A DNA stretch of 64,000 nt from Pseudotabrizicola algicola. GTDB lineage: Bacteria; Pseudomonadota; Alphaproteobacteria; Rhodobacterales; Rhodobacteraceae. The position numbers and the translations under genes were made by a program. A model generated the notes under the pieces. That model was given only the letters and a program-made list of their open reading frames with translations. It did not search any database and had not been told where the DNA came from. Where the stretch lies: positions 558,001-622,000 of the forward strand of contig NZ_JAAIKE010000002.1 in NCBI RefSeq assembly GCF_010915705.1, in the 5' to 3' direction. Below, one piece after another: positions 1 through 64,000 of this stretch. How positions within the stretch are numbered: the stretch's first letter is position 1; every line of letters begins with the position of its first letter.

Positions 1-697
1 GATGTGCATTGCCCATTTTGGTGGGCGCGGAGCCTGTCGCGAGATAGTTCATCGCCTGATTGGCCATCGTCGCGGCTGCGACATCCATCAACGCCATGTC
101 GATATGCTGGCCAAGGCCTGTGCTGTGCCGTTGATGCAAAGCCGCAAGAATAGCCGTAGCAGCATAGATGCCGGTGAAGATATCGGTCACCGCGACGCCC
201 ACCTTCTGGGGCTGGCCTTCAGGAGAGCCGGTCACGCTCATCAGTCCAGCCATGCCCTGAATGATGAAGTCATATCCCGCGCGATGCGCATAGGGCCCGT
301 CCTGGCCAAAGCCAGTGATGGAACAGTAGATCAAGCGGGGGTTCAATCTGTGCAGGCTATCATAATCCAGCCCGTATTTCGCCAGACCGCCCACCTTGAA
401 ATTCTCGATCACCACATCGGCATCCGCCACCAGACGGCGCACGGTTTGCTGGCCTTCGGGGGTGCGGAAATCGCATGTGACAGAGCGCTTACCCCGATTT
501 GTCGCGTGGAAATAGGCCGCCGACCTGTCGCCTTCGCGCTCGATGAAGGGCGGCCCCCAGCGACGGGTATCGTCGCCTTCGGGGGCCTCCACCTTGATGA
601 CATCCGCTCCGAGATCGGCCAAGGTTTGTCCGGCCCACGGGCCCGCAAGGATGCGCGCCAGTTCAATGACCTTAACCCCGGCCAGCGGAGACGTCAT
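1..697 (-). CDS. CaiB/BaiF (family III) CoA-transferase, partial
   Basis: The gene runs off the left edge; 232 N-terminal residues are visible from an ATG at 697. Family III enzymes move CoA between carboxylic acids in the cytoplasm. The N-terminus carries the usual start of the family (GVKVIELARILAGPWAGQ), the segment NRGKRSVTCD, and later GQHIDMALMDV. The Asp of the ALMD motif corresponds to the aspartate that carries the acyl intermediate in characterised members. Its ATG overlaps the stop of the upstream dsbA-like gene (ATGA, 694-697), so the two are probably cotranscribed. The substrate cannot be read from the sequence. Confidence 0.88.
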   Translation of the reverse strand, partial: MTSPLAGVKVIELARILAGPWAGQTLADLGADVIKVEAPEGDDTRRWGPPFIEREGDRSAAYFHATNRGKRSVTCDFRTPEGQQTVRRLVADADVVIENFKVGGLAKYGLDYDSLHRLNPRLIYCSITGFGQDGPYAHRAGYDFIIQGMAGLMSVTGSPEGQPQKVGVAVTDIFTGIYAATAILAALHQRHSTGLGQHIDMALMDVAAATMANQAMNYLATGSAPTKMGNAH

Positions 698-1380
698 TCC
701 TTTGCAAGCTCTGCGTCGAGAATGACCTTCAGATCGGCATAGGACATGTTCGAATGTTTGGTGCCGTTGATGATAAGTGTCGGGGTGCCCTGCACCTCAT
801 ACTCCTTCATCACCGTCTCGTAGTGATCCACCATCGCTTGCGCCTTCGCGCCGTCCTGCATGCAGGCATCGAGCTGGGCATCGTCCATGCCCGCGGTGCG
901 CCCGATCTTTTTCAGATTGGCGACGACGACATTCGGATCATCCGAACCGGCCCAGTTCTGGACATCGCGATAAAGCATGTCTTGCACACCGAAGTATTTC
1001 ATCTCGCCGCCACAGCGGGCCACCATTGCCGCCCACAGGCCATAGCGGTCAAAGTAAACCTCGCGGTAAATGAAGTGGATCTTGCCGGTGTCGATGTAGT
1101 CACGCTTCAGGTCCTTGAACACATTGGCGTGGAAATTCGCGCAATGCGGGCAGGTATACGACGCGTATTCGATCAGAGTTACCTTGGCATCGACCGGGCC
1201 AAGGGTCATGTCCTTGATCTCGATCGCCTGCGTGTCGGCAGCGGGTGCAGTGTCCTGCGCCATGGCGCTGGAAACGGGGAGCAGCGACTGTCCGGCTTGA
1301 TCAGACGACATCGACCAGAGGCCGAACCCGCCAGCCATGACAAGGGCCGCAGCGGCCAAGGTTGCTTTCTTTGACATCAT
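694..1380 (-). CDS. DsbA-family thiol:disulfide oxidoreductase
   Basis: A 228-residue exported thioredoxin-fold protein. Residues 1-42 form a signal peptide or membrane anchor with a hydrophobic stretch near 8-22 and AMAQD as a possible cleavage site. The active site is C77-P-H-C80, the classic DsbA CPHC, so it should oxidise cysteines in periplasmic proteins or serve as a reduced thiol donor. The segment near the C-terminus (VQGTPTLIINGT) contains the cis-Pro loop. It overlaps by 4 bp both the DUF721 gene upstream and the CoA-transferase downstream, which indicates a three-gene transcript. A DsbB partner is not visible here. Confidence 0.9.
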   Translation of the reverse strand: MMSKKATLAAAALVMAGGFGLWSMSSDQAGQSLLPVSSAMAQDTAPAADTQAIEIKDMTLGPVDAKVTLIEYASYTCPHCANFHANVFKDLKRDYIDTGKIHFIYREVYFDRYGLWAAMVARCGGEMKYFGVQDMLYRDVQNWAGSDDPNVVVANLKKIGRTAGMDDAQLDACMQDGAKAQAMVDHYETVMKEYEVQGTPTLIINGTKHSNMSYADLKVILDAELAKE

Positions 1381-1916
1381 TTCTCGCCTTCTGTCGTCTT
1401 GCGACGGTTTAAGATGTTTTCGGCCAGGGCTTCAAGGGCCGCACGCAGGCCGGGGTCTTGGATCGGGGCCGCCGTTTCGGTTGCCCGGGCCTTTATCGCA
1501 GGGTCGACCGCTGCTGCCGCTTTGGGGGCGGGCGAAAATTCGGCCTGACCTTCGGCAAAACCGATGGGCGCGGTCTGGGTCAGCAAGACCCGCGAAATTG
1601 CGTTGTAGCCATAGACCGCGTTGACCTTGGTGCGGATCATCTCTTTTTGCATCTCGATCATCGGGGCCATTGGCCCCGTGGTCAAAAGCGTCAGGGTGCC
1701 GCCAAAGCCATCACGCCCATAGCCCACCTTGACAGGCCGCGTGCATTTGGCCAGTTCCTCGCCCACCACATCTGCCCAGTGGGTCAACAGGCGCGCCACG
1801 GCAAAACCGCGCGACTCTCCCGCCGCGCGGACAGGGTCTTTCATCAGCCCGAAGGCAGGTTCAAACCCCCGCATCCGGCGTGATGGCTGTTGTGAATGGG
1901 TCGCGTTGCGGGCCAT
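1377..1916 (-). CDS. DUF721 (DciA-like) protein
   Basis: A 179-residue cytoplasmic protein with a DUF721 core at about residues 15-120 (LLTHWADVVGEELAKCTRPV, then a basic strand and the segment EMIRTKVNAVYGY). The C-terminal third is Ala/Pro-rich and probably flexible. DUF721 includes DciA, the replicative-helicase loader of bacteria without DnaC, so a role at replication initiation is plausible but not shown here. It is divergent from mutY and overlaps the start of the dsbA-like gene by 4 bp, an arrangement I know from other Rhodobacteraceae (mutY, DUF721, dsbA). Confidence 0.8.
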   Translation of the reverse strand: MARNATHSQQPSRRMRGFEPAFGLMKDPVRAAGESRGFAVARLLTHWADVVGEELAKCTRPVKVGYGRDGFGGTLTLLTTGPMAPMIEMQKEMIRTKVNAVYGYNAISRVLLTQTAPIGFAEGQAEFSPAPKAAAAVDPAIKARATETAAPIQDPGLRAALEALAENILNRRKTTEGEK

Positions 1917-1997
1917 CTGGTATCCTGTGACACTCCCGCTATCTTATCGCCTCAGGGCAGCGCCGCCAGAGGCAAGACCGAACAAAGGGCATAAAGA

Positions 1998-3044
1998 TTG
2001 CGTGACGCAGAGTTGAGTGCGGCCTTGCTGCATTGGTATGACCGCCACGCAAGGGTGATGCCGTGGCGGGTTTCGCCGCAAGATCGTGCGCGGGGTGTCC
2101 GGCCAGACCCTTACCGGATCTGGCTGTCGGAGGTGATGCTGCAGCAGACCACGGTGGCGGCGGTGCGCGATTACTTTCATCGCTTTACCACCCGTTGGCC
2201 TACGGTGGCCGATCTGGCTGCCGCGCGTGACGAGGATGTGATGGCGGAATGGGCCGGCCTTGGCTATTACGCCCGCGCGCGCAACCTGCTCAAGGCAGCG
2301 CGGGCCGTGGTGGACGCGCATGGCGGTGTGTTTCCGGGGCGTCGGGATGGATTGCTTGGACTGCCGGGCATCGGCCCCTATACCGCAAGCGCCGTCGCCG
2401 CCATCGCCTATGACGAGCCGGCAACCGTAGTAGATGGCAATGTCGAGCGGGTGATGGCGCGGCTTTATGCCGTGCAAACCCCGTTGCCCGCAGCCAAGGC
2501 AGAGTTGACGGCGCTGGCGGCCGGATTGACCCCGGACCTGCGACCGGGCGATTATGCGCAGGCGGTGATGGACCTTGGCGCCACCATCTGCACCCCGCGC
2601 AACCCTGCCTGCGGGCTTTGCCCGTGGAATCATGCCTGCCTCGCCCGCGAGCAGGGATGCCAGACCGAATTGCCACGCAAGATGGCAAAGGCAGAAAAGC
2701 CTGTCAGACGCGGCGTGCTCTGGCTTGCCACGCGAGGTGATATGATCTTGCTGGAACGACGGGCAGAGACGGGACTTTTGGGCGGGATGCTGGGCTTTCC
2801 GGGTGATGCCTGGGATGGCAGAGGCGGTGACGCCCCGGCGCAGGCAGAATGGCAGGATATTGGCGAGGTGCGCCATACATTCACCCATTTCCACCTGTAT
2901 CTGACCGTTCTGACAGCGGAATTGCCGGTTGGCGCGGCCGTGACGCGCGGAGAGTTCGTGCCGCGCGACGGCTTTCGGCCTGCCGACCTGCCGACGGTGA
3001 TGCGCAAAGCCTATGATCAGTGGCGCAACATAGTGCCGCGTTGA
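1998..3044 (+). CDS. mutY: A/G-specific adenine DNA glycosylase MutY
   Basis: A 348-residue base-excision repair enzyme that removes adenine paired with 8-oxoguanine. E45 in SEVMLQQTT and D146 in VVDGNVERV are the expected catalytic residues. The helix-hairpin-helix is at LPGIGPYTA (122-130). Four cysteines (C198, C205, C208, C214) have the 6-2-5 spacing of the [4Fe-4S] cluster loop. The C-terminal 110 residues form the NUDIX-like domain that recognises 8-oxoG. The start is taken as TTG at 1998 because no closer in-frame ATG precedes the conserved PWR segment; an alternative start is possible. Confidence 0.95.
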   Translation: MRDAELSAALLHWYDRHARVMPWRVSPQDRARGVRPDPYRIWLSEVMLQQTTVAAVRDYFHRFTTRWPTVADLAAARDEDVMAEWAGLGYYARARNLLKAARAVVDAHGGVFPGRRDGLLGLPGIGPYTASAVAAIAYDEPATVVDGNVERVMARLYAVQTPLPAAKAELTALAAGLTPDLRPGDYAQAVMDLGATICTPRNPACGLCPWNHACLAREQGCQTELPRKMAKAEKPVRRGVLWLATRGDMILLERRAETGLLGGMLGFPGDAWDGRGGDAPAQAEWQDIGEVRHTFTHFHLYLTVLTAELPVGAAVTRGEFVPRDGFRPADLPTVMRKAYDQWRNIVPR

Positions 3045-3094
3045 AAGACACGATTGCATAGCGCATCATGCGCCCCCAGAGACACAGGCCAACC

Positions 3095-4231
3095 ATGCCA
3101 GATCAACCGCGCCAGACCATCGGATTTGCCCAAGCCATGCCGTTCTGGCTCACCTTGGGTCTGGTGCCGCTTGCCCTTGTGGGGGCAACTTTTGGGGGCT
3201 GGTATACGGCGCTGGTTCCGGCCTATGCGATCGTGATCTACTCCTCGCTCGATGCCCTGACCGGGCTGAACGAGCGCAATGCCGACCCGGAAACGCCAGA
3301 AAGCATGCTGTTCTGGTATCAGCTACTTACGCTTATCTGGGTGCCGCTGCAGATGGTCATCCTCTTTGGCACCATCTGGTACGCCAGCCATACCAGCCAT
3401 CTTTCGGGGCTGGAACTTGGTGTGCTGTTCTTCGGCATCGGCCTGATCACAGGCACTGTCGGGATCAACTACAGCCACGAGCTGATGCATCAGAAAGACA
3501 AGCTGGAGCGTTGGCTTGCGGATATCCTTCTGGCTTCGGTGCTGTATTCCCATTTCCGGTCCGAACACCTGCGGGTGCACCACATCTATGTCGGCACCTG
3601 CCGCGATCCGGTTACGGCGCGGTATAACGAAGGCTTCCACCGCTTTTTCCCGCGCGTTCTGCGTCAAAGCCCCGTTTCGGCTTGGCGGGCCGAAGCTGCA
3701 ATGCTGGCGCGGCGCGGTTTGCCGGTCTGGCATAAAAGCAACCCGTTCTGGCGTTATGCCGCGCTGCAAACCGCAATGCTGGCCTTTGCCTTTGCGCTGG
3801 GGGGATGGTTCGGGCTTGGTCTGTTCGTCTATCAGGCGGCCATCGCGATCTGGCAGCTGGAAGCGGTCAATTATGTGGAACATTACGGCCTGACGCGGCG
3901 GCATCTGGGCGATGGAAAGTATGAGCATGTGAAGCCGCATCACAGCTGGAACGCGTCGCACACCGCGTCAAACTGGCTGCTCATCAATCTCCAGCGCCAT
4001 TCGGACCACCATTTCAAACCGGATCGCCGTTTTCCGCTGTTGCAAACATACCGCGAGGACGAGGCCCCGCAACTGCCGCTTGGCTATCCCTTGATGGTGT
4101 TCATCGCGATGAACCCGCTTTGGTGGCGGCGGATGATGAACCCGCGTGTGCGGGCTTGGCGCAAGTTCCATTATCCCGACATCACGGACTGGAAGCCCTA
4201 TAACAAGGCGCTTAATCCGCCGCCGCGCTGA
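3095..4231 (+). CDS. alkB: AlkB-type alkane 1-monooxygenase
   Basis: An integral-membrane non-haem di-iron hydroxylase that would convert n-alkanes to 1-alkanols with rubredoxin as electron donor. All signature motifs are present: HELMH, EHLRVHH, NYVEHYG and LQRHSDHH (about residues 128-132, 157-163, 259-265 and 299-306 from this start), between hydrophobic segments. Length is 378 residues from ATG 3095, which follows a weak AGG; ATG 3068 would add nine residues. No rubredoxin, rubredoxin reductase or alk regulator lies next to it, so redox partners must be elsewhere. It sits convergent with pcaF. Confidence 0.92.
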   Translation: MPDQPRQTIGFAQAMPFWLTLGLVPLALVGATFGGWYTALVPAYAIVIYSSLDALTGLNERNADPETPESMLFWYQLLTLIWVPLQMVILFGTIWYASHTSHLSGLELGVLFFGIGLITGTVGINYSHELMHQKDKLERWLADILLASVLYSHFRSEHLRVHHIYVGTCRDPVTARYNEGFHRFFPRVLRQSPVSAWRAEAAMLARRGLPVWHKSNPFWRYAALQTAMLAFAFALGGWFGLGLFVYQAAIAIWQLEAVNYVEHYGLTRRHLGDGKYEHVKPHHSWNASHTASNWLLINLQRHSDHHFKPDRRFPLLQTYREDEAPQLPLGYPLMVFIAMNPLWWRRMMNPRVRAWRKFHYPDITDWKPYNKALNPPPR

Positions 4232-4257
4232 ACGCTGACTGTCCAGCACGGCGGCGG
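4217..4257. terminator. hairpin between convergent alkB and pcaF
   Basis: Arms 4217-4230 and 4244-4257 pair over 9 bp and 4 bp, separated by one C-A mismatch, around a 13-nt loop. The alkB stop codon lies in it and the pcaF stop is just beyond. There is no T-run on either side, so it is terminator-like rather than a textbook intrinsic terminator. Confidence 0.45.
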
Positions 4258-4264
4258 TCGATGA

Positions 4265-5464
4265 TCACACGCGCTCCAGCGCAATGGCGATGCCTTGGCC
4301 TACACCGATGCACATGGTGGCCAGAGCACGCCGCCCGCCCGTCTGCGCCAGTTGCAGCGCCGCCGTTCCGGTGATGCGCGCTCCCGACATGCCAAGCGGA
4401 TGGCCAAGCGCAATCGCCCCCCCGTTCGGATTGACGCGCGGATCATCGTCGGCCACGCCAAGCGCGCGCAGGGTGGCGATGCCTTGGGCGGCAAAAGCCT
4501 CGTTCAACTCGATCACATCCAGATCGGCCGGGGTCAGCCCCAGACGCGCCAACAGCTTTTGCGATGCAGGCGCCGGACCGATGCCCATGACACGGGGCGG
4601 CACCCCCGCCGTCGCCCCGCCCAAGACCCGCGCGATCGGGACCAGACCATATCTTGCGGCCGTTTCGGCATCGGCAAGGATCAGGGCTGCCGCGCCATCA
4701 TTGACGCCGCTGGCATTGCCGGCCGTGACCGACCCGTTGGCAAACAGCGGCTTGAGCTTTGACAAAGCCTCCAGCGTTGTGGCGCGGGGGTGTTCGTCGC
4801 AGTCCACCACCAATGCATCGCCCTTGCGCTGGGGAATGGTAACCGGCGTGATTTCCGCGGCCAGCCTGCCATTGGCCTGTGCCGCCGCCGCCTTGGCCTG
4901 CGATGCAAGGGCCATTGCATCCTGCGCCTCACGGCTGATGCCATAGTCGTCGGCAACATTCTGACCGGTCTGCGGCATGGAATCGGTGCCATAGGCGCGG
5001 TCCATCGCCGGATTGACGAAGCGCCAGCCGATCGTCGTATCATAGACCGCATTTTCGCGGCTGTAGGCGGTGGTGGCCTTGGGCATGACGAAGGGCGCTC
5101 GGCTCATGCTCTCGACGCCCCCCGCGATCATCAACTTCGCCTCGCCCGCAGCAATTGCCCGCGCTGCGACAAGTACCGCATCCATCCCTGAACCGCACAG
5201 ACGGTTGATGGTGGTTCCGGTGATGCCCACAGGAAGGCCAGCCAGCAGCACAGACATGCGGGCCACGTTGCGGTTGTCCTCTCCGGCCTGATTTGCGCAG
5301 CCGAAAACCACGTCATCGACAGCTTCCCAATCCACCGCAGGATTACGCGCCATCAGCGCACGCAAGGGAACCGCCCCCAGATCGTCGGGCCGCACCGTCG
5401 CAAGGCTGCCTGCATAGCGCCCGATCGGCGTGCGGATGTAATCGCAGATGAAAACGTCTTTCAT
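4265..5464 (-). CDS. pcaF: 3-oxoadipyl-CoA thiolase (beta-ketoadipate pathway)
   Basis: A 399-residue thiolase. The nucleophile is C90 in INRLCGSGMD; the acid/base residues are H355 in GHPLG and C385 in MCIGVGQG. The segment VFGCANQAGEDNRNVARM and the pcaIJ neighbours favour 3-oxoadipyl-CoA thiolase, which splits the pathway end product to succinyl-CoA and acetyl-CoA, over a general acetoacetyl-CoA thiolase. It lies 9 bp downstream of pcaJ and is last in the pcaI-pcaJ-pcaF operon. The upstream genes for ring cleavage (pcaHG, pcaB, pcaC, pcaD) are not in the window. Confidence 0.88.
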   Translation of the reverse strand: MKDVFICDYIRTPIGRYAGSLATVRPDDLGAVPLRALMARNPAVDWEAVDDVVFGCANQAGEDNRNVARMSVLLAGLPVGITGTTINRLCGSGMDAVLVAARAIAAGEAKLMIAGGVESMSRAPFVMPKATTAYSRENAVYDTTIGWRFVNPAMDRAYGTDSMPQTGQNVADDYGISREAQDAMALASQAKAAAAQANGRLAAEITPVTIPQRKGDALVVDCDEHPRATTLEALSKLKPLFANGSVTAGNASGVNDGAAALILADAETAARYGLVPIARVLGGATAGVPPRVMGIGPAPASQKLLARLGLTPADLDVIELNEAFAAQGIATLRALGVADDDPRVNPNGGAIALGHPLGMSGARITGTAALQLAQTGGRRALATMCIGVGQGIAIALERV

Positions 5465-5473
5465 GCTTGGCCC

Positions 5474-6145
5474 TCAGAGTGCTGGAACATCAAGATCGGC
5501 TAACGCGCCATCGCAGTGGAGCGTGGCACCCGTCATCGCCTGCAGCTCATCAAAAGACAGCGCAGCCAACTTTTCGCGCAAGACAAAGCGGCCCTCGACG
5601 ATGTCGATCACGGCAAGACTGGAATAGACCCGCGTCACGCACGCCACCCCCGTAAGCGGCAGCGAGCAGCGTTCCACCAGCTTTGGTTTGCCATCCTTGG
5701 TGACATGATCGGTGATGACGGCCACCATCTTGGCCCCATGCACCAAATCCATCGCGCCGCCCACAGCGGGCACGCCGCGCGGGCCGGTGGACCAGTTCGC
5801 AAGATCGCCTGTTTCGGCGACTTCATAGGCCCCGAGTATCGCCACATCGAGATGACCGCCACGCACCATCGCAAAACTGTCGGCATGGTGAAAAAAGGCG
5901 GTGCCGGGCTTGAGCGTGACTGCCTTTTTGCCCGCGTTGATCAGATCCCAGTCTTCCGAACCCGGCGCAGGCGCCTCGCCGAAACCCAGAATGCCGTTTT
6001 CCGTGTGAAAGATCGCCTCTCGCCCCGGCGGTTGAAACTTGGCAACCATCTCGGGAAAGCCGATCCCGAGGTTCACATAGGCGCCGTCCGCGATATCCTG
6101 CGCCGCGCGCCATGCCATCTGGGTCGGGGTTAGTTTGGTGGTCAT
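5474..6145 (-). CDS. pcaJ: 3-oxoadipate CoA-transferase subunit B
   Basis: A 223-residue beta subunit of a family I CoA-transferase. E49 in FHTENGILGFG is the catalytic glutamate that forms the glutamyl-CoA thioester. The segment SEDWDLINAGK is also typical of this subunit. It works as a complex with PcaI to activate 3-oxoadipate with succinyl-CoA. Start ATG 6145 overlaps the pcaI stop by 4 bp (ATGA), consistent with coupled translation of the two subunits. Confidence 0.9.
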   Translation of the reverse strand: MTTKLTPTQMAWRAAQDIADGAYVNLGIGFPEMVAKFQPPGREAIFHTENGILGFGEAPAPGSEDWDLINAGKKAVTLKPGTAFFHHADSFAMVRGGHLDVAILGAYEVAETGDLANWSTGPRGVPAVGGAMDLVHGAKMVAVITDHVTKDGKPKLVERCSLPLTGVACVTRVYSSLAVIDIVEGRFVLREKLAALSFDELQAMTGATLHCDGALADLDVPAL

Positions 6146-6876
6146 GCTGTGGCCTCCGGATAGACCGCTTTGGCGCGGTTCAGGTCTTCTTCTTGCTGGG
6201 GCTGGGGGACTTCCACGACGCCTTGCACAAAGATGCCGGGGGTGATGACAGCCTCGGGGTCAATCACCCCCGGGTCCACGATCTGCGACACTTGCACGAT
6301 GGTGCGCGCCGCCGCCATGCACATCAGCGGATTGAAGTTTCGCGCGGCCATCCGATAAGTCAGATTGCCCAAGCGGTCGCCCAGATGTGCCTTCACCAAG
6401 GCCACATCGGCCTTGAGCCAGCGTTCCCGCACATAAGAGCGCCCTTCAAACACCTCGACAGGTTTGCCCTTGGCCAGATCGGTGCCAAAACTTGTCGGCG
6501 TGTAAAATGCGGGTATGCCGGCGCCACCTGCCCGGATACGCTCGGCCAGAGTGCCTTGCGGCACCAGTTCCAGCTCTATCTGACCCGCAAGATAGCGTTC
6601 CGTGAAAACCACCGGATCGGCGGAACGGGGGAAAGAGCAGATCAGCTTCCGCACCATGCCCGTTTCAATGAGCGCCGCCAGACCGACATGCCCGTTCCCC
6701 GCATTGTTGTTGACCACCGTAAGGTCCTTGGGATGTCCCGTGGCGAGGAAACGGTCAATCAGCGCATGGATCAATTCTATCGGCGCGCCGGAACCGCCAA
6801 AGCCTCCGATCATGATGGTCATGCCATCGTGAATGTCCTGAACGGCGGCAGAAAGACTGGGAAGCGTTTTATCCAT
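6142..6876 (-). CDS. pcaI: 3-oxoadipate CoA-transferase subunit A
   Basis: A 244-residue alpha subunit of a family I CoA-transferase. It has the glycine-rich CoA-binding segment MIGGFGGSGAP at about 22-32, VNNNAGNG, and GNLTYRMAARNFNP near residue 190, all close to known PcaI proteins. The start is set at ATG 6876, preceded by a good AGGAGA ribosome binding site; the frame stays open upstream to 7179 but would cross the operator and divergent promoter region, so the longer form is rejected. First gene of pcaIJF. Confidence 0.9.
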   Translation of the reverse strand: MDKTLPSLSAAVQDIHDGMTIMIGGFGGSGAPIELIHALIDRFLATGHPKDLTVVNNNAGNGHVGLAALIETGMVRKLICSFPRSADPVVFTERYLAGQIELELVPQGTLAERIRAGGAGIPAFYTPTSFGTDLAKGKPVEVFEGRSYVRERWLKADVALVKAHLGDRLGNLTYRMAARNFNPLMCMAAARTIVQVSQIVDPGVIDPEAVITPGIFVQGVVEVPQPQQEEDLNRAKAVYPEATA

Positions 6877-6964
6877 CGGCAATCTCCTGTGGGTGCAGAC
6901 CGCAACCCTCATGGGTCTGTGACGCGTATCCCGTAGCGGTATCCCCTCCTTGTCGTCTACCCGA

Positions 6965-7003
6965 TTTGTGCGATATGCTGCATTTGTTGACATATCGCAC
7001 AAA
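6965..7003. promoter_or_regulatory. perfect inverted repeat, likely operator of the IclR regulator
   Basis: Two 13-bp arms, TTTGTGCGATATG at 6965-6977 and CATATCGCACAAA at 6991-7003, are exact reverse complements with a 13-bp spacer. The element lies between divergent pcaI and the IclR gene, ending 8 bp before the regulator's RBS and start. IclR proteins of the PcaU/PcaR type bind palindromes in such intergenic regions, so it probably controls both pcaIJF and the regulator itself. Confidence 0.75.
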
Positions 7004-7014
7004 CGAGGGATGTG

Positions 7015-7779
7015 ATGTCGATCACGGAACGCGACATCATGGGCGGGCTTGCCAAGGGCCTCGCCGTGATCGAGACCTTTTCGGCGGCGCGGCCCCGCCA
7101 ATCCATAGCCGAGGTGGCAGAGGCAAGCGGACTGGACCGGGCGACAGCGCGGCGCTGTCTGCTGACACTGGCGCATCACGGTTATGCAGAGTGGGACGGC
7201 AAGTTCTTCACGCTGACGCCGCGCGTCCTGCGGCTTGGCACCGCCTGTCTGGCGACAATGCCCCTGCCCCAGATCGTGCAGCCCGTGCTGGACGATCTGT
7301 CAGAGCGCATCGGCCAAAGCACATCGGTCTCGATCCTCGACGGGGCCGAGATCGTCTACATTGCCCGAGCCGCCCAGAAAAAGGTGATGTCGGTCGGCCT
7401 GATGCCGGGGTCGCGCCTGCCAGCCTATTGCACCAGCATGGGACGCGTCTTGCTCGCGGCACGCCCGCCTGCCGAGGTTCGCGGCTTGTTGCTGTCTTCC
7501 CCCCTTGCACGACGCACGCCCCATACGCGCACCGACCCCGAAGACATCATGGCGGAACTCGCGCATGTCAGGGCGCAGGGGTATGCGATCATCGATCAAG
7601 AGGTTGAACTGGGCCTGCGGTCCCTCGCTGTGCCGCTTTATGATGGGCATGGGCGCATGATTGCGGCGCTGAATGTCGGAGTTGCCGCAATTCATGCTGC
7701 GCCGGAGCAGTTGGTGGGGCTTTACCTGTCTCAGTTGCAGCGCGTTCAATCCGACCTGCGCCCCCTGCTGCGCGCGTGA
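7015..7779 (+). CDS. pcaR: IclR-family regulator, PcaR/PcaU type
   Basis: A 254-residue IclR-family transcription factor. The N-terminal winged helix-turn-helix is at about residues 14-70 (QSIAEVAEASGLDRATARRC is the recognition region). The rest is the IclR effector domain (SVSILDGAEIVYIARA, then AYCTSMGRVLLA). It is divergent from pcaIJF, so it most likely responds to 3-oxoadipate or a related aromatic catabolite. Start ATG 7015 follows AGGGA; GTG 7012 is an in-frame alternative. The gene symbol rests on context and family, not on an exact match. Confidence 0.82.
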   Translation: MSITERDIMGGLAKGLAVIETFSAARPRQSIAEVAEASGLDRATARRCLLTLAHHGYAEWDGKFFTLTPRVLRLGTACLATMPLPQIVQPVLDDLSERIGQSTSVSILDGAEIVYIARAAQKKVMSVGLMPGSRLPAYCTSMGRVLLAARPPAEVRGLLLSSPLARRTPHTRTDPEDIMAELAHVRAQGYAIIDQEVELGLRSLAVPLYDGHGRMIAALNVGVAAIHAAPEQLVGLYLSQLQRVQSDLRPLLRA

Positions 7780-7942
7780 TCTTGGCCGGGACGATCGACG
7801 CAGCCTAAGCACAATAAATCAGCAGAACCCCATCCGCCGACCATATTTTGCGCAGAGAGGCGTCTCTTGCGCGGAGGCAGCGCATTCTGCCGTTGCGTCG
7901 CGGCGCGCGGCAAAGGCTTTTCGCCTGAGCGGAGTGGACCAT

Positions 7943-8524
7943 ATGGCAAGGCTTTCCATCATCGTTGTCGAGCGGGACCGAGAGCGTGCTTTGCGCATCG
8001 TTGACGGGCTGATGGCCTCTGGCGATCATGCCATTACGGTGATTTCCGAAGAAACCGGCCTTGCCCGCAAGATCGCCGAGCAAAAGCCGGATATCGTGCT
8101 CATTGATGTGGCCGATCCGTCGCGCGACGTTCTTGAGGAACTTGCCCTTGTGTCGGGCCCCATGGAACGGCCCGTCGCCATGTTCGTCGACAGGTCCGAC
8201 GAGCAATTGACCAAGGCTGCGATAGAGGCGGGCGTGTCAGCCTATGTCGTGGACGGGTTGAAGCCGGAGCGGATCAAGCCCGTTCTGGACGCGGCTATCG
8301 CACGGTTTCATCTCTTTCAGAAAATGCGTGCCGAACTCGCGGCCACCAAAGCGGCGCTCGAGGATCGCAAGATCATCGACCGCGCCAAGGCCATCTTGAT
8401 GAAAGCGCGGGGGATAGACGAGGAAGCCGCCTATGCGCTGTTGCGCAAAACCGCGATGGATCAAAAGCGGCGCGTTGCCGATATCGCGCAGCAATTGGTG
8501 ATGGCCGCGGGGCTGCTGACATGA
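7943..8524 (+). CDS. nasT: NasT, ANTAR-domain RNA-binding antiterminator
   Basis: A 193-residue response-regulator-like protein. Residues 1-120 are a receiver-type domain (D55 in VLIDVADPS at the usual phospho-acceptor position), followed by a helix and an ANTAR domain at about 132-190 (KIIDRAKAILMKARGIDEEA). NasT-type proteins bind paired hexaloop hairpins in nitrate-gene leader RNA and prevent termination, while NasS holds them inactive without nitrate. The start is ATG 7943, 8 nt after GGAG; the frame is open further upstream into the pcaR end but that part is not conserved in type. Overlaps nasS by 4 bp. Confidence 0.92.
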   Translation: MARLSIIVVERDRERALRIVDGLMASGDHAITVISEETGLARKIAEQKPDIVLIDVADPSRDVLEELALVSGPMERPVAMFVDRSDEQLTKAAIEAGVSAYVVDGLKPERIKPVLDAAIARFHLFQKMRAELAATKAALEDRKIIDRAKAILMKARGIDEEAAYALLRKTAMDQKRRVADIAQQLVMAAGLLT

Positions 8525-9696
8525 GCCTGCAATCTCTTCGCCTTGGCTATGTGCCGCTGACAGATGCAGCCCCCCTGATTGTCGCGCATGAACTGGGATT
8601 TGCCGCCGAAGAAGGGCTGCGTCTCGATCTTGTCCGCGTTCAAAGCTGGGCGCAAAGCCGCGACCTTCTCGGGATGGGCGCCATTGATGCGGCCCATATG
8701 CTGGTGCCGCTGCCGATTGCGCAGACGCTTGGCCTAGGTCCGGCCTATCCGCGCTTTGATCTGGTGATGATGCTGTCGGTTGGCGGTCAGGCCATCGCCA
8801 TCAGTCAGCCCTTGGCGGACGCCATGCGCAGCCAAGGGCATGGCTTTGCCTTTGATGATCCAATTTCGGCGCGAGAGGCGCTGCAGGCGGTTGCGGGCGG
8901 CCAGTTGCGCGTCGGCGTGCCGTTCCCGTTTTCCACGCAGTCCGAACTGGTGCGCCGGTGGCTGGATGGCACCCTTCTGGCCCCCGGGGTGACAATCCAC
9001 ACCGTGCCGCCCCCGCTGATGGCCGATGCCTTGGCGGTGGGCGAGGTTGATGCCTTCTGCGTGGGCGAACCTTGGGCCTCTTACGCGGTGGAGAGAGGAG
9101 TCGGCACACTTTTGCTGGCAGGGCGCTCGATCTGGGCCTCTCCGCCGGAAAAGGCTCTGGTCCTGACGCGCGATTTTGCAGAATCCCGCCCCGACGAAAC
9201 CGGACGCCTGATGCGGTCAGTGTGGCGCGCGTGCCGCTGGCTGGACCGCCCCGACAATCGCGGCACTGCGGCGGAAATCCTCTCGCGGCCCGAATACCTC
9301 AACCTGCCGCCAGAACTGTCCGAGCGGGGACTTTTGGGGCGGCTGCATGTCAGCGCCTCCGGCGAGGTGCGGCACTTCCCCGGCTTCATCCGTTTTCACG
9401 ATGGCGCGGTGAACTTTCCGTGGCGCAGCCTTGCTGCCTTGCTTGCACGAAGGATCGCAGCCGCACATGGGCTGGATCTGACGCGCGCCATGCAACAGGC
9501 GACCGAGTGCTTCCGGACCGACCTGTATCGGCAGCACCTGCGCGATGCAGGCGCAGATTTGCCCGGAGCCTCGGCGCGCATCGAAGGCGCGATGGCGCAT
9601 CCGACAGCAGTAGCCTCGGAAAAAGGGCAGATGATTCTGGCCCCCGATGCCTTTTTCAATGGCGAAACCTTTGACCCTTCGTTCGCACAACGCTGA
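8521..9696 (+). CDS. nasS: NasS, cytoplasmic nitrate/nitrite sensor (NrtA-like)
   Basis: A 391-residue periplasmic-binding-protein-like sensor of the NrtA/CmpA family. It has LGYVPLTDAAPLIVAHELGF at the start and AFCVGEPWASYA in the middle, close to the NrtA encoded just downstream, but it has no signal peptide, which fits the cytoplasmic sensor NasS rather than a transporter subunit. NasS sequesters NasT and releases it on nitrate binding. ATGA overlap with nasT (8521-8524) supports stoichiometric synthesis of the pair. Confidence 0.9.
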   Translation: MSLQSLRLGYVPLTDAAPLIVAHELGFAAEEGLRLDLVRVQSWAQSRDLLGMGAIDAAHMLVPLPIAQTLGLGPAYPRFDLVMMLSVGGQAIAISQPLADAMRSQGHGFAFDDPISAREALQAVAGGQLRVGVPFPFSTQSELVRRWLDGTLLAPGVTIHTVPPPLMADALAVGEVDAFCVGEPWASYAVERGVGTLLLAGRSIWASPPEKALVLTRDFAESRPDETGRLMRSVWRACRWLDRPDNRGTAAEILSRPEYLNLPPELSERGLLGRLHVSASGEVRHFPGFIRFHDGAVNFPWRSLAALLARRIAAAHGLDLTRAMQQATECFRTDLYRQHLRDAGADLPGASARIEGAMAHPTAVASEKGQMILAPDAFFNGETFDPSFAQR

Positions 9697-9805
9697 AGAA
9701 TCAGGCGATGGTCGCATTGGTGGCGCAAATGAAATGCTGCGAGCGCAAAATGAACCCGATGCACTTGACCAAGAAGAGGGTCGTGACGCAGTCTTGAGGA
9801 AGAGA

Positions 9806-9851
9806 AAAAGCAATGGCGCTTTTGATCTGCCTGTTTCCCGCAAAGATGCGG
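9806..9851 (+). promoter_or_regulatory. tandem hexaloop hairpins, predicted NasT (ANTAR) RNA target
   Basis: Hairpin P1: arm AAAAGC (9806-9811), loop AATGGC (9812-9817), arm GCTTTT (9818-9823), six perfect pairs. A 14-nt linker follows. Hairpin P2: CCGC (9838-9841), loop AAAGAT (9842-9847), GCGG (9848-9851). Both loops are six bases with A at position 1 and G at position 4, the feature known for ANTAR targets. It lies in the leader of the nrtA-nirB-nasA genes, right after nasTS. Pairing is seen directly; function is inferred. Confidence 0.72.
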
Positions 9852-9871
9852 TCCCCCCAAAATGGCAACGC

Positions 9872-9920
9872 CGCCACCCATCCTGCCTTGTTTCATGGGC
9901 GGTGATCGAGGTGGCCTTTT
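9872..9920 (+). terminator. candidate attenuator hairpins before nrtA
   Basis: Positions 9872-9881 pair with 9895-9904 (nine pairs and one A-C mismatch, 13-nt loop). An alternative pairing is GCCACC 9873-9878 with GGTGGC 9910-9915, followed by CTTTTG. The two pairings share bases and cannot coexist. They lie downstream of the ANTAR-type hairpins, where the NasT-controlled terminator should be. The T-run is short, so the assignment is tentative. Confidence 0.35.
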
Positions 9921-9981
9921 GCCGTTCAGCCCGAGCCCGCCGCACGAATGCCGGCGCGGCCTTTGCCAGAGGACACGCCAA

Positions 9982-11271
9982 ATGACAGTCTCCACGCCCA
10001 ACCGCCGCCATTTCCTGAAATCCGCAGCCGGTGTCGCCGCGACCATCGCCGGCGCACGCCTTGCCCTGCCCGGTGGGGCCTGGGCTTCAACCGCGACGCC
10101 CGAAGTGACAGGCTGCACGCTGGGCTACATCGCCCTGACCGATTCCGCCCCGCTGATCATTGCCCTGGAAAAGGGCTTGTTCGCCAAGCATGGCCTGCCC
10201 GACGTAAAGGTGGAAAAGCAGGCGAGCTGGGGCGCGACCCGCGACAACATGGCGCTTGGTGCGGCGGCAGGCGGCATTGATGGCGGCCATATCCTGCGCC
10301 CCAAAGTGCATCTTTATTCCACCGGCAAGGTTATGCAGAACAACCAACCGCTGCCGATGTATACGCTCTTGAACCTCAACGAGGATGCGCAGGCGATTTC
10401 CGTTTCGCAAGCCTATGCGGAAAGCGGTGTGGGTCTGGACAGTGCGCCGCTGCGCGAGGTTTTCGCCGCAAAACGTGTCGCGGGGGCCGAGATTCCGGTC
10501 GCGATGACCTTTCCGGGCGGCACCCATGATCTGTGGATGCGCTATTGGCTGGCCGCAGGCGGGATCGACCCGACCAAGGACGTCGACCTGATCGTGGTGC
10601 CCCCGCCGCAGATGGTGGCCAACATGAAGGTCGGCAACATGGAGGCCTTCTGCGTCGGCGAGCCGTGGAACGAACAGCTTGTCAATCAGGGCATCGGATT
10701 CACCGCCACGACCACGGGGGAGATCTGGGCAAATCATCCCGAAAAAATCCTGGGCATGCGCGCCGAATGGGTGGACGCCAACCCGAATGCGACCGTCGCG
10801 CTGATGATGGCCGTGATGGAGGCGCAGATGTGGTGCGACGATGCCGCCAACAAAGACGAGATGGCCGCGATCATCAGCCGCCGCCAATGGTATAACGTGC
10901 CGGTCGCCGATATCGTCACCCGCCTGAAGGGCGAGATCAACTATGGCAACGGGCGGCAGGAGAGCCGGACCGATCTTGCGATGAAGTTCTGGCGGGATGG
11001 TGCGACCTCTTATCCGTGGAAGTCGCTGGACGCGTGGTTCATCACCGAAAACAAGCGTTGGGGCACGCTGCCCGGCGATCTGGACACCAAGGCGCTGGTC
11101 GACGGCACCAACCGTTCTGACCTGTGGTTGCAGGCGGCAGCCGGGCTGGGGATCGACACCAGCAAGTTCGGCGACAGCCGCGGCGTGGAAACGTTCTTTG
11201 ACGGCAAGACTTTCGACCCCGCCAATCCGGATGCCTATCTCGACAGCCAGTCGATCAAGGCGATGGTGTAA
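9982..11271 (+). CDS. nrtA: nitrate ABC transporter substrate-binding protein
   Basis: A 429-residue exported binding protein of the NrtA/CmpA family. The N-terminus has a Tat signal (NRRHFLKSAAG, then a hydrophobic stretch ending near GGAWAS), so it is folded before export. The mature part begins like NasS (LGYIALTDSAPLIIALEKG) and has AFCVGEPWNEQ in the binding lobe. Start ATG 9982 follows AGAGGA; the frame is open further upstream but that part would run through the leader hairpin region. It captures nitrate (and perhaps nitrite) for NrtBC. Confidence 0.93.
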   Translation: MTVSTPNRRHFLKSAAGVAATIAGARLALPGGAWASTATPEVTGCTLGYIALTDSAPLIIALEKGLFAKHGLPDVKVEKQASWGATRDNMALGAAAGGIDGGHILRPKVHLYSTGKVMQNNQPLPMYTLLNLNEDAQAISVSQAYAESGVGLDSAPLREVFAAKRVAGAEIPVAMTFPGGTHDLWMRYWLAAGGIDPTKDVDLIVVPPPQMVANMKVGNMEAFCVGEPWNEQLVNQGIGFTATTTGEIWANHPEKILGMRAEWVDANPNATVALMMAVMEAQMWCDDAANKDEMAAIISRRQWYNVPVADIVTRLKGEINYGNGRQESRTDLAMKFWRDGATSYPWKSLDAWFITENKRWGTLPGDLDTKALVDGTNRSDLWLQAAAGLGIDTSKFGDSRGVETFFDGKTFDPANPDAYLDSQSIKAMV

Positions 11272-11276
11272 GGGGG

Positions 11277-12167
11277 ATGGCCATGTCTGTCGTCGCCCTG
11301 AAATCCCGCCCGGCGGAATCGCCGAAGCCAGAGGCCAAGGTCATGGCCTTGCCCGCGCCGCCAAAGTCCCGACTTGCGATCCGCCGCATTCTTTCAGACA
11401 TCGCCGGGCGCGTATTGCCGCCCGCAGTGGTTCTGGTGGTCTTGCTGGCCATATGGCAGGTGGCCTTTTCCGGGCAAACTTCGGGTCTGCCTACCCCCTC
11501 AACTGTCTGGACAGAGAGCGCAGACCTTATCCTCGACCCGTTCTATGTCTACGGGACCCAAGACATAGGGCTCGGCTGGCGGGTGCTTACCTCGCTGGAG
11601 CGGGTGGCCTACGGCTTTGGCCTCGCCGCCGTGGTGGGGGTGCTGGTGGGGGCGATCCTTGGACAGTCGGCGCTGATGATGCGCGGCTTCGACCCTATCT
11701 TTCAGGTCTTGCGCACCGTTCCGCCGCTGGCATGGCTTCCCATCAGCCTCGCCGCCTTCATGGACAGCCGCCCGAGCGCCATTTTCGTGATCTTCATCAC
11801 GGCGATATGGCCCATCATCATCAACACCGCCGCCGGAGTGCGCGCCATTCCGCAAGACTATCGCAACGTGGCCGCCGTGCTGCGGCTGAACCAGATCGAA
11901 TTCTTCTGGAAGATCATGGTCCCCTCTGCTGCGCCCTACATCTTCTCGGGCCTGCGCATCGGAGTTGGCCTTTCGTGGCTGGCCATTGTGGCGGCCGAGA
12001 TGCTGACTGGCGGTGTCGGGATCGGCTTCTTCATCTGGGATGCGTGGAATTCTTCAAGACTGACCGACATCATCGTCGCACTGGTCTATATCGGGATCAC
12101 CGGCTTTGTGCTGGATCGTCTCGTGGGCTGGATCGGCACCGTCGTTTCACGGGGAACAGCGACATGA
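11277..12167 (+). CDS. nrtB: nitrate ABC transporter permease
   Basis: A 296-residue inner-membrane permease of the NrtB/SsuC type with about six membrane segments. A cytoplasmic N-terminal tail of about 45 residues precedes the first helix (PPAVVLVVLLAIWQVAF). The EAA-like loop that contacts the ATPase is near residues 195-215 (AVLRLNQIEFFWKIMVPSA). It starts 5 bp after nrtA; ATG 11283 is a second possible start. Its stop overlaps the ATPase start by 4 bp. Confidence 0.93.
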   Translation: MAMSVVALKSRPAESPKPEAKVMALPAPPKSRLAIRRILSDIAGRVLPPAVVLVVLLAIWQVAFSGQTSGLPTPSTVWTESADLILDPFYVYGTQDIGLGWRVLTSLERVAYGFGLAAVVGVLVGAILGQSALMMRGFDPIFQVLRTVPPLAWLPISLAAFMDSRPSAIFVIFITAIWPIIINTAAGVRAIPQDYRNVAAVLRLNQIEFFWKIMVPSAAPYIFSGLRIGVGLSWLAIVAAEMLTGGVGIGFFIWDAWNSSRLTDIIVALVYIGITGFVLDRLVGWIGTVVSRGTAT

Positions 12168-12973
12168 CTTCAACATCTGCAAAATACCTGCACATCGACC
12201 GTGTCTGCAAATCCTTCACCAACGGATCAAAGGTCACCGACGTTCTGTCCGACATCCGCCTGACCATCGACAAGGGCGAATTCGTCTCGATCATCGGCCA
12301 TTCCGGCTGCGGCAAGTCCACACTTCTGAACCTGATCGCCGGACTTACCGATGTGACCACCGGCGCCCTGAAACTGGAGGGACGCGAGGTGAACGCGCCG
12401 GGGCCAGAGCGGGCAGTGGTGTTCCAGAACCACAGTCTACTGCCGTGGCTGACGGTGTATGACAACGTGAAACTGGCGGTGAACAAGGTGTTTTCCGCCA
12501 CCAAAACCCGCGCAGAGCGGCATGACTGGATCTTGCACAATCTCGATCTGGTGCAGATGACCCATGCCGCCGACAAGCGGCCCGGCGAAATCTCGGGCGG
12601 GATGCGGCAGCGTGTGGGCATTGCCCGCGCTTTGTCGATGGAGCCGAAAGTGCTGTTGCTGGACGAACCCTTCGGCGCACTGGATGCGCTGACACGGGCG
12701 CATTTGCAGGATGCTGTGATGGATATCCACGCCCGTCTTGGCAATACGATGATCATGATCACGCATGATGTCGATGAGGCGGTCCTGTTGGCCGACCGCA
12801 TCGTGATGATGACCAACGGTCCGGCGGCTACGATCGGTGAAGTGCTGGATGTCGCCATCCCCCGCCCGCGTGATCGCATCGCACTTGCCAGCCACCCCGA
12901 TTATGTCCGCGCCCGCGAAGCGGTGCTGCGCTTCCTTTATGAACGTCACCGCTTTGTAGAAGCGGCGGAGTAA
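12164..12973 (+). CDS. nrtC: nitrate ABC transporter ATP-binding protein
   Basis: A 269-residue ABC ATPase with Walker A GHSGCGKST, signature SGGMRQR, Walker B VLLLDEP and the switch histidine in MIMITHDVDEA. It has the length of NrtD, and lacks the extra NrtA-like C-terminal domain of cyanobacterial NrtC; nrtC is used here only as the third gene of the transporter. The frame is open from 10997 but that part is antisense-type shadow of nrtA and nrtB; the real start is ATG 12164 in an ATGA overlap with nrtB. Confidence 0.92.
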   Translation: MTSTSAKYLHIDRVCKSFTNGSKVTDVLSDIRLTIDKGEFVSIIGHSGCGKSTLLNLIAGLTDVTTGALKLEGREVNAPGPERAVVFQNHSLLPWLTVYDNVKLAVNKVFSATKTRAERHDWILHNLDLVQMTHAADKRPGEISGGMRQRVGIARALSMEPKVLLLDEPFGALDALTRAHLQDAVMDIHARLGNTMIMITHDVDEAVLLADRIVMMTNGPAATIGEVLDVAIPRPRDRIALASHPDYVRAREAVLRFLYERHRFVEAAE

Positions 12974-12979
12974 ACCGAC

Positions 12980-15406
12980 ATGAAACAGAAACTTGTGGTG
13001 ATCGGCGCGGGCATGGCCTCGGGCCGGATGCTGGAGCATTTGTTCGAGGCCGGGGGCAACTTTGACGTGACCCTGTTCAACGCCGAACCGCGGGGCAATT
13101 ACAACCGCCTGATGCTTTCTCCCGTGCTCTCGGGTGAAAAGACCTACGAACAGATCGTGACGCATGACGCGGACTGGTATGAAGCGCACAGCGTCGATTG
13201 CCGTTTTGGCGAGCCGGTGGTGAAGATCGACCGTGAAAACCGCATCGTGTATTCAAATGCCGGTGGTGCGCCCTATGACGCTCTGGTGATTGCAACCGGG
13301 TCGGCCCCGTTCATCATTCCGGTCCCCGGAAAGGACCTGCCCGGCGTCTGCACCTACCGCGATCTGGAAGACACCAACGCCATGATCGCCGCATCCGCGC
13401 CGGGAACCAAGGCCGTGGTGATCGGCGGCGGGTTGTTGGGGCTGGAAGCCGCAGCAGGCATGGCCGCGCGCGGGGCCGAGGTGACAGTCATTCACCTGAT
13501 GGGTCATCTGATGGAACGGCAGCTAGACCCGGCTGCGGGGTATCTGCTGCAAAAGGACCTCGAACAGCGTGGCATCAAGGTGCATTGCAAGGGCGCAACC
13601 AAGGCCATTCTGGGCGAGGGACGGGTAGAGGCGGTGCTGCTGGAAGACGGCACCGTTTATCCGGCCGATCTGGTGTGTATGGCGGTCGGCATCCGGCCAG
13701 AAGTGCGGCTGGCGACAGACGCGCATCTGGAGGTGGGGCGCGGTATCACCGTGGATGACCAGATGCGCACGTCAGACCCGTCGATCTTTGCCTTGGGCGA
13801 ATGTGTAGAGCACAACGGCCAGCTTTTCGGCCTTGTCGCGCCGCTTTACGATCAGGCCAAGGTGCTTGCGGCAACCCTTCTGGAACAGGAAGCGGCTTTC
13901 CAGCCAGTGCAAACCGCAACCAAGCTGAAAGTTACAGGGGTTGATCTGTTCAGCGCCGGTGACTTTGCCGATGCGCTAGGGCGCGAGGATATCGTGTTCC
14001 GTGATCCGGGGCGGGGGATTTACAAGCGGCTCGTGCTGGAAGGCAACCAGTTGATGGGCGCGGTGATGTATGGCGATACCGCAGACGGGTCCTGGTTCTT
14101 TGACCTGATCAAACAGCGCAAGGATGTTTCCGATCTGCGAGACACCCTGATCTTTGGCCCTGCCTTTTCGGGGGGGGCTTCGGCAAACCCTTTGGCAGCC
14201 GTTGCAGCCTTGCCGCCTGAGGCAGAAATCTGCGGCTGCAACGGCGTGTGCAAGGGCAAGATCGTGACCGCCATCGAAGCGGGGGCAACCACCTTGGACG
14301 CGGTGCGCAGCACCACCAAGGCAAGCGCCAGTTGCGGCACCTGCACCGGACTGGTCGAGCAGGTCATGGCCCTGACCCTTGGCGACGGCTTTAGCGCCAA
14401 TGCAAATCCGCCGATGTGCAAATGCACCGACCATACGCATGAGGACGTGCGCCGCCTTATCAAGTCACTGGGGCTGAAATCCATCCCTGCCGTGATGCAG
14501 GAACTTGGCTGGCGCACGGTCGGGGGCTGCGCGAGTTGCCGCCCTGCGCTGAACTATTACCTGATCGCCGACTGGCCGACAGAATACCGTGATGATCGCC
14601 AGTCGCGTTTTGTGAACGAGCGCAATCACGGCAACATCCAGAAAGACGGCACCTATTCGGTTGTGCCGCGCATGTGGGGAGGCGTGACGACCCCGGCAGA
14701 GCTTCGCGCCATCGCCGATGCCGCTGACCGATATGCAGTGCCGATGGTCAAGGTGACCGGCGGCCAGCGGATCGACCTTCTGGGCGTCAAGAAAGAAGAC
14801 CTGCCCGCGATCTGGGCCGACCTGAACGCCGCCGGCATGGTCAGCGGCCATGCCTATGCCAAGGGTTTGCGCACGGTGAAGACCTGCGTCGGGTCAGAGT
14901 TCTGCCGCTTCGGAACGCAAGATAGCACTGGCCTCGGGATCAAGCTGGAGAAGCTGCTTTGGGGATCATGGACCCCGGCAAAGGTCAAACTGGGCGTGTC
15001 AGGCTGCCCCAGAAACTGCGCCGAAGCCACCTGCAAGGACATCGGCGTCGTCTGTGTGGACAGCGGATACGAGATCAGCGTCGCAGGGGCTGCAGGCATG
15101 GACGTGCGGGAAACAGAATTCCTGTGCAAGGTCACGACAGAAGCCGAGGTGATGGAGGTGATCGCCGCCTTCACCCAGCTTTACCGCGAGAACGCCCGCT
15201 ATCTGCACCGCATCTACAAATGGGTGGCCAAGGTGAGCCTGGACTGGTGCCGCGCGCAGGTCGAAGACCCTGTCACCCGCCGTGCGCTGTATGATCGGTT
15301 CATGCTGTCGCAATCGGTTTATCAGACCGACCCTTGGGCCGAACTTGCCGCAAAACCTGCCGACTGGGCCCCTGTGGCCGATCTGACGCTGAGGGCTGCC
15401 GAATGA
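12980..15406 (+). CDS. nirB: assimilatory nitrite reductase large subunit
   Basis: An 808-residue NAD(P)H-dependent sirohaem nitrite reductase subunit. Domains in order: FAD/NAD-binding oxidoreductase (about 1-400, starting VVIGAGMASGRML), a BFD-like [2Fe-2S] domain (CGCNGVCKGKI, then SCGTCTG, about 417-460), and the sirohaem/[4Fe-4S] domain (about 540-808) with CVGSEFCRFG and GCPRNCAEATCKDIG as ligand motifs. It makes ammonium from nitrite in the cytoplasm. It starts 6 bp after nrtC and overlaps nirD by 4 bp. Confidence 0.95.
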   Translation: MKQKLVVIGAGMASGRMLEHLFEAGGNFDVTLFNAEPRGNYNRLMLSPVLSGEKTYEQIVTHDADWYEAHSVDCRFGEPVVKIDRENRIVYSNAGGAPYDALVIATGSAPFIIPVPGKDLPGVCTYRDLEDTNAMIAASAPGTKAVVIGGGLLGLEAAAGMAARGAEVTVIHLMGHLMERQLDPAAGYLLQKDLEQRGIKVHCKGATKAILGEGRVEAVLLEDGTVYPADLVCMAVGIRPEVRLATDAHLEVGRGITVDDQMRTSDPSIFALGECVEHNGQLFGLVAPLYDQAKVLAATLLEQEAAFQPVQTATKLKVTGVDLFSAGDFADALGREDIVFRDPGRGIYKRLVLEGNQLMGAVMYGDTADGSWFFDLIKQRKDVSDLRDTLIFGPAFSGGASANPLAAVAALPPEAEICGCNGVCKGKIVTAIEAGATTLDAVRSTTKASASCGTCTGLVEQVMALTLGDGFSANANPPMCKCTDHTHEDVRRLIKSLGLKSIPAVMQELGWRTVGGCASCRPALNYYLIADWPTEYRDDRQSRFVNERNHGNIQKDGTYSVVPRMWGGVTTPAELRAIADAADRYAVPMVKVTGGQRIDLLGVKKEDLPAIWADLNAAGMVSGHAYAKGLRTVKTCVGSEFCRFGTQDSTGLGIKLEKLLWGSWTPAKVKLGVSGCPRNCAEATCKDIGVVCVDSGYEISVAGAAGMDVRETEFLCKVTTEAEVMEVIAAFTQLYRENARYLHRIYKWVAKVSLDWCRAQVEDPVTRRALYDRFMLSQSVYQTDPWAELAAKPADWAPVADLTLRAAE

Positions 15407-15738
15407 CGCAGTTTATCGACATCGCCGCCCTTGACGACATTCCACGGCAGGGCGCGCGGGTGGTCAAGACGCCGGCTGGCTGCATCGCCATCTTCCGGAC
15501 CGGCGATGACCAGATTTTCGCGCTTGACGACCGCTGTCCGCATAAGGGCGGCCCCCTTTCGGAAGGGATCGTGCATGGTGCGCAGGTCACCTGTCCGCTG
15601 CATGCTTGGGTGTTCGATCTGAATACAGGGCTTGCGCAGGGCGCCGATGAGGGAGAGGTGCGGACCTATGCCGTGCGGCTGGAGGCGGGACGCGTTCTGC
15701 TCGATGCCGGGTTTCTGGCCCGCAGGTCTGCGGCATGA
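15403..15738 (+). CDS. nirD: nitrite reductase small subunit (Rieske-type)
   Basis: A 111-residue Rieske-fold protein. The two cluster loops are CPHKGGPL and CPLHAW, with both Cys-His pairs intact, so it probably binds a [2Fe-2S] cluster, unlike some enterobacterial NirD proteins that lack these ligands. It partners NirB. ATGA overlaps join it to nirB upstream and nasA downstream. Confidence 0.93.
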   Translation: MTQFIDIAALDDIPRQGARVVKTPAGCIAIFRTGDDQIFALDDRCPHKGGPLSEGIVHGAQVTCPLHAWVFDLNTGLAQGADEGEVRTYAVRLEAGRVLLDAGFLARRSAA

Positions 15739-18332
15739 ACGCCGCCATCCGCACCACCTGTCCGTATTGCGGAGTGGGATGCGGTGTGCTGGCTGCGCCG
15801 GACGGGCAAGGCGGCATGACCATTTCCGGTGATGCCGACCACCCTGCCAACCGTGGGCGCCTCTGCGTCAAGGGTGCGGCCTTGGGCGAAACAATTGGCA
15901 CCAAAGGCCGCCTGACGGCACCGCGCGTGAACGGCGACGAGGTGGCATGGGATAAGGCGCTGGAAATGATCGCCACGCGCTTCACGCAAACCATTGCCGA
16001 CCACGGCCCGGAGTCAGTGGCGCTCTATGTTTCTGGCCAGTTGCTTACCGAGGATTACTACGTCGCCAACAAGCTGATGAAAGGCTTCATCGGCTCCGCC
16101 AACATCGACACCAATTCGCGGCTTTGCATGGCCTCCAGCGTGGCGGGCCATCGCCGCGCCTTCGGGTCTGATACGGTGCCGGGCCTCTATGAGGATCTTG
16201 AGCTTGCGGATGTGGTGGTGTTGGTCGGCAGCAACCTTGCGTGGTGCCACCCCGTCCTGCATCAGCGTCTTCTGGCAGCGAAGGCAGCGCGCGGCACCAA
16301 GATCATCGTGATCGATCCCCGCCGCACGGCAACCTGCGAAGGGGCGGATCTGCACCTTGCGATCGCGCCGGGTGCCGACGCGCATTTGTTCAACCTGCTG
16401 CTGTGCCATCTGGCAGATGAAGATCGTCTGGATCAAGATTTTCTGCCGCATGTCACCGGCCTTGCCGAGGCATTGCAGGCCGCGCGTCAAAGCACAGCGG
16501 ACAGCACGGGCCTTTCGCCAGACGATCTGCGCCGTTTTCTGGCGCTTTGGTCGGGGCATGAGAGGGTGGTGACGGTCTATTCGCAAGGCATCAACCAATC
16601 GGACAGTGGCACCGACAAGGTGAATGCAATCCTGAACTGCCATCTTGCCACGGGCCGGATCGGCCGGCCGGGGACGGGGCCGTTTTCGGTAACAGGGCAG
16701 CCTAATGCCATGGGCGGGCGCGAGGTGGGGGGGCTGGCAAATATGCTGGCCTGCCATCTCGATCTGGAAAATCCTGACCATCGCACGGCGGTTCAAACGT
16801 TCTGGCGCAGCCCGCGCATGGCAGACAAACCAGGGTTGAAGGCTATTGACCTCTTCCGCGCGGTTGAGGACCGGCGGATAAGGGCGCTTTGGATTTTGCA
16901 CACCAACCCGGCGGTATCTATGCCCGAGGCCGACCGCGTGGCGCGGGCGATTGCTGCCTGTGATTTTGTCGCCGTGAGTGACATCTGGCCCGACACGGAC
17001 ACCGCCCGCCTTGCGCATGTGCTGCTGCCCGCGACCGCTTGGGGAGAGAAGGACGGCACGGTCACCAATTCGGAACGCATGATCAGCCGTCAGCGTGCCT
17101 TCATGCCAGCCCCGGGGCAGGCGCGACCTGACTGGTGGCAATTGGCACAGGTGGCACAGCGGATGGGGTTCGCGGGCTTTGATTGGTCTGGGCCGCAAGA
17201 CATCTTTGCCGAATACGTCGCACTGTCCGGCGTGGCAGGTGCGCTGGGAAGCGATTTTGACATTTCGGGCCTTGCGGGCAGCGACTATGGCGCGATGGAG
17301 CCTGTCCGATGGCCGGTGGCGACAAAATCCGGCGGGCGCTTCTTTGGCGATGGCGCATTTCACACGCCGGACGGACGGGGCCGGATGGTTCCTGTCGCCG
17401 CGCGACTGCCATCGGCTCTCGGCGCCGAAACATCGCTTCGGCTCAACACAGGGCGGATTCGCGACCAATGGCATACGATGACCAGAACCGGCATGGCTGC
17501 GCGGTTGATGCAGCACCTTGGCGAGCCTTATCTCGAAATCCATCCATCCGACGCGCTGCGCCTTGGTCTGGGCGACGCGACACTGGCCGAGGTCTTCAAC
17601 CCGCTTGGCCGTGCCATCCTGCGCGTGCTGAAAAGCGAAGCGGTGCAGCCCGGTCATCCCTTTGCGCCAATGCACTGGACGGGTCAGACCGCGTCATCGG
17701 GCCGGATCGACGCGCTGGTTCCCGGCCTGTGTGATCCGGTGTCGGGCCAGCCCGCCAGCAAATCGGCAGAGGTCACCATCCGCCCCTATCAGGCCGCATG
17801 GTATGGCTTTGCCGTATCACGGAAAGATGTGCAGCCGGATTGCGCCTATTGGGCGAAAGCCACGGTGGACGGGGGCGTTCAGCTTGAACTCGCCGGAGGC
17901 GAGATCCCCGAAGACTGGCCGTCCTGGGCGTCGCGGCTGTTTGGCCTATCCGGCCCGTCTGCCGTTCTGGCGGACCCCGCGCTGGGGGTGCATCGCATGG
18001 CCTTTTTCGATCAGGGGCGCTTGGCTGCGGCGCTCTTTGTCGCACGCTCGCCCGTGCTGCTGTCGCGGCCCCATCTGGTTCAGGCGCTGGGGGAACGCGA
18101 TGCCACGGTGCTTGCGGGGCGTCCGGCGGCAGACCGTCCTGACCCGGGGCCGACCGTTTGCGCTTGCCTGAATGTGGGGCTGAATACCATTTTGCAGGCC
18201 ATCACCTCGGACGGCCTCATGACCGTGGATGCCATCGGCGTCGCACTTGGCGCTGGCACCAATTGCGGGTCCTGCCGCCCCGAACTTGCCACCCTGCTTG
18301 CACGTCCCAACCTTCGCGAGGCCGCCGAATGA
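15735..18332 (+). CDS. nasA: assimilatory nitrate reductase catalytic subunit
   Basis: An 865-residue molybdenum bis-MGD enzyme that reduces nitrate to nitrite. N-terminal cysteines C9, C12, C16 and C44 bind a [4Fe-4S] cluster. The molybdopterin oxidoreductase domain follows, then the cofactor-binding C-terminal domain. The last 57 residues form a BFD-like [2Fe-2S] module (C809, C811, C844, C847), as in NasA forms that take electrons directly from a flavoprotein or ferredoxin. No separate nitrate-reductase electron-transfer subunit is encoded in the locus, so NirB or a ferredoxin may be the donor. Confidence 0.94.
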   Translation: MNAAIRTTCPYCGVGCGVLAAPDGQGGMTISGDADHPANRGRLCVKGAALGETIGTKGRLTAPRVNGDEVAWDKALEMIATRFTQTIADHGPESVALYVSGQLLTEDYYVANKLMKGFIGSANIDTNSRLCMASSVAGHRRAFGSDTVPGLYEDLELADVVVLVGSNLAWCHPVLHQRLLAAKAARGTKIIVIDPRRTATCEGADLHLAIAPGADAHLFNLLLCHLADEDRLDQDFLPHVTGLAEALQAARQSTADSTGLSPDDLRRFLALWSGHERVVTVYSQGINQSDSGTDKVNAILNCHLATGRIGRPGTGPFSVTGQPNAMGGREVGGLANMLACHLDLENPDHRTAVQTFWRSPRMADKPGLKAIDLFRAVEDRRIRALWILHTNPAVSMPEADRVARAIAACDFVAVSDIWPDTDTARLAHVLLPATAWGEKDGTVTNSERMISRQRAFMPAPGQARPDWWQLAQVAQRMGFAGFDWSGPQDIFAEYVALSGVAGALGSDFDISGLAGSDYGAMEPVRWPVATKSGGRFFGDGAFHTPDGRGRMVPVAARLPSALGAETSLRLNTGRIRDQWHTMTRTGMAARLMQHLGEPYLEIHPSDALRLGLGDATLAEVFNPLGRAILRVLKSEAVQPGHPFAPMHWTGQTASSGRIDALVPGLCDPVSGQPASKSAEVTIRPYQAAWYGFAVSRKDVQPDCAYWAKATVDGGVQLELAGGEIPEDWPSWASRLFGLSGPSAVLADPALGVHRMAFFDQGRLAAALFVARSPVLLSRPHLVQALGERDATVLAGRPAADRPDPGPTVCACLNVGLNTILQAITSDGLMTVDAIGVALGAGTNCGSCRPELATLLARPNLREAAE

Positions 18333-19144
18333 GCTTTATCGAACATCCCGCGACACTGGTGCCCTGCCCTGATCGGGCCACGCGCGGGCGGATCAGTCTG
18401 GTCGGCGCAGGTCCGGGAGCAGCAGACCATCTGACCTTGCGCGCGATCCGGTGCCTCGGGATCGCCGATATCGTCTTTTATGACCGTCTGGTAGAACCCG
18501 AGGTGCTGGATTTTGTCCGCCCGGGGGCAGAGCGAGTGTTTGTTGGCAAAGAGGTCGGCGCACATAGCTGGCCGCAGACGCGCATCAATGCGGCCATCGT
18601 TGCAGCCGCCCTGCAAGGCAAACATGTGGTGCGGCTGAAATCGGGCGACCCCTCCATCTTTGGCCGGGCGTGTGAAGAAATCACCGCTGCACAGGCCCAT
18701 GATCTGGAGGTTGAGGTTATTCCCGGCGTCACGGCTGCCTCTGCGGCCGCCGCGAGCCTGTGCCAACCCCTGACACGCCGGGGCGCGACAGACCGTGTGG
18801 TTCTGGCCACCGCGACCTGCTGCACCGGCGACATGCCTGACCAAATCGCCGAGATCGCCCGCCCCGGGACCACACTGGTTTTCTATATGGCGATGAACCA
18901 GTTGCAGGCCCTGTCCGAACAACTCATCGCGCATGGTGTGTCGCCCGAACAGGCGGTGACCGTTTCCACCGAGGTATCGCGCAGATCGGAGCGCACGTTG
19001 CACACCTGTTTGTCGCGGCTCTGGCAAGATTGCCAAACCGCCCGAATCCGCAATCCGGCAGTGGTGATGATCGAACTGGCCAAAGACCAGCCCGTCGTCA
19101 GCTCTGCCCTTGCCGCATCCCTCTCGGCAAGTCGGCCGGTCTGA
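18329..19144 (+). CDS. cobA: uroporphyrinogen-III C-methyltransferase
   Basis: A 271-residue SAM-dependent methyltransferase (SUMT) that makes precorrin-2, the first step to sirohaem, which NirB needs. Motifs: LVGAGPGAADHLTLRA at about residues 24-39, VVRLKSGDPSIFGR, and VIPGVTAASAAAA. It is a single-domain enzyme, not a CysG fusion, so the dehydrogenase/ferrochelatase steps must be encoded elsewhere. Last gene of the nitrate operon, joined to nasA by an ATGA overlap. Confidence 0.92.
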   Translation: MSFIEHPATLVPCPDRATRGRISLVGAGPGAADHLTLRAIRCLGIADIVFYDRLVEPEVLDFVRPGAERVFVGKEVGAHSWPQTRINAAIVAAALQGKHVVRLKSGDPSIFGRACEEITAAQAHDLEVEVIPGVTAASAAAASLCQPLTRRGATDRVVLATATCCTGDMPDQIAEIARPGTTLVFYMAMNQLQALSEQLIAHGVSPEQAVTVSTEVSRRSERTLHTCLSRLWQDCQTARIRNPAVVMIELAKDQPVVSSALAASLSASRPV

Positions 19145-19157
19145 GGCCACGCAGCAA

Positions 19158-20075
19158 CTAGCGGAGTGCGGGCAGGATCATATCCCGAAGACTGTCATCA
19201 AGGCAGATGCGGGGAGCCCAGCCGGTTGCCGCATGCAGCCTCCGGCAGTCGCCGATACTACGGCTGACGCCGGATGATGCAGGCTGCGCGGCAACATCGA
19301 CATCTGCCTTCCAATTGCCGATGCGGCATACCGCCTCCAACATGGCATGCAGGTCTACCCCCTTGCCCGAAGCGATGTTGAACAGGCCCCTTGGCCCATT
19401 TGGCCGCGCCAGCCCCACAAGGGCCGCAGCCACATCGCGCACATCAACCCAGTCACGCACCACGCCCGAAGCGACGCCAAGTGGCCCCGAGCGGCTGCGC
19501 AAAGTGTCGATGAAAACCTGTGGCACCAGACGCTGCGGCTGTCCCGGTCCGATGACATTAAACGGGACCCCGACCGCCAGATCAAGTCCAAGCCGATCGG
19601 CCTCGGCAAGGGCGTGCAATGTGGCTGCCGCCTTGCTGACTCCATAGGCAGCAACCGGACGCATCGGATGTGTTTCATCAATCGCTGACAGATCATCCGG
19701 CATCGGAGCCCAGATCGCGGCAGAGGACACGATCACCAGACGAAGAGATTCTGGCATACGCGCCGCAGCAGAAATCAGTCGCGTGGTCGCCGCCAAGTTA
19801 TCGGCATCCAACTGCGCGCGGCCCTCGTCCGTATCGGCGGCGAAGGTTCGGCCCGCGCAATGGATGATCGCATCAGGCTGCAGGTTGTGCAGAAGATCAT
19901 CCAGCGGGTCATTCACAAGATCCGCGCTGACACAGGCAAAGGGCTGCCCCTCTTGGCCGGGCGACATGGTACGGACAAGGCCGATTGGTTCGGCACCTGC
20001 TTGCAGAAGGTGATGCACCACATGACGGCCAACAAACCCCGCGGCACCGGTAACGAGAACCCGCAGACCCTTCAT
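19158..20075 (-). CDS. NAD-dependent epimerase/dehydratase family protein
   Basis: A 305-residue extended short-chain dehydrogenase. The Rossmann motif is VTGAAGFVGRHV (8-19), the catalytic Ser region is VIVSSAAIW, and YGVSK gives the Tyr-x3-Lys pair. PFNVIGPGQ and DWVDVRDVAAAL are typical of nucleotide-sugar epimerases and dehydratases. The substrate is unknown. It is convergent with the methyltransferase gene and its upstream neighbour is transcribed away, so it is monocistronic and has no pathway context. Confidence 0.82.
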   Translation of the reverse strand: MKGLRVLVTGAAGFVGRHVVHHLLQAGAEPIGLVRTMSPGQEGQPFACVSADLVNDPLDDLLHNLQPDAIIHCAGRTFAADTDEGRAQLDADNLAATTRLISAAARMPESLRLVIVSSAAIWAPMPDDLSAIDETHPMRPVAAYGVSKAAATLHALAEADRLGLDLAVGVPFNVIGPGQPQRLVPQVFIDTLRSRSGPLGVASGVVRDWVDVRDVAAALVGLARPNGPRGLFNIASGKGVDLHAMLEAVCRIGNWKADVDVAAQPASSGVSRSIGDCRRLHAATGWAPRICLDDSLRDMILPALR

Positions 20076-20340
20076 CCTGTGCCCTGCATCCCAAAAGCCC
20101 TTATCGATCAGCGGCCCGTTTCAACAGCCAGTTGAACACGCCAAACCAGCATCGGCAAACCGATTTGCATATGGGGCGACCCCGGCGGGCAGAGCAAAGT
20201 CCCCGCCATGGTGGCGCTGCCCGTGACACGTTTCTCCGACAGTTCCGGAAAAAGCGTCCGGCTAGACATAAACTTCCGCAGCCTTTGGTCGTTTGGACAG
20301 TGAACATTTGTGAGGTGCCAATCAAGCGAGGAGCCTACGC
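20076..20340. other. intergenic region upstream of divergent genes
   Basis: These 265 bases separate the epimerase gene from a small exported-protein gene. An imperfect hairpin is formed by GGGCAG and CTGCCC around 20186-20227, enclosing CGCC-ATGGT-GGCG. A ribosome binding site (GAGGAG) precedes the small gene. No protein or RNA gene could be supported. Confidence 0.3.
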
Positions 20341-20640
20341 ATGCCGTCTGTCGGGGTCTTCTTTGTCGTTGCGATGGCCCTGACGGGTCTGGCGGGTGCG
20401 GTGATTGCGCCCGTCTTGGCGATGCCTCCGGCAGGGGCAGGCGAAGGCCCGTTTCTGGTGGTGGCGCTGCCTGTTGCAGGCGGTGCCGAAGCCGTGGTTG
20501 AGCGGGCTGGCGGGGCATCTGTGACACCCGTTCCGGCACTGATGGGGGTCATCGCTTCCGGAGCGTCGGCCGATAGGCTGCGCGCGGCAGGGGCGTTTCT
20601 GGTGCTGGCACCTCCCGATCCATCCTTCTTTTGCAATTAA
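20341..20640 (+). CDS. small putative exported or membrane protein
   Basis: A 99-residue protein with a hydrophobic N-terminus (about 5-27, signal peptide or anchor) and no recognised domain. Two more hydrophobic stretches (FLVVALPVAG and ALMGVIASG) alternate with Ala/Gly-rich segments. A strong GAGGAG lies 8 nt before the ATG. It stands 26 bp upstream of the chemoreceptor gene and is probably cotranscribed with it, so a link to sensing is possible but unproven. Confidence 0.55.
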   Translation: MPSVGVFFVVAMALTGLAGAVIAPVLAMPPAGAGEGPFLVVALPVAGGAEAVVERAGGASVTPVPALMGVIASGASADRLRAAGAFLVLAPPDPSFFCN

Positions 20641-20666
20641 GGCCAAAGGCCGAAAGGAATACCGGA

Positions 20667-21923
20667 ATGACCGACCAAACCCGCCATGCCCATACTGCGG
20701 ACGGGACACGCCTTGCACGAATTGCCTCTTTGGCGGTGAGTCCGGTTCCGCCCGTCACGGCAGCACTGATGGGCGCTCCTGTCCTGCCCATCCTGCTGCC
20801 CAGCCTGATGTTCGGAGCCATGGCGCTGGTCGCGATTCGTCTGGATGCCAAGGTGAGACCGCTTGCATTGACGGTGGCGATGGTGGGCATCTGCATGATG
20901 TTCACTGCGGCCTTTGCAGGGCATGCTTGGCAGATCGATGCGCATATGGCCTTCTTTGCGGCTTTGGCCGTGGTGGCGACGATGGACAGCATTCCGGCGA
21001 TGGTCCTTGCGGTGGTCTTGACCGCCGCCCACCATCTGGCACTGGGATATCTGCTGCCGGCTCTGGTCTATCCGTCAAGCTCTCCGGGCGAGAACCTGAT
21101 GCGCACCGTGATGCATGCGGTGATCGTATTGGCCGAAGCGGGCGTTCTCTGCCTCGCCATCCTGGGCCGCAGCCGGGCGAAGTCTGTGATTCAGAAGGGG
21201 CGGGACGAACTCGCGGAGACTGTCGCAGAGGCGCAAGAGGCGCGCAACCTAGCCGAGCAGGCGCGGGAGCGCGCTGTGGAGGCCGCTGACCGCATCCGGT
21301 CGGAAGGGCGACATGTCCTGGCGGCTGTGGAAGAGGTGGCGCAGGCGGCACGCGCGGCGGCGACCCATGCCCAGAACTCGGGCAAGTTGGTGACGCGCGC
21401 ACGGAGCGACGCCGATGCGGCACGCGACACTGTGGCCGAGTCGATCAAGGCGATGGGGTCTATGCGGGAGGCCTCTGACAGCATCGGGCAGATCGTCGAG
21501 CTGATCGACGAGATCGCGCGGCGGACAGACCTTCTTGCGCTGAACGCGGCGGTGGAATCCGCGCGGGCGGGCGATGCAGGACGCGGTTTTGCCGTGGTTG
21601 CCAACGAGGTGCGCAAACTGGCACAGCAATCGGCGGATGCCACATTGCAGATCCGCAATCTGGTGACGGTGTCCGCCTGCCGTGTGCGCGACGGGGCCGC
21701 GATGGTGGAAAAGGCGGGCGTTTCTCTGAACAGGATCACCGACGGGATCATCGACCTCGACCAGCGCATGCAGGAAATCTTCGACGGGGCAGAGGCGCAA
21801 TCCCGCGGCCTGGGCGAGGTAACTGTTGCCATCGCGCGGCTCGACGGGCTGACCGAGCCTGGCCCGGTTCGCAAAGGCAGGCCCGTGCTTGCGCCTGTCC
21901 AAACCCTTCGCGAGGCGGGTTAG
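20667..21923 (+). CDS. methyl-accepting chemotaxis protein with multi-pass membrane sensor
   Basis: A 418-residue chemoreceptor. Residues 20-175 hold about five to six hydrophobic segments with very short loops, in place of the usual periplasmic ligand domain. A coiled coil follows (about 180-240). The signalling tip is recognisable (ELIDEIARRTDLLALNAAVE and FAVVANEVRKLAQQSA). The start is ATG 20667 after AAAGGA. The C-terminal arm is short and there is no CheR-binding pentapeptide. What the membrane domain senses is unknown. Confidence 0.85.
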   Translation: MTDQTRHAHTADGTRLARIASLAVSPVPPVTAALMGAPVLPILLPSLMFGAMALVAIRLDAKVRPLALTVAMVGICMMFTAAFAGHAWQIDAHMAFFAALAVVATMDSIPAMVLAVVLTAAHHLALGYLLPALVYPSSSPGENLMRTVMHAVIVLAEAGVLCLAILGRSRAKSVIQKGRDELAETVAEAQEARNLAEQARERAVEAADRIRSEGRHVLAAVEEVAQAARAAATHAQNSGKLVTRARSDADAARDTVAESIKAMGSMREASDSIGQIVELIDEIARRTDLLALNAAVESARAGDAGRGFAVVANEVRKLAQQSADATLQIRNLVTVSACRVRDGAAMVEKAGVSLNRITDGIIDLDQRMQEIFDGAEAQSRGLGEVTVAIARLDGLTEPGPVRKGRPVLAPVQTLREAG

Positions 21924-22082
21924 CCGAAAACGCGATGCGCAAGGCCCGTGGGGTTACGAAGGGGCTTTTGGCCGCTTCCGCATGACTGGCCGGGCGCCTG
22001 ATCAAACGGCAATGGTTCGCGTGTGTTTCACGATGATGGTTCAAGTGGCTGAACACATCTCATGATAGCGGGGCAAAGACAT

Positions 22083-22159
22083 TGGTGATCCCGACAGGAC
22101 TTGAACCTGTAACCTGCCCCTTAGGAGGGGGCTGCTCTATCCAGTTGAGCCACGGGACC
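22083..22159 (-). tRNA. tRNA-Arg (anticodon CCT)
   Basis: A 77-nt cloverleaf on the minus strand: acceptor GGTCCCG/CGGGATC (one G-T pair), D stem GCTC/GAGC, anticodon stem GCCCC/GGGGC with loop CTCCTAA (anticodon CCT, reads AGG), T stem and TTCAAGT loop, and an encoded CCA end. No integrase or duplicated 3' end was seen nearby, so it is not marked as an occupied integration site. Confidence 0.95.
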
Positions 22160-22250
22160 ACGCGCGTCATTCATGCGGAAAATCACATGTGGATTCAAGC
22201 GCGGAGTTTGAAGCGCTGCTTGGCCGAGGGAATGACAGGTCTGGGATAAG

Positions 22251-22359
22251 AAAAAGGGGGAGTGAGTTTTGGCCCACCACTCCCCCTCCGGGTCCGTTGC
22301 GTCTGGGTTGAGAGCTTGCAGGACGCGCAGGATATCGCCGACCGATCTTTGTGGCCGTT
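22251..22359 (-). ncRNA. candidate small RNA with intrinsic terminator
   Basis: On the minus strand a -35 TTGTCC (22394-22389), 17-bp spacer and -10 TATGTT (22371-22366) are followed by about 100 nt and a strong terminator: arms 22286-22278 and 22264-22256 pair over 9 bp (GGGGGAGTG/CACTCCCCC) and lead into TTTTT. No protein gene fits: the one open frame runs straight through the terminator. The next minus gene is the tRNA, which needs no terminator upstream. A LacI-type operator-like sequence overlaps the -10. Confidence 0.45.
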
Positions 22360-22368
22360 AGCGGTAAC
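22357..22368. promoter_or_regulatory. LacI/GntR-type operator-like palindrome
   Basis: GTTAGCGGTAAC is a 12-bp near-palindrome that resembles operators of gluconate-type LacI regulators. It lies 92 bp before the regulator start chosen here and overlaps the -10 of the divergent small-RNA promoter. A half-site-like TGGCGCTAAC is at 22405-22414. Confidence 0.4.
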
Positions 22369-22448
22369 ATAGCAAAAGAATCGGCCTTGGACAAGGGCCC
22401 TGTTTGGCGCTAACAAGAAAAGGCGCCCGCAGCAGAAGGCCCGATCCC

Positions 22449-23483
22449 TTGGCAAAGCCCCCGCATCCCGATCCCCGTCGCACTCTGACCCTGCGCGATG
22501 TTTCCGAGGCGTCCGGGGTCAGCGAAATGACCGTCAGCCGCGTCTTGCGAAATCGCGGCGATGTCTCTGAAACCACACGGGAAAGAGTGCTGGAGGCAGC
22601 GCGGCGGCTCGGCTACGTTCCCAACAAGATTGCAGGAGCGCTGGCGAGCCAGAGGGTCAATCTGGTTGGCGTCATCATTCCCTCGCTGTCCAACATGGTG
22701 TTTCCCGAGGTCATGACCGGCATTTCCGACGTGCTGGAAGACACCGGATTGCAGCCCGTGGTGGGCGTGACGAACTATCTGCCCGAACGTGAAGAAACCG
22801 TGATCTATGAAATGCTGAGCTGGCGGCCCTCGGGGTTGATCCTTGCGGGGCTCGAGCATAGCGAGGCCAGTCAGGCGATGCTGGCGCAGGCCGGTGTGCC
22901 TGTTGTGGAGATCATGGATATTGACGGCACACCGGTGGATTCTGCCGTCGGCATTTCGCATCGCCGCGCCGGACGCAAGATGGCCGAGGCGATCATGGCG
23001 GCGGGCTACCGGCGCATCGCTTTTCTTGGCACCCAGATGCCCAACGATCACCGCGCGAAAAAGCGGCTTGCAGGTTTTGAAGAAGTGCTGGCCCGTGAAG
23101 GCCTGCAGTTGGCGGATCGTGAGTTTTATTCCGGGGGGTCGGCCTTGCTGAAAGGCAGGGAAATGACAGCCGCTGTGCTGAAACGCACCCCGGATGTCGA
23201 TTTCTTGTATTATTCCAATGATATGATCGGTGCGGGCGGGCTTTTGTATTGCCTCGACCAGGGCATCGATGTGCCCGGACGTGTGGGACTGGCCGGATTT
23301 AACGGGGTAGAGCTTTTGGATGGCTTGCCGCGCCGGCTGGCAACGATGGATGCCTGCCGACTTGATATCGGGCGGCTGTCCGCCGAAATCGTGTCGGGCA
23401 AGCGGCCAAATGGGATCATCGGGGGCGAAATCATAGAACTTTCGCCGACCTTGCAACCGGGTGATACGATCAGGTCGGCCTAG
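22449..23483 (+). CDS. LacI-family transcriptional regulator (GntR-like)
   Basis: A 344-residue LacI-type regulator. The helix-turn-helix and hinge are at about 12-65 (LRDVSEASGVSEMTVSRVLR). The sugar-binding-like effector domain follows (GVIIPSLSNMVFPEVMTGI, then GYRRIAFLG). It is closest in type to gluconate regulators. TTG 22449 follows AGAAGG at good distance; TTG 22404 is an alternative that would add 15 residues but overlaps an operator-like sequence. No sugar-acid genes are nearby; the only adjacent candidate target is the divergent small RNA and itself. Confidence 0.88.
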   Translation: MAKPPHPDPRRTLTLRDVSEASGVSEMTVSRVLRNRGDVSETTRERVLEAARRLGYVPNKIAGALASQRVNLVGVIIPSLSNMVFPEVMTGISDVLEDTGLQPVVGVTNYLPEREETVIYEMLSWRPSGLILAGLEHSEASQAMLAQAGVPVVEIMDIDGTPVDSAVGISHRRAGRKMAEAIMAAGYRRIAFLGTQMPNDHRAKKRLAGFEEVLAREGLQLADREFYSGGSALLKGREMTAAVLKRTPDVDFLYYSNDMIGAGGLLYCLDQGIDVPGRVGLAGFNGVELLDGLPRRLATMDACRLDIGRLSAEIVSGKRPNGIIGGEIIELSPTLQPGDTIRSA

Positions 23484-24100
23484 CTTGGCGGCACAAGCCT
23501 TTTGATCGCAGCGACATGGTCAGCCGTAGCCGCCATGGCATCCGAGGCGATATTGCGCGCCTCGTCCAACAGGTTTTCGGGTGGCGTGATCCGGTCGATC
23601 AGCCCCCACGCAAGCGCTTCGGCCGCATCAATGCGGGCACCACCCATCAGAATCATCTTGGTGCGGGCAGGACCGATCAACGCGGCCATGCGGCGGGGGT
23701 CTGTGGCCTGCGGCAGAAAGCCAAGTTTCATCACCGGATAGAAGAATTTTGCACCTGGCACCGAGAGCCTGACATCGCAGGCCAAGACCATGCCCATGGC
23801 ACCGCCAGCCAGAGTGCCGTTCAAGGCGGCAATCGTCAGGAAGGGCAAACCCGCCACCCGTGCCGACAGGCGCTCCCACACCGGATCGGTGGCAAGACCA
23901 AGGCGCGCGTCATCGAGATCGGCCCCGGCGGAAAAGACATGGCCCGCGCCGGTCAGGATGACCGCCCGCACGCCCTTGAGTTCGGCCTGCGCAAGCGTGG
24001 AGTCCAGTTCCTCGAGCATAAGCCGTGTCAGCGCATTCGCCTTGTCCGTCCTGTTAAGCGTCAGCGTCAGCAGCCGCCCTTCCAGTTCAACATTGATCAT
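23480..24100 (-). CDS. enoyl-CoA hydratase/isomerase family protein
   Basis: A 206-residue crotonase-fold protein, shorter than the usual 255-265 because the C-terminal helical part is reduced. The oxyanion-hole segments are present (VFSAGADL and NGTLAGGAMGMVLACD). The glutamates that catalyse hydration in enoyl-CoA hydratase are not obvious, so isomerase or another crotonase activity is possible. It overlaps the SDR gene upstream by 4 bp, so the two probably act on the same acyl-CoA route. Its stop overlaps the end of the LacI gene. Confidence 0.82.
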   Translation of the reverse strand: MINVELEGRLLTLTLNRTDKANALTRLMLEELDSTLAQAELKGVRAVILTGAGHVFSAGADLDDARLGLATDPVWERLSARVAGLPFLTIAALNGTLAGGAMGMVLACDVRLSVPGAKFFYPVMKLGFLPQATDPRRMAALIGPARTKMILMGGARIDAAEALAWGLIDRITPPENLLDEARNIASDAMAATADHVAAIKRLVPPS

Positions 24101-24843
24101 TCCAACACTCCAATCGCGCGGCGGATGCTTTCATCCCGCAGCTTTACCTCTTCGCCCAGCCACGGGTCGCCCCCCGCGCCGCACATCCACAACAGGCATT
24201 TGGCGGGCCATTCGGCGGGAATGTGAACCGCCGGATCAAGCGCCGACACCGGATTGATCCCGCTTGCCTTGATGCGGACCTGCATATCGGTGGCGACCGT
24301 CCCCGGCGATAGTCCCATGATACGCAATCCGTTTTGTCCCTCTTCCAGATGTGCCGCGCGGGTCAGCATCGCCGCCCCGGCCTTTGCGGCACAGTAGGCG
24401 CTCCACCCTTCCAATGGGTTACTGGCAGCGCCAGAACTGACGGTGATAATCGTTCCGCTGCCAGCAGCCTTCATCACCGGAATTGCAGCGCGCATTCCGT
24501 TGAAAACACCCTTGAGGTTCACATCGATCGCCTGCCCCCAGTCTGAAGCTTTTGCATGCTCTATCCGGGCAATCGGGTCTATCATGCCGGCGTTGTTGAT
24601 AAGCGCGTCCAGACGTCCCCAGCGTTCCATGACGGCCTGCACCGCCGCATCCACCGCCGAGGCATCGGCCACGTCGCAGGGCAGCGCGATGGACGCCGCG
24701 CCGATCTGCTCGGACAGTGCCGAAATCTCGGTCGTCGATCTGGCCAGCAGGGCCACGCGCCACCCGGCCGAAGCAAAGACTCGCGCCGCCGCTGCGCCAA
24801 TGCCCCGGCTTGCGCCTGTGATGATAACGGTTTTGCCGGTCAT
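24097..24843 (-). CDS. short-chain dehydrogenase/reductase
   Basis: A 248-residue classical SDR. TGASRGIG (8-15) binds the cofactor, NNAG is at about 84-87, and the catalytic set is SSGAAS with YCAAK. The GWRVALLARS segment with Arg after the second strand suggests NADP(H). The start is ATG 24843 after GAGAGGA; the upstream extension to 24873 is not needed. Paired with the hydratase-like gene in a two-gene operon. Substrate unknown. Confidence 0.86.
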   Translation of the reverse strand: MTGKTVIITGASRGIGAAAARVFASAGWRVALLARSTTEISALSEQIGAASIALPCDVADASAVDAAVQAVMERWGRLDALINNAGMIDPIARIEHAKASDWGQAIDVNLKGVFNGMRAAIPVMKAAGSGTIITVSSGAASNPLEGWSAYCAAKAGAAMLTRAAHLEEGQNGLRIMGLSPGTVATDMQVRIKASGINPVSALDPAVHIPAEWPAKCLLWMCGAGGDPWLGEEVKLRDESIRRAIGVLE

Positions 24844-24969
24844 GTTCGCGATCCTCTCTGATGCCGGAAGCACTTTGCAAAATCAGACTGACTTGAGAAA
24901 GCCTTGACGCGCAACCGTGCCAAACAGAGGATAAGGTCGAAACTGGGTGCGTTCTCAAAAAGGTGTATC

Positions 24970-26466
24970 ATGTCAAATTCAATCGGGATGATGGCTCCGG
25001 CAATTCTGGCAGCCTGTCTTGCCGCCCCGGCGATGGCGCAGGTCACGCCCGAAGAGGTTTGGCAGGGCTGGCAGAAGATGGGGGCCAGCTATGGTCAGGC
25101 GATCATCGCCGATCAGGTGGTGCGGGACGGCGACACTCTGGTCGTGTCGGGGATGAACCTCAGCATGGATCAGGACGGCGCCCAGATCGAAGGCAGCATT
25201 GATGAGGTGCGCTTTCGAGATCGGGGCGATGGCACCGTAGAAATAACCATGACCGACAGCTACGCCATCGACATGGCCCTCGCTTCAGATGATGGCACCA
25301 GCCAGAGCGTGACAATCACAATGACCCAACCCGGCATGACGCTGATTGCCGGGGGAAGCGCGACGCAAACATCATATGATTTCGATGCGCCGTCCGTCGA
25401 AATGGCAATGACCGTCACCGAAGATGCCGAGCCGCAGGCCGATGTGCAGGCAACCCTGACGGGACTTTCGGGCAAGTATCTGGTCGACACTCAAGAAAGC
25501 AGCACCGTTCTGGACAGCACCCTGGCGGTAGAGGGCCTGACTTTCGAGGTTGCGGCAGGAGATGACACGAACGGTGCCACGGTTGGCGGAACGCTCGAGG
25601 CACTGAAGATGGCGTCAAGCGGGACCTTCCTCGGGGTCGAAGCGATGGACGACGTCGCCCAGGCGCTTCGCGATGGTTTCTCCGCCAATACCGACTTCAG
25701 CTTTGGCAAGGGGAACTATTCTATAGATGTCCTTGAGGCGGGCGCGGCAAGCAAGATCGTCACGTCCAACGAGACAGGCCATTTCAGGCTGGCGATGAAT
25801 GAAGGCGGCCTGCAATACGGAGCGGGCGGCACAGGTGTGGCGATGACGATCACAGGGGGAGATATTCCCTTTCCGGAGGTGAAGCTGACCTATGCAGAAG
25901 CCTCGTTCGATTTTCTGATGCCGCTGCTGGCGTCCGATACTCCCACGGATTTCAGCTTCCTGACCCGAATTGTCGATCTGACGGTTTCTGATGAAATATG
26001 GGCAATGTTCGACCCCACGGTTGCCCTGCCCCGCGCGCCCGCGACCCTTGTTCTTGACACCAAGGGTAAGGTGAGGCTGACGTCGGATCTGGTGGATGAA
26101 GAAGAAATGGCTGCGCTTGGCGAAGCGGCGCCGGGCGAAATTCACGCGCTGGATCTGACTGATCTGACAGTGAAATTCGCCGGGGCAGAGCTGAACGGCA
26201 CCGGGGCCATGACCTTTGACAACAGTGACACAACTTCGTTTGATGGCATCCCCGCCCCGACCGGCAAGATTGATCTGGTGATCCGTGGTGGCAACGCCTT
26301 GCTTGACAAGCTGGTCACCATGGGGGTGATCCCGCAAGATCAGGCGATGGGCACGCGCATGATGATCGCGATGTTTGCCAAGCCGGGCGAAGGCACGGAT
26401 GTGCTGAACTCATCTCTCGAATTCCGAGACAAGGCCTTCTTTGCGAACGGCCAGCGGCTCAAGTAA
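24970..26466 (+). CDS. DUF2125 domain-containing exported protein
   Basis: A 498-residue protein with a signal peptide (residues 1-22, cleavage after AMA). The rest is a long beta-rich chain matching the DUF2125 type found in alphaproteobacteria (VTPEEVWQGWQKMG at the mature start). It is acidic and has no catalytic motif that I can identify. The start is ATG 24970. Function unknown; a periplasmic or outer-membrane-related role is likely from the signal peptide. Confidence 0.78.
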   Translation: MSNSIGMMAPAILAACLAAPAMAQVTPEEVWQGWQKMGASYGQAIIADQVVRDGDTLVVSGMNLSMDQDGAQIEGSIDEVRFRDRGDGTVEITMTDSYAIDMALASDDGTSQSVTITMTQPGMTLIAGGSATQTSYDFDAPSVEMAMTVTEDAEPQADVQATLTGLSGKYLVDTQESSTVLDSTLAVEGLTFEVAAGDDTNGATVGGTLEALKMASSGTFLGVEAMDDVAQALRDGFSANTDFSFGKGNYSIDVLEAGAASKIVTSNETGHFRLAMNEGGLQYGAGGTGVAMTITGGDIPFPEVKLTYAEASFDFLMPLLASDTPTDFSFLTRIVDLTVSDEIWAMFDPTVALPRAPATLVLDTKGKVRLTSDLVDEEEMAALGEAAPGEIHALDLTDLTVKFAGAELNGTGAMTFDNSDTTSFDGIPAPTGKIDLVIRGGNALLDKLVTMGVIPQDQAMGTRMMIAMFAKPGEGTDVLNSSLEFRDKAFFANGQRLK

Positions 26467-26480
26467 CCGCTCGCGCGCAT

Positions 26481-26513
26481 GGAGCGGCCCCCGGCAGGTG
26501 TGGGGGCCGTTCC
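26481..26513 (+). terminator. hairpin after the DUF2125 gene
   Basis: Arms 26481-26492 and 26502-26513 form a 12-bp stem with one G-T pair and a 9-nt loop (GGCAGGTGT). It lies 15 bp after the stop codon. There is no following T-run, so termination may be partial or the hairpin may protect the 3' end. Confidence 0.5.
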
Positions 26514-26589
26514 ATGCCGTGACGCTCGCGACTTGCGCGAAGGGGCATGACGGATTACCTCGACCACAGCACAGTGCAAGGAACCCGAC

Positions 26590-27930
26590 ATGACCGATCT
26601 TTCGCGCCTGACCGAAGCCCTTTTGTCTGCGGCCCGTCGCGCCGGGGCGGATCAGGCCGATGCACTCGCGATGGGCGGCACATCGCTGTCGATCGATATT
26701 CGTGCGGGCAAGCTGGAGCAGGCGGAACGGTCCGAAGGAACCGAGATCGGGCTGCGCGTCTTGATCGGCGGACGGCAGGCCTGCGTTTCGGCTTCAGATG
26801 TTTCCGATGCAACAATTGCGGCCTTGGCCGAGCGCGCGGTGGCAATGGCGCGCGAAGCCCCAGCCGATCCTTATGCGGGGTTGGCTGATCCCGATCAGAT
26901 TGCACGCGACTGGAATCTCGATGCGCTTGAACTGGCCGACCCAGCGCCTGAGCCGGGTGCGGCGGAGCTGGAGGCCGCTGCACGCCGGGTCGAAGCCGCC
27001 GCGATGCAGAGCGCAGGCATCAGCCAGGTCGAAGCATCGGCCAGCTACTCCAGACGCGCCATGCATCTTGCAGCGTCAAACGGGTTCTCGGGCGGTTATG
27101 GCCGCACCTCCCATTCGCTTTCTGCTGTTGCCTTCACCGGCGAAGGCACCGCAATGGAACGAGACTGGGCTGCCGAGGGCCGCATCTATGCCAGTGACAT
27201 GCCAGCCGCCGAAGGGATCGGACAATTGGCAAGCGAGCGCGCCTTGCAGCGGGCAGGCGCCGTGCGGCCAAAGACGGGAACCTATCCTGTCTTGTTTGAC
27301 GAGCGGGTGGCCTCCAGCCTGATCGGCCACTTGCTCTCGGCTACCAATGGTGCGGCAATTGCGCGGGGCGCATCCTGGTTGCGCGATGCCCTGGGACAGC
27401 AGGTGCTGCCCTCGCATCTTTCGGTAATCGAAGACCCGCACCGGGTCCGGATCGGGTCAAGCCGCCCCTTTGATGCCGAGGGTCTGCCGACCCGACGCCG
27501 CATGATCGTTGAGAATGGCGTGTTGACCGGGTGGACGCTGGATCTGGCAACGGGCCGCAAGCTCGGGATGCCATCGACGGGCAATGCTGCGCGGGAGGCA
27601 TCTTCCCCGCCCTCACCCTCCACAAGCAACATCGACCTGACCCCCGGCCAGTTCACGCGGGATGATCTGATTGCGCAGATGGGGACCGGACTTTTGGTAA
27701 CCTCGATGATCGGCTCGACGATCAGCCCGACCACGGGCGATTATTCGCGGGGTGCCGCAGGGTTCTGGGTGGAAAACGGGGCCATTCAGTATCCGGTAAA
27801 TGAATGCACCATCGCGGGAAATCTGCGAGAGATGCTGTTGCGCATCATCCCTGCCAATGACGCGCGCGTGCATCTTTCAACACGGGTTCCATCGCTGCTG
27901 ATTGACGGGATGACCCTTGCCGGGGTCTGA
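26590..27930 (+). CDS. pmbA: TldE/PmbA-family metalloprotease component
   Basis: A 446-residue TldE-type protein. TldE forms a heterodimer with TldD that degrades unfolded peptides and matures some modified peptides; TldE itself carries no active-site metal. Family segments are visible: GTEIGLRVLIGGR at about 50-62, SSPPSPSTSNIDLTPG, GLLVTSMIGSTI and PVNECTIAGNL. No tldD is in the window. It overlaps the CysQ-like gene by 14 bp at its 3' end. Confidence 0.9.
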   Translation: MTDLSRLTEALLSAARRAGADQADALAMGGTSLSIDIRAGKLEQAERSEGTEIGLRVLIGGRQACVSASDVSDATIAALAERAVAMAREAPADPYAGLADPDQIARDWNLDALELADPAPEPGAAELEAAARRVEAAAMQSAGISQVEASASYSRRAMHLAASNGFSGGYGRTSHSLSAVAFTGEGTAMERDWAAEGRIYASDMPAAEGIGQLASERALQRAGAVRPKTGTYPVLFDERVASSLIGHLLSATNGAAIARGASWLRDALGQQVLPSHLSVIEDPHRVRIGSSRPFDAEGLPTRRRMIVENGVLTGWTLDLATGRKLGMPSTGNAAREASSPPSPSTSNIDLTPGQFTRDDLIAQMGTGLLVTSMIGSTISPTTGDYSRGAAGFWVENGAIQYPVNECTIAGNLREMLLRIIPANDARVHLSTRVPSLLIDGMTLAGV

Positions 27931-28687
27931 CCTTTCACTGTTGGCAGAGGCCGCCCGCGCTGCGGGCGACATCGCCATGCGGTTCTGGCGGCGCAGTCCG
28001 CAGGTCTGGGACAAAGGCGGCGATCATGGCCCGGTGACAGAGGCCGATCTTGCGGTCAATGACATGCTCAGACAGCGGCTTTTGTCCGCGCGGCCGGATT
28101 ATGGCTGGCTTTCGGAAGAAACCCCCGACTCTGGCGGCAGGCTGTCTGCGCGGCGCATTTTCATCTTGGACCCGATTGACGGCACGCGCGCCTTCGTCGC
28201 CGGAGAAGACAATTTTGCGGTTTCCATCGCTGTTGCCGAAGCAGGACGCGTGATTGCGGGGGCTGTGATGATGCCAGCCAAAGACAGGCTTTACACCGCC
28301 GAAGTCGGGGGGCACGCGCTTTGCAACGGCGCCACGATCAAGGCCGGAACGCGCACCGATCTGGTGGGGTCAAATCTTCTGGCGACCAAGGCAAACATGG
28401 AACCCGCGCATTGGCCCGGCGGCGTGCCGGAATTGCGGCGCAGTTTCCGAACGTCTCTTGCCTATCGGCTGTGCCTCTCTGCCGAAGGCCGTTACGACGG
28501 CATGATCACATTTCGCGATACATGGGAATGGGACATCGCTGCGGGAAGCCTGATCTGCGAATGCGCAGGGGCGCGGGTGACGGACCGGAGCGGCACGGCG
28601 CTGCGCTTCAACTCGCCAGAGGCGATGACAAAGGGCGTCATCGCGACCAACCCCGCGCTGCATCGGGCCATCATGGCGCGTCTGTAA
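27917..28687 (+). CDS. inositol-monophosphatase-family protein, CysQ-like
   Basis: A 256-residue lithium-sensitive phosphatase-family protein. Metal-binding motifs are present: WLSEETPDS at about 64-72, LDPIDGTRAFVAG at about 85-97, and WEWDIAAGSLI at about 203-213. It resembles CysQ, which hydrolyses 3'-phosphoadenosine 5'-phosphate, but histidinol-phosphatase or inositol-phosphatase activity cannot be excluded. The start is TTG 27917, inside the end of pmbA. Confidence 0.82.
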   Translation: MPGSDLSLLAEAARAAGDIAMRFWRRSPQVWDKGGDHGPVTEADLAVNDMLRQRLLSARPDYGWLSEETPDSGGRLSARRIFILDPIDGTRAFVAGEDNFAVSIAVAEAGRVIAGAVMMPAKDRLYTAEVGGHALCNGATIKAGTRTDLVGSNLLATKANMEPAHWPGGVPELRRSFRTSLAYRLCLSAEGRYDGMITFRDTWEWDIAAGSLICECAGARVTDRSGTALRFNSPEAMTKGVIATNPALHRAIMARL

Positions 28688-28714
28688 AAAAGGGGAAAGC
28701 CGCAGCTTCCCCCC
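28686..28714 (-). terminator. intrinsic terminator of the DEAD-box helicase gene
   Basis: On the minus strand GGGGAAGC, a TGCG loop and GCTTTCCCC (one bulged A on the plus strand) are followed by six T's. It is 25 bp beyond the helicase stop. Read on the plus strand it ends the convergent cysQ transcript, with CGTTTTC after the stem, so it probably works both ways. Confidence 0.85.
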
Positions 28715-28738
28715 GTTTTCCAAGTTACGCGCTCCCGT

Positions 28739-31027
28739 TCAGCGCTTGGCGCCCTTTGGCGGCACAAACCGCTTGGATGTGTCCTTTGCATCGGCGCGCG
28801 GCCGTGCAGGGCCATCCGATTTGCGCGTGAAGGGCTTCTTGCTGTCGGCTCCAGCCGATTTGAAGCCTGCCGACTTGAAGCCAGCGGGCTTGCCCGCAGG
28901 TTTTCCCTCGCGCTTGGCATAAGGACGCGCCTCATCTCCCTTGGGGGCATAGGTGCGCTTTTCCGCACGGTCGCCTTCGGCCTTGGGCTTATAGCCGGTG
29001 CCCTCGGCAGCGTGGCTCTTGAACCCCGCGGCACGGGCCGGCTTGTCGGCGCTGCCGCCAAAAGACTTGTAGCCCGCCGATTTGAACTTTGCCCCGCCCG
29101 CCGGAGCGTCTTCGCGCTTGGCATAGGGTTTGCGCTCGCCACCTTCGCGAGGCGCATAGGGTTTGCGATCACCGTCTTCGCGCTTGGCATAGGGCTTGCG
29201 CTCGGCAGCAGCGTCGCGAGGCGCATAAGGCTTGCGCTCGGCGGCGGCAGGGCGGGGCGCATAGGGCTTTTCTTCGCGCGGGGTGTAGGGTTTGCGCTCG
29301 GCGTCATCGCGTTTGACATAGGGCTTGCGCGCCGGGGCAGGAGCCGAAACGATCGCCTCGTCTTCCACCACACGCGGGGCTTTCGGTTTGTAGGCCGGGC
29401 GGTCTTCGCGTTGTGGGCGGGGCGCACGCTCGGGCCGATCAAGGCTAGGCTCACCCTCCATGCGCGACATGGTCAAACCCGGCTCCAGTTCAAGCTGCCC
29501 GCCAAAGCGGCCCGCAAGCGGTTCCGCGATCTGGACGAAGGTCACGTCCTCTTTCACCCGGATTGCGCCGATGCCATCCTTGGAGATGCCCGCGCCGTCA
29601 CAGATCTTGGGCAGAATCCAGCGCGCCTCGGCGCGGCCCGAATGACCAACCGACAGGCTGAACCAGACCGAAGGCCCGAACTCGCCGCGTTCACGCGGGG
29701 CAGCGGCGGGCGGAGGCGGCAAGCTGTCTGACAGCACTTCGGGCGCGGAACGACCTTCACGCCACAGCCTGATGAAGGCAGCGGCGGTTTGCTCGGCCCC
29801 GAACTTTTCAATCAGGGTCGTCACCATTTCCTGTTCGTCGCCAATCGCTTCGGCCAAGGCGGGGTGTTCCAGAATGCGCTGGTCATCCTTGGCCTGCACT
29901 TCTTCGGCGCTGGGGGCCTTGACCCAGTCGGCGACGACCTTGGCACCAGCCAAAAGGCGCTGCGCCTTCTTGGCTTCCGCAGGCACGACGATAAGCGCGG
30001 ACACGCCCTTGTTTCCGGCACGCCCCGTCCGTCCGGAGCGGTGCAGCAGCGTTTCGCTGTTCGAGGGCAGATCAGCGTGGATCACCAGTTCCAACCCCGG
30101 CAGGTCAATCCCGCGCGCAGCCACATCGGTGGCGATACAAACCCGCGCCCGCCCATCGCGCAGGGACTGCAGGGCATGGGTGCGTTCCTGTTGCGACAGC
30201 TCACCCGAGAGCGCCACGACCTGAAAGCCGCGGTTCGTCATACGGGCCATCAGGTGGTTCACGTTCATACGGGTCTTGCAGAACACGATCGCCGTCGGCG
30301 CATCGTAATAGCGCAGCACGTTGAAAATGGCGTGCTCGCGGTCGCGCGCGGCCACCGACATTGCGCGATACTTGATATCGGCATGCTGCTTTGTTTCGCC
30401 CTTCGCGACAATTCGCATGGCATCACGCTGAAAGGTGCGTGCCAGCGTTTCAATTTCTTTTGGGACGGTGGCCGAAAACATCAGCGTGCGGCGATCTTCC
30501 GGCGCGGCCCCCAGAATGAATTCCAGATCTTCGGCAAAGCCCAGATCCAGCATCTCATCGGCTTCGTCCAGCACCGTCGCCCGGCAGAACGACAGGTCAA
30601 GCGAGCCACGTTCGATATGGTCGCGCAAGCGGCCCGGCGTGCCGACAACGATGTGCGCGCCCCGGTCAAGAGCACGTTTTTCCGTGCGGTAGTCCATACC
30701 GCCGACACAGGACGCAATCTGCGCACCTGCGACGCCATACAGCCATTCCAGCTCGCGCTTGACCTGCAAGGCCAGTTCGCGCGTCGGAGCCACAACCAGC
30801 GCAATCGGCTTGTCTGCATAGAGCAGACGGTCAGACCCAGCGAGGATTTCCGGCGCGATTGCCAGACCGAAGGCAACCGTCTTGCCCGACCCGGTCTGAG
30901 CCGAAACCAGCAGATCACGCCCTTCGACGCCTTCTGCCAGAACGGCTTGTTGCACTGCCGTAAGGGCTTCATAGCCCTTGGCTTCCAAAGCCTGCGCCAG
31001 CGGCGCGGCCACGTTCATATCGATCAT
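28739..31027 (-). CDS. DEAD-box RNA helicase with basic repetitive tail
   Basis: A 762-residue RNA helicase. Core: motif I AQTGSGKT, motif II DEAD in VLDEADEMLD, motif III SAT, and motif VI HRSGRTGRAG, over residues 1-375. A DbpA-type RNA-binding domain follows at about 475-550 (DGAGISKDGIGAIRV). The last 200 residues are Lys/Arg/Pro/Tyr-rich with seven KPY repeats. Such proteins remodel ribosomal RNA or mRNA, often in the cold. The start is uncertain: ATG 31027 is preferred; 31054 and 31018 are also in frame. Ends at a strong terminator. Confidence 0.9.
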   Translation of the reverse strand: MIDMNVAAPLAQALEAKGYEALTAVQQAVLAEGVEGRDLLVSAQTGSGKTVAFGLAIAPEILAGSDRLLYADKPIALVVAPTRELALQVKRELEWLYGVAGAQIASCVGGMDYRTEKRALDRGAHIVVGTPGRLRDHIERGSLDLSFCRATVLDEADEMLDLGFAEDLEFILGAAPEDRRTLMFSATVPKEIETLARTFQRDAMRIVAKGETKQHADIKYRAMSVAARDREHAIFNVLRYYDAPTAIVFCKTRMNVNHLMARMTNRGFQVVALSGELSQQERTHALQSLRDGRARVCIATDVAARGIDLPGLELVIHADLPSNSETLLHRSGRTGRAGNKGVSALIVVPAEAKKAQRLLAGAKVVADWVKAPSAEEVQAKDDQRILEHPALAEAIGDEQEMVTTLIEKFGAEQTAAAFIRLWREGRSAPEVLSDSLPPPPAAAPRERGEFGPSVWFSLSVGHSGRAEARWILPKICDGAGISKDGIGAIRVKEDVTFVQIAEPLAGRFGGQLELEPGLTMSRMEGEPSLDRPERAPRPQREDRPAYKPKAPRVVEDEAIVSAPAPARKPYVKRDDAERKPYTPREEKPYAPRPAAAERKPYAPRDAAAERKPYAKREDGDRKPYAPREGGERKPYAKREDAPAGGAKFKSAGYKSFGGSADKPARAAGFKSHAAEGTGYKPKAEGDRAEKRTYAPKGDEARPYAKREGKPAGKPAGFKSAGFKSAGADSKKPFTRKSDGPARPRADAKDTSKRFVPPKGAKR
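29113..29330 (-). repeat. tandem repeat coding for RKPYAPR/KPYAKR units
   Basis: Seven copies of a KPYxxR unit (RKPYAPR or RKPYAKR, 10-14 residues apart) are encoded in the helicase tail. The nucleotide copies are close (gcgcttggcatagggtttgcg recurring), so the array could change in copy number. RPYAKR and RTYAPK variants follow nearer the C-terminus. Confidence 0.8.
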
Positions 31028-31213
31028 TCTGTGTTCCAAAAAGGAGGATGCCATCGCATCCGTGAAGCCCTGTACGGCGCCTTCTTTCCCTTTTGGCCGC
31101 GGGCCTCCTCGCCCACGAGCCCCCGGAATCCTCGGGCCGACTTGGGGTCCATAGCGGAAACAGGCCCCGATGTATAGCCTGTCTTGCGCCGCTCTCATGT
31201 TTCAGGCGATGGA

Positions 31214-32593
31214 ATGCCGCGCTCCATTTTCTTGAAGCGGATGTTTCCGCGTTGCCTCGGGGCTTGCTTGACCCGACAGTCGCCCCGAAAGGTTGGGCAG
31301 CAGATGCACGGAAGGCACGTCAAACAAGGCCAAGCGAACCCCGGCGAGGCTGATGCGCTTGCCGCAACCGTAGGCGCGATGCTCGCCGAACTCGAAGCAG
31401 AGCGCGAGCCTGCGGCACAGCGCCTCGCGCGCGAGCTTGACGGGTTCAGCGGCGAGATCGTGGTATCAGACGAGGCAATTGCCGCAGCCTGCGCGCGCGT
31501 GCCGCAATCGCTCAAAGATGATATCGCCTATGCCCATGAAAACATTTCACGCTTTGCACAGGCCCAGCGGGACAGCATTCGCGAAACCGAAATCGAATTG
31601 CGCCCCGGGCTCATCGCGGGCCAGCGTCTTATACCGGTGCAGGCCGCGGGCTGCTACATTCCGGGGGGACGTTACAGCCATATCGCCAGTGCGATGATGA
31701 CGGTCACCACGGCGCGTATAGCGGGTGTTCCGCACATCGCCGCCGTGTCACCGCCGCGCAGCGACGCTGTATCCGGCATACCCGATGCAATTCTTTATAC
31801 GCTGCACCATTGCGGCGCAGATCGCATTCTTGCGCTTGGCGGAATTCAAGGCATCGCCGCGATGGCCTTCGGGCTGTTTGGCCTCCCTCGGGCCGATATT
31901 CTGGTCGGCCCCGGCAACCAGTATGTGGCCGAAGCCAAGCGCCTCCTGTTTGGCCGCATCGGCATCGACATGGTGGCCGGACCCACCGATTCCCTGATTA
32001 TCGCCGATGCAGGTGCAGACGCATTGACCGTGGCATGGGATCTGATCGGGCAGGCAGAGCATGGGGCCAATTCTCCGGTCTGGCTTGTCACCGACTGCCC
32101 CGCGCTGGCGGCTGAAGTGGCACGCCTTGCGCCACTCTGCGCAGCCGAGTTGCCGCAACCCAACCGTAGCGCCGCCGAAGCGGCGTGGTCAAAGCTTGGC
32201 GAAATCATCCTCTGCCCGTCACGCGAGGCCATGGCCGCCGAGGCAGACCGGATCGCCCCCGAACATCTTCATGTGCAGGCCGCTGATCTGGACTGGTGGA
32301 AATCACGGCTGACCAGCTATGGCTCGCTGTTCCTTGGCGCAGAAACAACGGTCGCCTTTGGAGACAAGGCAGCGGGCACCAACCATGTGCTGCCTACATC
32401 CGGGGCCGCGCGGTATACCGGGGGGCTTTCGGTGCATAAGTTTCTGAAAACCGTCACATGGCAGCGCGTCACACCCGAGGCACTTCCAAGGCTTGCCGCT
32501 GTCACCGCCAATATCAGCCGCTTTGAAGGGATGGAGGGGCATGCCAGAACCGCCGACATCCGTCTTGCAAAGCACCTTGTTCTGCCGACCTGA
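31214..32593 (+). CDS. HisD-family dehydrogenase, HpsN-like
   Basis: A histidinol-dehydrogenase-family protein of about 459 residues. It has GPGNQYVAEAKR, the zinc-ligand segment QAEHGANSP, and the base pair E-H in IAPEHLHVQ. The C-terminal segment RYTGGLSVHKFLKTVTWQR is like HpsN, the NAD-dependent dehydrogenase that oxidises dihydroxypropanesulfonate or sulfolactate, rather than biosynthetic HisD. No other his genes are near and a CuyA-like gene follows 69 bp later. Start is uncertain: ATG 31214, 31241 and 31304 are all possible. Confidence 0.78.
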   Translation: MPRSIFLKRMFPRCLGACLTRQSPRKVGQQMHGRHVKQGQANPGEADALAATVGAMLAELEAEREPAAQRLARELDGFSGEIVVSDEAIAAACARVPQSLKDDIAYAHENISRFAQAQRDSIRETEIELRPGLIAGQRLIPVQAAGCYIPGGRYSHIASAMMTVTTARIAGVPHIAAVSPPRSDAVSGIPDAILYTLHHCGADRILALGGIQGIAAMAFGLFGLPRADILVGPGNQYVAEAKRLLFGRIGIDMVAGPTDSLIIADAGADALTVAWDLIGQAEHGANSPVWLVTDCPALAAEVARLAPLCAAELPQPNRSAAEAAWSKLGEIILCPSREAMAAEADRIAPEHLHVQAADLDWWKSRLTSYGSLFLGAETTVAFGDKAAGTNHVLPTSGAARYTGGLSVHKFLKTVTWQRVTPEALPRLAAVTANISRFEGMEGHARTADIRLAKHLVLPT

Positions 32594-32662
32594 CCTGCCC
32601 CAAATGGCATAGGCCTCAGGCTTTCGCGCCTTGTGGCCGTGTTTCAAACGAAAGAGCGCCCC

Positions 32663-33664
32663 ATGCAGCTTTCCCGCTTTCCCCGCATACGCCTCGGCCA
32701 TCTGCCCACCCCGCTGGAGCCGATGCCCCGCCTGACCGCCCTGCTGGGCGGGCCGGAACTTTGGATCAAGCGCGACGATTGCACGGGGCTTTCCACGGGT
32801 GGCAACAAGACACGAAAGCTGGAATTCCTGATGGCCGAGGCGCTCGAGCAAGGTGCCGACATGGTGCTGACCCAAGGCGCCACGCAGTCGAACCATGCCC
32901 GGCAAACCGCAGCGGCTGCAGCAAAGCTGGGGCTGGACTGCCATATCCTGCTTGAAGACCGCACCGGCTATAACGAACCCAACTACCGGATGAACGGAAA
33001 CGTGCTGCTGGATGTGCTGCATGGTGCCACAATGGAACACCGCGGGCCGGGGCTGGACATGCATGCAGAGCTTTTGGCGGTGGCAGAGACGTTTCGTGCC
33101 AAAGGCCGCCGCCCCTATGTCATTCCGGGCGGCGGATCGAACCCGACGGGGGCGCTTGGCTATGTGAATTGCGCATTGGAGCTTCTGGGGCAGATGGTGG
33201 ATCGGGGCATCAGTTTTGACCACATGGTGACAGCGACCGGATCGGCCGGAACCCATGCCGGCCTGATCGTCGGCCTGAAGGCCCTGAACGCGCAACTGCC
33301 CCTTCTGGGCATCGGTGTGCGCGCGCCGAAAGAAAAGCAGGAAGAGAACGTATTCAAACTCGCGCAAGCCACCGAGGAAAAGATCGGCACGCAAGGCATG
33401 GTCAAGCGGGAGGATGTGGTCGCAAACTGTGACTATATCGGCCAGGGCTACGGGATTCCGGCGGAAAGCACGTTGGAGGCGATCGATCTTTTTGCGCGGC
33501 AAGAGGCGATCTTGCTTGATCCGGTCTATTCCGGAAAGGGGGCAGCGGGCCTGATAGACCTCATCCGCAAAGGGCATTTCAAAGCCGGTGAAAGGGTGGT
33601 CTTCTTGCACACTGGCGGTGCGATCGGCCTGACCGGTTATACCCACGTTTTGCGGCACGCATGA
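32663..33664 (+). CDS. PLP-dependent lyase, L-cysteate sulfo-lyase/D-cysteine desulfhydrase family
   Basis: A 333-residue PLP enzyme of the ACC-deaminase/D-cysteine-desulfhydrase family. The PLP lysine is in [11 protein letters not shown] (about 48-58), the phosphate-binding loop is [10 protein letters not shown], and [11 protein letters not shown] is near the C-terminus. [16 protein letters not shown] and [12 protein letters not shown] are also in CuyA as I recall it. With the HpsN-like gene upstream, L-cysteate sulfo-lyase (cysteate to pyruvate, sulfite and ammonium) is favoured over D-cysteine desulfhydrase. No sulfite exporter or sulfite oxidase gene is adjacent. Confidence 0.75.
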
Positions 33665-34323
33665 AAACCGTCGGCATCCTTGGCGGAATGGGGCCAGAGG
33701 CGACGGTCTTGCTGATGCAGAGACTGTTGCAGGCGGTGCCAGCCCAAGATGATGCCGACCACATTCCGCTGGTCGTGCATCAGAACCCCGCCGTCCCCAG
33801 CCGGATTGCCCGCCTGATCCACGGCAATGGCCCGGACCCGGGCCCCGTTCTGGCACAGATGGCCCGCGATCTGCAGGCGGCGGGGGCCGAGGCGCTTGCC
33901 ATGCCATGCAACACCGCGCATGCTTATGTGCAACAAATCCGATCCGCAACGCCCTTGCCCTTCCTCGACATGCGGGCCGCGACAATGGAGCGGCTGGGGA
34001 AGGGACGGGTCGGCATGCTCGCCTCGCCCGCGCTGCGCCTGTCGGGCGCGATCGACACCATGTTTGTTTCGGCTGGAATAGAGCCTGTTTGGCCCGAAGA
34101 TGAGGGGCCGACGCTTGCCCTGATCAGGCGCGTGAAGGCGGGACAGAGGGGCCGCGAAGAATTCACGCAGATGGCAAGGCTGGCGCAAGAGATGGTGCCA
34201 CGCTGCAATCATCTGCTGGTGGCCTGCACCGAGCTTTCCTTGCTGACTGCGGCAATCGAAGCAGAGTTCACAGATAGCCTTGACTGCCTGATCGCCGAAA
34301 TTTTGCGGTTTTCGCAGGCGTAG
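33661..34323 (+). CDS. Asp/Glu racemase family protein
   Basis: A 220-residue cofactor-independent racemase. The two catalytic cysteines are in MPCNTAH (about residue 81) and VACTELS (about 184), both present. [11 protein letters not shown] is the N-terminal signature of aspartate racemase. The ATG overlaps the lyase gene by 4 bp, so its substrate is likely a relative of the lyase substrate, for example D/L-cysteate, though aspartate itself cannot be excluded. Confidence 0.85.
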
Positions 34324-34326
34324 ACC

Positions 34327-35301
34327 CTAATCGGCCGCAACCTCGATGGCTCCCGCAAGGGCCGGGGCCAATGCGTCAAACCTTGGGACCAGTCGGCTGC
34401 GGATCAGGGCGCGGCAGTCCCGCGCAAGGTCTTCTGGCAGGCGTCCAAGTTCATCGACGCGGGCGATCAGGTGCACGCGGCGGATGTCACCGGTAAACGG
34501 CAGGGGCATGACCTCGAGATCGGGCAGAAAACGCTCGGCGTCCATCAGGTTCAATGGTGTGGTGATTGCCCAGCCTTTGGTTTGCGCCACCATTGCAAGC
34601 ACCGAACGCGTTGCCTCGAGCGCGAAACGGCGGTCGGGGTTCAGCCGCACACGGGCGAGATGACGCGCGATGCGCTGACCGATGGGAAGGCTTTCCGAGT
34701 ATTGAACATAGGGCAAACTGTCGAGCGCGCGGCGCACATCACCTTGAATCGCCCCTTTGCCAACGACAAGCACGAAGGGCTCTTTCAGGATGGGCAGCAC
34801 CCGAAAGGCGGAAGAATCCGGCGGCAGCATGGCCGAAACGCCGATATCTGCCTCGCGGGCCAGAAGACGGTCGATCACATGATCCGATCGGCCCGAAAAG
34901 GCATGCACGAAACAGCGCGACAAACGGGATTGCAACGAAGAAACCAGAACCGGGGTAAGCGAGGCATCAAGATCATCAATGATGGCAAGGTTCAGTTGCG
35001 GCAGACTGGCCAGACTGATCTCGGCAAGATCGGCCTGCGCCTCGGACAGGGCTGCAAGCAACTTGTGGGCATGACGCCGCAGCACCTGCCCTGCTGGCGT
35101 CAGGGTGACAGGCTTTGCCTTGCGGTCGAACAGCCGCGCGCCGACGGCGGTTTCAAGCGCGGTGATGTGCTGGCTGACGCCAGAGGGCGACCCTCCGATA
35201 CGGCTCGCAGCACCGATGACCGATCCGGCTTCGGCCAGCGCCACAAAAACCCGCAAACCACGCAGCGTCAGATCGGGCGTGGTCTTTGCCTTTTCGCTCA
35301 T
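34327..35301 (-). CDS. LysR-family transcriptional regulator
   Basis: A 324-residue LysR-type regulator. The helix-turn-helix is at about 15-60 (GSVIGAASRIGGSPSGVSQH), followed by a coinducer-binding domain. The start is ATG 35301, sharing one base with the stop of the iminopeptidase gene (TGATG). It is convergent with the racemase gene and not divergent from any target, so its regulon is not shown by position. Confidence 0.86.
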   Translation of the reverse strand: MSEKAKTTPDLTLRGLRVFVALAEAGSVIGAASRIGGSPSGVSQHITALETAVGARLFDRKAKPVTLTPAGQVLRRHAHKLLAALSEAQADLAEISLASLPQLNLAIIDDLDASLTPVLVSSLQSRLSRCFVHAFSGRSDHVIDRLLAREADIGVSAMLPPDSSAFRVLPILKEPFVLVVGKGAIQGDVRRALDSLPYVQYSESLPIGQRIARHLARVRLNPDRRFALEATRSVLAMVAQTKGWAITTPLNLMDAERFLPDLEVMPLPFTGDIRRVHLIARVDELGRLPEDLARDCRALIRSRLVPRFDALAPALAGAIEVAAD

Positions 35302-36272
35302 CAGGGGCGCAAACTGTCCATCACGCGGACGAGTCCGGCGGAAATGCCCGGCTCGGACAGCGCATGACCAGCCAAGGGCACCATGTGCAGATGGCAGCGA
35401 TCCCACCCCTCTGCCAGTTTCCATGCCGAAATCGGCGGGCAGATCATATCATACCGGCCTTGGATGATATGTGCGGGCAGATGGGCAATGCGACGCTTTT
35501 CCCGCAGAATCCAGCCATCTTCTTCCAGAAAGCCGCCGCTGTGGAAGTAGTGGTTCTCGAGCCGTGAAAACGCACGGGCATATTCGCCGGGGCTTTCGCC
35601 CATCGGCCCGTCATGGTGGACCGAAGCCAAAGCGTTCTCCCAATTGGCCCAGAAGCGGCCAAATCGGGTTTCCTCCATCATGTTGCCCGAGAAAAGACGG
35701 CGGTGATAGGCCGCAATCAGGTTTCCACGCTCTTCCTGCGGGATCGGGGCGATGAAACGTGCCCAAAGCTCTGGAAAGAAGGCCCCTGCGCCGCCGCCGT
35801 AAAACCAGTCCAGTTCTGACTGGGTCATCAGGAAAACCCCGCGCAGGACAAGATGCACCACGCGCGACGGGTGGCTGATCGCATAGATCAGGGCAAGCGT
35901 TGCGCCCCAGCTGCCGCCAAAGAGAATAAACCGCTCAATCCCCAGCCTCTGCCGAATCGTCTCTATGTCGCGCACCAGATGCCATGTGGTGTTGTCCGAA
36001 ACACTGGCATGAGGGCGTGACCGACCGCATCCGCGCTGATCGAACAGCACGACGCGGTAGACCGCGGGGTCAAAGTACCGGCGCATCGCGGGCGAGCACC
36101 CGCCGCCCGGACCGCCGTGCAAGACCAGAACCGGAATGCCATCGGGGCGACCGCACTGCTCGACATAGATCTTGTGCCCGTCGCCCATATCGATCACGCG
36201 CTGGTCGAACGGATCAACCGGCGGGTAAAGATATTCGACTGCGCGCTTTTGGCCTGATCTCTGATCCATCAT
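35301..36272 (-). CDS. pip: proline iminopeptidase
   Basis: A 323-residue alpha/beta-hydrolase that removes N-terminal proline from peptides. The oxyanion-hole motif is LHGGPGGGCSP, the nucleophile serine is in GGSWGATLAL, the aspartate is in GRYDMICP, and the histidine is in LAGHALSEP. The start is ATG 36272 or 36269; the frame continues upstream to 36638 but only as a shadow of ubiG. Cotranscribed with the lysR gene. Confidence 0.92.
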   Translation of the reverse strand: MMDQRSGQKRAVEYLYPPVDPFDQRVIDMGDGHKIYVEQCGRPDGIPVLVLHGGPGGGCSPAMRRYFDPAVYRVVLFDQRGCGRSRPHASVSDNTTWHLVRDIETIRQRLGIERFILFGGSWGATLALIYAISHPSRVVHLVLRGVFLMTQSELDWFYGGGAGAFFPELWARFIAPIPQEERGNLIAAYHRRLFSGNMMEETRFGRFWANWENALASVHHDGPMGESPGEYARAFSRLENHYFHSGGFLEEDGWILREKRRIAHLPAHIIQGRYDMICPPISAWKLAEGWDRCHLHMVPLAGHALSEPGISAGLVRVMDSLRP

Positions 36273-36329
36273 CGCTCTATATAACGCCGAAGAGGCCTGC
36301 GTCCAAAGGCCAATCGAAAGGGAAATGAG

Positions 36330-37070
36330 ATGGAAAGTCAAACAACCGTCGATCCGGCAGAAGTGGCGAAGTTTGAGGCGATGGCGGCCGAGTGGTGGAA
36401 TCCGAACGGAAAGTTCAAGCCGCTGCATATGCTCAACCCCTGCAGGTTGGATTACATCACCAACCAGATCGCGGCAGAGTTTGACCGCGACCTGACGAAA
36501 GCGCAGCCTTTCAAGGGTTTGCGCCTGCTTGATATTGGCTGCGGTGGCGGTTTGCTGGCCGAACCTATGGCACGGCTTGGCGCCGATGTGGTGGGGGCCG
36601 ATGCCGCTGCCCGCAACATTCCTGTGGCGCAGGTGCATGCGGCGCAGTCAGGTCTGACCATCGACTATCGGCACACCACCGCAGAGGCGCTTGCGGCGGC
36701 AGGCGAACAGTTTGACGTGGTGCTGAACATGGAAGTGGTCGAGCATGTGGCCGACCCGCTGGCCTATCTGACCGCTTGCCAGCAGCTTCTGGTCCCGGGG
36801 GGGCTGATGATCTGCTCGACGCTGAATCGCAATGCCAAATCCTTCATGATGGCCATCATCGGGGCAGAGCATGTCATGCGCTGGCTGCCAAAAGGGACAC
36901 ATGAATGGAAAAAGTTCATCACACCGGATGAGTTGCAAGACCTGATCCGCAAAGCCGGGCTAGAGCCCGTGGATCGCAAGGGCATGGTGTTCAACCCGAT
37001 CTCGTGGTCGTGGAGCCTGTCGGCCCGCGATCTGAGCGTCAATTACGTCACCGCCAGCATCAAACGCTGA
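36330..37070 (+). CDS. ubiG: ubiquinone biosynthesis O-methyltransferase UbiG
   Basis: A 246-residue SAM methyltransferase. [20 protein letters not shown] is the SAM-binding motif I at about 66-85, followed by [11 protein letters not shown] and EVVEHVADP. The N-terminal [20 protein letters not shown] is specific to UbiG, which does both O-methylations in ubiquinone synthesis. It is preceded by a GGGAAATGAG ribosome binding region and divergent from pip. Confidence 0.95.
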
Positions 37071-37091
37071 CGGTGACGCCTGCGCTTGGTC

Positions 37092-37976
37092 TTAGCCCAT
37101 CCGCTCTGACGCATAGGAACCGGGAGAGGCAGGGAACACCACGGTCTTGCTTCCGTTAATGAAAACACGGCCATGCACGTGGGCATGGATGGCGCGGGAC
37201 AGCACCTGAGCCTCTACATCTCGGCCCAAAGAGACATAATCCTCATTCGACTGGGCATGCGTCACGCGGATGATGTCCTGCTCGATGATCGGGCCTTCGT
37301 CGAGATCGGCGGTCACATAATGCGACGTGGCCCCGATCAGCTTTACGCCCTTTTCGAAGGCCTGCTTGTACGGGTTGGCCCCCTTGAAGCTGGGCAGGAA
37401 AGAATGGTGGATGTTGATGATGCGGCCAGACATCTTGCGGCACATCTCATCGGACAAAACCTGCATATAGCGCGCCAGAACGATCAGTTCCGCACCGGTA
37501 TCCTCGACAATGCGCATCTGTTCGGCTTCGGCCTGCGTCTTGTTCTGGGGCGTGACCTTGATGCAGTAGTAGGGAATGTCCTGGTTGACCACGACCTTCT
37601 GGTAATCCATGTGGTTAGAGATCACGGCGGCAATTTCTACCGGCAGCGCCCCGATCCGCGAGCGATACAGAAGATCGTTCAGACAATGGCCGAAGCGGCT
37701 GACCATGATGATGATCCGGCGCTTTACCTGTTCGTCAAAAAACTCGGCCTGCATGCCGAATTGTTCGGCAATAGGCTCGAACCCTTTGCGCAATTCCTCA
37801 AGTCCCTTGCTCCCTTCGGACCGGAAGCTGACGCGCATGAAGAAGTTGCCGGTGGCGGTGTCGTCGAACTGCGAGCTGTCGGTGATGTTGCAGGTCTGGT
37901 CGGCCAGAAAGGTCGAAATTGCCGCCACGATCCCACGGGTCGAAGGGCATTGGACGCGAAGCGCAAAGCTGGTCAT
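37092..37976 (-). CDS. purU: formyltetrahydrofolate deformylase
   Basis: A 294-residue hydrolase that releases formate from 10-formyl-tetrahydrofolate. An N-terminal ACT-type domain (1-80) is followed by the formyltransferase-fold domain with NIHHSFLPSFKGANPY (catalytic Asn and His) and TADLDEGPIIEQD (catalytic Asp). The start is ATG 37976; ATG 38006 is possible. Convergent with ubiG. A paralogue tied to methylated-amine catabolism is common in this group, but the neighbours here do not show that. Confidence 0.92.
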   Translation of the reverse strand: MTSFALRVQCPSTRGIVAAISTFLADQTCNITDSSQFDDTATGNFFMRVSFRSEGSKGLEELRKGFEPIAEQFGMQAEFFDEQVKRRIIIMVSRFGHCLNDLLYRSRIGALPVEIAAVISNHMDYQKVVVNQDIPYYCIKVTPQNKTQAEAEQMRIVEDTGAELIVLARYMQVLSDEMCRKMSGRIINIHHSFLPSFKGANPYKQAFEKGVKLIGATSHYVTADLDEGPIIEQDIIRVTHAQSNEDYVSLGRDVEAQVLSRAIHAHVHGRVFINGSKTVVFPASPGSYASERMG

Positions 37977-38105
37977 GAGAAGGTCTTTCAGAGGGGGCGA
38001 TGCCAAGGGGTGTGCGGCAGATCATAGTAAGCCGCACATAGACCCGAATGACGAACTGCGAACAAGCATGTTCCATTCGCGTCGTCCCCCAAGCGGGGCG
38101 GCAGA

Positions 38106-41100
38106 TTACTCTGCCGCCGCCAGAGGCGGAACGGCGCGCTGTCCCGCCATTGTATCAAGCCTGTCGCGCAGGGCGCGCTGTTCGGCATCAAGCAGCGCGA
38201 TACGCTGGGCCAGCACCTCGGCAGGGGGCGCTTCGGGATCGGCCTCCTTCGGACCCACCAGCCGGCTGAACAGACGTGCCAGAAGACGGCTCAGATCATC
38301 CATGATCAGGTAAAAGGCCGGCACCACAACCAGCGACAGCACGGTTGACACGATGATGCCGCCGATCACCGCAGTTGCCATCGGCGCGCGGAACGATCCA
38401 CCCTCGCCCACGCCCAAGGCCGAAGGCAGCATGCCCGCAGACATGGCGATCGACGTCATCACGATGGGACGGGCGCGCTTGTGTCCGGCTTCCATCACGG
38501 CAGCCAGCCGTTCCATCCCTTGCGCACGCATTTCGATGGCAAAATCGATCAGCAGGATGGCATTCTTGGTCACGATCCCCATAAGCATCAGCATGCCGAT
38601 CAGCACCGGCATCGATACCGCCGAATTGGTCAGGATCAATGCCGCTGCCACACCGCCAATTGCCAAAGGCAGCGAGAACAGGATGGTGAACGGCTGGATT
38701 ACCGACTTGAACAGCAAGATCAGCACAGTCAGAACCAGCATCAGCCCAAGCAGCATCGCGTTGCCAAAACTGGCCACCATTTCGTTCTGAACCTCTGCAT
38801 CCCCCGCTTCCTGCACCCGCACGGTGGCCGGCAAGTCGACTGTGGCCACGATCTCCTTGAAACGCTCCGTCGCGCTGCCCAGCGCAACGCCGACGGGCAG
38901 GTTGGCCCCGATGGTCGCCCTGCGTTCGCGGTTCAGCCGGTTCACGGTAGAAGGGCCTTCGGCAATCGCCACATCCGCGACGGCCGACAAAGGCACAACA
39001 GCCCCGCTGGCGCTGGTCAGTTTCAGCGCGGAAATCCGGGCCAGATCTTCGCGCGCGGCATTGTTGAGCCGCACCCGCACCGGCACAAGCCGGTTGTCGA
39101 TCGACAATTTGGCAAGCGCGGCATCGACATCGCCAATGGTGGCAACCCGCACAGTCTCGGCGATTTGGGCAGTGGTGATACCTAGACGTGCCGCCTCGTC
39201 CATGCGGGGCGTGATCTGGATTTCGGGGCGGGGCAAAGCGCCTTCAGAGGCTACGTTGGCCAATAGCGGGTCGCCTGACAGCGCGGCCTCCAACCGGCTG
39301 ACCGCCAGATTGAGGTCTGCCTCGTTCGTCGACAGGATCGAGAAGGAAATATCGCGCTGGCCACGGTCATTGAGCTTGAAGGCCCGCATATCGGGCACCG
39401 AGGCAAGACGCTTGAAAACCTCTTCCTCGATCAGGTTCTGCGGCACGGTGCGGCCTGTGTTTTCCACCTCCGGTATCAGCCCGCCTACCAGCGGAATGGA
39501 ACGCCCGATCTGCGACAGCTTGAGCAGCAGCGAATGGTCAAGCCGCGTCAGCAAGATGGTGACAGAGGCCCTTCGAATGTCTTGCTCTCCGGTGGGTGAG
39601 GCACCGCCAAGGATAAACACGTTGTCGATCCAGTCGACATCCGCGATGGCGGCATGGATCGCATTGGTCGTGCGCTCGGTTTCTTCAAGCGTGGTTCCCG
39701 GCGGCAGTTCGACAGACACCGCAATGCGGCTGACATCTTCGGGCGGCAGGAAAGAGCCCGGAATCTGGATCATGTAATAGACAGACACGGCCAGAACACC
39801 GATGGCCGAAAGCAGCGTCAGATACCGGAACCGAAGCGAGGTTTTGATCAGGCGCAGATAGCCGGTCATGATAAAGCCGTCCTTGTGGCTTTCTTCGTGC
39901 CCGTCCTTGTCGCGCATGAGGTATGCCGCCATCATTGGGGTGATGAGGCGCGCGACGATCAAAGAGAAGATCACCGCGATGGCCACGGTCATCCCGAATT
40001 GCCGGAAATACTGGCCGGGAATTCCCGGCATGAAAGAGACAGGCACAAACACCGCAACGATGGTGAATGTGGTCGCAATCACTGCCAAGCCGATCTCGTC
40101 GGCCGCTTCGATCGCGGCGCGGAACGGGGTTTTGCCCATCCTGATATGTCGCGCGATGTTCTCTATCTCGACGATGGCGTCATCAACCAGAATGCCTGTC
40201 GCCAAGGTCAAGGCGAGGAAAGACACGAGGTTGAGCGAAAAGCCGAGCAAATCCATGAGGAAGAATGTGGGGACGGCAGAAAGAGGCAAGGCAACGGCCG
40301 CGATAATGGTGGCCCGCCAGTTCTTGAGGAAGGCAAGCACCACAAGAACGGCCAGAATTGCCCCTTCGATCAAGGTATGCAGGGCAGATTCGTAGTTGCC
40401 GTAGGTGTAGAACACGGTCTCGTCGACCAAGGTGATGCCAACAGCCGGATTGGCAGCGCGGATCACCTCAAGCTGCGCGTTGACGGTCTCGGCGACAGAA
40501 ACCTCGGACGCCCCGCTCGCGCGGTAAACCGCGAAACTGACAACACGTTCGCCGTTGAGGGTCGAGAAGCTGCGCAATTCTTCGTAGCTGTCCACCACCT
40601 CGCCCAGATCGGACAAGCGGACCTTGCGGCCCGAGGGCAGCGCGATGGTGGTATCGGCCAAGCGCTCCACCGTCGCGGCGTCGCCCAGCGTGCGGATGGC
40701 CTGCTCGCCCGCGCCCAGTTCCGAACGGCCTGAACCAAGGTTGGCATTTGTGGCACGCAGTTGCTGGTTCACCGCCGCGGCGCTGATGCCGAAACTGTCC
40801 AGCCGAACCGGGTCCAGTTCAATGCGGATTTCACGGTCGGCACCGCCAAAGCGCGTCACCCGCCCGATTCCCGGCCGCCCCTGCAAGCCGCGCGTGATCA
40901 CATCATCGACAAACCAGGACAGTTCTTCCAAGGTCTTGTCGGGCGCCGTCACGGCAAAGGTCATGATGGCCTGACCCTCGACATCGATACGGCTGACGAT
41001 CGGAGCCTCGATCGAGGCAGGCAAATCACCGCGGATCTGGTCTATGGCGTCTTTGGTGTCCTGCACCGCCTTTTCGGTTGGCACTTCCATGCGGAATTCG

Positions 41101-41378
41101 ACCACTGTGGTCGAGATGCCGTCATTGACCGTGGAAGTGACGTTCTTGACGCCGTTCACACCTGCGACGGCATCCTCGATTTCCCGCGTGACCTGGCTTT
41201 CCATCTCGGCCGGAGCCGCGCCGGGCTGCGCCACGGTGATGCCGACCAGCGGCACATCAATGTTCGGAAACCGCGTGATCGGCAACGTGTTGAAGCTGTT
41301 CCAGCCCAGCACCATCAGCATGAAGAACGCAAGGATCGGCGCAATCGGGTTCTTGATCGACCAAGACGAAAAGTTCAT
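38106..41378 (-). CDS. RND efflux transporter, inner-membrane pump
   Basis: A 1090-residue RND pump of the AcrB/MexF-like HAE1 class. The first transmembrane helix is at about 10-30 and the second cluster of helices begins near 335 (EGAILAVLVVLAFLKNWRAT). TLATGILVDDAIVEIENI carries the proton-relay aspartates in TM4. It exports drugs or toxic organics across both membranes with the adaptor encoded 12 bp upstream. No outer-membrane TolC-type gene is in the operon. Third gene of tetR-adaptor-pump. Confidence 0.94.
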   Translation of the reverse strand: MNFSSWSIKNPIAPILAFFMLMVLGWNSFNTLPITRFPNIDVPLVGITVAQPGAAPAEMESQVTREIEDAVAGVNGVKNVTSTVNDGISTTVVEFRMEVPTEKAVQDTKDAIDQIRGDLPASIEAPIVSRIDVEGQAIMTFAVTAPDKTLEELSWFVDDVITRGLQGRPGIGRVTRFGGADREIRIELDPVRLDSFGISAAAVNQQLRATNANLGSGRSELGAGEQAIRTLGDAATVERLADTTIALPSGRKVRLSDLGEVVDSYEELRSFSTLNGERVVSFAVYRASGASEVSVAETVNAQLEVIRAANPAVGITLVDETVFYTYGNYESALHTLIEGAILAVLVVLAFLKNWRATIIAAVALPLSAVPTFFLMDLLGFSLNLVSFLALTLATGILVDDAIVEIENIARHIRMGKTPFRAAIEAADEIGLAVIATTFTIVAVFVPVSFMPGIPGQYFRQFGMTVAIAVIFSLIVARLITPMMAAYLMRDKDGHEESHKDGFIMTGYLRLIKTSLRFRYLTLLSAIGVLAVSVYYMIQIPGSFLPPEDVSRIAVSVELPPGTTLEETERTTNAIHAAIADVDWIDNVFILGGASPTGEQDIRRASVTILLTRLDHSLLLKLSQIGRSIPLVGGLIPEVENTGRTVPQNLIEEEVFKRLASVPDMRAFKLNDRGQRDISFSILSTNEADLNLAVSRLEAALSGDPLLANVASEGALPRPEIQITPRMDEAARLGITTAQIAETVRVATIGDVDAALAKLSIDNRLVPVRVRLNNAAREDLARISALKLTSASGAVVPLSAVADVAIAEGPSTVNRLNRERRATIGANLPVGVALGSATERFKEIVATVDLPATVRVQEAGDAEVQNEMVASFGNAMLLGLMLVLTVLILLFKSVIQPFTILFSLPLAIGGVAAALILTNSAVSMPVLIGMLMLMGIVTKNAILLIDFAIEMRAQGMERLAAVMEAGHKRARPIVMTSIAMSAGMLPSALGVGEGGSFRAPMATAVIGGIIVSTVLSLVVVPAFYLIMDDLSRLLARLFSRLVGPKEADPEAPPAEVLAQRIALLDAEQRALRDRLDTMAGQRAVPPLAAAE

Positions 41379-41390
41379 GGCGCGCCCCTG

Positions 41391-42572
41391 TCAATTGGTT
41401 GCCGGGATCGGGTTGATCCGGTCGCCGTCGCGCACAAAAGCCCCTGCCTTCGTGACAACCACATCGCCTTCGGCCAGCCCCGTAAGAACCTCGACCCAGC
41501 CCCCGTCCCGTATTCCGGTCTGGACGACCACGCGCTGCACCGAGTCTCCGGCCACCTTCATCACAGAGGTGCCATCGACGCCTGAACCCACAGCCGTGAC
41601 AGGAATTGCGATCACCTCATGTTCCGCAACCATAATCTCGGCCTCGACATACATGCCCGCCCGCACGCCCGTTTCGTCATCCACCGCAATGCGGGCGCGG
41701 CCAAGGCGCGACTGGGTGCCGATGGTCGGCTCCACCAGCCGCAACGTCCCCTTGAGCGGCGCACTTGCCCCCACCAGCCGCAGGTTGGCGGTCTGGCCGG
41801 GGGCCAGACGCATCACATCGGCCTCGGCCACATCGGCCAGCACTTCCAGCGCATTGTCACGGATGATCGTGAACATCGGCTCGCCCGCTGCCGAGGCAAT
41901 GGCCCCAACGCGGGCATTGCGGGCGATGATCTCGCCCGAGACCGGAGCCTTGACCTCTGTCCGGCTCAACTGCAAATCGACATTGGCTATCTGCGCCTCG
42001 ACCAGCGCAACCTGGGCGCGGGCCGCCTCCAGCGACTGCACGGCCACTGTGACTCGCGCGGTCGCGGAAATGGCGTTGGATTGCGCTGTATCAGCCGCCG
42101 CCTGTGATGCGGTCCCTTGCTGGCGCAGCGCCGACGTGCGCTGGCTGACACGCTGCGCCTCGTCGGCTGCGCTGCGCGCTTCAAGCATCTGCGCTTCTGC
42201 CTGCGCAACCGTAGCGCGGGCCGACGCCAGTGATGCAGTGAGCTGGCTTTTTTGCAATTCGAGTGTGGTCTTGGACAGCACGGCCAGAACCTGCCCCGCC
42301 TCCACCACATCGCCCACGTCGACCAGAAGGGTCTCGATCGGCTGGCCTTCGATCAGCGGCGCGACCTGCACGTTTTCAATCGCCGCGATCAGACCCGATG
42401 CGATGACGCGGTCCCGCAAGACCCGCTTACCGACCTCGGACACTGTAATGGCCGGAGCCACCATCTCGGCGGCTGCAACGGGGTGCGTGGCGGCTACGGC
42501 GGTTTCCGCCCATGCCGGAACAACTGGCATCAGTGCCAGACAAAGAGGGAGTGCAAGTTGCAACGGGTGCAT
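41391..42572 (-). CDS. RND efflux periplasmic adaptor (membrane fusion protein)
   Basis: A 393-residue adaptor of the HlyD/AcrA type. A signal peptide is at 1-22. The lipoyl halves flank a long coiled-coil hairpin (about 95-195; many Ala, Gln and Glu), with the beta-barrel and membrane-proximal domains after it. There is no lipobox cysteine. It lies 4 bp downstream of the tetR gene and bridges the RND pump to an outer-membrane channel. Confidence 0.92.
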   Translation of the reverse strand: MHPLQLALPLCLALMPVVPAWAETAVAATHPVAAAEMVAPAITVSEVGKRVLRDRVIASGLIAAIENVQVAPLIEGQPIETLLVDVGDVVEAGQVLAVLSKTTLELQKSQLTASLASARATVAQAEAQMLEARSAADEAQRVSQRTSALRQQGTASQAAADTAQSNAISATARVTVAVQSLEAARAQVALVEAQIANVDLQLSRTEVKAPVSGEIIARNARVGAIASAAGEPMFTIIRDNALEVLADVAEADVMRLAPGQTANLRLVGASAPLKGTLRLVEPTIGTQSRLGRARIAVDDETGVRAGMYVEAEIMVAEHEVIAIPVTAVGSGVDGTSVMKVAGDSVQRVVVQTGIRDGGWVEVLTGLAEGDVVVTKAGAFVRDGDRINPIPATN

Positions 42573-42576
42573 CTGT

Positions 42577-43194
42577 TCAGCCTTTCACGGCGGCGGATGT
42601 GGCAATGTCTTGAAGCGTCAGGTCGATGTTACGCATCAGAAGGTTCTTCAGATCAGGTGTCACAGGACAATCCGGCGGATGCATGGCACATGTCTTAACA
42701 AGCATGATCAGAAGCTGGGCATGGGCGGCCCATCGGGCCTCGGCCTCTGCAACCGAAATGCCTGCCACCCGCGCGAAGATTGTTGTGAGATGCGAGGCAA
42801 TCTTGATTTCCATACGCCGCGCGGCCTCACCGATCTCGGGCTTTCGCATGGCCGCAGCGGTGATCTCGGCCCAAAGCTGGCCGTCTCGCTGGCAGTCAGC
42901 TTCGGATATCTTGCGCTCGATGGTTTGACGCAGCGCCTGAAGCGGCTGCGCATGGGCAAGAATGGCAACGAAATCCTGCTCCATCTCTTGCATGTCAATT
43001 TCGATAAGGGCTTCGACGATGCCGGATTTCGACGGGAAATACCGGTAAAAATTGCCCACGCTCATGCCCGCCTTGCGGGCAATATCCTGCATCGATGCGC
43101 CATCGAAACCCTTTTCGGCAAAGGCAAGGCGCGCGCTTTCAAGGATTTCAGCCGACCGCTGGTCAGCAAGGGGCATATTGGCGGCAGAGGTCAT
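42577..43194 (-). CDS. TetR-family repressor of the RND operon
   Basis: A 205-residue TetR-type regulator. The helix-turn-helix is at about 25-60 (ASMQDIARKAGMSVGNFYRY). The ligand domain ends with IDLTLQDIATSA. It is first in the operon with the efflux genes, and a perfect palindrome lies 12 bp before its start, so autoregulated repression that is relieved by a pump substrate is likely. Confidence 0.9.
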   Translation of the reverse strand: MTSAANMPLADQRSAEILESARLAFAEKGFDGASMQDIARKAGMSVGNFYRYFPSKSGIVEALIEIDMQEMEQDFVAILAHAQPLQALRQTIERKISEADCQRDGQLWAEITAAAMRKPEIGEAARRMEIKIASHLTTIFARVAGISVAEAEARWAAHAQLLIMLVKTCAMHPPDCPVTPDLKNLLMRNIDLTLQDIATSAAVKG

Positions 43195-43205
43195 CGGAAA
43201 CCCGA

Positions 43206-43251
43206 GAATGAACGTTCATTCAGCAGTTAGACAAGTTCCGCCATTGGTCAA
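43206..43251 (-). promoter_or_regulatory. promoter and palindromic operator of the tetR-RND operon
   Basis: GAATGAACGTTCATTC at 43206-43221 is a perfect 16-bp palindrome. Upstream on the minus strand are TTGACC (43251-43246), a 16-bp spacer and TAACTG (43229-43224) as a fair -35/-10 pair. The palindrome would cover the transcription start, so a bound TetR protein would block initiation. Confidence 0.75.
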
Positions 43252-43321
43252 GAGCGTTGCACAGAAAAAGGCTGCGAACCCTGTGTTTCAAGGCATTTTG
43301 GTCACGCCTTGGGCAGCGCTG

Positions 43322-45355
43322 TCAGATATCTTTGGTCAGACGCAGGGCATCATAGATTGCGGCGTGGGTATTGCGCGACGCCACGGCATCACCGATTCGA
43401 TAAAGCGCAAAGCCGGGCGGACCATCGCCTTTCGGCTGCGGCAGGCCTTTAATCAGGGCGTCATAGTCCAGCGCACCCTTGTTTTGTGACAGAGGCTTCA
43501 GCGCGAAATAGAGGTCTGCCAAAGGCTGCGTGCCATGATTGACGACAACCTGATCGACATGGCGTTCCTTGGTAACGTCCATGTAGTCTGAACCGATCAC
43601 AGCGCGCAGCAGGTTCCCGTCGCGCGCGACCCCGCGCAGGCGATAGGTTACGGTGAAGGTCACCGGCTTGTCCTGGAGCGCCCGCATATAGGGAACAAGG
43701 TTCATTCCCATGACTTCGGGGGCGAAACTGCGGTCGGGCGTCATCACCTCGACGGCGGCACCTGCCTCTGCCAACCGCTGTGCAGCCTGCAGGGCGGTGT
43801 GATCGCCGGCGTCGTCATAAAGCAGCACGTTGGAACCTGACTTCACATCGCCCGAGAGGATATCCCAAGCCGTGACCGTCAGATCATTGCCATATTCCAG
43901 CGCAGCCGTTTCAGGCATGCCTCCGGTTGCTATGATCACGACATCCGGCGACAGGCCGAGCACGTCTTCAGCTTCCGCATAGGTATTGAAATGAAAGGCG
44001 ACACCGCGCGCGGCGCATTGTGCCATGCGCCAGTCGATGATGCCGATCATCTCTGCCCGTCGCTTGGTCTGCGCGGTCAGACGCACCTGCCCGCCGGGCT
44101 GATCGGCAGCTTCGAAAACGGTGACCTGATGACCGCGCTCGGCAGCCACCCGCGCGGCCTCCAAACCTGCAGGTCCGGCACCGACGATCACCACGCGCTT
44201 TTGCTCGGTCGCAGGGGAAATGCTGTGCGGCATGGTTTCTTCACGACCCGTCGCAGGGTTGTGGATGCAAAGGGCCATGCCGCCTTGATAAATCCGGTCA
44301 AGGCAATACGTCGCGCCAACGCAGGGGCGGATATCCTCCTCGCGACCTTCGGCGATTTTACGCACGATATGCGGGTCGGCCATATGCGCCCGCGTCATCC
44401 CCACCATGTCAAGTTGGCCCGACTGCACAGCATAGCGTGCGGTCGCCACATCGGGAATGCGCGCCGCATGAAAGGTGGGCAGCCCCACTTCAGCGCGGAC
44501 GCGGCCCGCAAAATCCAGATGCGGGGCAGAGCGCATGCCCTGAATCGGAATGACATCGGTCATCGCGGGGTCGGTATGGATGCGCCCTTTGATAATGTTC
44601 AGGAAATCCACAAGGCCCGAGTCGCGGAACATCTTGCCGATGGCAATGCCTTCGTCGGCATCGATCCCGCCTTGCACGCCCTCATCGGCCGTATAGCGGA
44701 CGCCCAGCAAAAACCGCTCTCCCACCCGCTTGCGGCAGGCAGACAGAACTTCCATCGCAAAGCGCGCACGGTTCTCGAGACTGCCACCATAAGGCGCATC
44801 AAGGCCGTTGGTGAGCGGCGAGAGAAATTGATCCATCAGATGGCCGTAGCACTCGAATTCCACCCCATCGAGGCCAGCAGCCTGCATCCGTTCGGCAGCA
44901 TCGGCATAGTCGCGGATGATACGGTCAATGTCCCAATCTTCCGCGATCTTGGGAAAGGCGCGGTGAGCGGGCTCTCGCGATGGCCCGGCAGCAACCACCG
45001 GAAGCCAATCCCCCTTGTCCCATCGGGTGCGGCGACCAAGGTGTGTAAGCTGGATCATCACCGCGGCGCCCGCTTCGTGACAATCGTCGCTCAGCCGCTT
45101 GAGCCACGGCACAACCTCGTCCTTATAGGCAAGGATATTGTTGAACACAGGGGGGCTGTCCTTGGACACAGCCGCCGATCCAGCCGTCATGGTCAGTGCC
45201 ACTCCGGCCTTGGCACGCTCCAGATGATAGAGCCGATACCGGTCTTTCGGCATCCCGTCTTCGGGATAGGCCGGTTCGTGACTCGTGGTCATAATCCGGT
45301 TGCGCAAGGTCAGATGCTTGAGCTTATAGGGCGTCAACAGGGGGTCATTCGACAT
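43322..45355 (-). CDS. TMADH/DgcA/StcD-like flavin oxidoreductase
   Basis: A 677-residue two-part flavoprotein. Residues 1-370 form an old-yellow-enzyme FMN barrel; residues about 375-677 form an FAD/NAD-like domain starting VVIVGAGPAGLEAARVA. Between them PCVGATYCLDRIY and MALCIHNPATG carry three cysteines where trimethylamine dehydrogenase has four cluster ligands. The family includes enzymes that demethylate dimethylglycine or N-methylproline. The start is ATG 45355; ATG 45358 is adjacent. It is divergent from the molybdenum hydroxylase operon. Confidence 0.85.
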   Translation of the reverse strand: MSNDPLLTPYKLKHLTLRNRIMTTSHEPAYPEDGMPKDRYRLYHLERAKAGVALTMTAGSAAVSKDSPPVFNNILAYKDEVVPWLKRLSDDCHEAGAAVMIQLTHLGRRTRWDKGDWLPVVAAGPSREPAHRAFPKIAEDWDIDRIIRDYADAAERMQAAGLDGVEFECYGHLMDQFLSPLTNGLDAPYGGSLENRARFAMEVLSACRKRVGERFLLGVRYTADEGVQGGIDADEGIAIGKMFRDSGLVDFLNIIKGRIHTDPAMTDVIPIQGMRSAPHLDFAGRVRAEVGLPTFHAARIPDVATARYAVQSGQLDMVGMTRAHMADPHIVRKIAEGREEDIRPCVGATYCLDRIYQGGMALCIHNPATGREETMPHSISPATEQKRVVIVGAGPAGLEAARVAAERGHQVTVFEAADQPGGQVRLTAQTKRRAEMIGIIDWRMAQCAARGVAFHFNTYAEAEDVLGLSPDVVIIATGGMPETAALEYGNDLTVTAWDILSGDVKSGSNVLLYDDAGDHTALQAAQRLAEAGAAVEVMTPDRSFAPEVMGMNLVPYMRALQDKPVTFTVTYRLRGVARDGNLLRAVIGSDYMDVTKERHVDQVVVNHGTQPLADLYFALKPLSQNKGALDYDALIKGLPQPKGDGPPGFALYRIGDAVASRNTHAAIYDALRLTKDI

Positions 45356-45385
45356 CAAGCACCTCGCGCATTCAGGTCTAGCCTA

Positions 45386-45412
45386 GGTTCAGCGCCAAAG
45401 CCGCGCTGAACC
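45386..45412. promoter_or_regulatory. perfect inverted repeat in the divergent promoter region
   Basis: GGTTCAGCGC (45386-45395) and GCGCTGAACC (45403-45412) are exact reverse complements with a 7-bp spacer. The element is 31 bp upstream of the flavoprotein start and 99 bp upstream of the hydroxylase operon. It may be a shared operator or a leader hairpin. No regulator gene is adjacent. Confidence 0.6.
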
Positions 45413-45510
45413 GAAAACGACCGATGGAGGTCTGATCCGGCCTTCGCAGCGCCGTTGACAGCGCGCCCCCTGCGGTCGCACTCTGCCCTCGGGTTGCAGC
45501 GGGGAAAGAC

Positions 45511-46338
45511 ATGGGCGGCTATGCGCAGCCACAGACACTGAGCGAAGCTCTCGGCTTGATCGCACAATCGCCGCGCAAAATTCTGGCAGGCGGCACAGAC
45601 CTTTACCCCGGCGCGGGCACGTCGCTTCAGGGTGATTTGCTGGACATCACGGCGATTTCCGCGCTGAGCGGGATTTCACAGGATCGCGACATCCGTATCG
45701 GCGCGTGCACAACATGGACCGCAATAGCCGAGGCCGATCTGCCGCCTGCGCTGCACTGTCTGCAACAGGCCGCACGACAGGTCGGCGGACGGCAAGTGCA
45801 AAACGCGGGAACAATCGGCGGCAACCTGTGCAACGCTTCACCGGCGGCAGACGGGGTGCCCCCTTTGCTCGCCCTTGACGCCGAGGTGGAACTGGCAGGC
45901 CCGCACCAGACCCGCCGTCTGCCCTTGTCGCGCTTTCTTGTCGGGCCACGCCAGACCCTGCGCAAGCCTGATGAGGTGTTGACGGCGATCATCCTTCCCG
46001 CCGGCTCTGCCCAAGGGCGGTCAAGTTTTGTCAAACTGGGTGCAAGGGCGTATCTGGTCATTTCCATCGCGATGGTTGCCGCTAGACTAGAACTTGCCAA
46101 TCGCCAAATCAGCGCTGCCGCCATCGCGGTCGGGGCCTGCTCGGGCGTTGCGCAGCGTCTTGCCGCAGTCGAACGGGCGCTTCTCGGCGCAGAGGCGGCG
46201 TCGGCGGCAGAGTTGGTGCGCACGGCGGATGTTGCGGCGGCACTTTCCCCGATCGACGATATACGGGCAACCGCCGGTTACCGTGTGGCAGCGGCGACGG
46301 AACTTGTGCGGCGCGCGGTGCAAGAGGCTTTGGCATGA
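45511..46338 (+). CDS. molybdenum hydroxylase FAD subunit (CoxM/XdhB-like)
   Basis: A 275-residue FAD-binding subunit of the xanthine-dehydrogenase family. FAD contacts are AGGTDLYPG (about 28-36) and [17 protein letters not shown] (about 108-124). The last 100 residues are the CO-dehydrogenase-type C-terminal domain. A GGGGAAAG ribosome binding site precedes the ATG. It is joined by a 4-bp overlap to the gene for the iron-sulfur/molybdenum subunit and begins the thirteen-gene catabolic operon. Confidence 0.92.
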
Positions 46339-48992
46339 TCAGCTTCACGCTCAACGGCCAAAGTGTCACCAGCACCGCCGCCCCCGGCACGCGCCTGACC
46401 GAAGTTCTGCGCGAATATCTGGGGACAAAGGGCACCAAGGTCGGGTGTGATGCAGGCGATTGCGGGGCCTGCACAGTCTTGGTGAATGGCGCGCAGGTTT
46501 GCGCCTGTCTGGTTCCGGCGGCGCGGGTGTCTGGCGCGCATGTGGAAACGGTCGAGTCGCAAGCGGCTGATCTCGACAGGCTGCGCACCGCCTTTTTGCG
46601 CCACGGCGCAGCACAATGCGGCATCTGCACGCCAGGTATGTTGATGGCGGGGGTTGATCTGTTGCGCCGCACCTCCGCCCCGACAGCGGCTCAGGTAGAG
46701 CAAGCCCTTGGCGGTATTCTGTGCCGCTGCACGGGCTATCGCAAGATCATCGCCGCGATCCTTGATTCTGCTAACATAGAGCCTGTTTTCGGGTCGGTTG
46801 GCGTGTCTGTGCCACGGCTGGACGGGGCGGCAAAAGTGCACGGGGACAGTTTCGGCGCGGATGAGGCCCCCGCGGATGCGCTCATGGTGGTTGCCGTGCG
46901 GTCTCCTCATGCGCATGCGGAGTTCCGTTTTGGCGATCTGGCTGGCTTTGGCAAAACGCCGGGTGTCGCGGCGGTCTTCACCGCCGAAGATATTCCCGGC
47001 CGCAATGCCTTTGGCGTGATCCCCGCTTTCGCAGATCAACCCGCCATCGCCCAAAGCCCGGCGCGATTTCGCGGTGAATGTGTGGCCCTCGTTGCTTACG
47101 AGCCCTGGGCAACACCGGATCTGAGCGGTTTTCCAATCGTCTGGACACCCCTGCCCGCCCTTACAACGCCAGCACAGGCCGAGACGAACGGCGCGGCGCT
47201 TGTGCATCCTGATCGCCCGAATAACCGGTTGATCGAAGGCCGCGTCTGTAAGGGCGATGCGCCTGCGGCGCTTGCCGGGTCTGCACATGTTGTCAGCGGC
47301 ACAATGCAGACCGGCTTTGTGGAACATGCCTATATAGAGCCCGAAGCCGGCGCCGCCTGGATGGAAGGCGATGTTCTGACTATCCGCGCCTGCACCCAGG
47401 CCCCGGTGATGGACAGGGATGACACCGCCTTGGTTCTGGGGCTGCCGCAAGACCGCGTGCGGATCATCCCCTCTGCTGTTGGGGGCGGATTTGGCTCCAA
47501 ACTCGACCTCAGCCTGCAGCCCTTGATCGGGTTGGTCACACTCAAGACCGGGCGGTCATGCCGGATGATTTATTCCCGGCAAGAAAGCATGGTTTCGACG
47601 ACCAAACGCCATCCGTCGGAAATGCAGGGCAGCATCGGCTGCGATGCCAGTGGACGGCTTACCGGCATGGTCTTTGAAGGCCGCTTTGATACGGGCGCCT
47701 ATGCCAGTTGGGGGCCAACGGTTGCCAATCGGGTGCCAGTGCATGTGACCGGACCTTACCGCACACCGCATGTCATGGCACGCGCCCGCGCCATCCACAC
47801 CCACGGGCCGGTATCGGGAGCATTTCGCGGCTTCGGGGTGCCGCAGGCCGCATTGTGGCAGGAGACGCTGTTTGACCCGCTGGCAGAGCAGGCAGGGCTG
47901 GACAGGCTGGAGTTTCGCATTCTGAACGCGCTGCGCGATGGCGATGAAACGGCGACCGGACAGCTTGTCAATTCGGCAGGTATTCATGCCTGCCTGACAG
48001 CGCTGCGCCCCCACTGGCAGCGCGCCTTGGCAGAGACGGGTCGAGGGCGCGGCGTCGGGGTGGCGTCCTGCTGGTATGGCTGCGGGAATACGGCGCTTCC
48101 GAACCCGTCGACGATCCGCATCGGTCTTTCGCCGCAGGGCCGTGTTTTCCTTCATCAGGGTGCGACCGATATCGGTCAGGGGTCCAATACCGTGATTGCC
48201 CAGATCGCAGCGGAGGCGGTGGGTCTGCCGTTAACCCAGTTCACCCTCATCGGTCCCGATACAGCCCTGACGCCCGACGCAGGCAAAACTTCTGCCAGCC
48301 GGCAGACCTACGTGACGGGTCGCGCCGCAAAGGCTGCCGGAGAATCATTGCGGCAGCAGATCTTGCGACTGGCGAATGCCGGAGAGGGCGCGAGTTTGTC
48401 GGTGATCGGGGCAAACCTGCACATTGCCGAGGGGCAAGACCGGCGCTTGCTCGATCTGGCAAGCCTGCCTGTGGATCGGCATGGCTATGTCCTGTGCGCC
48501 GAAGAAACCTATGATCCGCCCACATCGGCGCTGGATGAAAACGGCCAGGGCGCGCCCTATGCGGTTTACGGCTATGGTGCGCAGATGGTGGAGCTGGAGG
48601 TCGATGCTGCGCTTGGCACGATCCGACTGCTGAAGATCACGGCGGCGCATGATGTGGGTCGCGCGATCAACCCGCAGCTTGCCACAGGGCAGATAGAGGG
48701 CGGAGTCGCGCAAGGCATCGGGCTTGCACTGATGGAAGAATATCTGCCGGGCCGCACGGAAAATCTGCACGATTATCTGATCCCGACAATCGGTGACGTG
48801 CCCCCGATCGAAAGCCTGTTGATAGAGGTGCCCGACCCTGAAGGCCCCTATGGTGCGAAAGGTCTGGGTGAACATGTGCTGATCCCCACCGCGCCTGCGA
48901 TCTTGAACGCAATCCGCCATGCAACGGGCATACGGTTGGCACAGGTGCCTGCCTTGCCGCATCGCGTGCTTGCGGCACTCAGGGGGGCATGA
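46335..48992 (+). CDS. molybdenum hydroxylase, fused [2Fe-2S] and molybdopterin subunits
   Basis: An 885-residue fusion. Residues 1-155 are the two-cluster iron-sulfur subunit: [16 protein letters not shown] for the plant-type cluster, and CGICTPGM with CRCTGYRK for the second. From about 155 on is the molybdopterin domain: [22 protein letters not shown] and, near the C-terminus, [16 protein letters not shown] with the expected catalytic glutamate. Such enzymes add oxygen from water to a ring carbon next to nitrogen or to an aldehyde. Location beside a hydroxynicotinate-reductase-like gene favours an N-heterocycle as substrate. Confidence 0.9.
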
Positions 48993-50437
48993 TGGCCGAC
49001 CAGAATATTGAGAAGATTCGCTGCGATGCCTGCCCGGTGATGTGCTACATCGCACCGGGCCAGACGGGTGCCTGCGACCGCTATGCAAATGTCGATGGCC
49101 GCATCCTGCGCACTGATCCGGTGGTGCTTTTGTCACGAACGGTCGAGACAGGGGGGCGCATCGTGCCCTTTGCCACCCGCGACTGGCAGGGAGAACCCTT
49201 TCCCGCCGACAGCTTTGTAACGGGAATAGGGTCAGGCACGACATATCCCGACTACAAGCCTGCACCGTTCATCGTCTCCTCCAGCATCGAAGGGGCCGAC
49301 ATGGTCACCGTGGTGACAGAGGCAATCTTTTCCTATTGCGGGGTCAAGGTGAAGATCGACACCGACCGGCATCTGGGGCCCGAAGGCGCCATCGTGCGGG
49401 CGGACGGCGAAGCGGTAGGCCATATCACCACCGCCGAATATGGCAGCCAGATGCTGTCCCTCGGCGGGGTGCAGCACCTGACAGGCGGCAGCAAGGCCGA
49501 GGGGCGGATCACCTGTGCCGCCCTTCTTGCCCTTTGCAATGGCAAGGCGGTAGCGTTGACAATTGACGGAGGCTCAAGCGTGACCGTGCAGGCGGGTCAG
49601 CCCCCCATCGTCGATGGCAGACCGGAAAGACGGATGCGCGTAGGCTGCGGGTCGGCCACAATCGGCATGTTTGCAAGCCAATGGGTGGGCCTTGTGGATG
49701 AGGTGGTGGTGGTCGATGACCACATCACCGGAGTTGTCAGCGAACATCAGGCCGGAAAGGTGCTGGGCTGGCAGCCGACAGGCATCCGGATCAAAGGCCA
49801 TCGGTCCACACCGGGCCGCTATTTCCGCGTCTCCGAACCCGGGCTTGGCTGGGGTGGAACCAAGCTCAGCGATCCGCTGGACATTTTGGCCCCGTGGGAG
49901 GCCAAGCGCGGCGCCAGACCGGGCTTGCGCCTGCTTATGGTGTCTACGACCGGTGAGGAATATGCCTATTACGAGCTTGATGAGAGCCTGACACCCCAAA
50001 AGCAGCCGTTGCCAGAGGCGCTGCGGGCGACAGTCGCCATGATCGACGAAAACTGCGAGCCCTCGCTTTGCACTGTGCTGTTCATCGGGGGTGCCGGAGG
50101 GTCTTTGCGGGCCGGGGTCACACAAAACCCGGTGCGGCTTACCCGGTCGGTGCAGGCCGGAGAGACCCGACTGACAAGCGGAGGGGCGGACTGTTATGTC
50201 TGGCCCGGCGGCGGCATCACCTTCATGGTGGATGTTACGCGCCTGCCTGCGGGTGCCTTTGGCTATGTGCCGACTCCCGCACTTGTCGCGCCGCTCGAAT
50301 TTACCCTGCCCCGTGCGGCGTATCTGGCGATGGGGGGGCATGAAGATGCCATACGCGATCTTGCACAGACCCGTCTTGAGGGAGGCGAATATCAGGTAGA
50401 GGCGCGTATCCAGCCGCCACCCGCGCGCGGTCCATGA
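48989..50437 (+). CDS. 6-hydroxynicotinate reductase-like iron-sulfur protein
   Basis: A 482-residue protein of the type annotated as 6-hydroxynicotinate reductase. Four N-terminal cysteines, C12, C15, C19 and C29, look like a [4Fe-4S] site. The rest is rich in Gly and has no standard flavin motif that I can point to. In Eubacterium barkeri the enzyme reduces 6-hydroxynicotinate to the 1,4,5,6-tetrahydro-6-oxo form. Here it lies between a ring hydroxylase and hydantoinase genes, so the same class of reaction fits. The exact substrate is inferred. Starts in an ATGA overlap. Confidence 0.72.
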
Positions 50438-51270
50438 CCGGAGCCGTCATCGCCCGGCTGCCGGACGGTCGGCTTCACCTTCACCACGGCCCGATTGATC
50501 TTATCCTCCAGACCTGGGGCGATCCGATGGCGACTGCCGAGGCAGAGCGGCGCGCGTCAGCAAGATTCGGCTCTATTCTTGCGGAATTGGTGTCAGAGCT
50601 TCCCCTTCTGCGCCAAGAAGGCGGGCAGCCGACAGGCCATGTTGCGCGCAAGATGGCGGCAGCGACCAGACATTTTGCACCAAAGTTCATCACACCGATG
50701 GCGGCAGTGGCGGGCGCTGTGGCGGATGCGATCTGTGCAGAGGTCGCCATCGATGGCATCACGCGCGCCTATGTCAACAATGGCGGCGACATCGCCTTGC
50801 ACCTCGCGCCCGGTCACAGCCTGACTTGCGCCGTTGCGGTCGGATCAGATCTGCCGGCCCGCGTGACAGTGCGGGCCGAAGATGCGGTGCGCGGCATTGC
50901 CACATCCGGTTGGCGCGGACGAAGCTGGTCCCTGGGGATTGCCGATTCAGTGACTGTTCTTGCCAGAACAGCGGCAGAGGCGGACGCAGCGGCCACGATG
51001 ATTGCCAATGCTGTTGACCTGCCCGATCATCCGGGAATATTGCGCCAACCCGCGTCAGACCTGCAGGCCGAGAGTGATCTGGGGGCGCGGCTGGTGACTG
51101 TTTCCGTCTTCGGCCTGACGGCTGAAGACATTGCGCAGGCGCTTGACGCGGGCGAGATGGCGGCCGCAGACTTTCACCAGCGCGGACTTATTGAAGCCGC
51201 CGCGCTTTTCCTGCACCCTCAGACACGCACGCTTGGCCCGTTACGCTTGAAGGAACCTGCTTTTGACTGA
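50434..51270 (+). CDS. UPF0280 family protein (ApbE-like fold)
   Basis: A 278-residue UPF0280 protein. The segment AYVNNGGDIALHL (about 110-122) resembles the glycine motif of ApbE flavin transferases, and the family is thought to share that fold. Its biochemical role is not known. It is translationally coupled (ATGA) to the reductase-like gene and overlaps the DUF1185 gene by 8 bp, so it probably helps make or use the reductase, for example with a flavin cofactor. Confidence 0.75.
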   Translation: MTGAVIARLPDGRLHLHHGPIDLILQTWGDPMATAEAERRASARFGSILAELVSELPLLRQEGGQPTGHVARKMAAATRHFAPKFITPMAAVAGAVADAICAEVAIDGITRAYVNNGGDIALHLAPGHSLTCAVAVGSDLPARVTVRAEDAVRGIATSGWRGRSWSLGIADSVTVLARTAAEADAAATMIANAVDLPDHPGILRQPASDLQAESDLGARLVTVSVFGLTAEDIAQALDAGEMAAADFHQRGLIEAAALFLHPQTRTLGPLRLKEPAFD

Positions 51271-51844
51271 TTTCGTCCTGCGCAAGATCACCACCCAGAT
51301 AGAGGAAATCCTGCACGAAGGCGGCCCTGCCGCCACCCTTCCGGTGCTGCGCGGCGCGATCTATGCCATCTGCAGCAACCCCTATGCCGGGCGTTATGAA
51401 GAAAACCTGCTGCCTGCGATGGATGCGCTCAAACCCTTGGCCCTGATGCTGACCGATCGTCTGGTGGCAGCAATGGGCGGGCGCGACGGGATTGACGCCT
51501 ATGGCAAGGGGGCCATTGTGGGCGAAGCGGGCGAGGCGGAACATGGCGCTATCTGGCATGTGTCGGGGGGTTACGGGATGCGAGAGCGGCTGGGCGAATG
51601 CCGGGCTATCGTGCCTTCGGCGATGAAGGTCGGGGGGATGGGCAGCACGCTTGATATTCCGTTGGGCCATCTCAACGCGGCCTATGTGCGCTCACGCTTC
51701 GATGCGATCACTATCGCCTGCGAAGACGGGCCCCGCAGCGGTGAAGTTCTGTTCGCCTTGGCAATGGCGCGCGGGGGGCGGGTTCATTCCCGCATGGGCG
51801 GACTTGAGATTGGTCAGGTCAAGGGCGAGGACGGCTTGAGATGA
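51263..51844 (+). CDS. DUF1185 (amino acid synthesis family) protein
   Basis: A 193-residue protein of the DUF1185 family, named amino-acid synthesis protein in databases without a known reaction. It has YGKGAIVGEAGEAEHGA (about 79-95) and MGSTLDIPLGHLNAAYVRS, both conserved-looking and rich in Gly and acidic residues. The start is TTG 51263 after AAGGA. It recurs with hydantoinase and amide-transport genes, which is consistent with a step on a ring-opened intermediate. The function here is open. Confidence 0.75.
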   Translation: MTDFVLRKITTQIEEILHEGGPAATLPVLRGAIYAICSNPYAGRYEENLLPAMDALKPLALMLTDRLVAAMGGRDGIDAYGKGAIVGEAGEAEHGAIWHVSGGYGMRERLGECRAIVPSAMKVGGMGSTLDIPLGHLNAAYVRSRFDAITIACEDGPRSGEVLFALAMARGGRVHSRMGGLEIGQVKGEDGLR

Positions 51845-53187
51845 GGGCGCTTGCAGGGGCACTGACGCTCCTGCCAGGTGCGGCCTTTGCCTGCGCCCTG
51901 CCGCCTTCGGTAATCTTGACGCTGCCAACGGGGCATTACATCGCCGGAGCCGCGTTAACGGTTGCCTTAACAGCAATCATGGGGGCAATGGCGCGCACTC
52001 TGCCGCGGCTTGACGCGGTTCAGGTACTGGAGCGGCGAATCTGGGTGCCCCTTACCGTGTCATCCTACCTGTCGTTCCTGTGCTTTCTGGCGCTGGTTCT
52101 GGTGGGCCTGTTCGGGGCGCGCGACCCGATGCACAATCTGATGACCTTGGTATTCTGGACTGGCGTGTGGATAGCCCTGCCCCTTGCATCAATGGCGTTT
52201 GGCAATCTGTGGCGCCCCCTCAACCCCTGGACGGGTCCGGTGCGCATCGCCCGGACCCTGATAGGGCGCACAGGGGCGGTTGGCCTGCACCGCCTTGGTT
52301 ACTGGCCCGCTGTTCTCGGCTTTGCCGGGTTCACATGGTTTCAACTGATGTCGATGTCACCCGACGATCCGACGGTGCTGGCTTGGGTGGCCTTGGCGTA
52401 TTGGCTGGTCATTTTCGCTCTGGCTGTGGCCGAGGGCGAGGACTGGCTGGCACAGGGCGAGTTCCTGACGGTTCTGATGGGATATCTGGCCAAAGTCTCG
52501 CCTGTCTGGCTTGAAATCGACGGGGCGCGCGCCCGGCTGATGCGGGGCTGGCCCGGCGCGCAGGTGCTGCGCATGCCGCCGTTGTCGGTCTCGGCAATGG
52601 CTTTTGTAACGCTGGTTCTGTCCGCGCTGACGTTTGACGGGCTGATGGAAACCTTTTGGTGGCACGGTATCATCGGAGAGAACCCGCTGGAGCCGACGGG
52701 ACGATCGGCCGTGATCTGGGTCAACACTCTGGGGCTGCTATGCGTGTGGGCCTCGACCGTCACCGCGATCTGGGCGGTGATCCGACTGGGCCAGAGACTA
52801 GGTGGCCAAGAATTTGCGGCCGGGCCGGTGATGCTGTCATTTCTGGCCATCGCAGCAGGATACCATGCATCGCACTACCTGATCACCCTGTTGACGGCGG
52901 GGCAATATACGTTGGCAGCGCTGAATGATCCTTGGTTTCGCGGTGACGCTTATCTCGGCTTGCCGCCGTTTTATGTGTCTTTCGGCTTTCTGACCGATCA
53001 AACGATCATGCCCATGATATATGCCGCGCAATTTGGCGCCATCCTTGCGGCACATCTCCTCGCAGTGGTGTTGTCCTTGCGGATGGTGGGCCATCTGCGA
53101 GCCATCGCGCATGCACCGATGACCGTGTTGATGGTCGCCTACACCGTTTTGGGTCTTTGGCTGTTGTCTACGGCGCGGACAGGCTAA
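51841..53187 (+). CDS. multi-pass membrane protein of unknown function
   Basis: A 448-residue integral membrane protein with about eleven hydrophobic segments and no family motif I can name. Residues rich in Trp, Gly and Pro lie in the loops (FGNLWRPLNPWTGP; ETFWWHGIIGENPLEP). A His cluster, GYHASHYL, is in a late helix. The ATG overlaps the DUF1185 stop, so it belongs to the operon. It could be a second transporter or part of an electron-transfer route to the reductase; neither is supported by a motif. Confidence 0.65.
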   Translation: MRALAGALTLLPGAAFACALPPSVILTLPTGHYIAGAALTVALTAIMGAMARTLPRLDAVQVLERRIWVPLTVSSYLSFLCFLALVLVGLFGARDPMHNLMTLVFWTGVWIALPLASMAFGNLWRPLNPWTGPVRIARTLIGRTGAVGLHRLGYWPAVLGFAGFTWFQLMSMSPDDPTVLAWVALAYWLVIFALAVAEGEDWLAQGEFLTVLMGYLAKVSPVWLEIDGARARLMRGWPGAQVLRMPPLSVSAMAFVTLVLSALTFDGLMETFWWHGIIGENPLEPTGRSAVIWVNTLGLLCVWASTVTAIWAVIRLGQRLGGQEFAAGPVMLSFLAIAAGYHASHYLITLLTAGQYTLAALNDPWFRGDAYLGLPPFYVSFGFLTDQTIMPMIYAAQFGAILAAHLLAVVLSLRMVGHLRAIAHAPMTVLMVAYTVLGLWLLSTARTG

Positions 53188-53273
53188 GAAATTCGTGGAC
53201 AAATGGCTTGTCCCGGCGAAAGGTTTTTCCGAGGCCCCGCAAGAGGCGCCCCGCAACAGTGGAGATGTTGGAC
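53188..53273 (+). promoter_or_regulatory. gap before the binding-protein gene, with the RBS that fixes its start
   Basis: This 86-bp gap holds a small hairpin, GGACAA (53197-53202) with TTGTCC (53208-53213). GGAG at 53261-53264 lies 9 nt before ATG 53274 and directly against ATG 53265, so 53274 is the likely start. It is one of the few real gaps in the operon and may carry an internal promoter. Confidence 0.5.
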
Positions 53274-54554
53274 ATGACTCAAAAACTCATCGGGATGGCC
53301 CCCTCGCGGCGCGCGGTGTTGAAGGGCGCGGGTGCCGGATTGCTGACGGCTGGCTTTGCAGCCCCTGTCTGGTCGCAGGCCGCCCCTATCAAGCTCGGAT
53401 TTCAGTTGCATCGCACCGGCATCGGGGCCGCTTACGGGCGCTGGTATGAACGCACTGCACAGGCCGCACTGAAGGTTGTGAACGATGCCGGCGGCATCAA
53501 CGGGCGGCCCGTCGAAATTGTGTTCGAAGATGATGGGACAGACCCCAAGCGCGGTGCGGAGGTTGTGGAAAAGCTCACCAGCCAACACAATTGCGACCTG
53601 ATCTTCGGGCCCTTGTTCAGCCATGTCGTCATCGGCTCTGCCCCGCGCGCGGGTGAACTGAAGGTGCCCTATCTGGTCTGTTCGGAAGGCTTTCACGTTG
53701 CCAGCGGCATGCTGAACCGCTGGACGATGCAGCCCGGAATCACCGATGTGCGCGCGCAGGTCAGCTCGATGGCCCCTTGGGTTCTGGCCAACTTGGGCAA
53801 GAAGGTTACGATGGTGTATCCGGATTACGCCTTCGGCCATGACCACCGCGATTTTTTCTCTGCGGCGGTCGAAGCGGGCGGCGGAGAGGTGATTGCCAAG
53901 GTTGCGGTTCCGCCGACCGAGACAAGCTTTACCCGCTATCTCCCGCAGATCCCCAATGACACCGAAGTGCTGTATCACGTCATGGTCGGACCTGCGGTTC
54001 TGACCTTCGTGAAGGAACTGGGTGAGTTTTACGGCTTAGGTGCCAAGCCGCAGATCTTTGGCTTCATCGACTCGCTCGAGGCTGTGGATATCGCCTCGCC
54101 GGGTCTGGAATTTCTGGAGGGCACCCATTTCTGGGAAGGCCACTGCCGCAACCAGCAGGCCGATGCGTCCGAGCACGAGGTGGCCTATCGCGCCGCGGTC
54201 GGGGTGGATGCAAACGGGGCGTCGGTTTCGGACGCAAAAGACGTATCGACCTACGCGCATATGTTCAGCGTGTGGGAAACCTTGCATGTCATCAAGGCAG
54301 GGATGGAAGCCGCAGGCTATCAGGGGCCGGCAGATCGGCAAAAGTTTGTCGAAGCTGTAGAAGCGATGACAGAGATGCCTGAAAGCCTTGCCCACGTGCA
54401 GGGTGACAAGGTGTTCAACGGCAAGACCCATCAGGTCTTTGGTCACCAGTTCATCAGCAAGGTTGAAGGCGGCAAGCTGGTAAAGGTGCATACAACCAGC
54501 ATCGAGGACAGCATCTACCCCGACGCCGTAGACTATATGACACAGAGCTTCTGA
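53274..54554 (+). CDS. ABC transporter substrate-binding protein, amide/amino-acid type
   Basis: A 426-residue exported binding protein of the Leu/Ile/Val and urea/amide type. The Tat signal is SRRAVLKGAGAG followed by a hydrophobic stretch and a site near VWSQA. The mature protein starts IKLGFQLHRTG and has GGINGRPVEIVFEDDGTDP, as in amide-binding AmiC/UrtA relatives. It should capture the substrate of the operon in the periplasm. The strong hairpin after the gene probably raises its mRNA level. Confidence 0.9.
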   Translation: MTQKLIGMAPSRRAVLKGAGAGLLTAGFAAPVWSQAAPIKLGFQLHRTGIGAAYGRWYERTAQAALKVVNDAGGINGRPVEIVFEDDGTDPKRGAEVVEKLTSQHNCDLIFGPLFSHVVIGSAPRAGELKVPYLVCSEGFHVASGMLNRWTMQPGITDVRAQVSSMAPWVLANLGKKVTMVYPDYAFGHDHRDFFSAAVEAGGGEVIAKVAVPPTETSFTRYLPQIPNDTEVLYHVMVGPAVLTFVKELGEFYGLGAKPQIFGFIDSLEAVDIASPGLEFLEGTHFWEGHCRNQQADASEHEVAYRAAVGVDANGASVSDAKDVSTYAHMFSVWETLHVIKAGMEAAGYQGPADRQKFVEAVEAMTEMPESLAHVQGDKVFNGKTHQVFGHQFISKVEGGKLVKVHTTSIEDSIYPDAVDYMTQSF

Positions 54555-54603
54555 GTGTGGTCATCGCCTGATAGGGCAGGTCTTGCCATGCCATGCCACA
54601 TTC

Positions 54604-54630
54604 CCCCCTCGCAGAGGCGCTGCGAGGGGG
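54604..54630 (+). repeat. strong intercistronic hairpin after the binding-protein gene
   Basis: CCCCCTCGCA (54604-54613) and TGCGAGGGGG (54621-54630) pair perfectly over 10 bp with loop GAGGCGC. There is no T-run. It lies between the binding-protein and permease genes, where such hairpins often protect the upstream mRNA. Its location supports the later start (54659) for the permease. Confidence 0.7.
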
Positions 54631-54658
54631 TGGATGGCTGGGGGACACGCGTGCGCAG

Positions 54659-55537
54659 ATGAGTTTTGGCCCGTTTCTTTTGCTCGCCGTGCTGGAAGGC
54701 ACCGTCATGGCGGCTGTGCTCGCGCTGACTGCGGTGGGGCTTTCGCTGGTCTTCGGAGTCATGCGGGTGGTCAATGTCGCGCATGGCGAGCTTTACATGC
54801 TGGGCGCGGTCATTGCTTGGTTCGTCACCTTTTACCTTCCCTTGCCCCCCGCGATGGGATGGTTGGCCGCCCTGATCATCGCTCCGCTTTTGGTGGCGGC
54901 GATTGCCGCGCTGATGGATACGCTCATCCTGAAACGCCTGAACTACGACCCCGAAGCGACAATCGTGGCGACCATCGGGCTGCTTTACATGTTGCAGCAG
55001 GCCGCCCTTACCTTTTACGGCCCCGACGCGCGTCCGGTGGTGGCTCCCTTCCAGTGGCGTATCCAACTGCCGTGGTTCGGCTATTCCGGCTACAAACTCT
55101 TTGTGGTGGCGGCGGCCTTGGCAATCCTTCTGGCGGTCTGGCTTTTCATGACGCGCACCAAGGCCGGCCTGGTCATGCGCGCCACACAGGTGGACCGCGA
55201 GACGGCTCAGGCCTTTGGCATCAATGTCGACAGGGTCTATGCTGGCACTTTTGCCTTGGGCGGGGCCCTTGCGGCGGCGGCGGCGGTGTTGATCGTTCCG
55301 ATCCAGCAGGCGCATTACCTTATGGGGCATGACCCACTGCTGCTGTCCTTCATCGTGGTGATCATTGGCGGCCTCGGCTCTATCCGCGGCACTTTGGTGG
55401 CGGCGCTCGTCATCGGGCTGTCGGACGGAATCATCAGCATGTTCTTTTCCCCGACTCTGGCCAAGATCATCGCCACGCTGCTTGTGGCGCTGGTGCTTGT
55501 GTTCCGGCCGCAGGGCTTGTTCGGAGCGCGGGCATGA
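54659..55537 (+). CDS. ABC transporter permease, LivH type
   Basis: A 292-residue inner-membrane permease with about eight membrane segments. VFGVMRVVNVAHGELYMLGA is the LivH/UrtB signature at about 30-49, and ETAQAFGINVDRVYAGTFAL is the loop that contacts the ATPases. Starting at ATG 54659 (MSFGPF) gives the normal LivH N-terminus; the frame is open from 54593, which would read through a 10-bp hairpin. Overlaps the LivM gene by 4 bp. Confidence 0.9.
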   Translation: MSFGPFLLLAVLEGTVMAAVLALTAVGLSLVFGVMRVVNVAHGELYMLGAVIAWFVTFYLPLPPAMGWLAALIIAPLLVAAIAALMDTLILKRLNYDPEATIVATIGLLYMLQQAALTFYGPDARPVVAPFQWRIQLPWFGYSGYKLFVVAAALAILLAVWLFMTRTKAGLVMRATQVDRETAQAFGINVDRVYAGTFALGGALAAAAAVLIVPIQQAHYLMGHDPLLLSFIVVIIGGLGSIRGTLVAALVIGLSDGIISMFFSPTLAKIIATLLVALVLVFRPQGLFGARA

Positions 55538-56478
55538 GTGCGGGAACAAAGGCTTGGGGCCTTCACCTCCTTGTTCTTGCTTTGGTGTTTCTGGCGCAAT
55601 TCGTGCTGCCGTCCTATCACGCCACCAATCTGGCGCGGATTATGGTGCTTGCCGTCTTTGCGATGGGCTACAACCTTGCCTTTGGCTACACCGGCTTGTT
55701 GTCGCTGGGCCACGCGCTGTTTTTTGCAGCCGGTCTATATGGAATGGGCCTGCCGATCTGGCATCTGGAGGTGGCCGCCTTTCCCGCCCTTATCCTCGGG
55801 CTGTTGGCGGGCGGAGTGATGGCGGGGCTGGTCGGGATCTTGGCCCTCCGCACGGCAGGGGTCAGCTTCATGATCGTGACCCTGATGTTCGCACAGGCCG
55901 GATATCTGACGCTGCTTTACCTGAACAGTTGGACAGGTGGCGACGAAGGCTTTGTCGTTGCACGCAGCGCAAGGGTGCTGTTCGGCTTTGATCTTGCATC
56001 TGACACGCCCCGTTTCATCGCCGCCTTCGTGCTGTTTGCCGCGGGCCTGCTGCTGTGTTTATGGCTGGTGCGATCGCCTTTTGGCCGCGTGATGGTTGCC
56101 ATGCGCGAGAATGAAGAGCGCAGCCGCATGCTTGGCTATGACCCCTTCCGCGTCAAACTGATCACACTGATCCTGTCCGGGGTTTATGCCGGCGGGGCGG
56201 GTGCGGCTTACGGGCTGCTCTTTGGCTATGTGGGTGGCAGCTTTGCCACGATCCAATACTCCATTCTGCCCATGCTTTATGTGCTGCTCGGCGGCGCCGG
56301 CACGGTGCTTGGCCCGTTTCTCGGGGCGCTTTTGATGTTCTATCTGATCGATATCACAAGCGGTTATACCGATGCCTATTTCTTTGTCGTCGGGGCGGCC
56401 TTGGTTGCCTTGGTGCTGTTCGCGCCCAAGGGCATCCTTGGCAGCTTGCGCGAAAGGGTGCTGCAATGGCTGCCATGA
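55534..56478 (+). CDS. ABC transporter permease, LivM type
   Basis: A 314-residue permease. AMGYNLAFGYTGLLSLGHAL (about 49-68) is the LivM signature. About nine hydrophobic segments are seen. The coupling loop is RSRMLGYDPFRVKLITL. It pairs with the LivH-type subunit to form the membrane channel. Its 3' end overlaps the ATPase gene by 13 bp. Confidence 0.9.
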   Translation: MSAGTKAWGLHLLVLALVFLAQFVLPSYHATNLARIMVLAVFAMGYNLAFGYTGLLSLGHALFFAAGLYGMGLPIWHLEVAAFPALILGLLAGGVMAGLVGILALRTAGVSFMIVTLMFAQAGYLTLLYLNSWTGGDEGFVVARSARVLFGFDLASDTPRFIAAFVLFAAGLLLCLWLVRSPFGRVMVAMRENEERSRMLGYDPFRVKLITLILSGVYAGGAGAAYGLLFGYVGGSFATIQYSILPMLYVLLGGAGTVLGPFLGALLMFYLIDITSGYTDAYFFVVGAALVALVLFAPKGILGSLRERVLQWLP

Positions 56479-57171
56479 TCGAGGCCAAAGGCCTGACACG
56501 GTGTTTTGGCGGGTTGCGCGCGGTGGATGGCGTAGACTTCACGCTGGAAAGCGGTGAAATCCACGGTCTGATTGGACCCAATGGCGCCGGAAAAACAACC
56601 TTTGTCAGCCTGCTTTCCGGCCGGGTTCCGGTGCAGTCGGGCACCATCCGGCTGCAAGGAGAAGACATCACGCAATTGCCCGCGCATCAGCGCGTGCGCA
56701 AGGGCGTGGCCTATACCTTCCAGATCACCTCGGTCTATCCTCGTTTGTCCGTGTTCGACAACGTGGCACTGGCATCGCAAAGCCATAGCGCTGGCAACGT
56801 GGCCGAGGGCGTGGCCGAAGCCTTGGCGAAGGTGGGACTGACAGGGCTGGAGCAGGCAATTGCAGGCACATTGTCTTACGGCCACCAGCGCCTGCTGGAG
56901 GTGGCTATGGGCCTCGCGCTGAAACCCCTTGTGCTGATACTGGACGAGCCGACGCAGGGCCTTGCCTCGGGCGAGATCGACGGGTTCAAGACCCTGATCC
57001 GGTCTTTGGTGCCGAACACCACGATCTTGCTGATAGAACACAACATGGATGTGGTGATGGATCTGGCCCATCGCATTACGGTGCTGAACTTCGGTCAGGT
57101 CTTGGCCATCGGGACACCGACACAAATCCGCCAGAACAGAGCCGTTCAGGAAGCCTATCTGGGGGGCGACG

Positions 57172-57185
<14 letters not shown>
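56466..57185 (+). CDS. ABC transporter ATP-binding protein, LivG type
   Basis: A 239-residue ATPase with Walker A GPNGAGKTTF, the Q-loop at YTFQITSVYP, signature-like LSYGHQRLLEVA, and Walker B LILDEPTQGL. The signature is LSYGHQ rather than LSGGQ, as in many LivG/UrtD relatives. The start is ATG 56466 inside the livM end; ATG 56475 is also possible. Confidence 0.9.
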
Positions 57186-57866
<681 letters not shown>

Positions 57867-57867
<1 letters not shown>

Positions 57868-59891
57868 TGCCGGGGCTAGTGGCAGGTATCGATGTGGGCG
57901 GCACCTTTACCGATCTGGTTATCGTCGATCCGGCGACAGGCTCGGTGCGCCTGGCAAAAGTGCCCACGACCTTGCCCAACCAGGCCCCCGGCGTTTTGAA
58001 CGCTTTGGACGAGGCCGGGGCTGCGCTGGAAGAGATTGATCTGATCGTGCATGGCACGACCACGACGACCAATGCCGTCTTGGAAAGGGCGCTGGCCAGA
58101 ACCGGACTGATCACCACGTTCGGCTTTCGTGATGTTTTCGAGCTGGGCCGCCGCACCCGGCCAAAGGCCTACGGCATGACAGGACGCTTCGTTCCCATCA
58201 TCCCGCGCGATTTGCGGCTTGAAGTGCCGGAACGTATGGACGCGCGCGGCACCGTTCTTACCGCACTGGACGAAACCGCAGTCAGATCGGCGGCACAGAC
58301 CCTGATCGAGATGGGATGCGAGGCTGTGGTGATCCACTTTCTGCATGCCTATGCCAACCCCAGCCATGAACTGCGCGCGGCCCAGATCGTCGCCGAAGTC
58401 TGGCCGAACGCGTATATCACGACCGGACATTCACTGCTGTCGGAAAGCCGCGAATACGAGCGGGGGGTGACGGCGGCTGTCAATGCAAGCGTCCAGCCGC
58501 TGCTGGAACGCTATGTCACCCGTCTTGCCGACAAACTGGCCGACCGCGGGTATCGGCGTGACCTTTTGGTGATGAATGGCAACGGCGGTATGGTTTCGGC
58601 CAGAACCGTCTCGAAAGAAGCGGTGAAAACCGTCATGTCGGGGCCCGCCTCAGGGGTGATGGCTGCCATCGCGACCGGACGGCGTGCGGGCCGGATGAAT
58701 CTTCTTACCTATGACATGGGCGGCACATCGACCGATGTCGCGATGATCCGCAACGGGCGGGCGCCCGTGTCGAACGAGATCGAGGTTGAATATGCCATGC
58801 CGATCCACGTGCCGATGGTGGATGTGCGCACAGTCGGGGCGGGCGGCGGGTCTATTGCGCGGATTGATGCAGGGGGCATGCTGCGGGTGGGGCCGGAAAG
58901 CGCAGGGTCCAGCCCCGGCCCGATCTGTTACGGGCGCGGCGGCACCAAAGTGACGATTTCCGATGCCAATCTGCTGTTGGGCCGCCTGCCCGCTGGCCGG
59001 TTCGGGCAAGCGGCGCTGGCGGCGCGGGAGGCGATGGCCGAACAGATCGCCGCGCCCCTCGGGCTGAGCGTGGAACAGGCAGCCGAAGCTGTGGTGCGTA
59101 TAGCCAATACCCATATGGCCGGTGCCATTCGAATGGTCTCGCTTTCTGTGGGGGCCGATCCGAGGGATTTCGCGCTTTTTGCTTTTGGCGGTGCCGGCCC
59201 GTTACATGCTGTGGCTCTGGCGCGTGAACTGGCGGTGCCAACCGTGCTTATTCCGGCACGACCGGGCATTACGAATGCGCTGGGCTGTGTGGTGGCGGAC
59301 CTGCGCCAAGACTTTGTGCGCACGCTTAACCAGCCGGTTGATCGGGTGGATATAGACACTGTGCATGCCATTTTTGCCGAGCAGGAGGCAGAGGGGCGCA
59401 AGTTGATCGGGGCGGAAAACATCCGTCTGGTCAACGTTCGTGCCGAGTATTCCGCCGACATGCAGTTTGTGGGGCAGACGCATCTGATGCGGGTGGCGTT
59501 GCCACATGGCCAACCGTCAAGACAAGATCTGCAGCGCCTGTTCGAAGAGGCTTATCACCAGCGCTTTCGTGTCGACCTGCCCAGCATCAAGGCCAATCTG
59601 GTGAACCTGAACGTCTCTGTCATCGGGGAGAGGCCGGAGATGGACCTGTCGGCGCTGATAGACCGATCAGAGCGGCGGGCCGAAGCGGTGCCTTCGGAAT
59701 GGCGGCAGGTGTGGTTTGACGGGAGCTGGGTTCACACGCCGGTTTATTGGCGGGATCATTTGCCGCTTTCCCTTTCGCTGAGTGGCCCCGCGATCATCGA
59801 GCAGATGGACACCACGGTGATGATCGAGCCGGACTGCCATGTCACCTCTGATCCCGATGGCAACTTGATTGTCGAGGTTCGGCATGATTGA
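57867..59891 (+). CDS. hyuA: hydantoinase/oxoprolinase subunit A
   Basis: A 674-residue HyuA-type subunit. The phosphate-binding motif is GIDVGGTFTDLVIVD at the N-terminus; MGGTSTDVAMIRNG (about residues 288-301) is the second ATP-site motif. Together with HyuB these enzymes use ATP to open cyclic amides such as hydantoin, 5-oxoproline or N-methylhydantoin, and related subunits carboxylate ketones. Ring opening fits the operon best. The start is ATG 57867; GTG 57864 is possible. Confidence 0.9.
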
Positions 59892-61566
59892 CCCCGTCAC
59901 GCTCGCAGTGATTCAGGCCGGATTGCAGCAAGTCTGCGATGAAATGGACCTTAGTTTCAGCCGCGCTGCGTTTTCCCCTGTCATTGCAGAGGCGGACGAC
60001 AGATCTGACGGCATCTATAGTGCCGAAGACGGCAGCCTGATCGCGCAAGGGTCCAAAGGACTTCCGGTTTTTGTGGGTGTCATGCAGTTTTCGACGCGGA
60101 GCATCTTGCAGCGCATCAAAAGCGGCGTGACGCCGGCCCCCGAACAGGGCGACATCTATATGGTGAATGATCCCTATCTCGGGGGCACTCATCTGATGGA
60201 TGTGCGTTTTGCCATGCCGGTCTGGCGCGACGGGCGCATTTTCTGCTGGCTGTCGAATACCGGCCACTGGCCAGACACCGGGGGGATGGTGCCAGGCGGT
60301 TTCAGTGCCAGCGCCATCAGCGCCGAACAGGAAGGGCTGCGGATTCCTCCGGTAAAACTGTTCAAGAAGGGCGTGCTGGATACAGAAATCTGGCAGATCA
60401 TCTGCTCTAACATCCGGGTCTCCGATCAGCGGATCGGTGACGTGCAGGCGCAGGCCAGTGCGCTTATGGTCGGGGCTGATCGGCTGGCGGTTCTGCTCGA
60501 CCGCTATGGCGATGCCACGGTTTCAGCCGCAATTGAGGAAATGCGCACCCGCGCCGCGCAGCAGATGCGGGCGATGATAGACCTGATCCCGGACGGAGAT
60601 TACAGCGCAACGGCCATTGTCGACTCAGATGGCGTTGTCGATGCGCCGCTGAACATCACCGTCACCGTGTCCAAATCCGGTCAGGGTCTGCTGTTCGATT
60701 TCTCCAAAAGCTCCCCCCCCTGCATGGGGCCGATGAATTCGGTTCGGGCGACCACGCTTTCGTCAGTGTATCTGGCGATGCGTCATATCTTCCCCGATGT
60801 TCCTATCAGCGCAGGTGCGTTCGAGCCGCTTCAGGTCGTCGGACTGGAAGGCACGTTTCTGGATGCCCAATACCCGCGGCCCGTCTCTGGCTGCGCGGCG
60901 GAAGTCAGCCAGCGCATCGCCGAAGCGGTTTTCGCCGCCTTGGTGCAAGCCATTCCTGATCGCGTGCCTGCCGCACCCGCAGGAACAAGCGGCAATTTCG
61001 GTCTGGGCGGGTTTGATCCAGCCTCTGGGCAAAGCTACGTCATGTATCAGATTTCCGGGGGCGGTTATGGTGGCAATGCCGACCATGACGGGCTGTCGAA
61101 CGGCTGCTCGACCATCGGCATTTCGAAGGCGCCACCGGTTGAAATCATGGAGCAGAAGTTTCCTGTGCTCTATCGCCGTTACGCCCTGCACGAGGGCAGC
61201 GGCGGTGCCGGCCAGCAACGGGGCGGCTTCGGTCTGGACTACGAGATCGAACTGCTGCGGGGTGAAGCCCGCGCAAGCTTTGTTATGGATCACGGGCGCA
61301 CGGGGCCTTTGGGCGCGCTTGGCGGTCAGGATGGGGCCGTGAACCGTGTCGAGGTGATGCAGCGGGACACTGTTTTTGTGCCACCGCATCTTTCCAAGGC
61401 ACAAGATATCTTGCTTCAACCGGGCGACAGGGTGCGGGTGCGCACCCCCGGCGGGGGCGGTTTTGGCGATCCGGCATGGCGTGATCCGGCAAGGATCGCT
61501 GAGGACATCCGTTTGGGCTATTACACCGCAGAACAGGCGGGCGAGCGCTGGAAACGGCAGGATTAG
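59884..61566 (+). CDS. hyuB: hydantoinase/oxoprolinase subunit B
   Basis: A 560-residue HyuB-type subunit. It has MVNDPYLGGTHLMDVR (about residues 85-100) and GWPDTGG-like WPDTGGMVPGGFS, with the C-terminal RVRTPGGGGFGDP that is typical of the family. The start is ATG 59884, overlapping the hyuA end by 8 bp; the frame starts at 59869 but the first ATG inside hyuA is preferred. It forms the catalytic complex with HyuA and is the last gene of the operon, with its end overlapping nagA. Confidence 0.9.
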   Translation: MIDPVTLAVIQAGLQQVCDEMDLSFSRAAFSPVIAEADDRSDGIYSAEDGSLIAQGSKGLPVFVGVMQFSTRSILQRIKSGVTPAPEQGDIYMVNDPYLGGTHLMDVRFAMPVWRDGRIFCWLSNTGHWPDTGGMVPGGFSASAISAEQEGLRIPPVKLFKKGVLDTEIWQIICSNIRVSDQRIGDVQAQASALMVGADRLAVLLDRYGDATVSAAIEEMRTRAAQQMRAMIDLIPDGDYSATAIVDSDGVVDAPLNITVTVSKSGQGLLFDFSKSSPPCMGPMNSVRATTLSSVYLAMRHIFPDVPISAGAFEPLQVVGLEGTFLDAQYPRPVSGCAAEVSQRIAEAVFAALVQAIPDRVPAAPAGTSGNFGLGGFDPASGQSYVMYQISGGGYGGNADHDGLSNGCSTIGISKAPPVEIMEQKFPVLYRRYALHEGSGGAGQQRGGFGLDYEIELLRGEARASFVMDHGRTGPLGALGGQDGAVNRVEVMQRDTVFVPPHLSKAQDILLQPGDRVRVRTPGGGGFGDPAWRDPARIAEDIRLGYYTAEQAGERWKRQD

Positions 61567-62687
61567 ACCCTGCGCTCTCCGCCCTGCCAAACCGCCAGCA
61601 CATCGAACGCCGGGCTCAGATGCACCAGATCGGCCCGCGCACCTGCCGTTAGCTGCCCCAGATCTTCACGCCCGATCACCTGTGCAGGCGCGCGTGTCGC
61701 CATCGCCAAAGCCTTTTCCGGCGAAAGGCCGATCTTGTGAACCATAGTCGAGACTGCCTGCGGGAGGCTGAGATCAGCCCCCGCAAGGGTGCCGTCCTGC
61801 AACGTCAGTCTGCCGCCTTGGCGCAAAATCTTGCGCCCTCCAAGCGTAAACTCTGTCTGGTCCGTTCCGGCAGCGGCCATGCAATCCGATACCAGAAACA
61901 ACCCGTCCGGACGTGATGACAGCGCAATCCGCAGTGTGGCAGGAGCAACGTGAATGGTATCTGCGATGATCCCTGCGGCAATGTCGTGGCTCAGCACTGC
62001 GCCGACCAGCCCCGGCTCCCGGTTGCCGAGCTGGCTCATCGCATTGAACAGATGCGTGGCACAGCGCGCACCCGCTGCGATGGCTGCTTCCGCTTCGGCA
62101 TAGGTGCATTCCGAATGGCCAAGGCTGACAACCGCACCCGCAGCGGCCAAGGCCTCGATCTGTTCGGGGAGCACGGCGGATGGGGCCACAGTCACCATAA
62201 GCGCGGGCAGGCGCTGGGCGGCGCGGATCAGGAGCCGAAGATCGCGATCCTCCATCGGGCGGATCAATGCCGGATCATGGGCACCCTTGCGTCGCGGGTC
62301 CAGATGCGGGCCTTCCAGATGCAGGCCCAGAAAGCCCTGCACCCCGATTGCGGCAATACCGGCCTCTATCAGATGGGCGGTTGCATCGAAGGTGTCGGTG
62401 ATGAGGGTCGGCAGAATGCCCGTCGTTCCCATACGGGCGTGTGTCTGGCAGATGGCGCACAAGGTCTGCACGCCTGCCCTTCCATCGACCATATACCCGC
62501 CACCGCCATTCACCTGCAGATCAAGCAGACCGGGCGAGAGGATGCCCCCGCCCAGATCCGTCACTTCGGCCCCCGCAGGCACCGAGGCGGCAAGCTCCAC
62601 CACCTCGCCGTTCTCGATGACAAGAACCGCATCATCGTGCAGAAGGACGCCATCAAAAATCCGCGCGCCGATGAAAGCGGTGGTCAT
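61563..62687 (-). CDS. nagA: N-acetylglucosamine-6-phosphate deacetylase
   Basis: A 374-residue amidohydrolase. LDLQVNGGGGYMVDG (about 56-70) begins the barrel, LHLEGPHLDPRRKGAH (about 122-137) carries the metal-binding glutamate, LGHSE and THLFNAM give the histidines, and the catalytic aspartate is in VSDCMAAAG. It makes GlcN-6-P and acetate. It shares one base with the SIS-domain gene (TGATG). The 3' end overlaps hyuB by 4 bp, so the two operons run into each other. Confidence 0.93.
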   Translation of the reverse strand: MTTAFIGARIFDGVLLHDDAVLVIENGEVVELAASVPAGAEVTDLGGGILSPGLLDLQVNGGGGYMVDGRAGVQTLCAICQTHARMGTTGILPTLITDTFDATAHLIEAGIAAIGVQGFLGLHLEGPHLDPRRKGAHDPALIRPMEDRDLRLLIRAAQRLPALMVTVAPSAVLPEQIEALAAAGAVVSLGHSECTYAEAEAAIAAGARCATHLFNAMSQLGNREPGLVGAVLSHDIAAGIIADTIHVAPATLRIALSSRPDGLFLVSDCMAAAGTDQTEFTLGGRKILRQGGRLTLQDGTLAGADLSLPQAVSTMVHKIGLSPEKALAMATRAPAQVIGREDLGQLTAGARADLVHLSPAFDVLAVWQGGERRV

Positions 62688-63712
62688 CAGACAGTCTCCG
62701 TCACCTTGCGCAGATGCGGCGGCGTGTCGGGGTCAAATCCGCGGCGACGGGCAAGGCCCTCGACAAAGCTGTAAAAGCCGGTGGCAAGCACTAGCGGGGC
62801 AACCAAAGGATGCAGGTCCGGCACCGAGGGAAGCTGTGTGACACCCTTGCCCGCTGCGCCCGTCAGGAACACATCTGCACCCTGCGCAGCCAGTCGCTCG
62901 GCCGTGGTGATCACATGCGGCAGGGCGGCATCCGCCACGCCCAAGGCCAGAACGGGAAACTGCGCCTGAACAATCGCGGCGGGGCCGTGGAGAACCTCGG
63001 CGGCGGAATAGGATTCAGCATGGAGACCGCAGGTTTCCTTGAACTTCAGCGCGCATTCGTTCGCGATGGCAAAGGCAGGACCGCGCCCCAGAACATAGGC
63101 CGAATTGGCGCGCGAAAGGCGTGCGGCCAAGGGCGACCAATCCAGATGCAGCGCCTTTTCCAGCGCATCGGGCAAGGCTGCGATGGCGCGGCGCAGGTCA
63201 TTGTCCTGCTGCCATTCCGCCACGAGCGTCAGGCCAGCCAAGACCGAGACCACAAAGGTCTTGGTTGCCGCAACGCTCTGCTCCACCCCTGCCTGCAAGG
63301 GAAGGCAATGGTTCGAGGCCGCTCCCATAGGGCTGTCGGCAAAGTTTGTGATGGCAACGGACAGAGCCCCGCCACTGCGACCCGCGCGCATCATCTCGAC
63401 AATGTCGGGGCTTTGGCCGGATTGGGAAATGCCAACGCAAACCGCCCCGTCCAGCCGGAGCGGGCGCCCATAGATCGACGCAACAGAAGGGCCGACCGAG
63501 GCGACAGGCACCCCCGCCATCAACTCGACAGCGTATTTGAGATAAGTCGCCGCATGATCCGAAGACCCGCGGGCCACGGTCACAATCAGCCTTGGGTCGA
63601 GGGCTTGCATGGCCTGTGCCGCGTCTTGCACCGCAGGGCCACTTTGCGCCAGAAATCGCGCGACGGCGGCCGGAATCTCTGCCACTTCGCGTGCCATATG
63701 CGTTTGGGTCAT
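62687..63712 (-). CDS. SIS-domain sugar-phosphate deaminase/isomerase (NagB-II/AgaS-like)
   Basis: A 341-residue double-SIS protein like the isomerase half of GlmS. It has ARGSSDHAATYLKYAVE (about 48-64), GISQSGQSPDIVEMM (about 93-107), and a C-terminal EGLARRRGFDPDTPPHLRKVT-type end. No glutaminase domain is present, so it fits a GlcN-6-P deaminase of the NagB-II type. It overlaps the GntR gene by 4 bp, forming a nagR-nagB-nagA unit. Confidence 0.88.
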   Translation of the reverse strand: MTQTHMAREVAEIPAAVARFLAQSGPAVQDAAQAMQALDPRLIVTVARGSSDHAATYLKYAVELMAGVPVASVGPSVASIYGRPLRLDGAVCVGISQSGQSPDIVEMMRAGRSGGALSVAITNFADSPMGAASNHCLPLQAGVEQSVAATKTFVVSVLAGLTLVAEWQQDNDLRRAIAALPDALEKALHLDWSPLAARLSRANSAYVLGRGPAFAIANECALKFKETCGLHAESYSAAEVLHGPAAIVQAQFPVLALGVADAALPHVITTAERLAAQGADVFLTGAAGKGVTQLPSVPDLHPLVAPLVLATGFYSFVEGLARRRGFDPDTPPHLRKVTETV

Positions 63713-64000
63713 GTCGGTGTCCTTTCCGATGGGCCGCCTTGCGGCGACAGGGTCAGTTCCACGGCAAAGTCATAGGCATCACCGCGATAGAGTGAGCGGG
63801 TGAATTCAACCACCCGGCCCGATGGCAAATAGCCGATACGTTCAATTCGAAGCCCCGCCGCGCCGATTGGCACACCCAGCAACTCGGCATCTCTGCCGCC
63901 AAGATTGGCCGCCGAAATGCGCTGCACGGCCCGGACAGGCCGCAGGCCGCGCGATTCCAGAATGGCGTAGAGACTGGTCTCCACCATCCCGGGATCAGGC
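63709..64000 (-). CDS. GntR-family regulator, UTRA domain, partial
   Basis: The C-terminal 96 residues are visible; the 5' end is outside the window. The segment is a UTRA effector domain (LGVPIGAAGLRIERIGYLPS and FTRSLYRGDAYDFAVELTL). Such regulators (NagR/NagQ type) bind GlcN-6-P or GlcNAc-6-P and repress amino-sugar genes. The reading frame stays open to the edge, so the DNA-binding domain is upstream. Confidence 0.85.
   Translation of the reverse strand, partial: PDPGMVETSLYAILESRGLRPVRAVQRISAANLGGRDAELLGVPIGAAGLRIERIGYLPSGRVVEFTRSLYRGDAYDFAVELTLSPQGGPSERTPT

Follow-up and report, generated by a model that had tools for sequence, protein, structure and literature searches.

An operon of Pseudotabrizicola algicola that may degrade nicotinate by ring reduction, with HyuAB apparently in place of enamidase

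Which compound is broken down by an operon that carries a relative of 6-hydroxynicotinate reductase (Hnr) together with HyuAB, and what would HyuAB do there? We addressed this question in a window of 64,000 nucleotides of Pseudotabrizicola algicola, the whole stretch of DNA that was analysed. The first-pass annotation had described thirteen same-strand, mostly overlapping genes, and this was borne out. Thirteen open reading frames lie on the + strand at 45511-61566, and at 10 of their 12 junctions neighbouring frames overlap, by 4 to 23 bases. Gaps are left at the remaining two, one of 77 bases between the membrane protein and the substrate-binding protein (with ATG 53265 as the inferred start of the latter, whose longest reading frame begins at 53157) and one of 38 bases between the substrate-binding protein and the first permease. 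The families named earlier also held up, through Pfam or NCBIfam matches and, for Hnr, through an annotated relative. The genes, preceded by a divergent neighbour, are:

43322-45358, - strand: OYE-type flavoenzyme, divergent, a candidate member with a possible accessory role (PF00724, E 1.3e-48)
45511-46338, + strand: Mo-hydroxylase FAD subunit (FAD_binding_5 PF00941, E 4.9e-41; CO_deh_flav_C PF03450, E 5e-12)
46335-48992, + strand: Mo-hydroxylase fused 2Fe-2S and Mo subunit, putative nicotinate 6-hydroxylase (Fer2, Fer2_2, MoCoBD_1/2)
48989-50437, + strand: Hnr, 6-hydroxynicotinate reductase-like protein (annotated relative)
50434-51270, + strand: UPF0280, relative of the ApbE superfamily, putative flavin transferase/maturase of Hnr (NF003322, E 1.1e-104)
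51263-51844, + strand: DUF1185 (PF06684, E 6.5e-64; 3BYQ, E 1.4e-49), clade a by its tree
51841-53187, + strand: membrane protein, polytopic, from a family without a name, associated with the ABC transporter through its neighbourhoods
53265-54554, + strand: Liv-type substrate-binding protein (PF13458, E 1.7e-52)
54593-55537, + strand: ABC permease, LivH type (BPD_transp_2 PF02653, E 1.4e-36)
55534-56478, + strand: ABC permease, LivM type (BPD_transp_2 PF02653, E 7.2e-38)
56466-57185, + strand: ABC ATPase, LivG type (ABC_tran PF00005, E 3.9e-33)
57172-57867, + strand: ABC ATPase, LivF type (ABC_tran PF00005, E 1.6e-32)
57864-59891, + strand: HyuA, ATPase subunit of an ATP-dependent lactamase, putative opener of 1,4,5,6-tetrahydro-6-oxonicotinate (THON) (Hydantoinase_A PF01968, E 2.7e-86)
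59869-61566, + strand: HyuB, metal/hydrolase subunit (Hydantoinase_B PF02538, E 1.2e-155), starting at TTG 59869 or ATG 59884

The Hnr-like protein is 84% identical to a Fuscovulum ytuae protein annotated as 6-hydroxynicotinate reductase, and through the annotation of this relative alone it is identified as a homologue of that enzyme. No Pfam or NCBIfam model matched it at E ≤ 0.001, PDB sequences gave three matches only (E 0.11 or worse), and a Foldseek comparison of its AlphaFold model (pLDDT 76, pTM 0.72) with known folds returned nothing at E ≤ 1e-3. In its N-terminal Cys motif, C12-x2-C15-x3-C19-x9-C29, none of the four Cys varies across the aligned rows (16 of 16 and 44 of 44). The best PDB matches of the Mo subunit were aldehyde oxidoreductases, with the chains of nicotinate dehydrogenase 3HRD lower (1.5e-70 and 6.8e-62). 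A plasmid of Fuscovulum ytuae carries the identical 13-gene order. We compared 40 neighbourhoods, from 40 of the 44 genomes with Hnr in the window's class, in which several loci end at contig breaks; 39 neighbourhoods contained UPF0280, 36 a Mo subunit of the window type (51% or more) and 25 DUF1185. This recurrence argues that the genes are not associated by chance.

A comparison of hnr homologues for the co-occurrence of HyuAB versus enamidase had been proposed and, when run genome-wide, gave a clearly complementary pattern. The first sample consisted of 289 genomes of the window's class, 44 Hnr-positive and 245 Hnr-negative. HyuA of the window's type (E ≤ 2e-238, 56% identity or more) occurred in 26 of the Hnr-positive genomes, an enamidase orthologue (67% or more) in 17, both in none and neither in a single genome that is 70% complete. 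Among the Hnr-negative genomes the corresponding counts were 2/245 for HyuA and 1/245 for enamidase. The HyuA cut-off was chosen after the scores had been seen; relaxing it to E ≤ 1e-205 left the 26 Hnr genomes unchanged but brought the matches among the 245 Hnr-negative ones to 7 (G095 at 55%). Twenty-eight further Hnr genomes formed a second sample, with HyuA only in 12, enamidase only in 14, both in 2 and neither in 0. Pooling gave 72 Hnr genomes, 38 with HyuA only, 31 with enamidase only, 2 with both and 1 with neither. The 12 plasmid loci, found among 26 plasmid records with a match, were divided between HyuA (7) and enamidase (5), with both or neither in none. These data support the earlier suggestion that HyuAB occurs in place of enamidase, and as judged from sequence comparison the conclusion that HyuAB stands in for enamidase appears well supported.

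At E ≤ 1e-5 the enamidase probe itself matched a single PDB sequence, E. barkeri enamidase (2VUN, 2.1e-109), and the window's own genome gave no enamidase match at E ≤ 1e-3. The amidohydrolase at 61563-62687 was considered as a hidden enamidase and rejected, as it is NagA (TIGR00221 over cut-off) in a genome that has no enamidase match. Fisher p-values for the co-occurrence ignore phylogeny. On the Hnr tree (71 rows) the enamidase label changes 8 times, 5 of them forced by starred branches, and the HyuA-only label changes 11 times, 8 of them forced, with the two genomes that have both openers counting against the label. Five independent contrasts on starred branches were all complementary (sign test p 0.0625), and all branches gave 8. 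The opener often lies away from Hnr: of 80 named loci, 30 have HyuA within about 10 kb, 0 have enamidase and 50 have neither, 20 of these 50 being on cut contigs, and in G236 and G135 the opener is 75-77 kb from Hnr.

Natural swaps were also seen. The sister genomes G104 and G210 share a Mo subunit and flanking genes, and the slot between these holds hyuBA in G104 and enamidase in G210. Sagittula and Pseudosulfitobacter (HyuAB) and Sulfitobacter pontiacus (enamidase) are alike in the remaining content of their clusters. A different reading is that HyuAB does not open the ring and acts elsewhere, as a hydantoinase, oxoprolinase or carboxylase that rides in the operon. HyuAB families cover diverse functions and occur in multiple copies, with many paralogues, and the Hnr-negative genomes G114 and G217 keep HyuAB of the window type beside another Mo-hydroxylase subunit, so HyuAB can occur independently of Hnr. 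However, this reading has no ready explanation for the near-perfect complementarity with enamidase or for the swap within one slot, and we consider it very improbable.

A ring-opening role leaves the question of the substrate. A HyuAB cluster of Neorhizobium contains genes annotated nicA-nicB, nicotinate dehydrogenase, and NicB is present at 67% in Allorhizobium (HyuAB) and at 50% in a member of the Comamonadaceae (enamidase). NicAB is the nicotinate hydroxylase of P. putida. Among the substrates that the first-pass annotation had named, this gene context favours nicotinate and makes hydantoins and pyrimidines less likely; a hydantoin or pyrimidine pathway was not preferred, given the exchange with enamidase and the nicAB genes that such a cluster may include. 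HyuAB clusters might also degrade another 2-hydroxypyridine-type acid or an N-methyl derivative (e.g. one derived from trigonelline), with HyuAB opening its reduced lactam. The type of Mo subunit and the transporter do vary between clusters, and Rieske-type oxygenases accompany HyuAB in some clusters and enamidase in others. We nevertheless give this idea only a small chance, given that HyuAB co-occurs with annotated nicotinate dehydrogenase, that the window's type of transporter and membrane protein is found with HyuAB and enamidase clusters alike, and that the HyuA and enamidase labels intermix on the Hnr, Mo-subunit and UPF0280 trees.

Both HyuA and HyuB domains are present, with an Asp pair and an Asp-His-Asp-His metal tetrad. 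These residues were read off alignments to 6YRA, which we take to be CapAB from its numbering and length. With CapAB residues as named in passages of PMC8453981, D10 and D284 of HyuA align with the ATP-site pair Asp11 and Asp295 of CapA, and D44, H108, D111 and H133 of HyuB align with the metal ligands Asp41, His99, Asp102 and His124 of CapB. Caprolactamase CapAB itself was rejected as an identification, the NCBIfam scores being 504.9 (HyuA versus CapA) and 310.1 bits with cut-offs of 1000 and 1000. Enamidase is not known to require ATP, so the ATP cost of HyuAB is unexplained if both enzymes act on THON.

This cost would be explained if HyuAB acted in the same pathway on the saturated lactam 6-oxopiperidine-3-carboxylate, yielding 2-(aminomethyl)glutarate, after a further ene-reduction had made a stable delta-lactam that needs ATP. 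A saturated six-membered lactam is hard to hydrolyse, and OplAB, as described in passages of PMC11033972, opens such rings with ATP, hydrolysing the six-membered delta-valerolactam. The OYE enzyme at 43322-45358 could catalyse the extra reduction, and in fungal nicotinate breakdown the ring is saturated by an OYE enzyme (passages of PMC9304392). Its gene is divergent from the operon and recurs at 76-91% identity in 10 of the 80 named loci, in all of which Hnr shares 77% identity or more with that of the window. However, besides these 10 and L085 (33%), no compared locus gave an OYE match at E ≤ 1e-8, and those without one include HyuAB loci of other families and that of Fuscovulum. Moreover, exchange in the same slot points to HyuAB and enamidase sharing a substrate. 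We regard action on the saturated lactam as unlikely, and with 10 of 80 loci only, the OYE enzyme was rejected as a general pathway member.

UPF0280 occurs in exactly the 44 of 289 genomes that have Hnr, which suggests that it may be a flavin maturase for Hnr. The Hnr of E. barkeri is reportedly an iron-sulfur flavoprotein with a covalent flavin that uses ferredoxin. The window protein scored 349.7 bits with NF003322 (cut-off 290) and matched 2O34 in the PDB at 1.4e-7. No Pfam family, ApbE included, matched it at E ≤ 0.001; hhalign of UPF0280 versus ApbE gave 93.7% at E 2e-7 over 94 columns of the catalytic core (24 versus 7 sequences), and ApbE flavin transferases have N-GGD, TSG and AD-xAT stretches in common with UPF0280. 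The canonical ApbE target motif, D-x-x-[ST]-G-A-[ST], was absent from the 14 proteins scanned (the OYE enzyme and the 13 encoded by the operon), and Hnr has only the stretch D244-H-I-T-G-V-V-S251. Perhaps a D-x-x-T-G-V-x-S/T stretch is a non-canonical flavin site. If UPF0280 places a covalent flavin on Hnr, the occurrence of the two in the same genomes would be expected. A joint proposal, tentative and rather doubtful, would assign two new enzyme functions to the operon: ATP-dependent opening of the THON lactam by HyuAB, which would have traded places with enamidase repeatedly, and covalent attachment of flavin to a non-canonical site of Hnr by UPF0280 as a dedicated transferase.

For DUF1185, a second copy forms clade b in the tree, with 19 rows from 17 enamidase and 2 HyuAB loci (G104 and Sagittula). 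Two copies are also present in the HyuAB loci of Neorhizobium, Allorhizobium and Pseudosulfitobacter, and clade b was rejected as an enamidase marker, the link being loose. Chorismate-mutase-like and YjgF folds are akin, and from this comes the thought, only an idea, that DUF1185 might be a RidA-like enamine hydrolase. The main text of PMC2954203 mentions neither YjgF nor RidA. The membrane protein has no Pfam or NCBIfam match at E ≤ 0.001, and its predicted helical model (pLDDT 84, pTM 0.86) matched no PDB fold at E ≤ 1e-3. It adjoins the same type of transporter in L057, L061, L064, L153 and L226-L230.

A reductive pathway for an N-heterocycle, as first suggested, is supported by gene content, co-occurrence and the exchange of HyuAB and enamidase. 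We infer that the operon probably degrades nicotinate (vitamin B3) by ring reduction, with HyuAB opening THON at the expense of ATP. The Liv-type ABC system would import nicotinate, and the FAD/FeS/Mo enzyme would convert it to 6-hydroxynicotinate. Hnr would be an iron-sulfur flavoprotein that receives electrons from ferredoxin and depends on UPF0280 for maturation, and it would reduce 6-hydroxynicotinate to THON. HyuA with ATP would activate either the substrate or bicarbonate and the metal site of HyuB would hydrolyse the lactam ring; the resulting enamine would lose ammonia, perhaps with help from DUF1185, to give 2-formylglutarate, whose carbon would go on to glutarate.

This proposal offers a testable function for a HyuAB subgroup that is widespread but carries no annotation beyond hydantoinase or oxoprolinase, and for the uncharacterised UPF0280 family it offers a partner and hence a role. 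It would also make nicotinate degraders recognisable in genomes where a missing enamidase would suggest a broken pathway. It poses an evolutionary puzzle, in that two unrelated enzyme families, one of them costing ATP, would have repeatedly changed places at apparently one step.

Of the known systems, the E. barkeri pathway proceeds through nicotinate dehydrogenase, Hnr and enamidase to 2-formylglutarate (THON and enamidase steps in passages of PMC9304392). The window is similar in its Mo hydroxylase and Hnr homologue, after which lactam opening is expected, but its genome has HyuAB and no enamidase match. HyuAB, UPF0280, DUF1185 and an ABC importer share one operon in the window. Enamidase (2VUN) would catalyse the same step as HyuAB but belongs to another family, amidohydrolases (from the Pfam match of a cluster orthologue) rather than Hydantoinase_A/B. 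HyuAB resembles CapAB and OplAB, as presented in passages of PMC8453981 and PMC11033972, in its two-subunit architecture and in its ATP-site and metal-site residues; it differs in falling below the CapA and CapB cut-offs, in being associated with Hnr and in acting, presumably, on an unsaturated delta-lactam that is carboxylated. Clusters of this type have been described before: passages of PMC3511419 present a conserved proteobacterial nicotinate cluster, that of Azorhizobium caulinodans and Bradyrhizobiaceae SG-6C, which has in common with the window an Hnr homologue, a putative ABC transporter and a pair of unknown genes. They also report growth and resting-cell tests in which SG-6C broke down both nicotinate and 6-hydroxynicotinate, and state that the cluster carries the genes for the first three steps. 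The main text of that paper nowhere mentions hydantoin, hyu or oxoprolin, whereas in the window the third step would be that of HyuAB. Among the matches listed for open-licence PMC papers (titles and abstracts) none linked HyuAB or UPF0280 with Hnr, which is not proof of novelty because only such papers were covered; PMC8941161 mentions both hyuA and nicotinate dehydrogenase, but in unrelated passages. The best reading is that the operon represents a variant of the E. barkeri/Azorhizobium route that is new in its HyuAB ring-opening step.

The thirteen genes form a real operon, and the pathway is of a known kind. The operon and its neighbors are arranged as follows.

45511-61566, + strand: thirteen-gene operon, in the order FAD subunit, FeS-Mo subunit, 6-hydroxynicotinate reductase-like protein (Hnr), UPF0280, DUF1185, membrane protein, SBP, two permeases, two ATPases, HyuA and HyuB
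43322-45358, - strand: OYE/2-enoate-reductase-like flavoenzyme, upstream of and divergent from the operon
61563-63712, - strand: nagA and a nagB-II-like gene, downstream and convergent, with NagA over the cut-off and the NagB-II-like protein below it

Family searches with Pfam and NCBIfam agreed with the gene labels of the first-pass annotation; no model from either collection matched the Hnr-like protein or the membrane protein at E <= 0.001. The assembly holding the operon is 4.49 Mb. A Fuscovulum ytuae plasmid carries the thirteen genes in identical order; its Hnr homologue has 84% identity to that of the window and is annotated as 6-hydroxynicotinate reductase. There hyuAB is followed by genes for a sensor kinase and a sigma-54 regulator (L153, 26767-29401). 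Most of the named Hnr relatives at 76-89% identity are assigned to Rhodobacteraceae, Paracoccaceae or genera within this group, to which the window thus probably belongs. The membrane protein accompanies the window's type of transporter across loci. The OYE-type gene is kept at 76-91% identity in 10 of 80 named loci and is a possible accessory reductase; the nagA/nagB-II-like pair is an N-acetylglucosamine locus unrelated to the operon. The stretch separating the OYE gene from the FAD subunit gene contains a perfect 10-base inverted repeat (GGTTCAGCGC / GCGCTGAACC, 45386-45412), which could be an operator or a hairpin.

Hnr was present in 44 of 289 genomes in a sample drawn across the class. 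We fetched 40 neighborhoods from 40 of these 44 genomes and later those of the three other genomes, the window's own apart; contig ends cut some of them short. In the 40 loci UPF0280 was near-constant beside Hnr (39/40), a window-type Mo subunit was usual (36/40) and DUF1185 was common (25/40), while openers, transporters and the hydroxylase varied. The locus lacked a window-type Mo subunit of useful length in G041, G093, G104, G210 and G184, five genomes of which the last has a 62% piece running off the contig. In G028 (L051) Hnr is split across two overlapping frames, possibly by a frameshift or an assembly error.

The first-pass annotation had proposed that HyuAB takes the place of enamidase as an ATP-dependent lactam opener, and had asked for a comparison of hnr neighborhoods. 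We ran this comparison genome-wide. The amidohydrolase common in the clusters has a match of 2.1e-109 to the Eubacterium barkeri enamidase 2VUN. Across the 44 Hnr genomes we counted enamidase from 67% identity upward (the next match being at 42%) and HyuA of the window's type from 56% upward (next match there 51%), the HyuA cut-off being picked after the scores were seen. Enamidase was found in 17 genomes, HyuA in 26, both in 0 and neither in one (G226, which is 70% complete). Among the 245 Hnr-negative genomes of the class sample, one had enamidase and two had the HyuA type; a looser HyuA cut-off (E <= 1e-205) raised the latter to 7/245 (G095 at 55%, others 49-59%) and left the Hnr-positive count at 26. 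A second, phylum-wide sample of 398 genomes contained 32 with Hnr. The 28 of these that were new comprised 12 with HyuA only, 14 with enamidase only, two with both and none with neither, a 47% HyuA in G636 being left uncounted. Pooled over 72 Hnr genomes, 38 had HyuA only, 31 enamidase only, two both and one neither, and the Fisher values for complementarity are tiny with descent ignored. The HyuA genes of G168 and G093 each have one stop within the matched stretch. Of the 80 named loci, 30 have HyuA and 0 have enamidase at up to about 10 kb from Hnr, and 50 have neither (20 of them on cut contigs); these 80 were viewed at the locus only and therefore count neither for nor against complementarity. 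The proposed replacement is well supported by comparison, and judging from sequence the ring opening here would very likely be carried out by a different enzyme family than enamidase; the biochemistry itself is inferred. We found no description of this exchange among the papers listed by the literature searches.

The exchange appears to be repeated on the Hnr tree, which has 71 rows for the 72 genomes (the Hnr of G475, which has no locus, was left out). The enamidase label requires 8 changes, with at least 5 forced by starred branches. The HyuA-only label requires 11, at least 8 of them forced, a count that is raised because the two genomes with both openers add to it. The starred branches give 5 independent contrasts, all opposite in direction (alone p = 0.0625); the 44-row tree gives 7 changes and 4 contrasts (p = 0.125).

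Swaps are also seen between like clusters. G104 and G210 (L183/L184) are sisters on the Hnr tree (100/100). On one strand they share Hnr (77% identity), UPF0280 (58%), two DUF1185 genes (78% and 63%) and, past the opener region, a TctA-type gene (80%) and an FAD enzyme (77%). On the other strand a Mo subunit (69%) is followed by a slot that holds hyuB-hyuA in G104 and enamidase in G210, and then by two isochorismatase-type genes (49% and 71%) and a short-chain-dehydrogenase-like gene (68%). The two loci also differ elsewhere: in G210 three extra ORFs, among them an MCP-like and a flavin-reductase-like one, separate DUF1185 from the Mo subunit. Apart from the opener, the clusters of Sagittula and Pseudosulfitobacter (HyuAB) are similar in gene content, though not in its order, to that of Sulfitobacter pontiacus (enamidase). 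Neorhizobium and Allorhizobium (HyuAB) have a transporter, membrane protein and Hnr module in common with R. gallicum and Rhizobium sp. 007 (enamidase), but the hydroxylase differs as well as the opener. Exactly one opener was present in each of the 12 plasmid loci examined, from 26 plasmid records with a match.

At E <= 1e-10 the genomes with UPF0280 are precisely the 44 that have Hnr, and 0/245 others contain it. The conserved stretches N-GGD, TSG and AD-xAT of UPF0280 can be aligned to ApbE flavin transferases (hhalign 93.7%, E 2e-7), and in sequence it is also related to 2O34. We infer that UPF0280 serves Hnr in flavin transfer or maturation. None of the operon proteins contains the canonical ApbE target motif. 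The nearest variant is Hnr D244-H-I-T-G-V-V-S251, where position 251 is S or T in 16/16 rows and S in 44/44 rows; this resemblance may be chance. DUF1185 at E <= 1e-50 was found in 29/44 Hnr genomes and in no Hnr-negative genome, and at E <= 1e-20 in 38/44 and 16/245, respectively. A second DUF1185 clade occurs mainly with enamidase loci and also with some HyuAB loci. A scan of 125 sources located a Sagittula-type ferredoxin-NADP reductase gene at 19 loci and a 2-oxoacid:ferredoxin oxidoreductase gene at four (L036, L048, L049 and L070), where it lies beside Hnr and is a possible source of reduced ferredoxin. The same scan found neither gene in the window.

Nicotinate is the likely substrate of the window's operon because of the Neorhizobium-type nicAB context and the SG-6C report (PMC3511419). 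At the head of the Neorhizobium HyuAB cluster are nicA and nicB, annotated as nicotinate dehydrogenase genes, followed by ferredoxin-NADP reductase, membrane protein, livKHMGF, MarR, hnr, UPF0280, two DUF1185 and hyuAB; the NicB protein combines Mo domains with three cytochrome c stretches. Relatives of NicB lie near Hnr in Allorhizobium (67%, HyuAB) and on a plasmid from Comamonadaceae (50%, enamidase). Eight further loci, all in enamidase genomes (L199-L203, L205-L207), have partial matches adjoining Hnr. According to PMC3511419, SG-6C degrades both nicotinate and 6-hydroxynicotinate, and a conserved cluster in it contains an Hnr homologue with 42% identity to the E. barkeri protein. A VanA-type Rieske oxygenase lies in or near the cluster at L037, L038, L046, L048, L052, L055, L069, L072, L154, L232 and L233, and is perhaps an N-demethylase supplying N-methylated pyridines.

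In this pathway HyuAB would open 1,4,5,6-tetrahydro-6-oxonicotinate (THON). G114 and G217 (L215, L216) have the same type of HyuAB adjoining a Mo-hydroxylase large subunit, that of G217 having 45% identity to the one that accompanies HyuBA in G104. Neither Hnr nor UPF0280 was found genome-wide in these two, which counts against strict THON specificity; their loci perhaps serve another lactam pathway. Enamidase is not known to need ATP for the ring-opening step. Irreversibility or tight control of the substrate could possibly explain the ATP cost of HyuAB.

The main rival to THON opening is that HyuAB acts on a saturated lactam. Its relative OplAB opens six-membered delta-valerolactam in an ATP-driven reaction, according to PMC11033972. 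The window's HyuA and HyuB are both under the cut-offs for caprolactamase. The proposed THON opener keeps the metal tetrad of HyuB (D44, H108, D111 and H133) and the HyuA pair D10 and D284, which correspond to residues of CapB and CapA given in PMC8453981.
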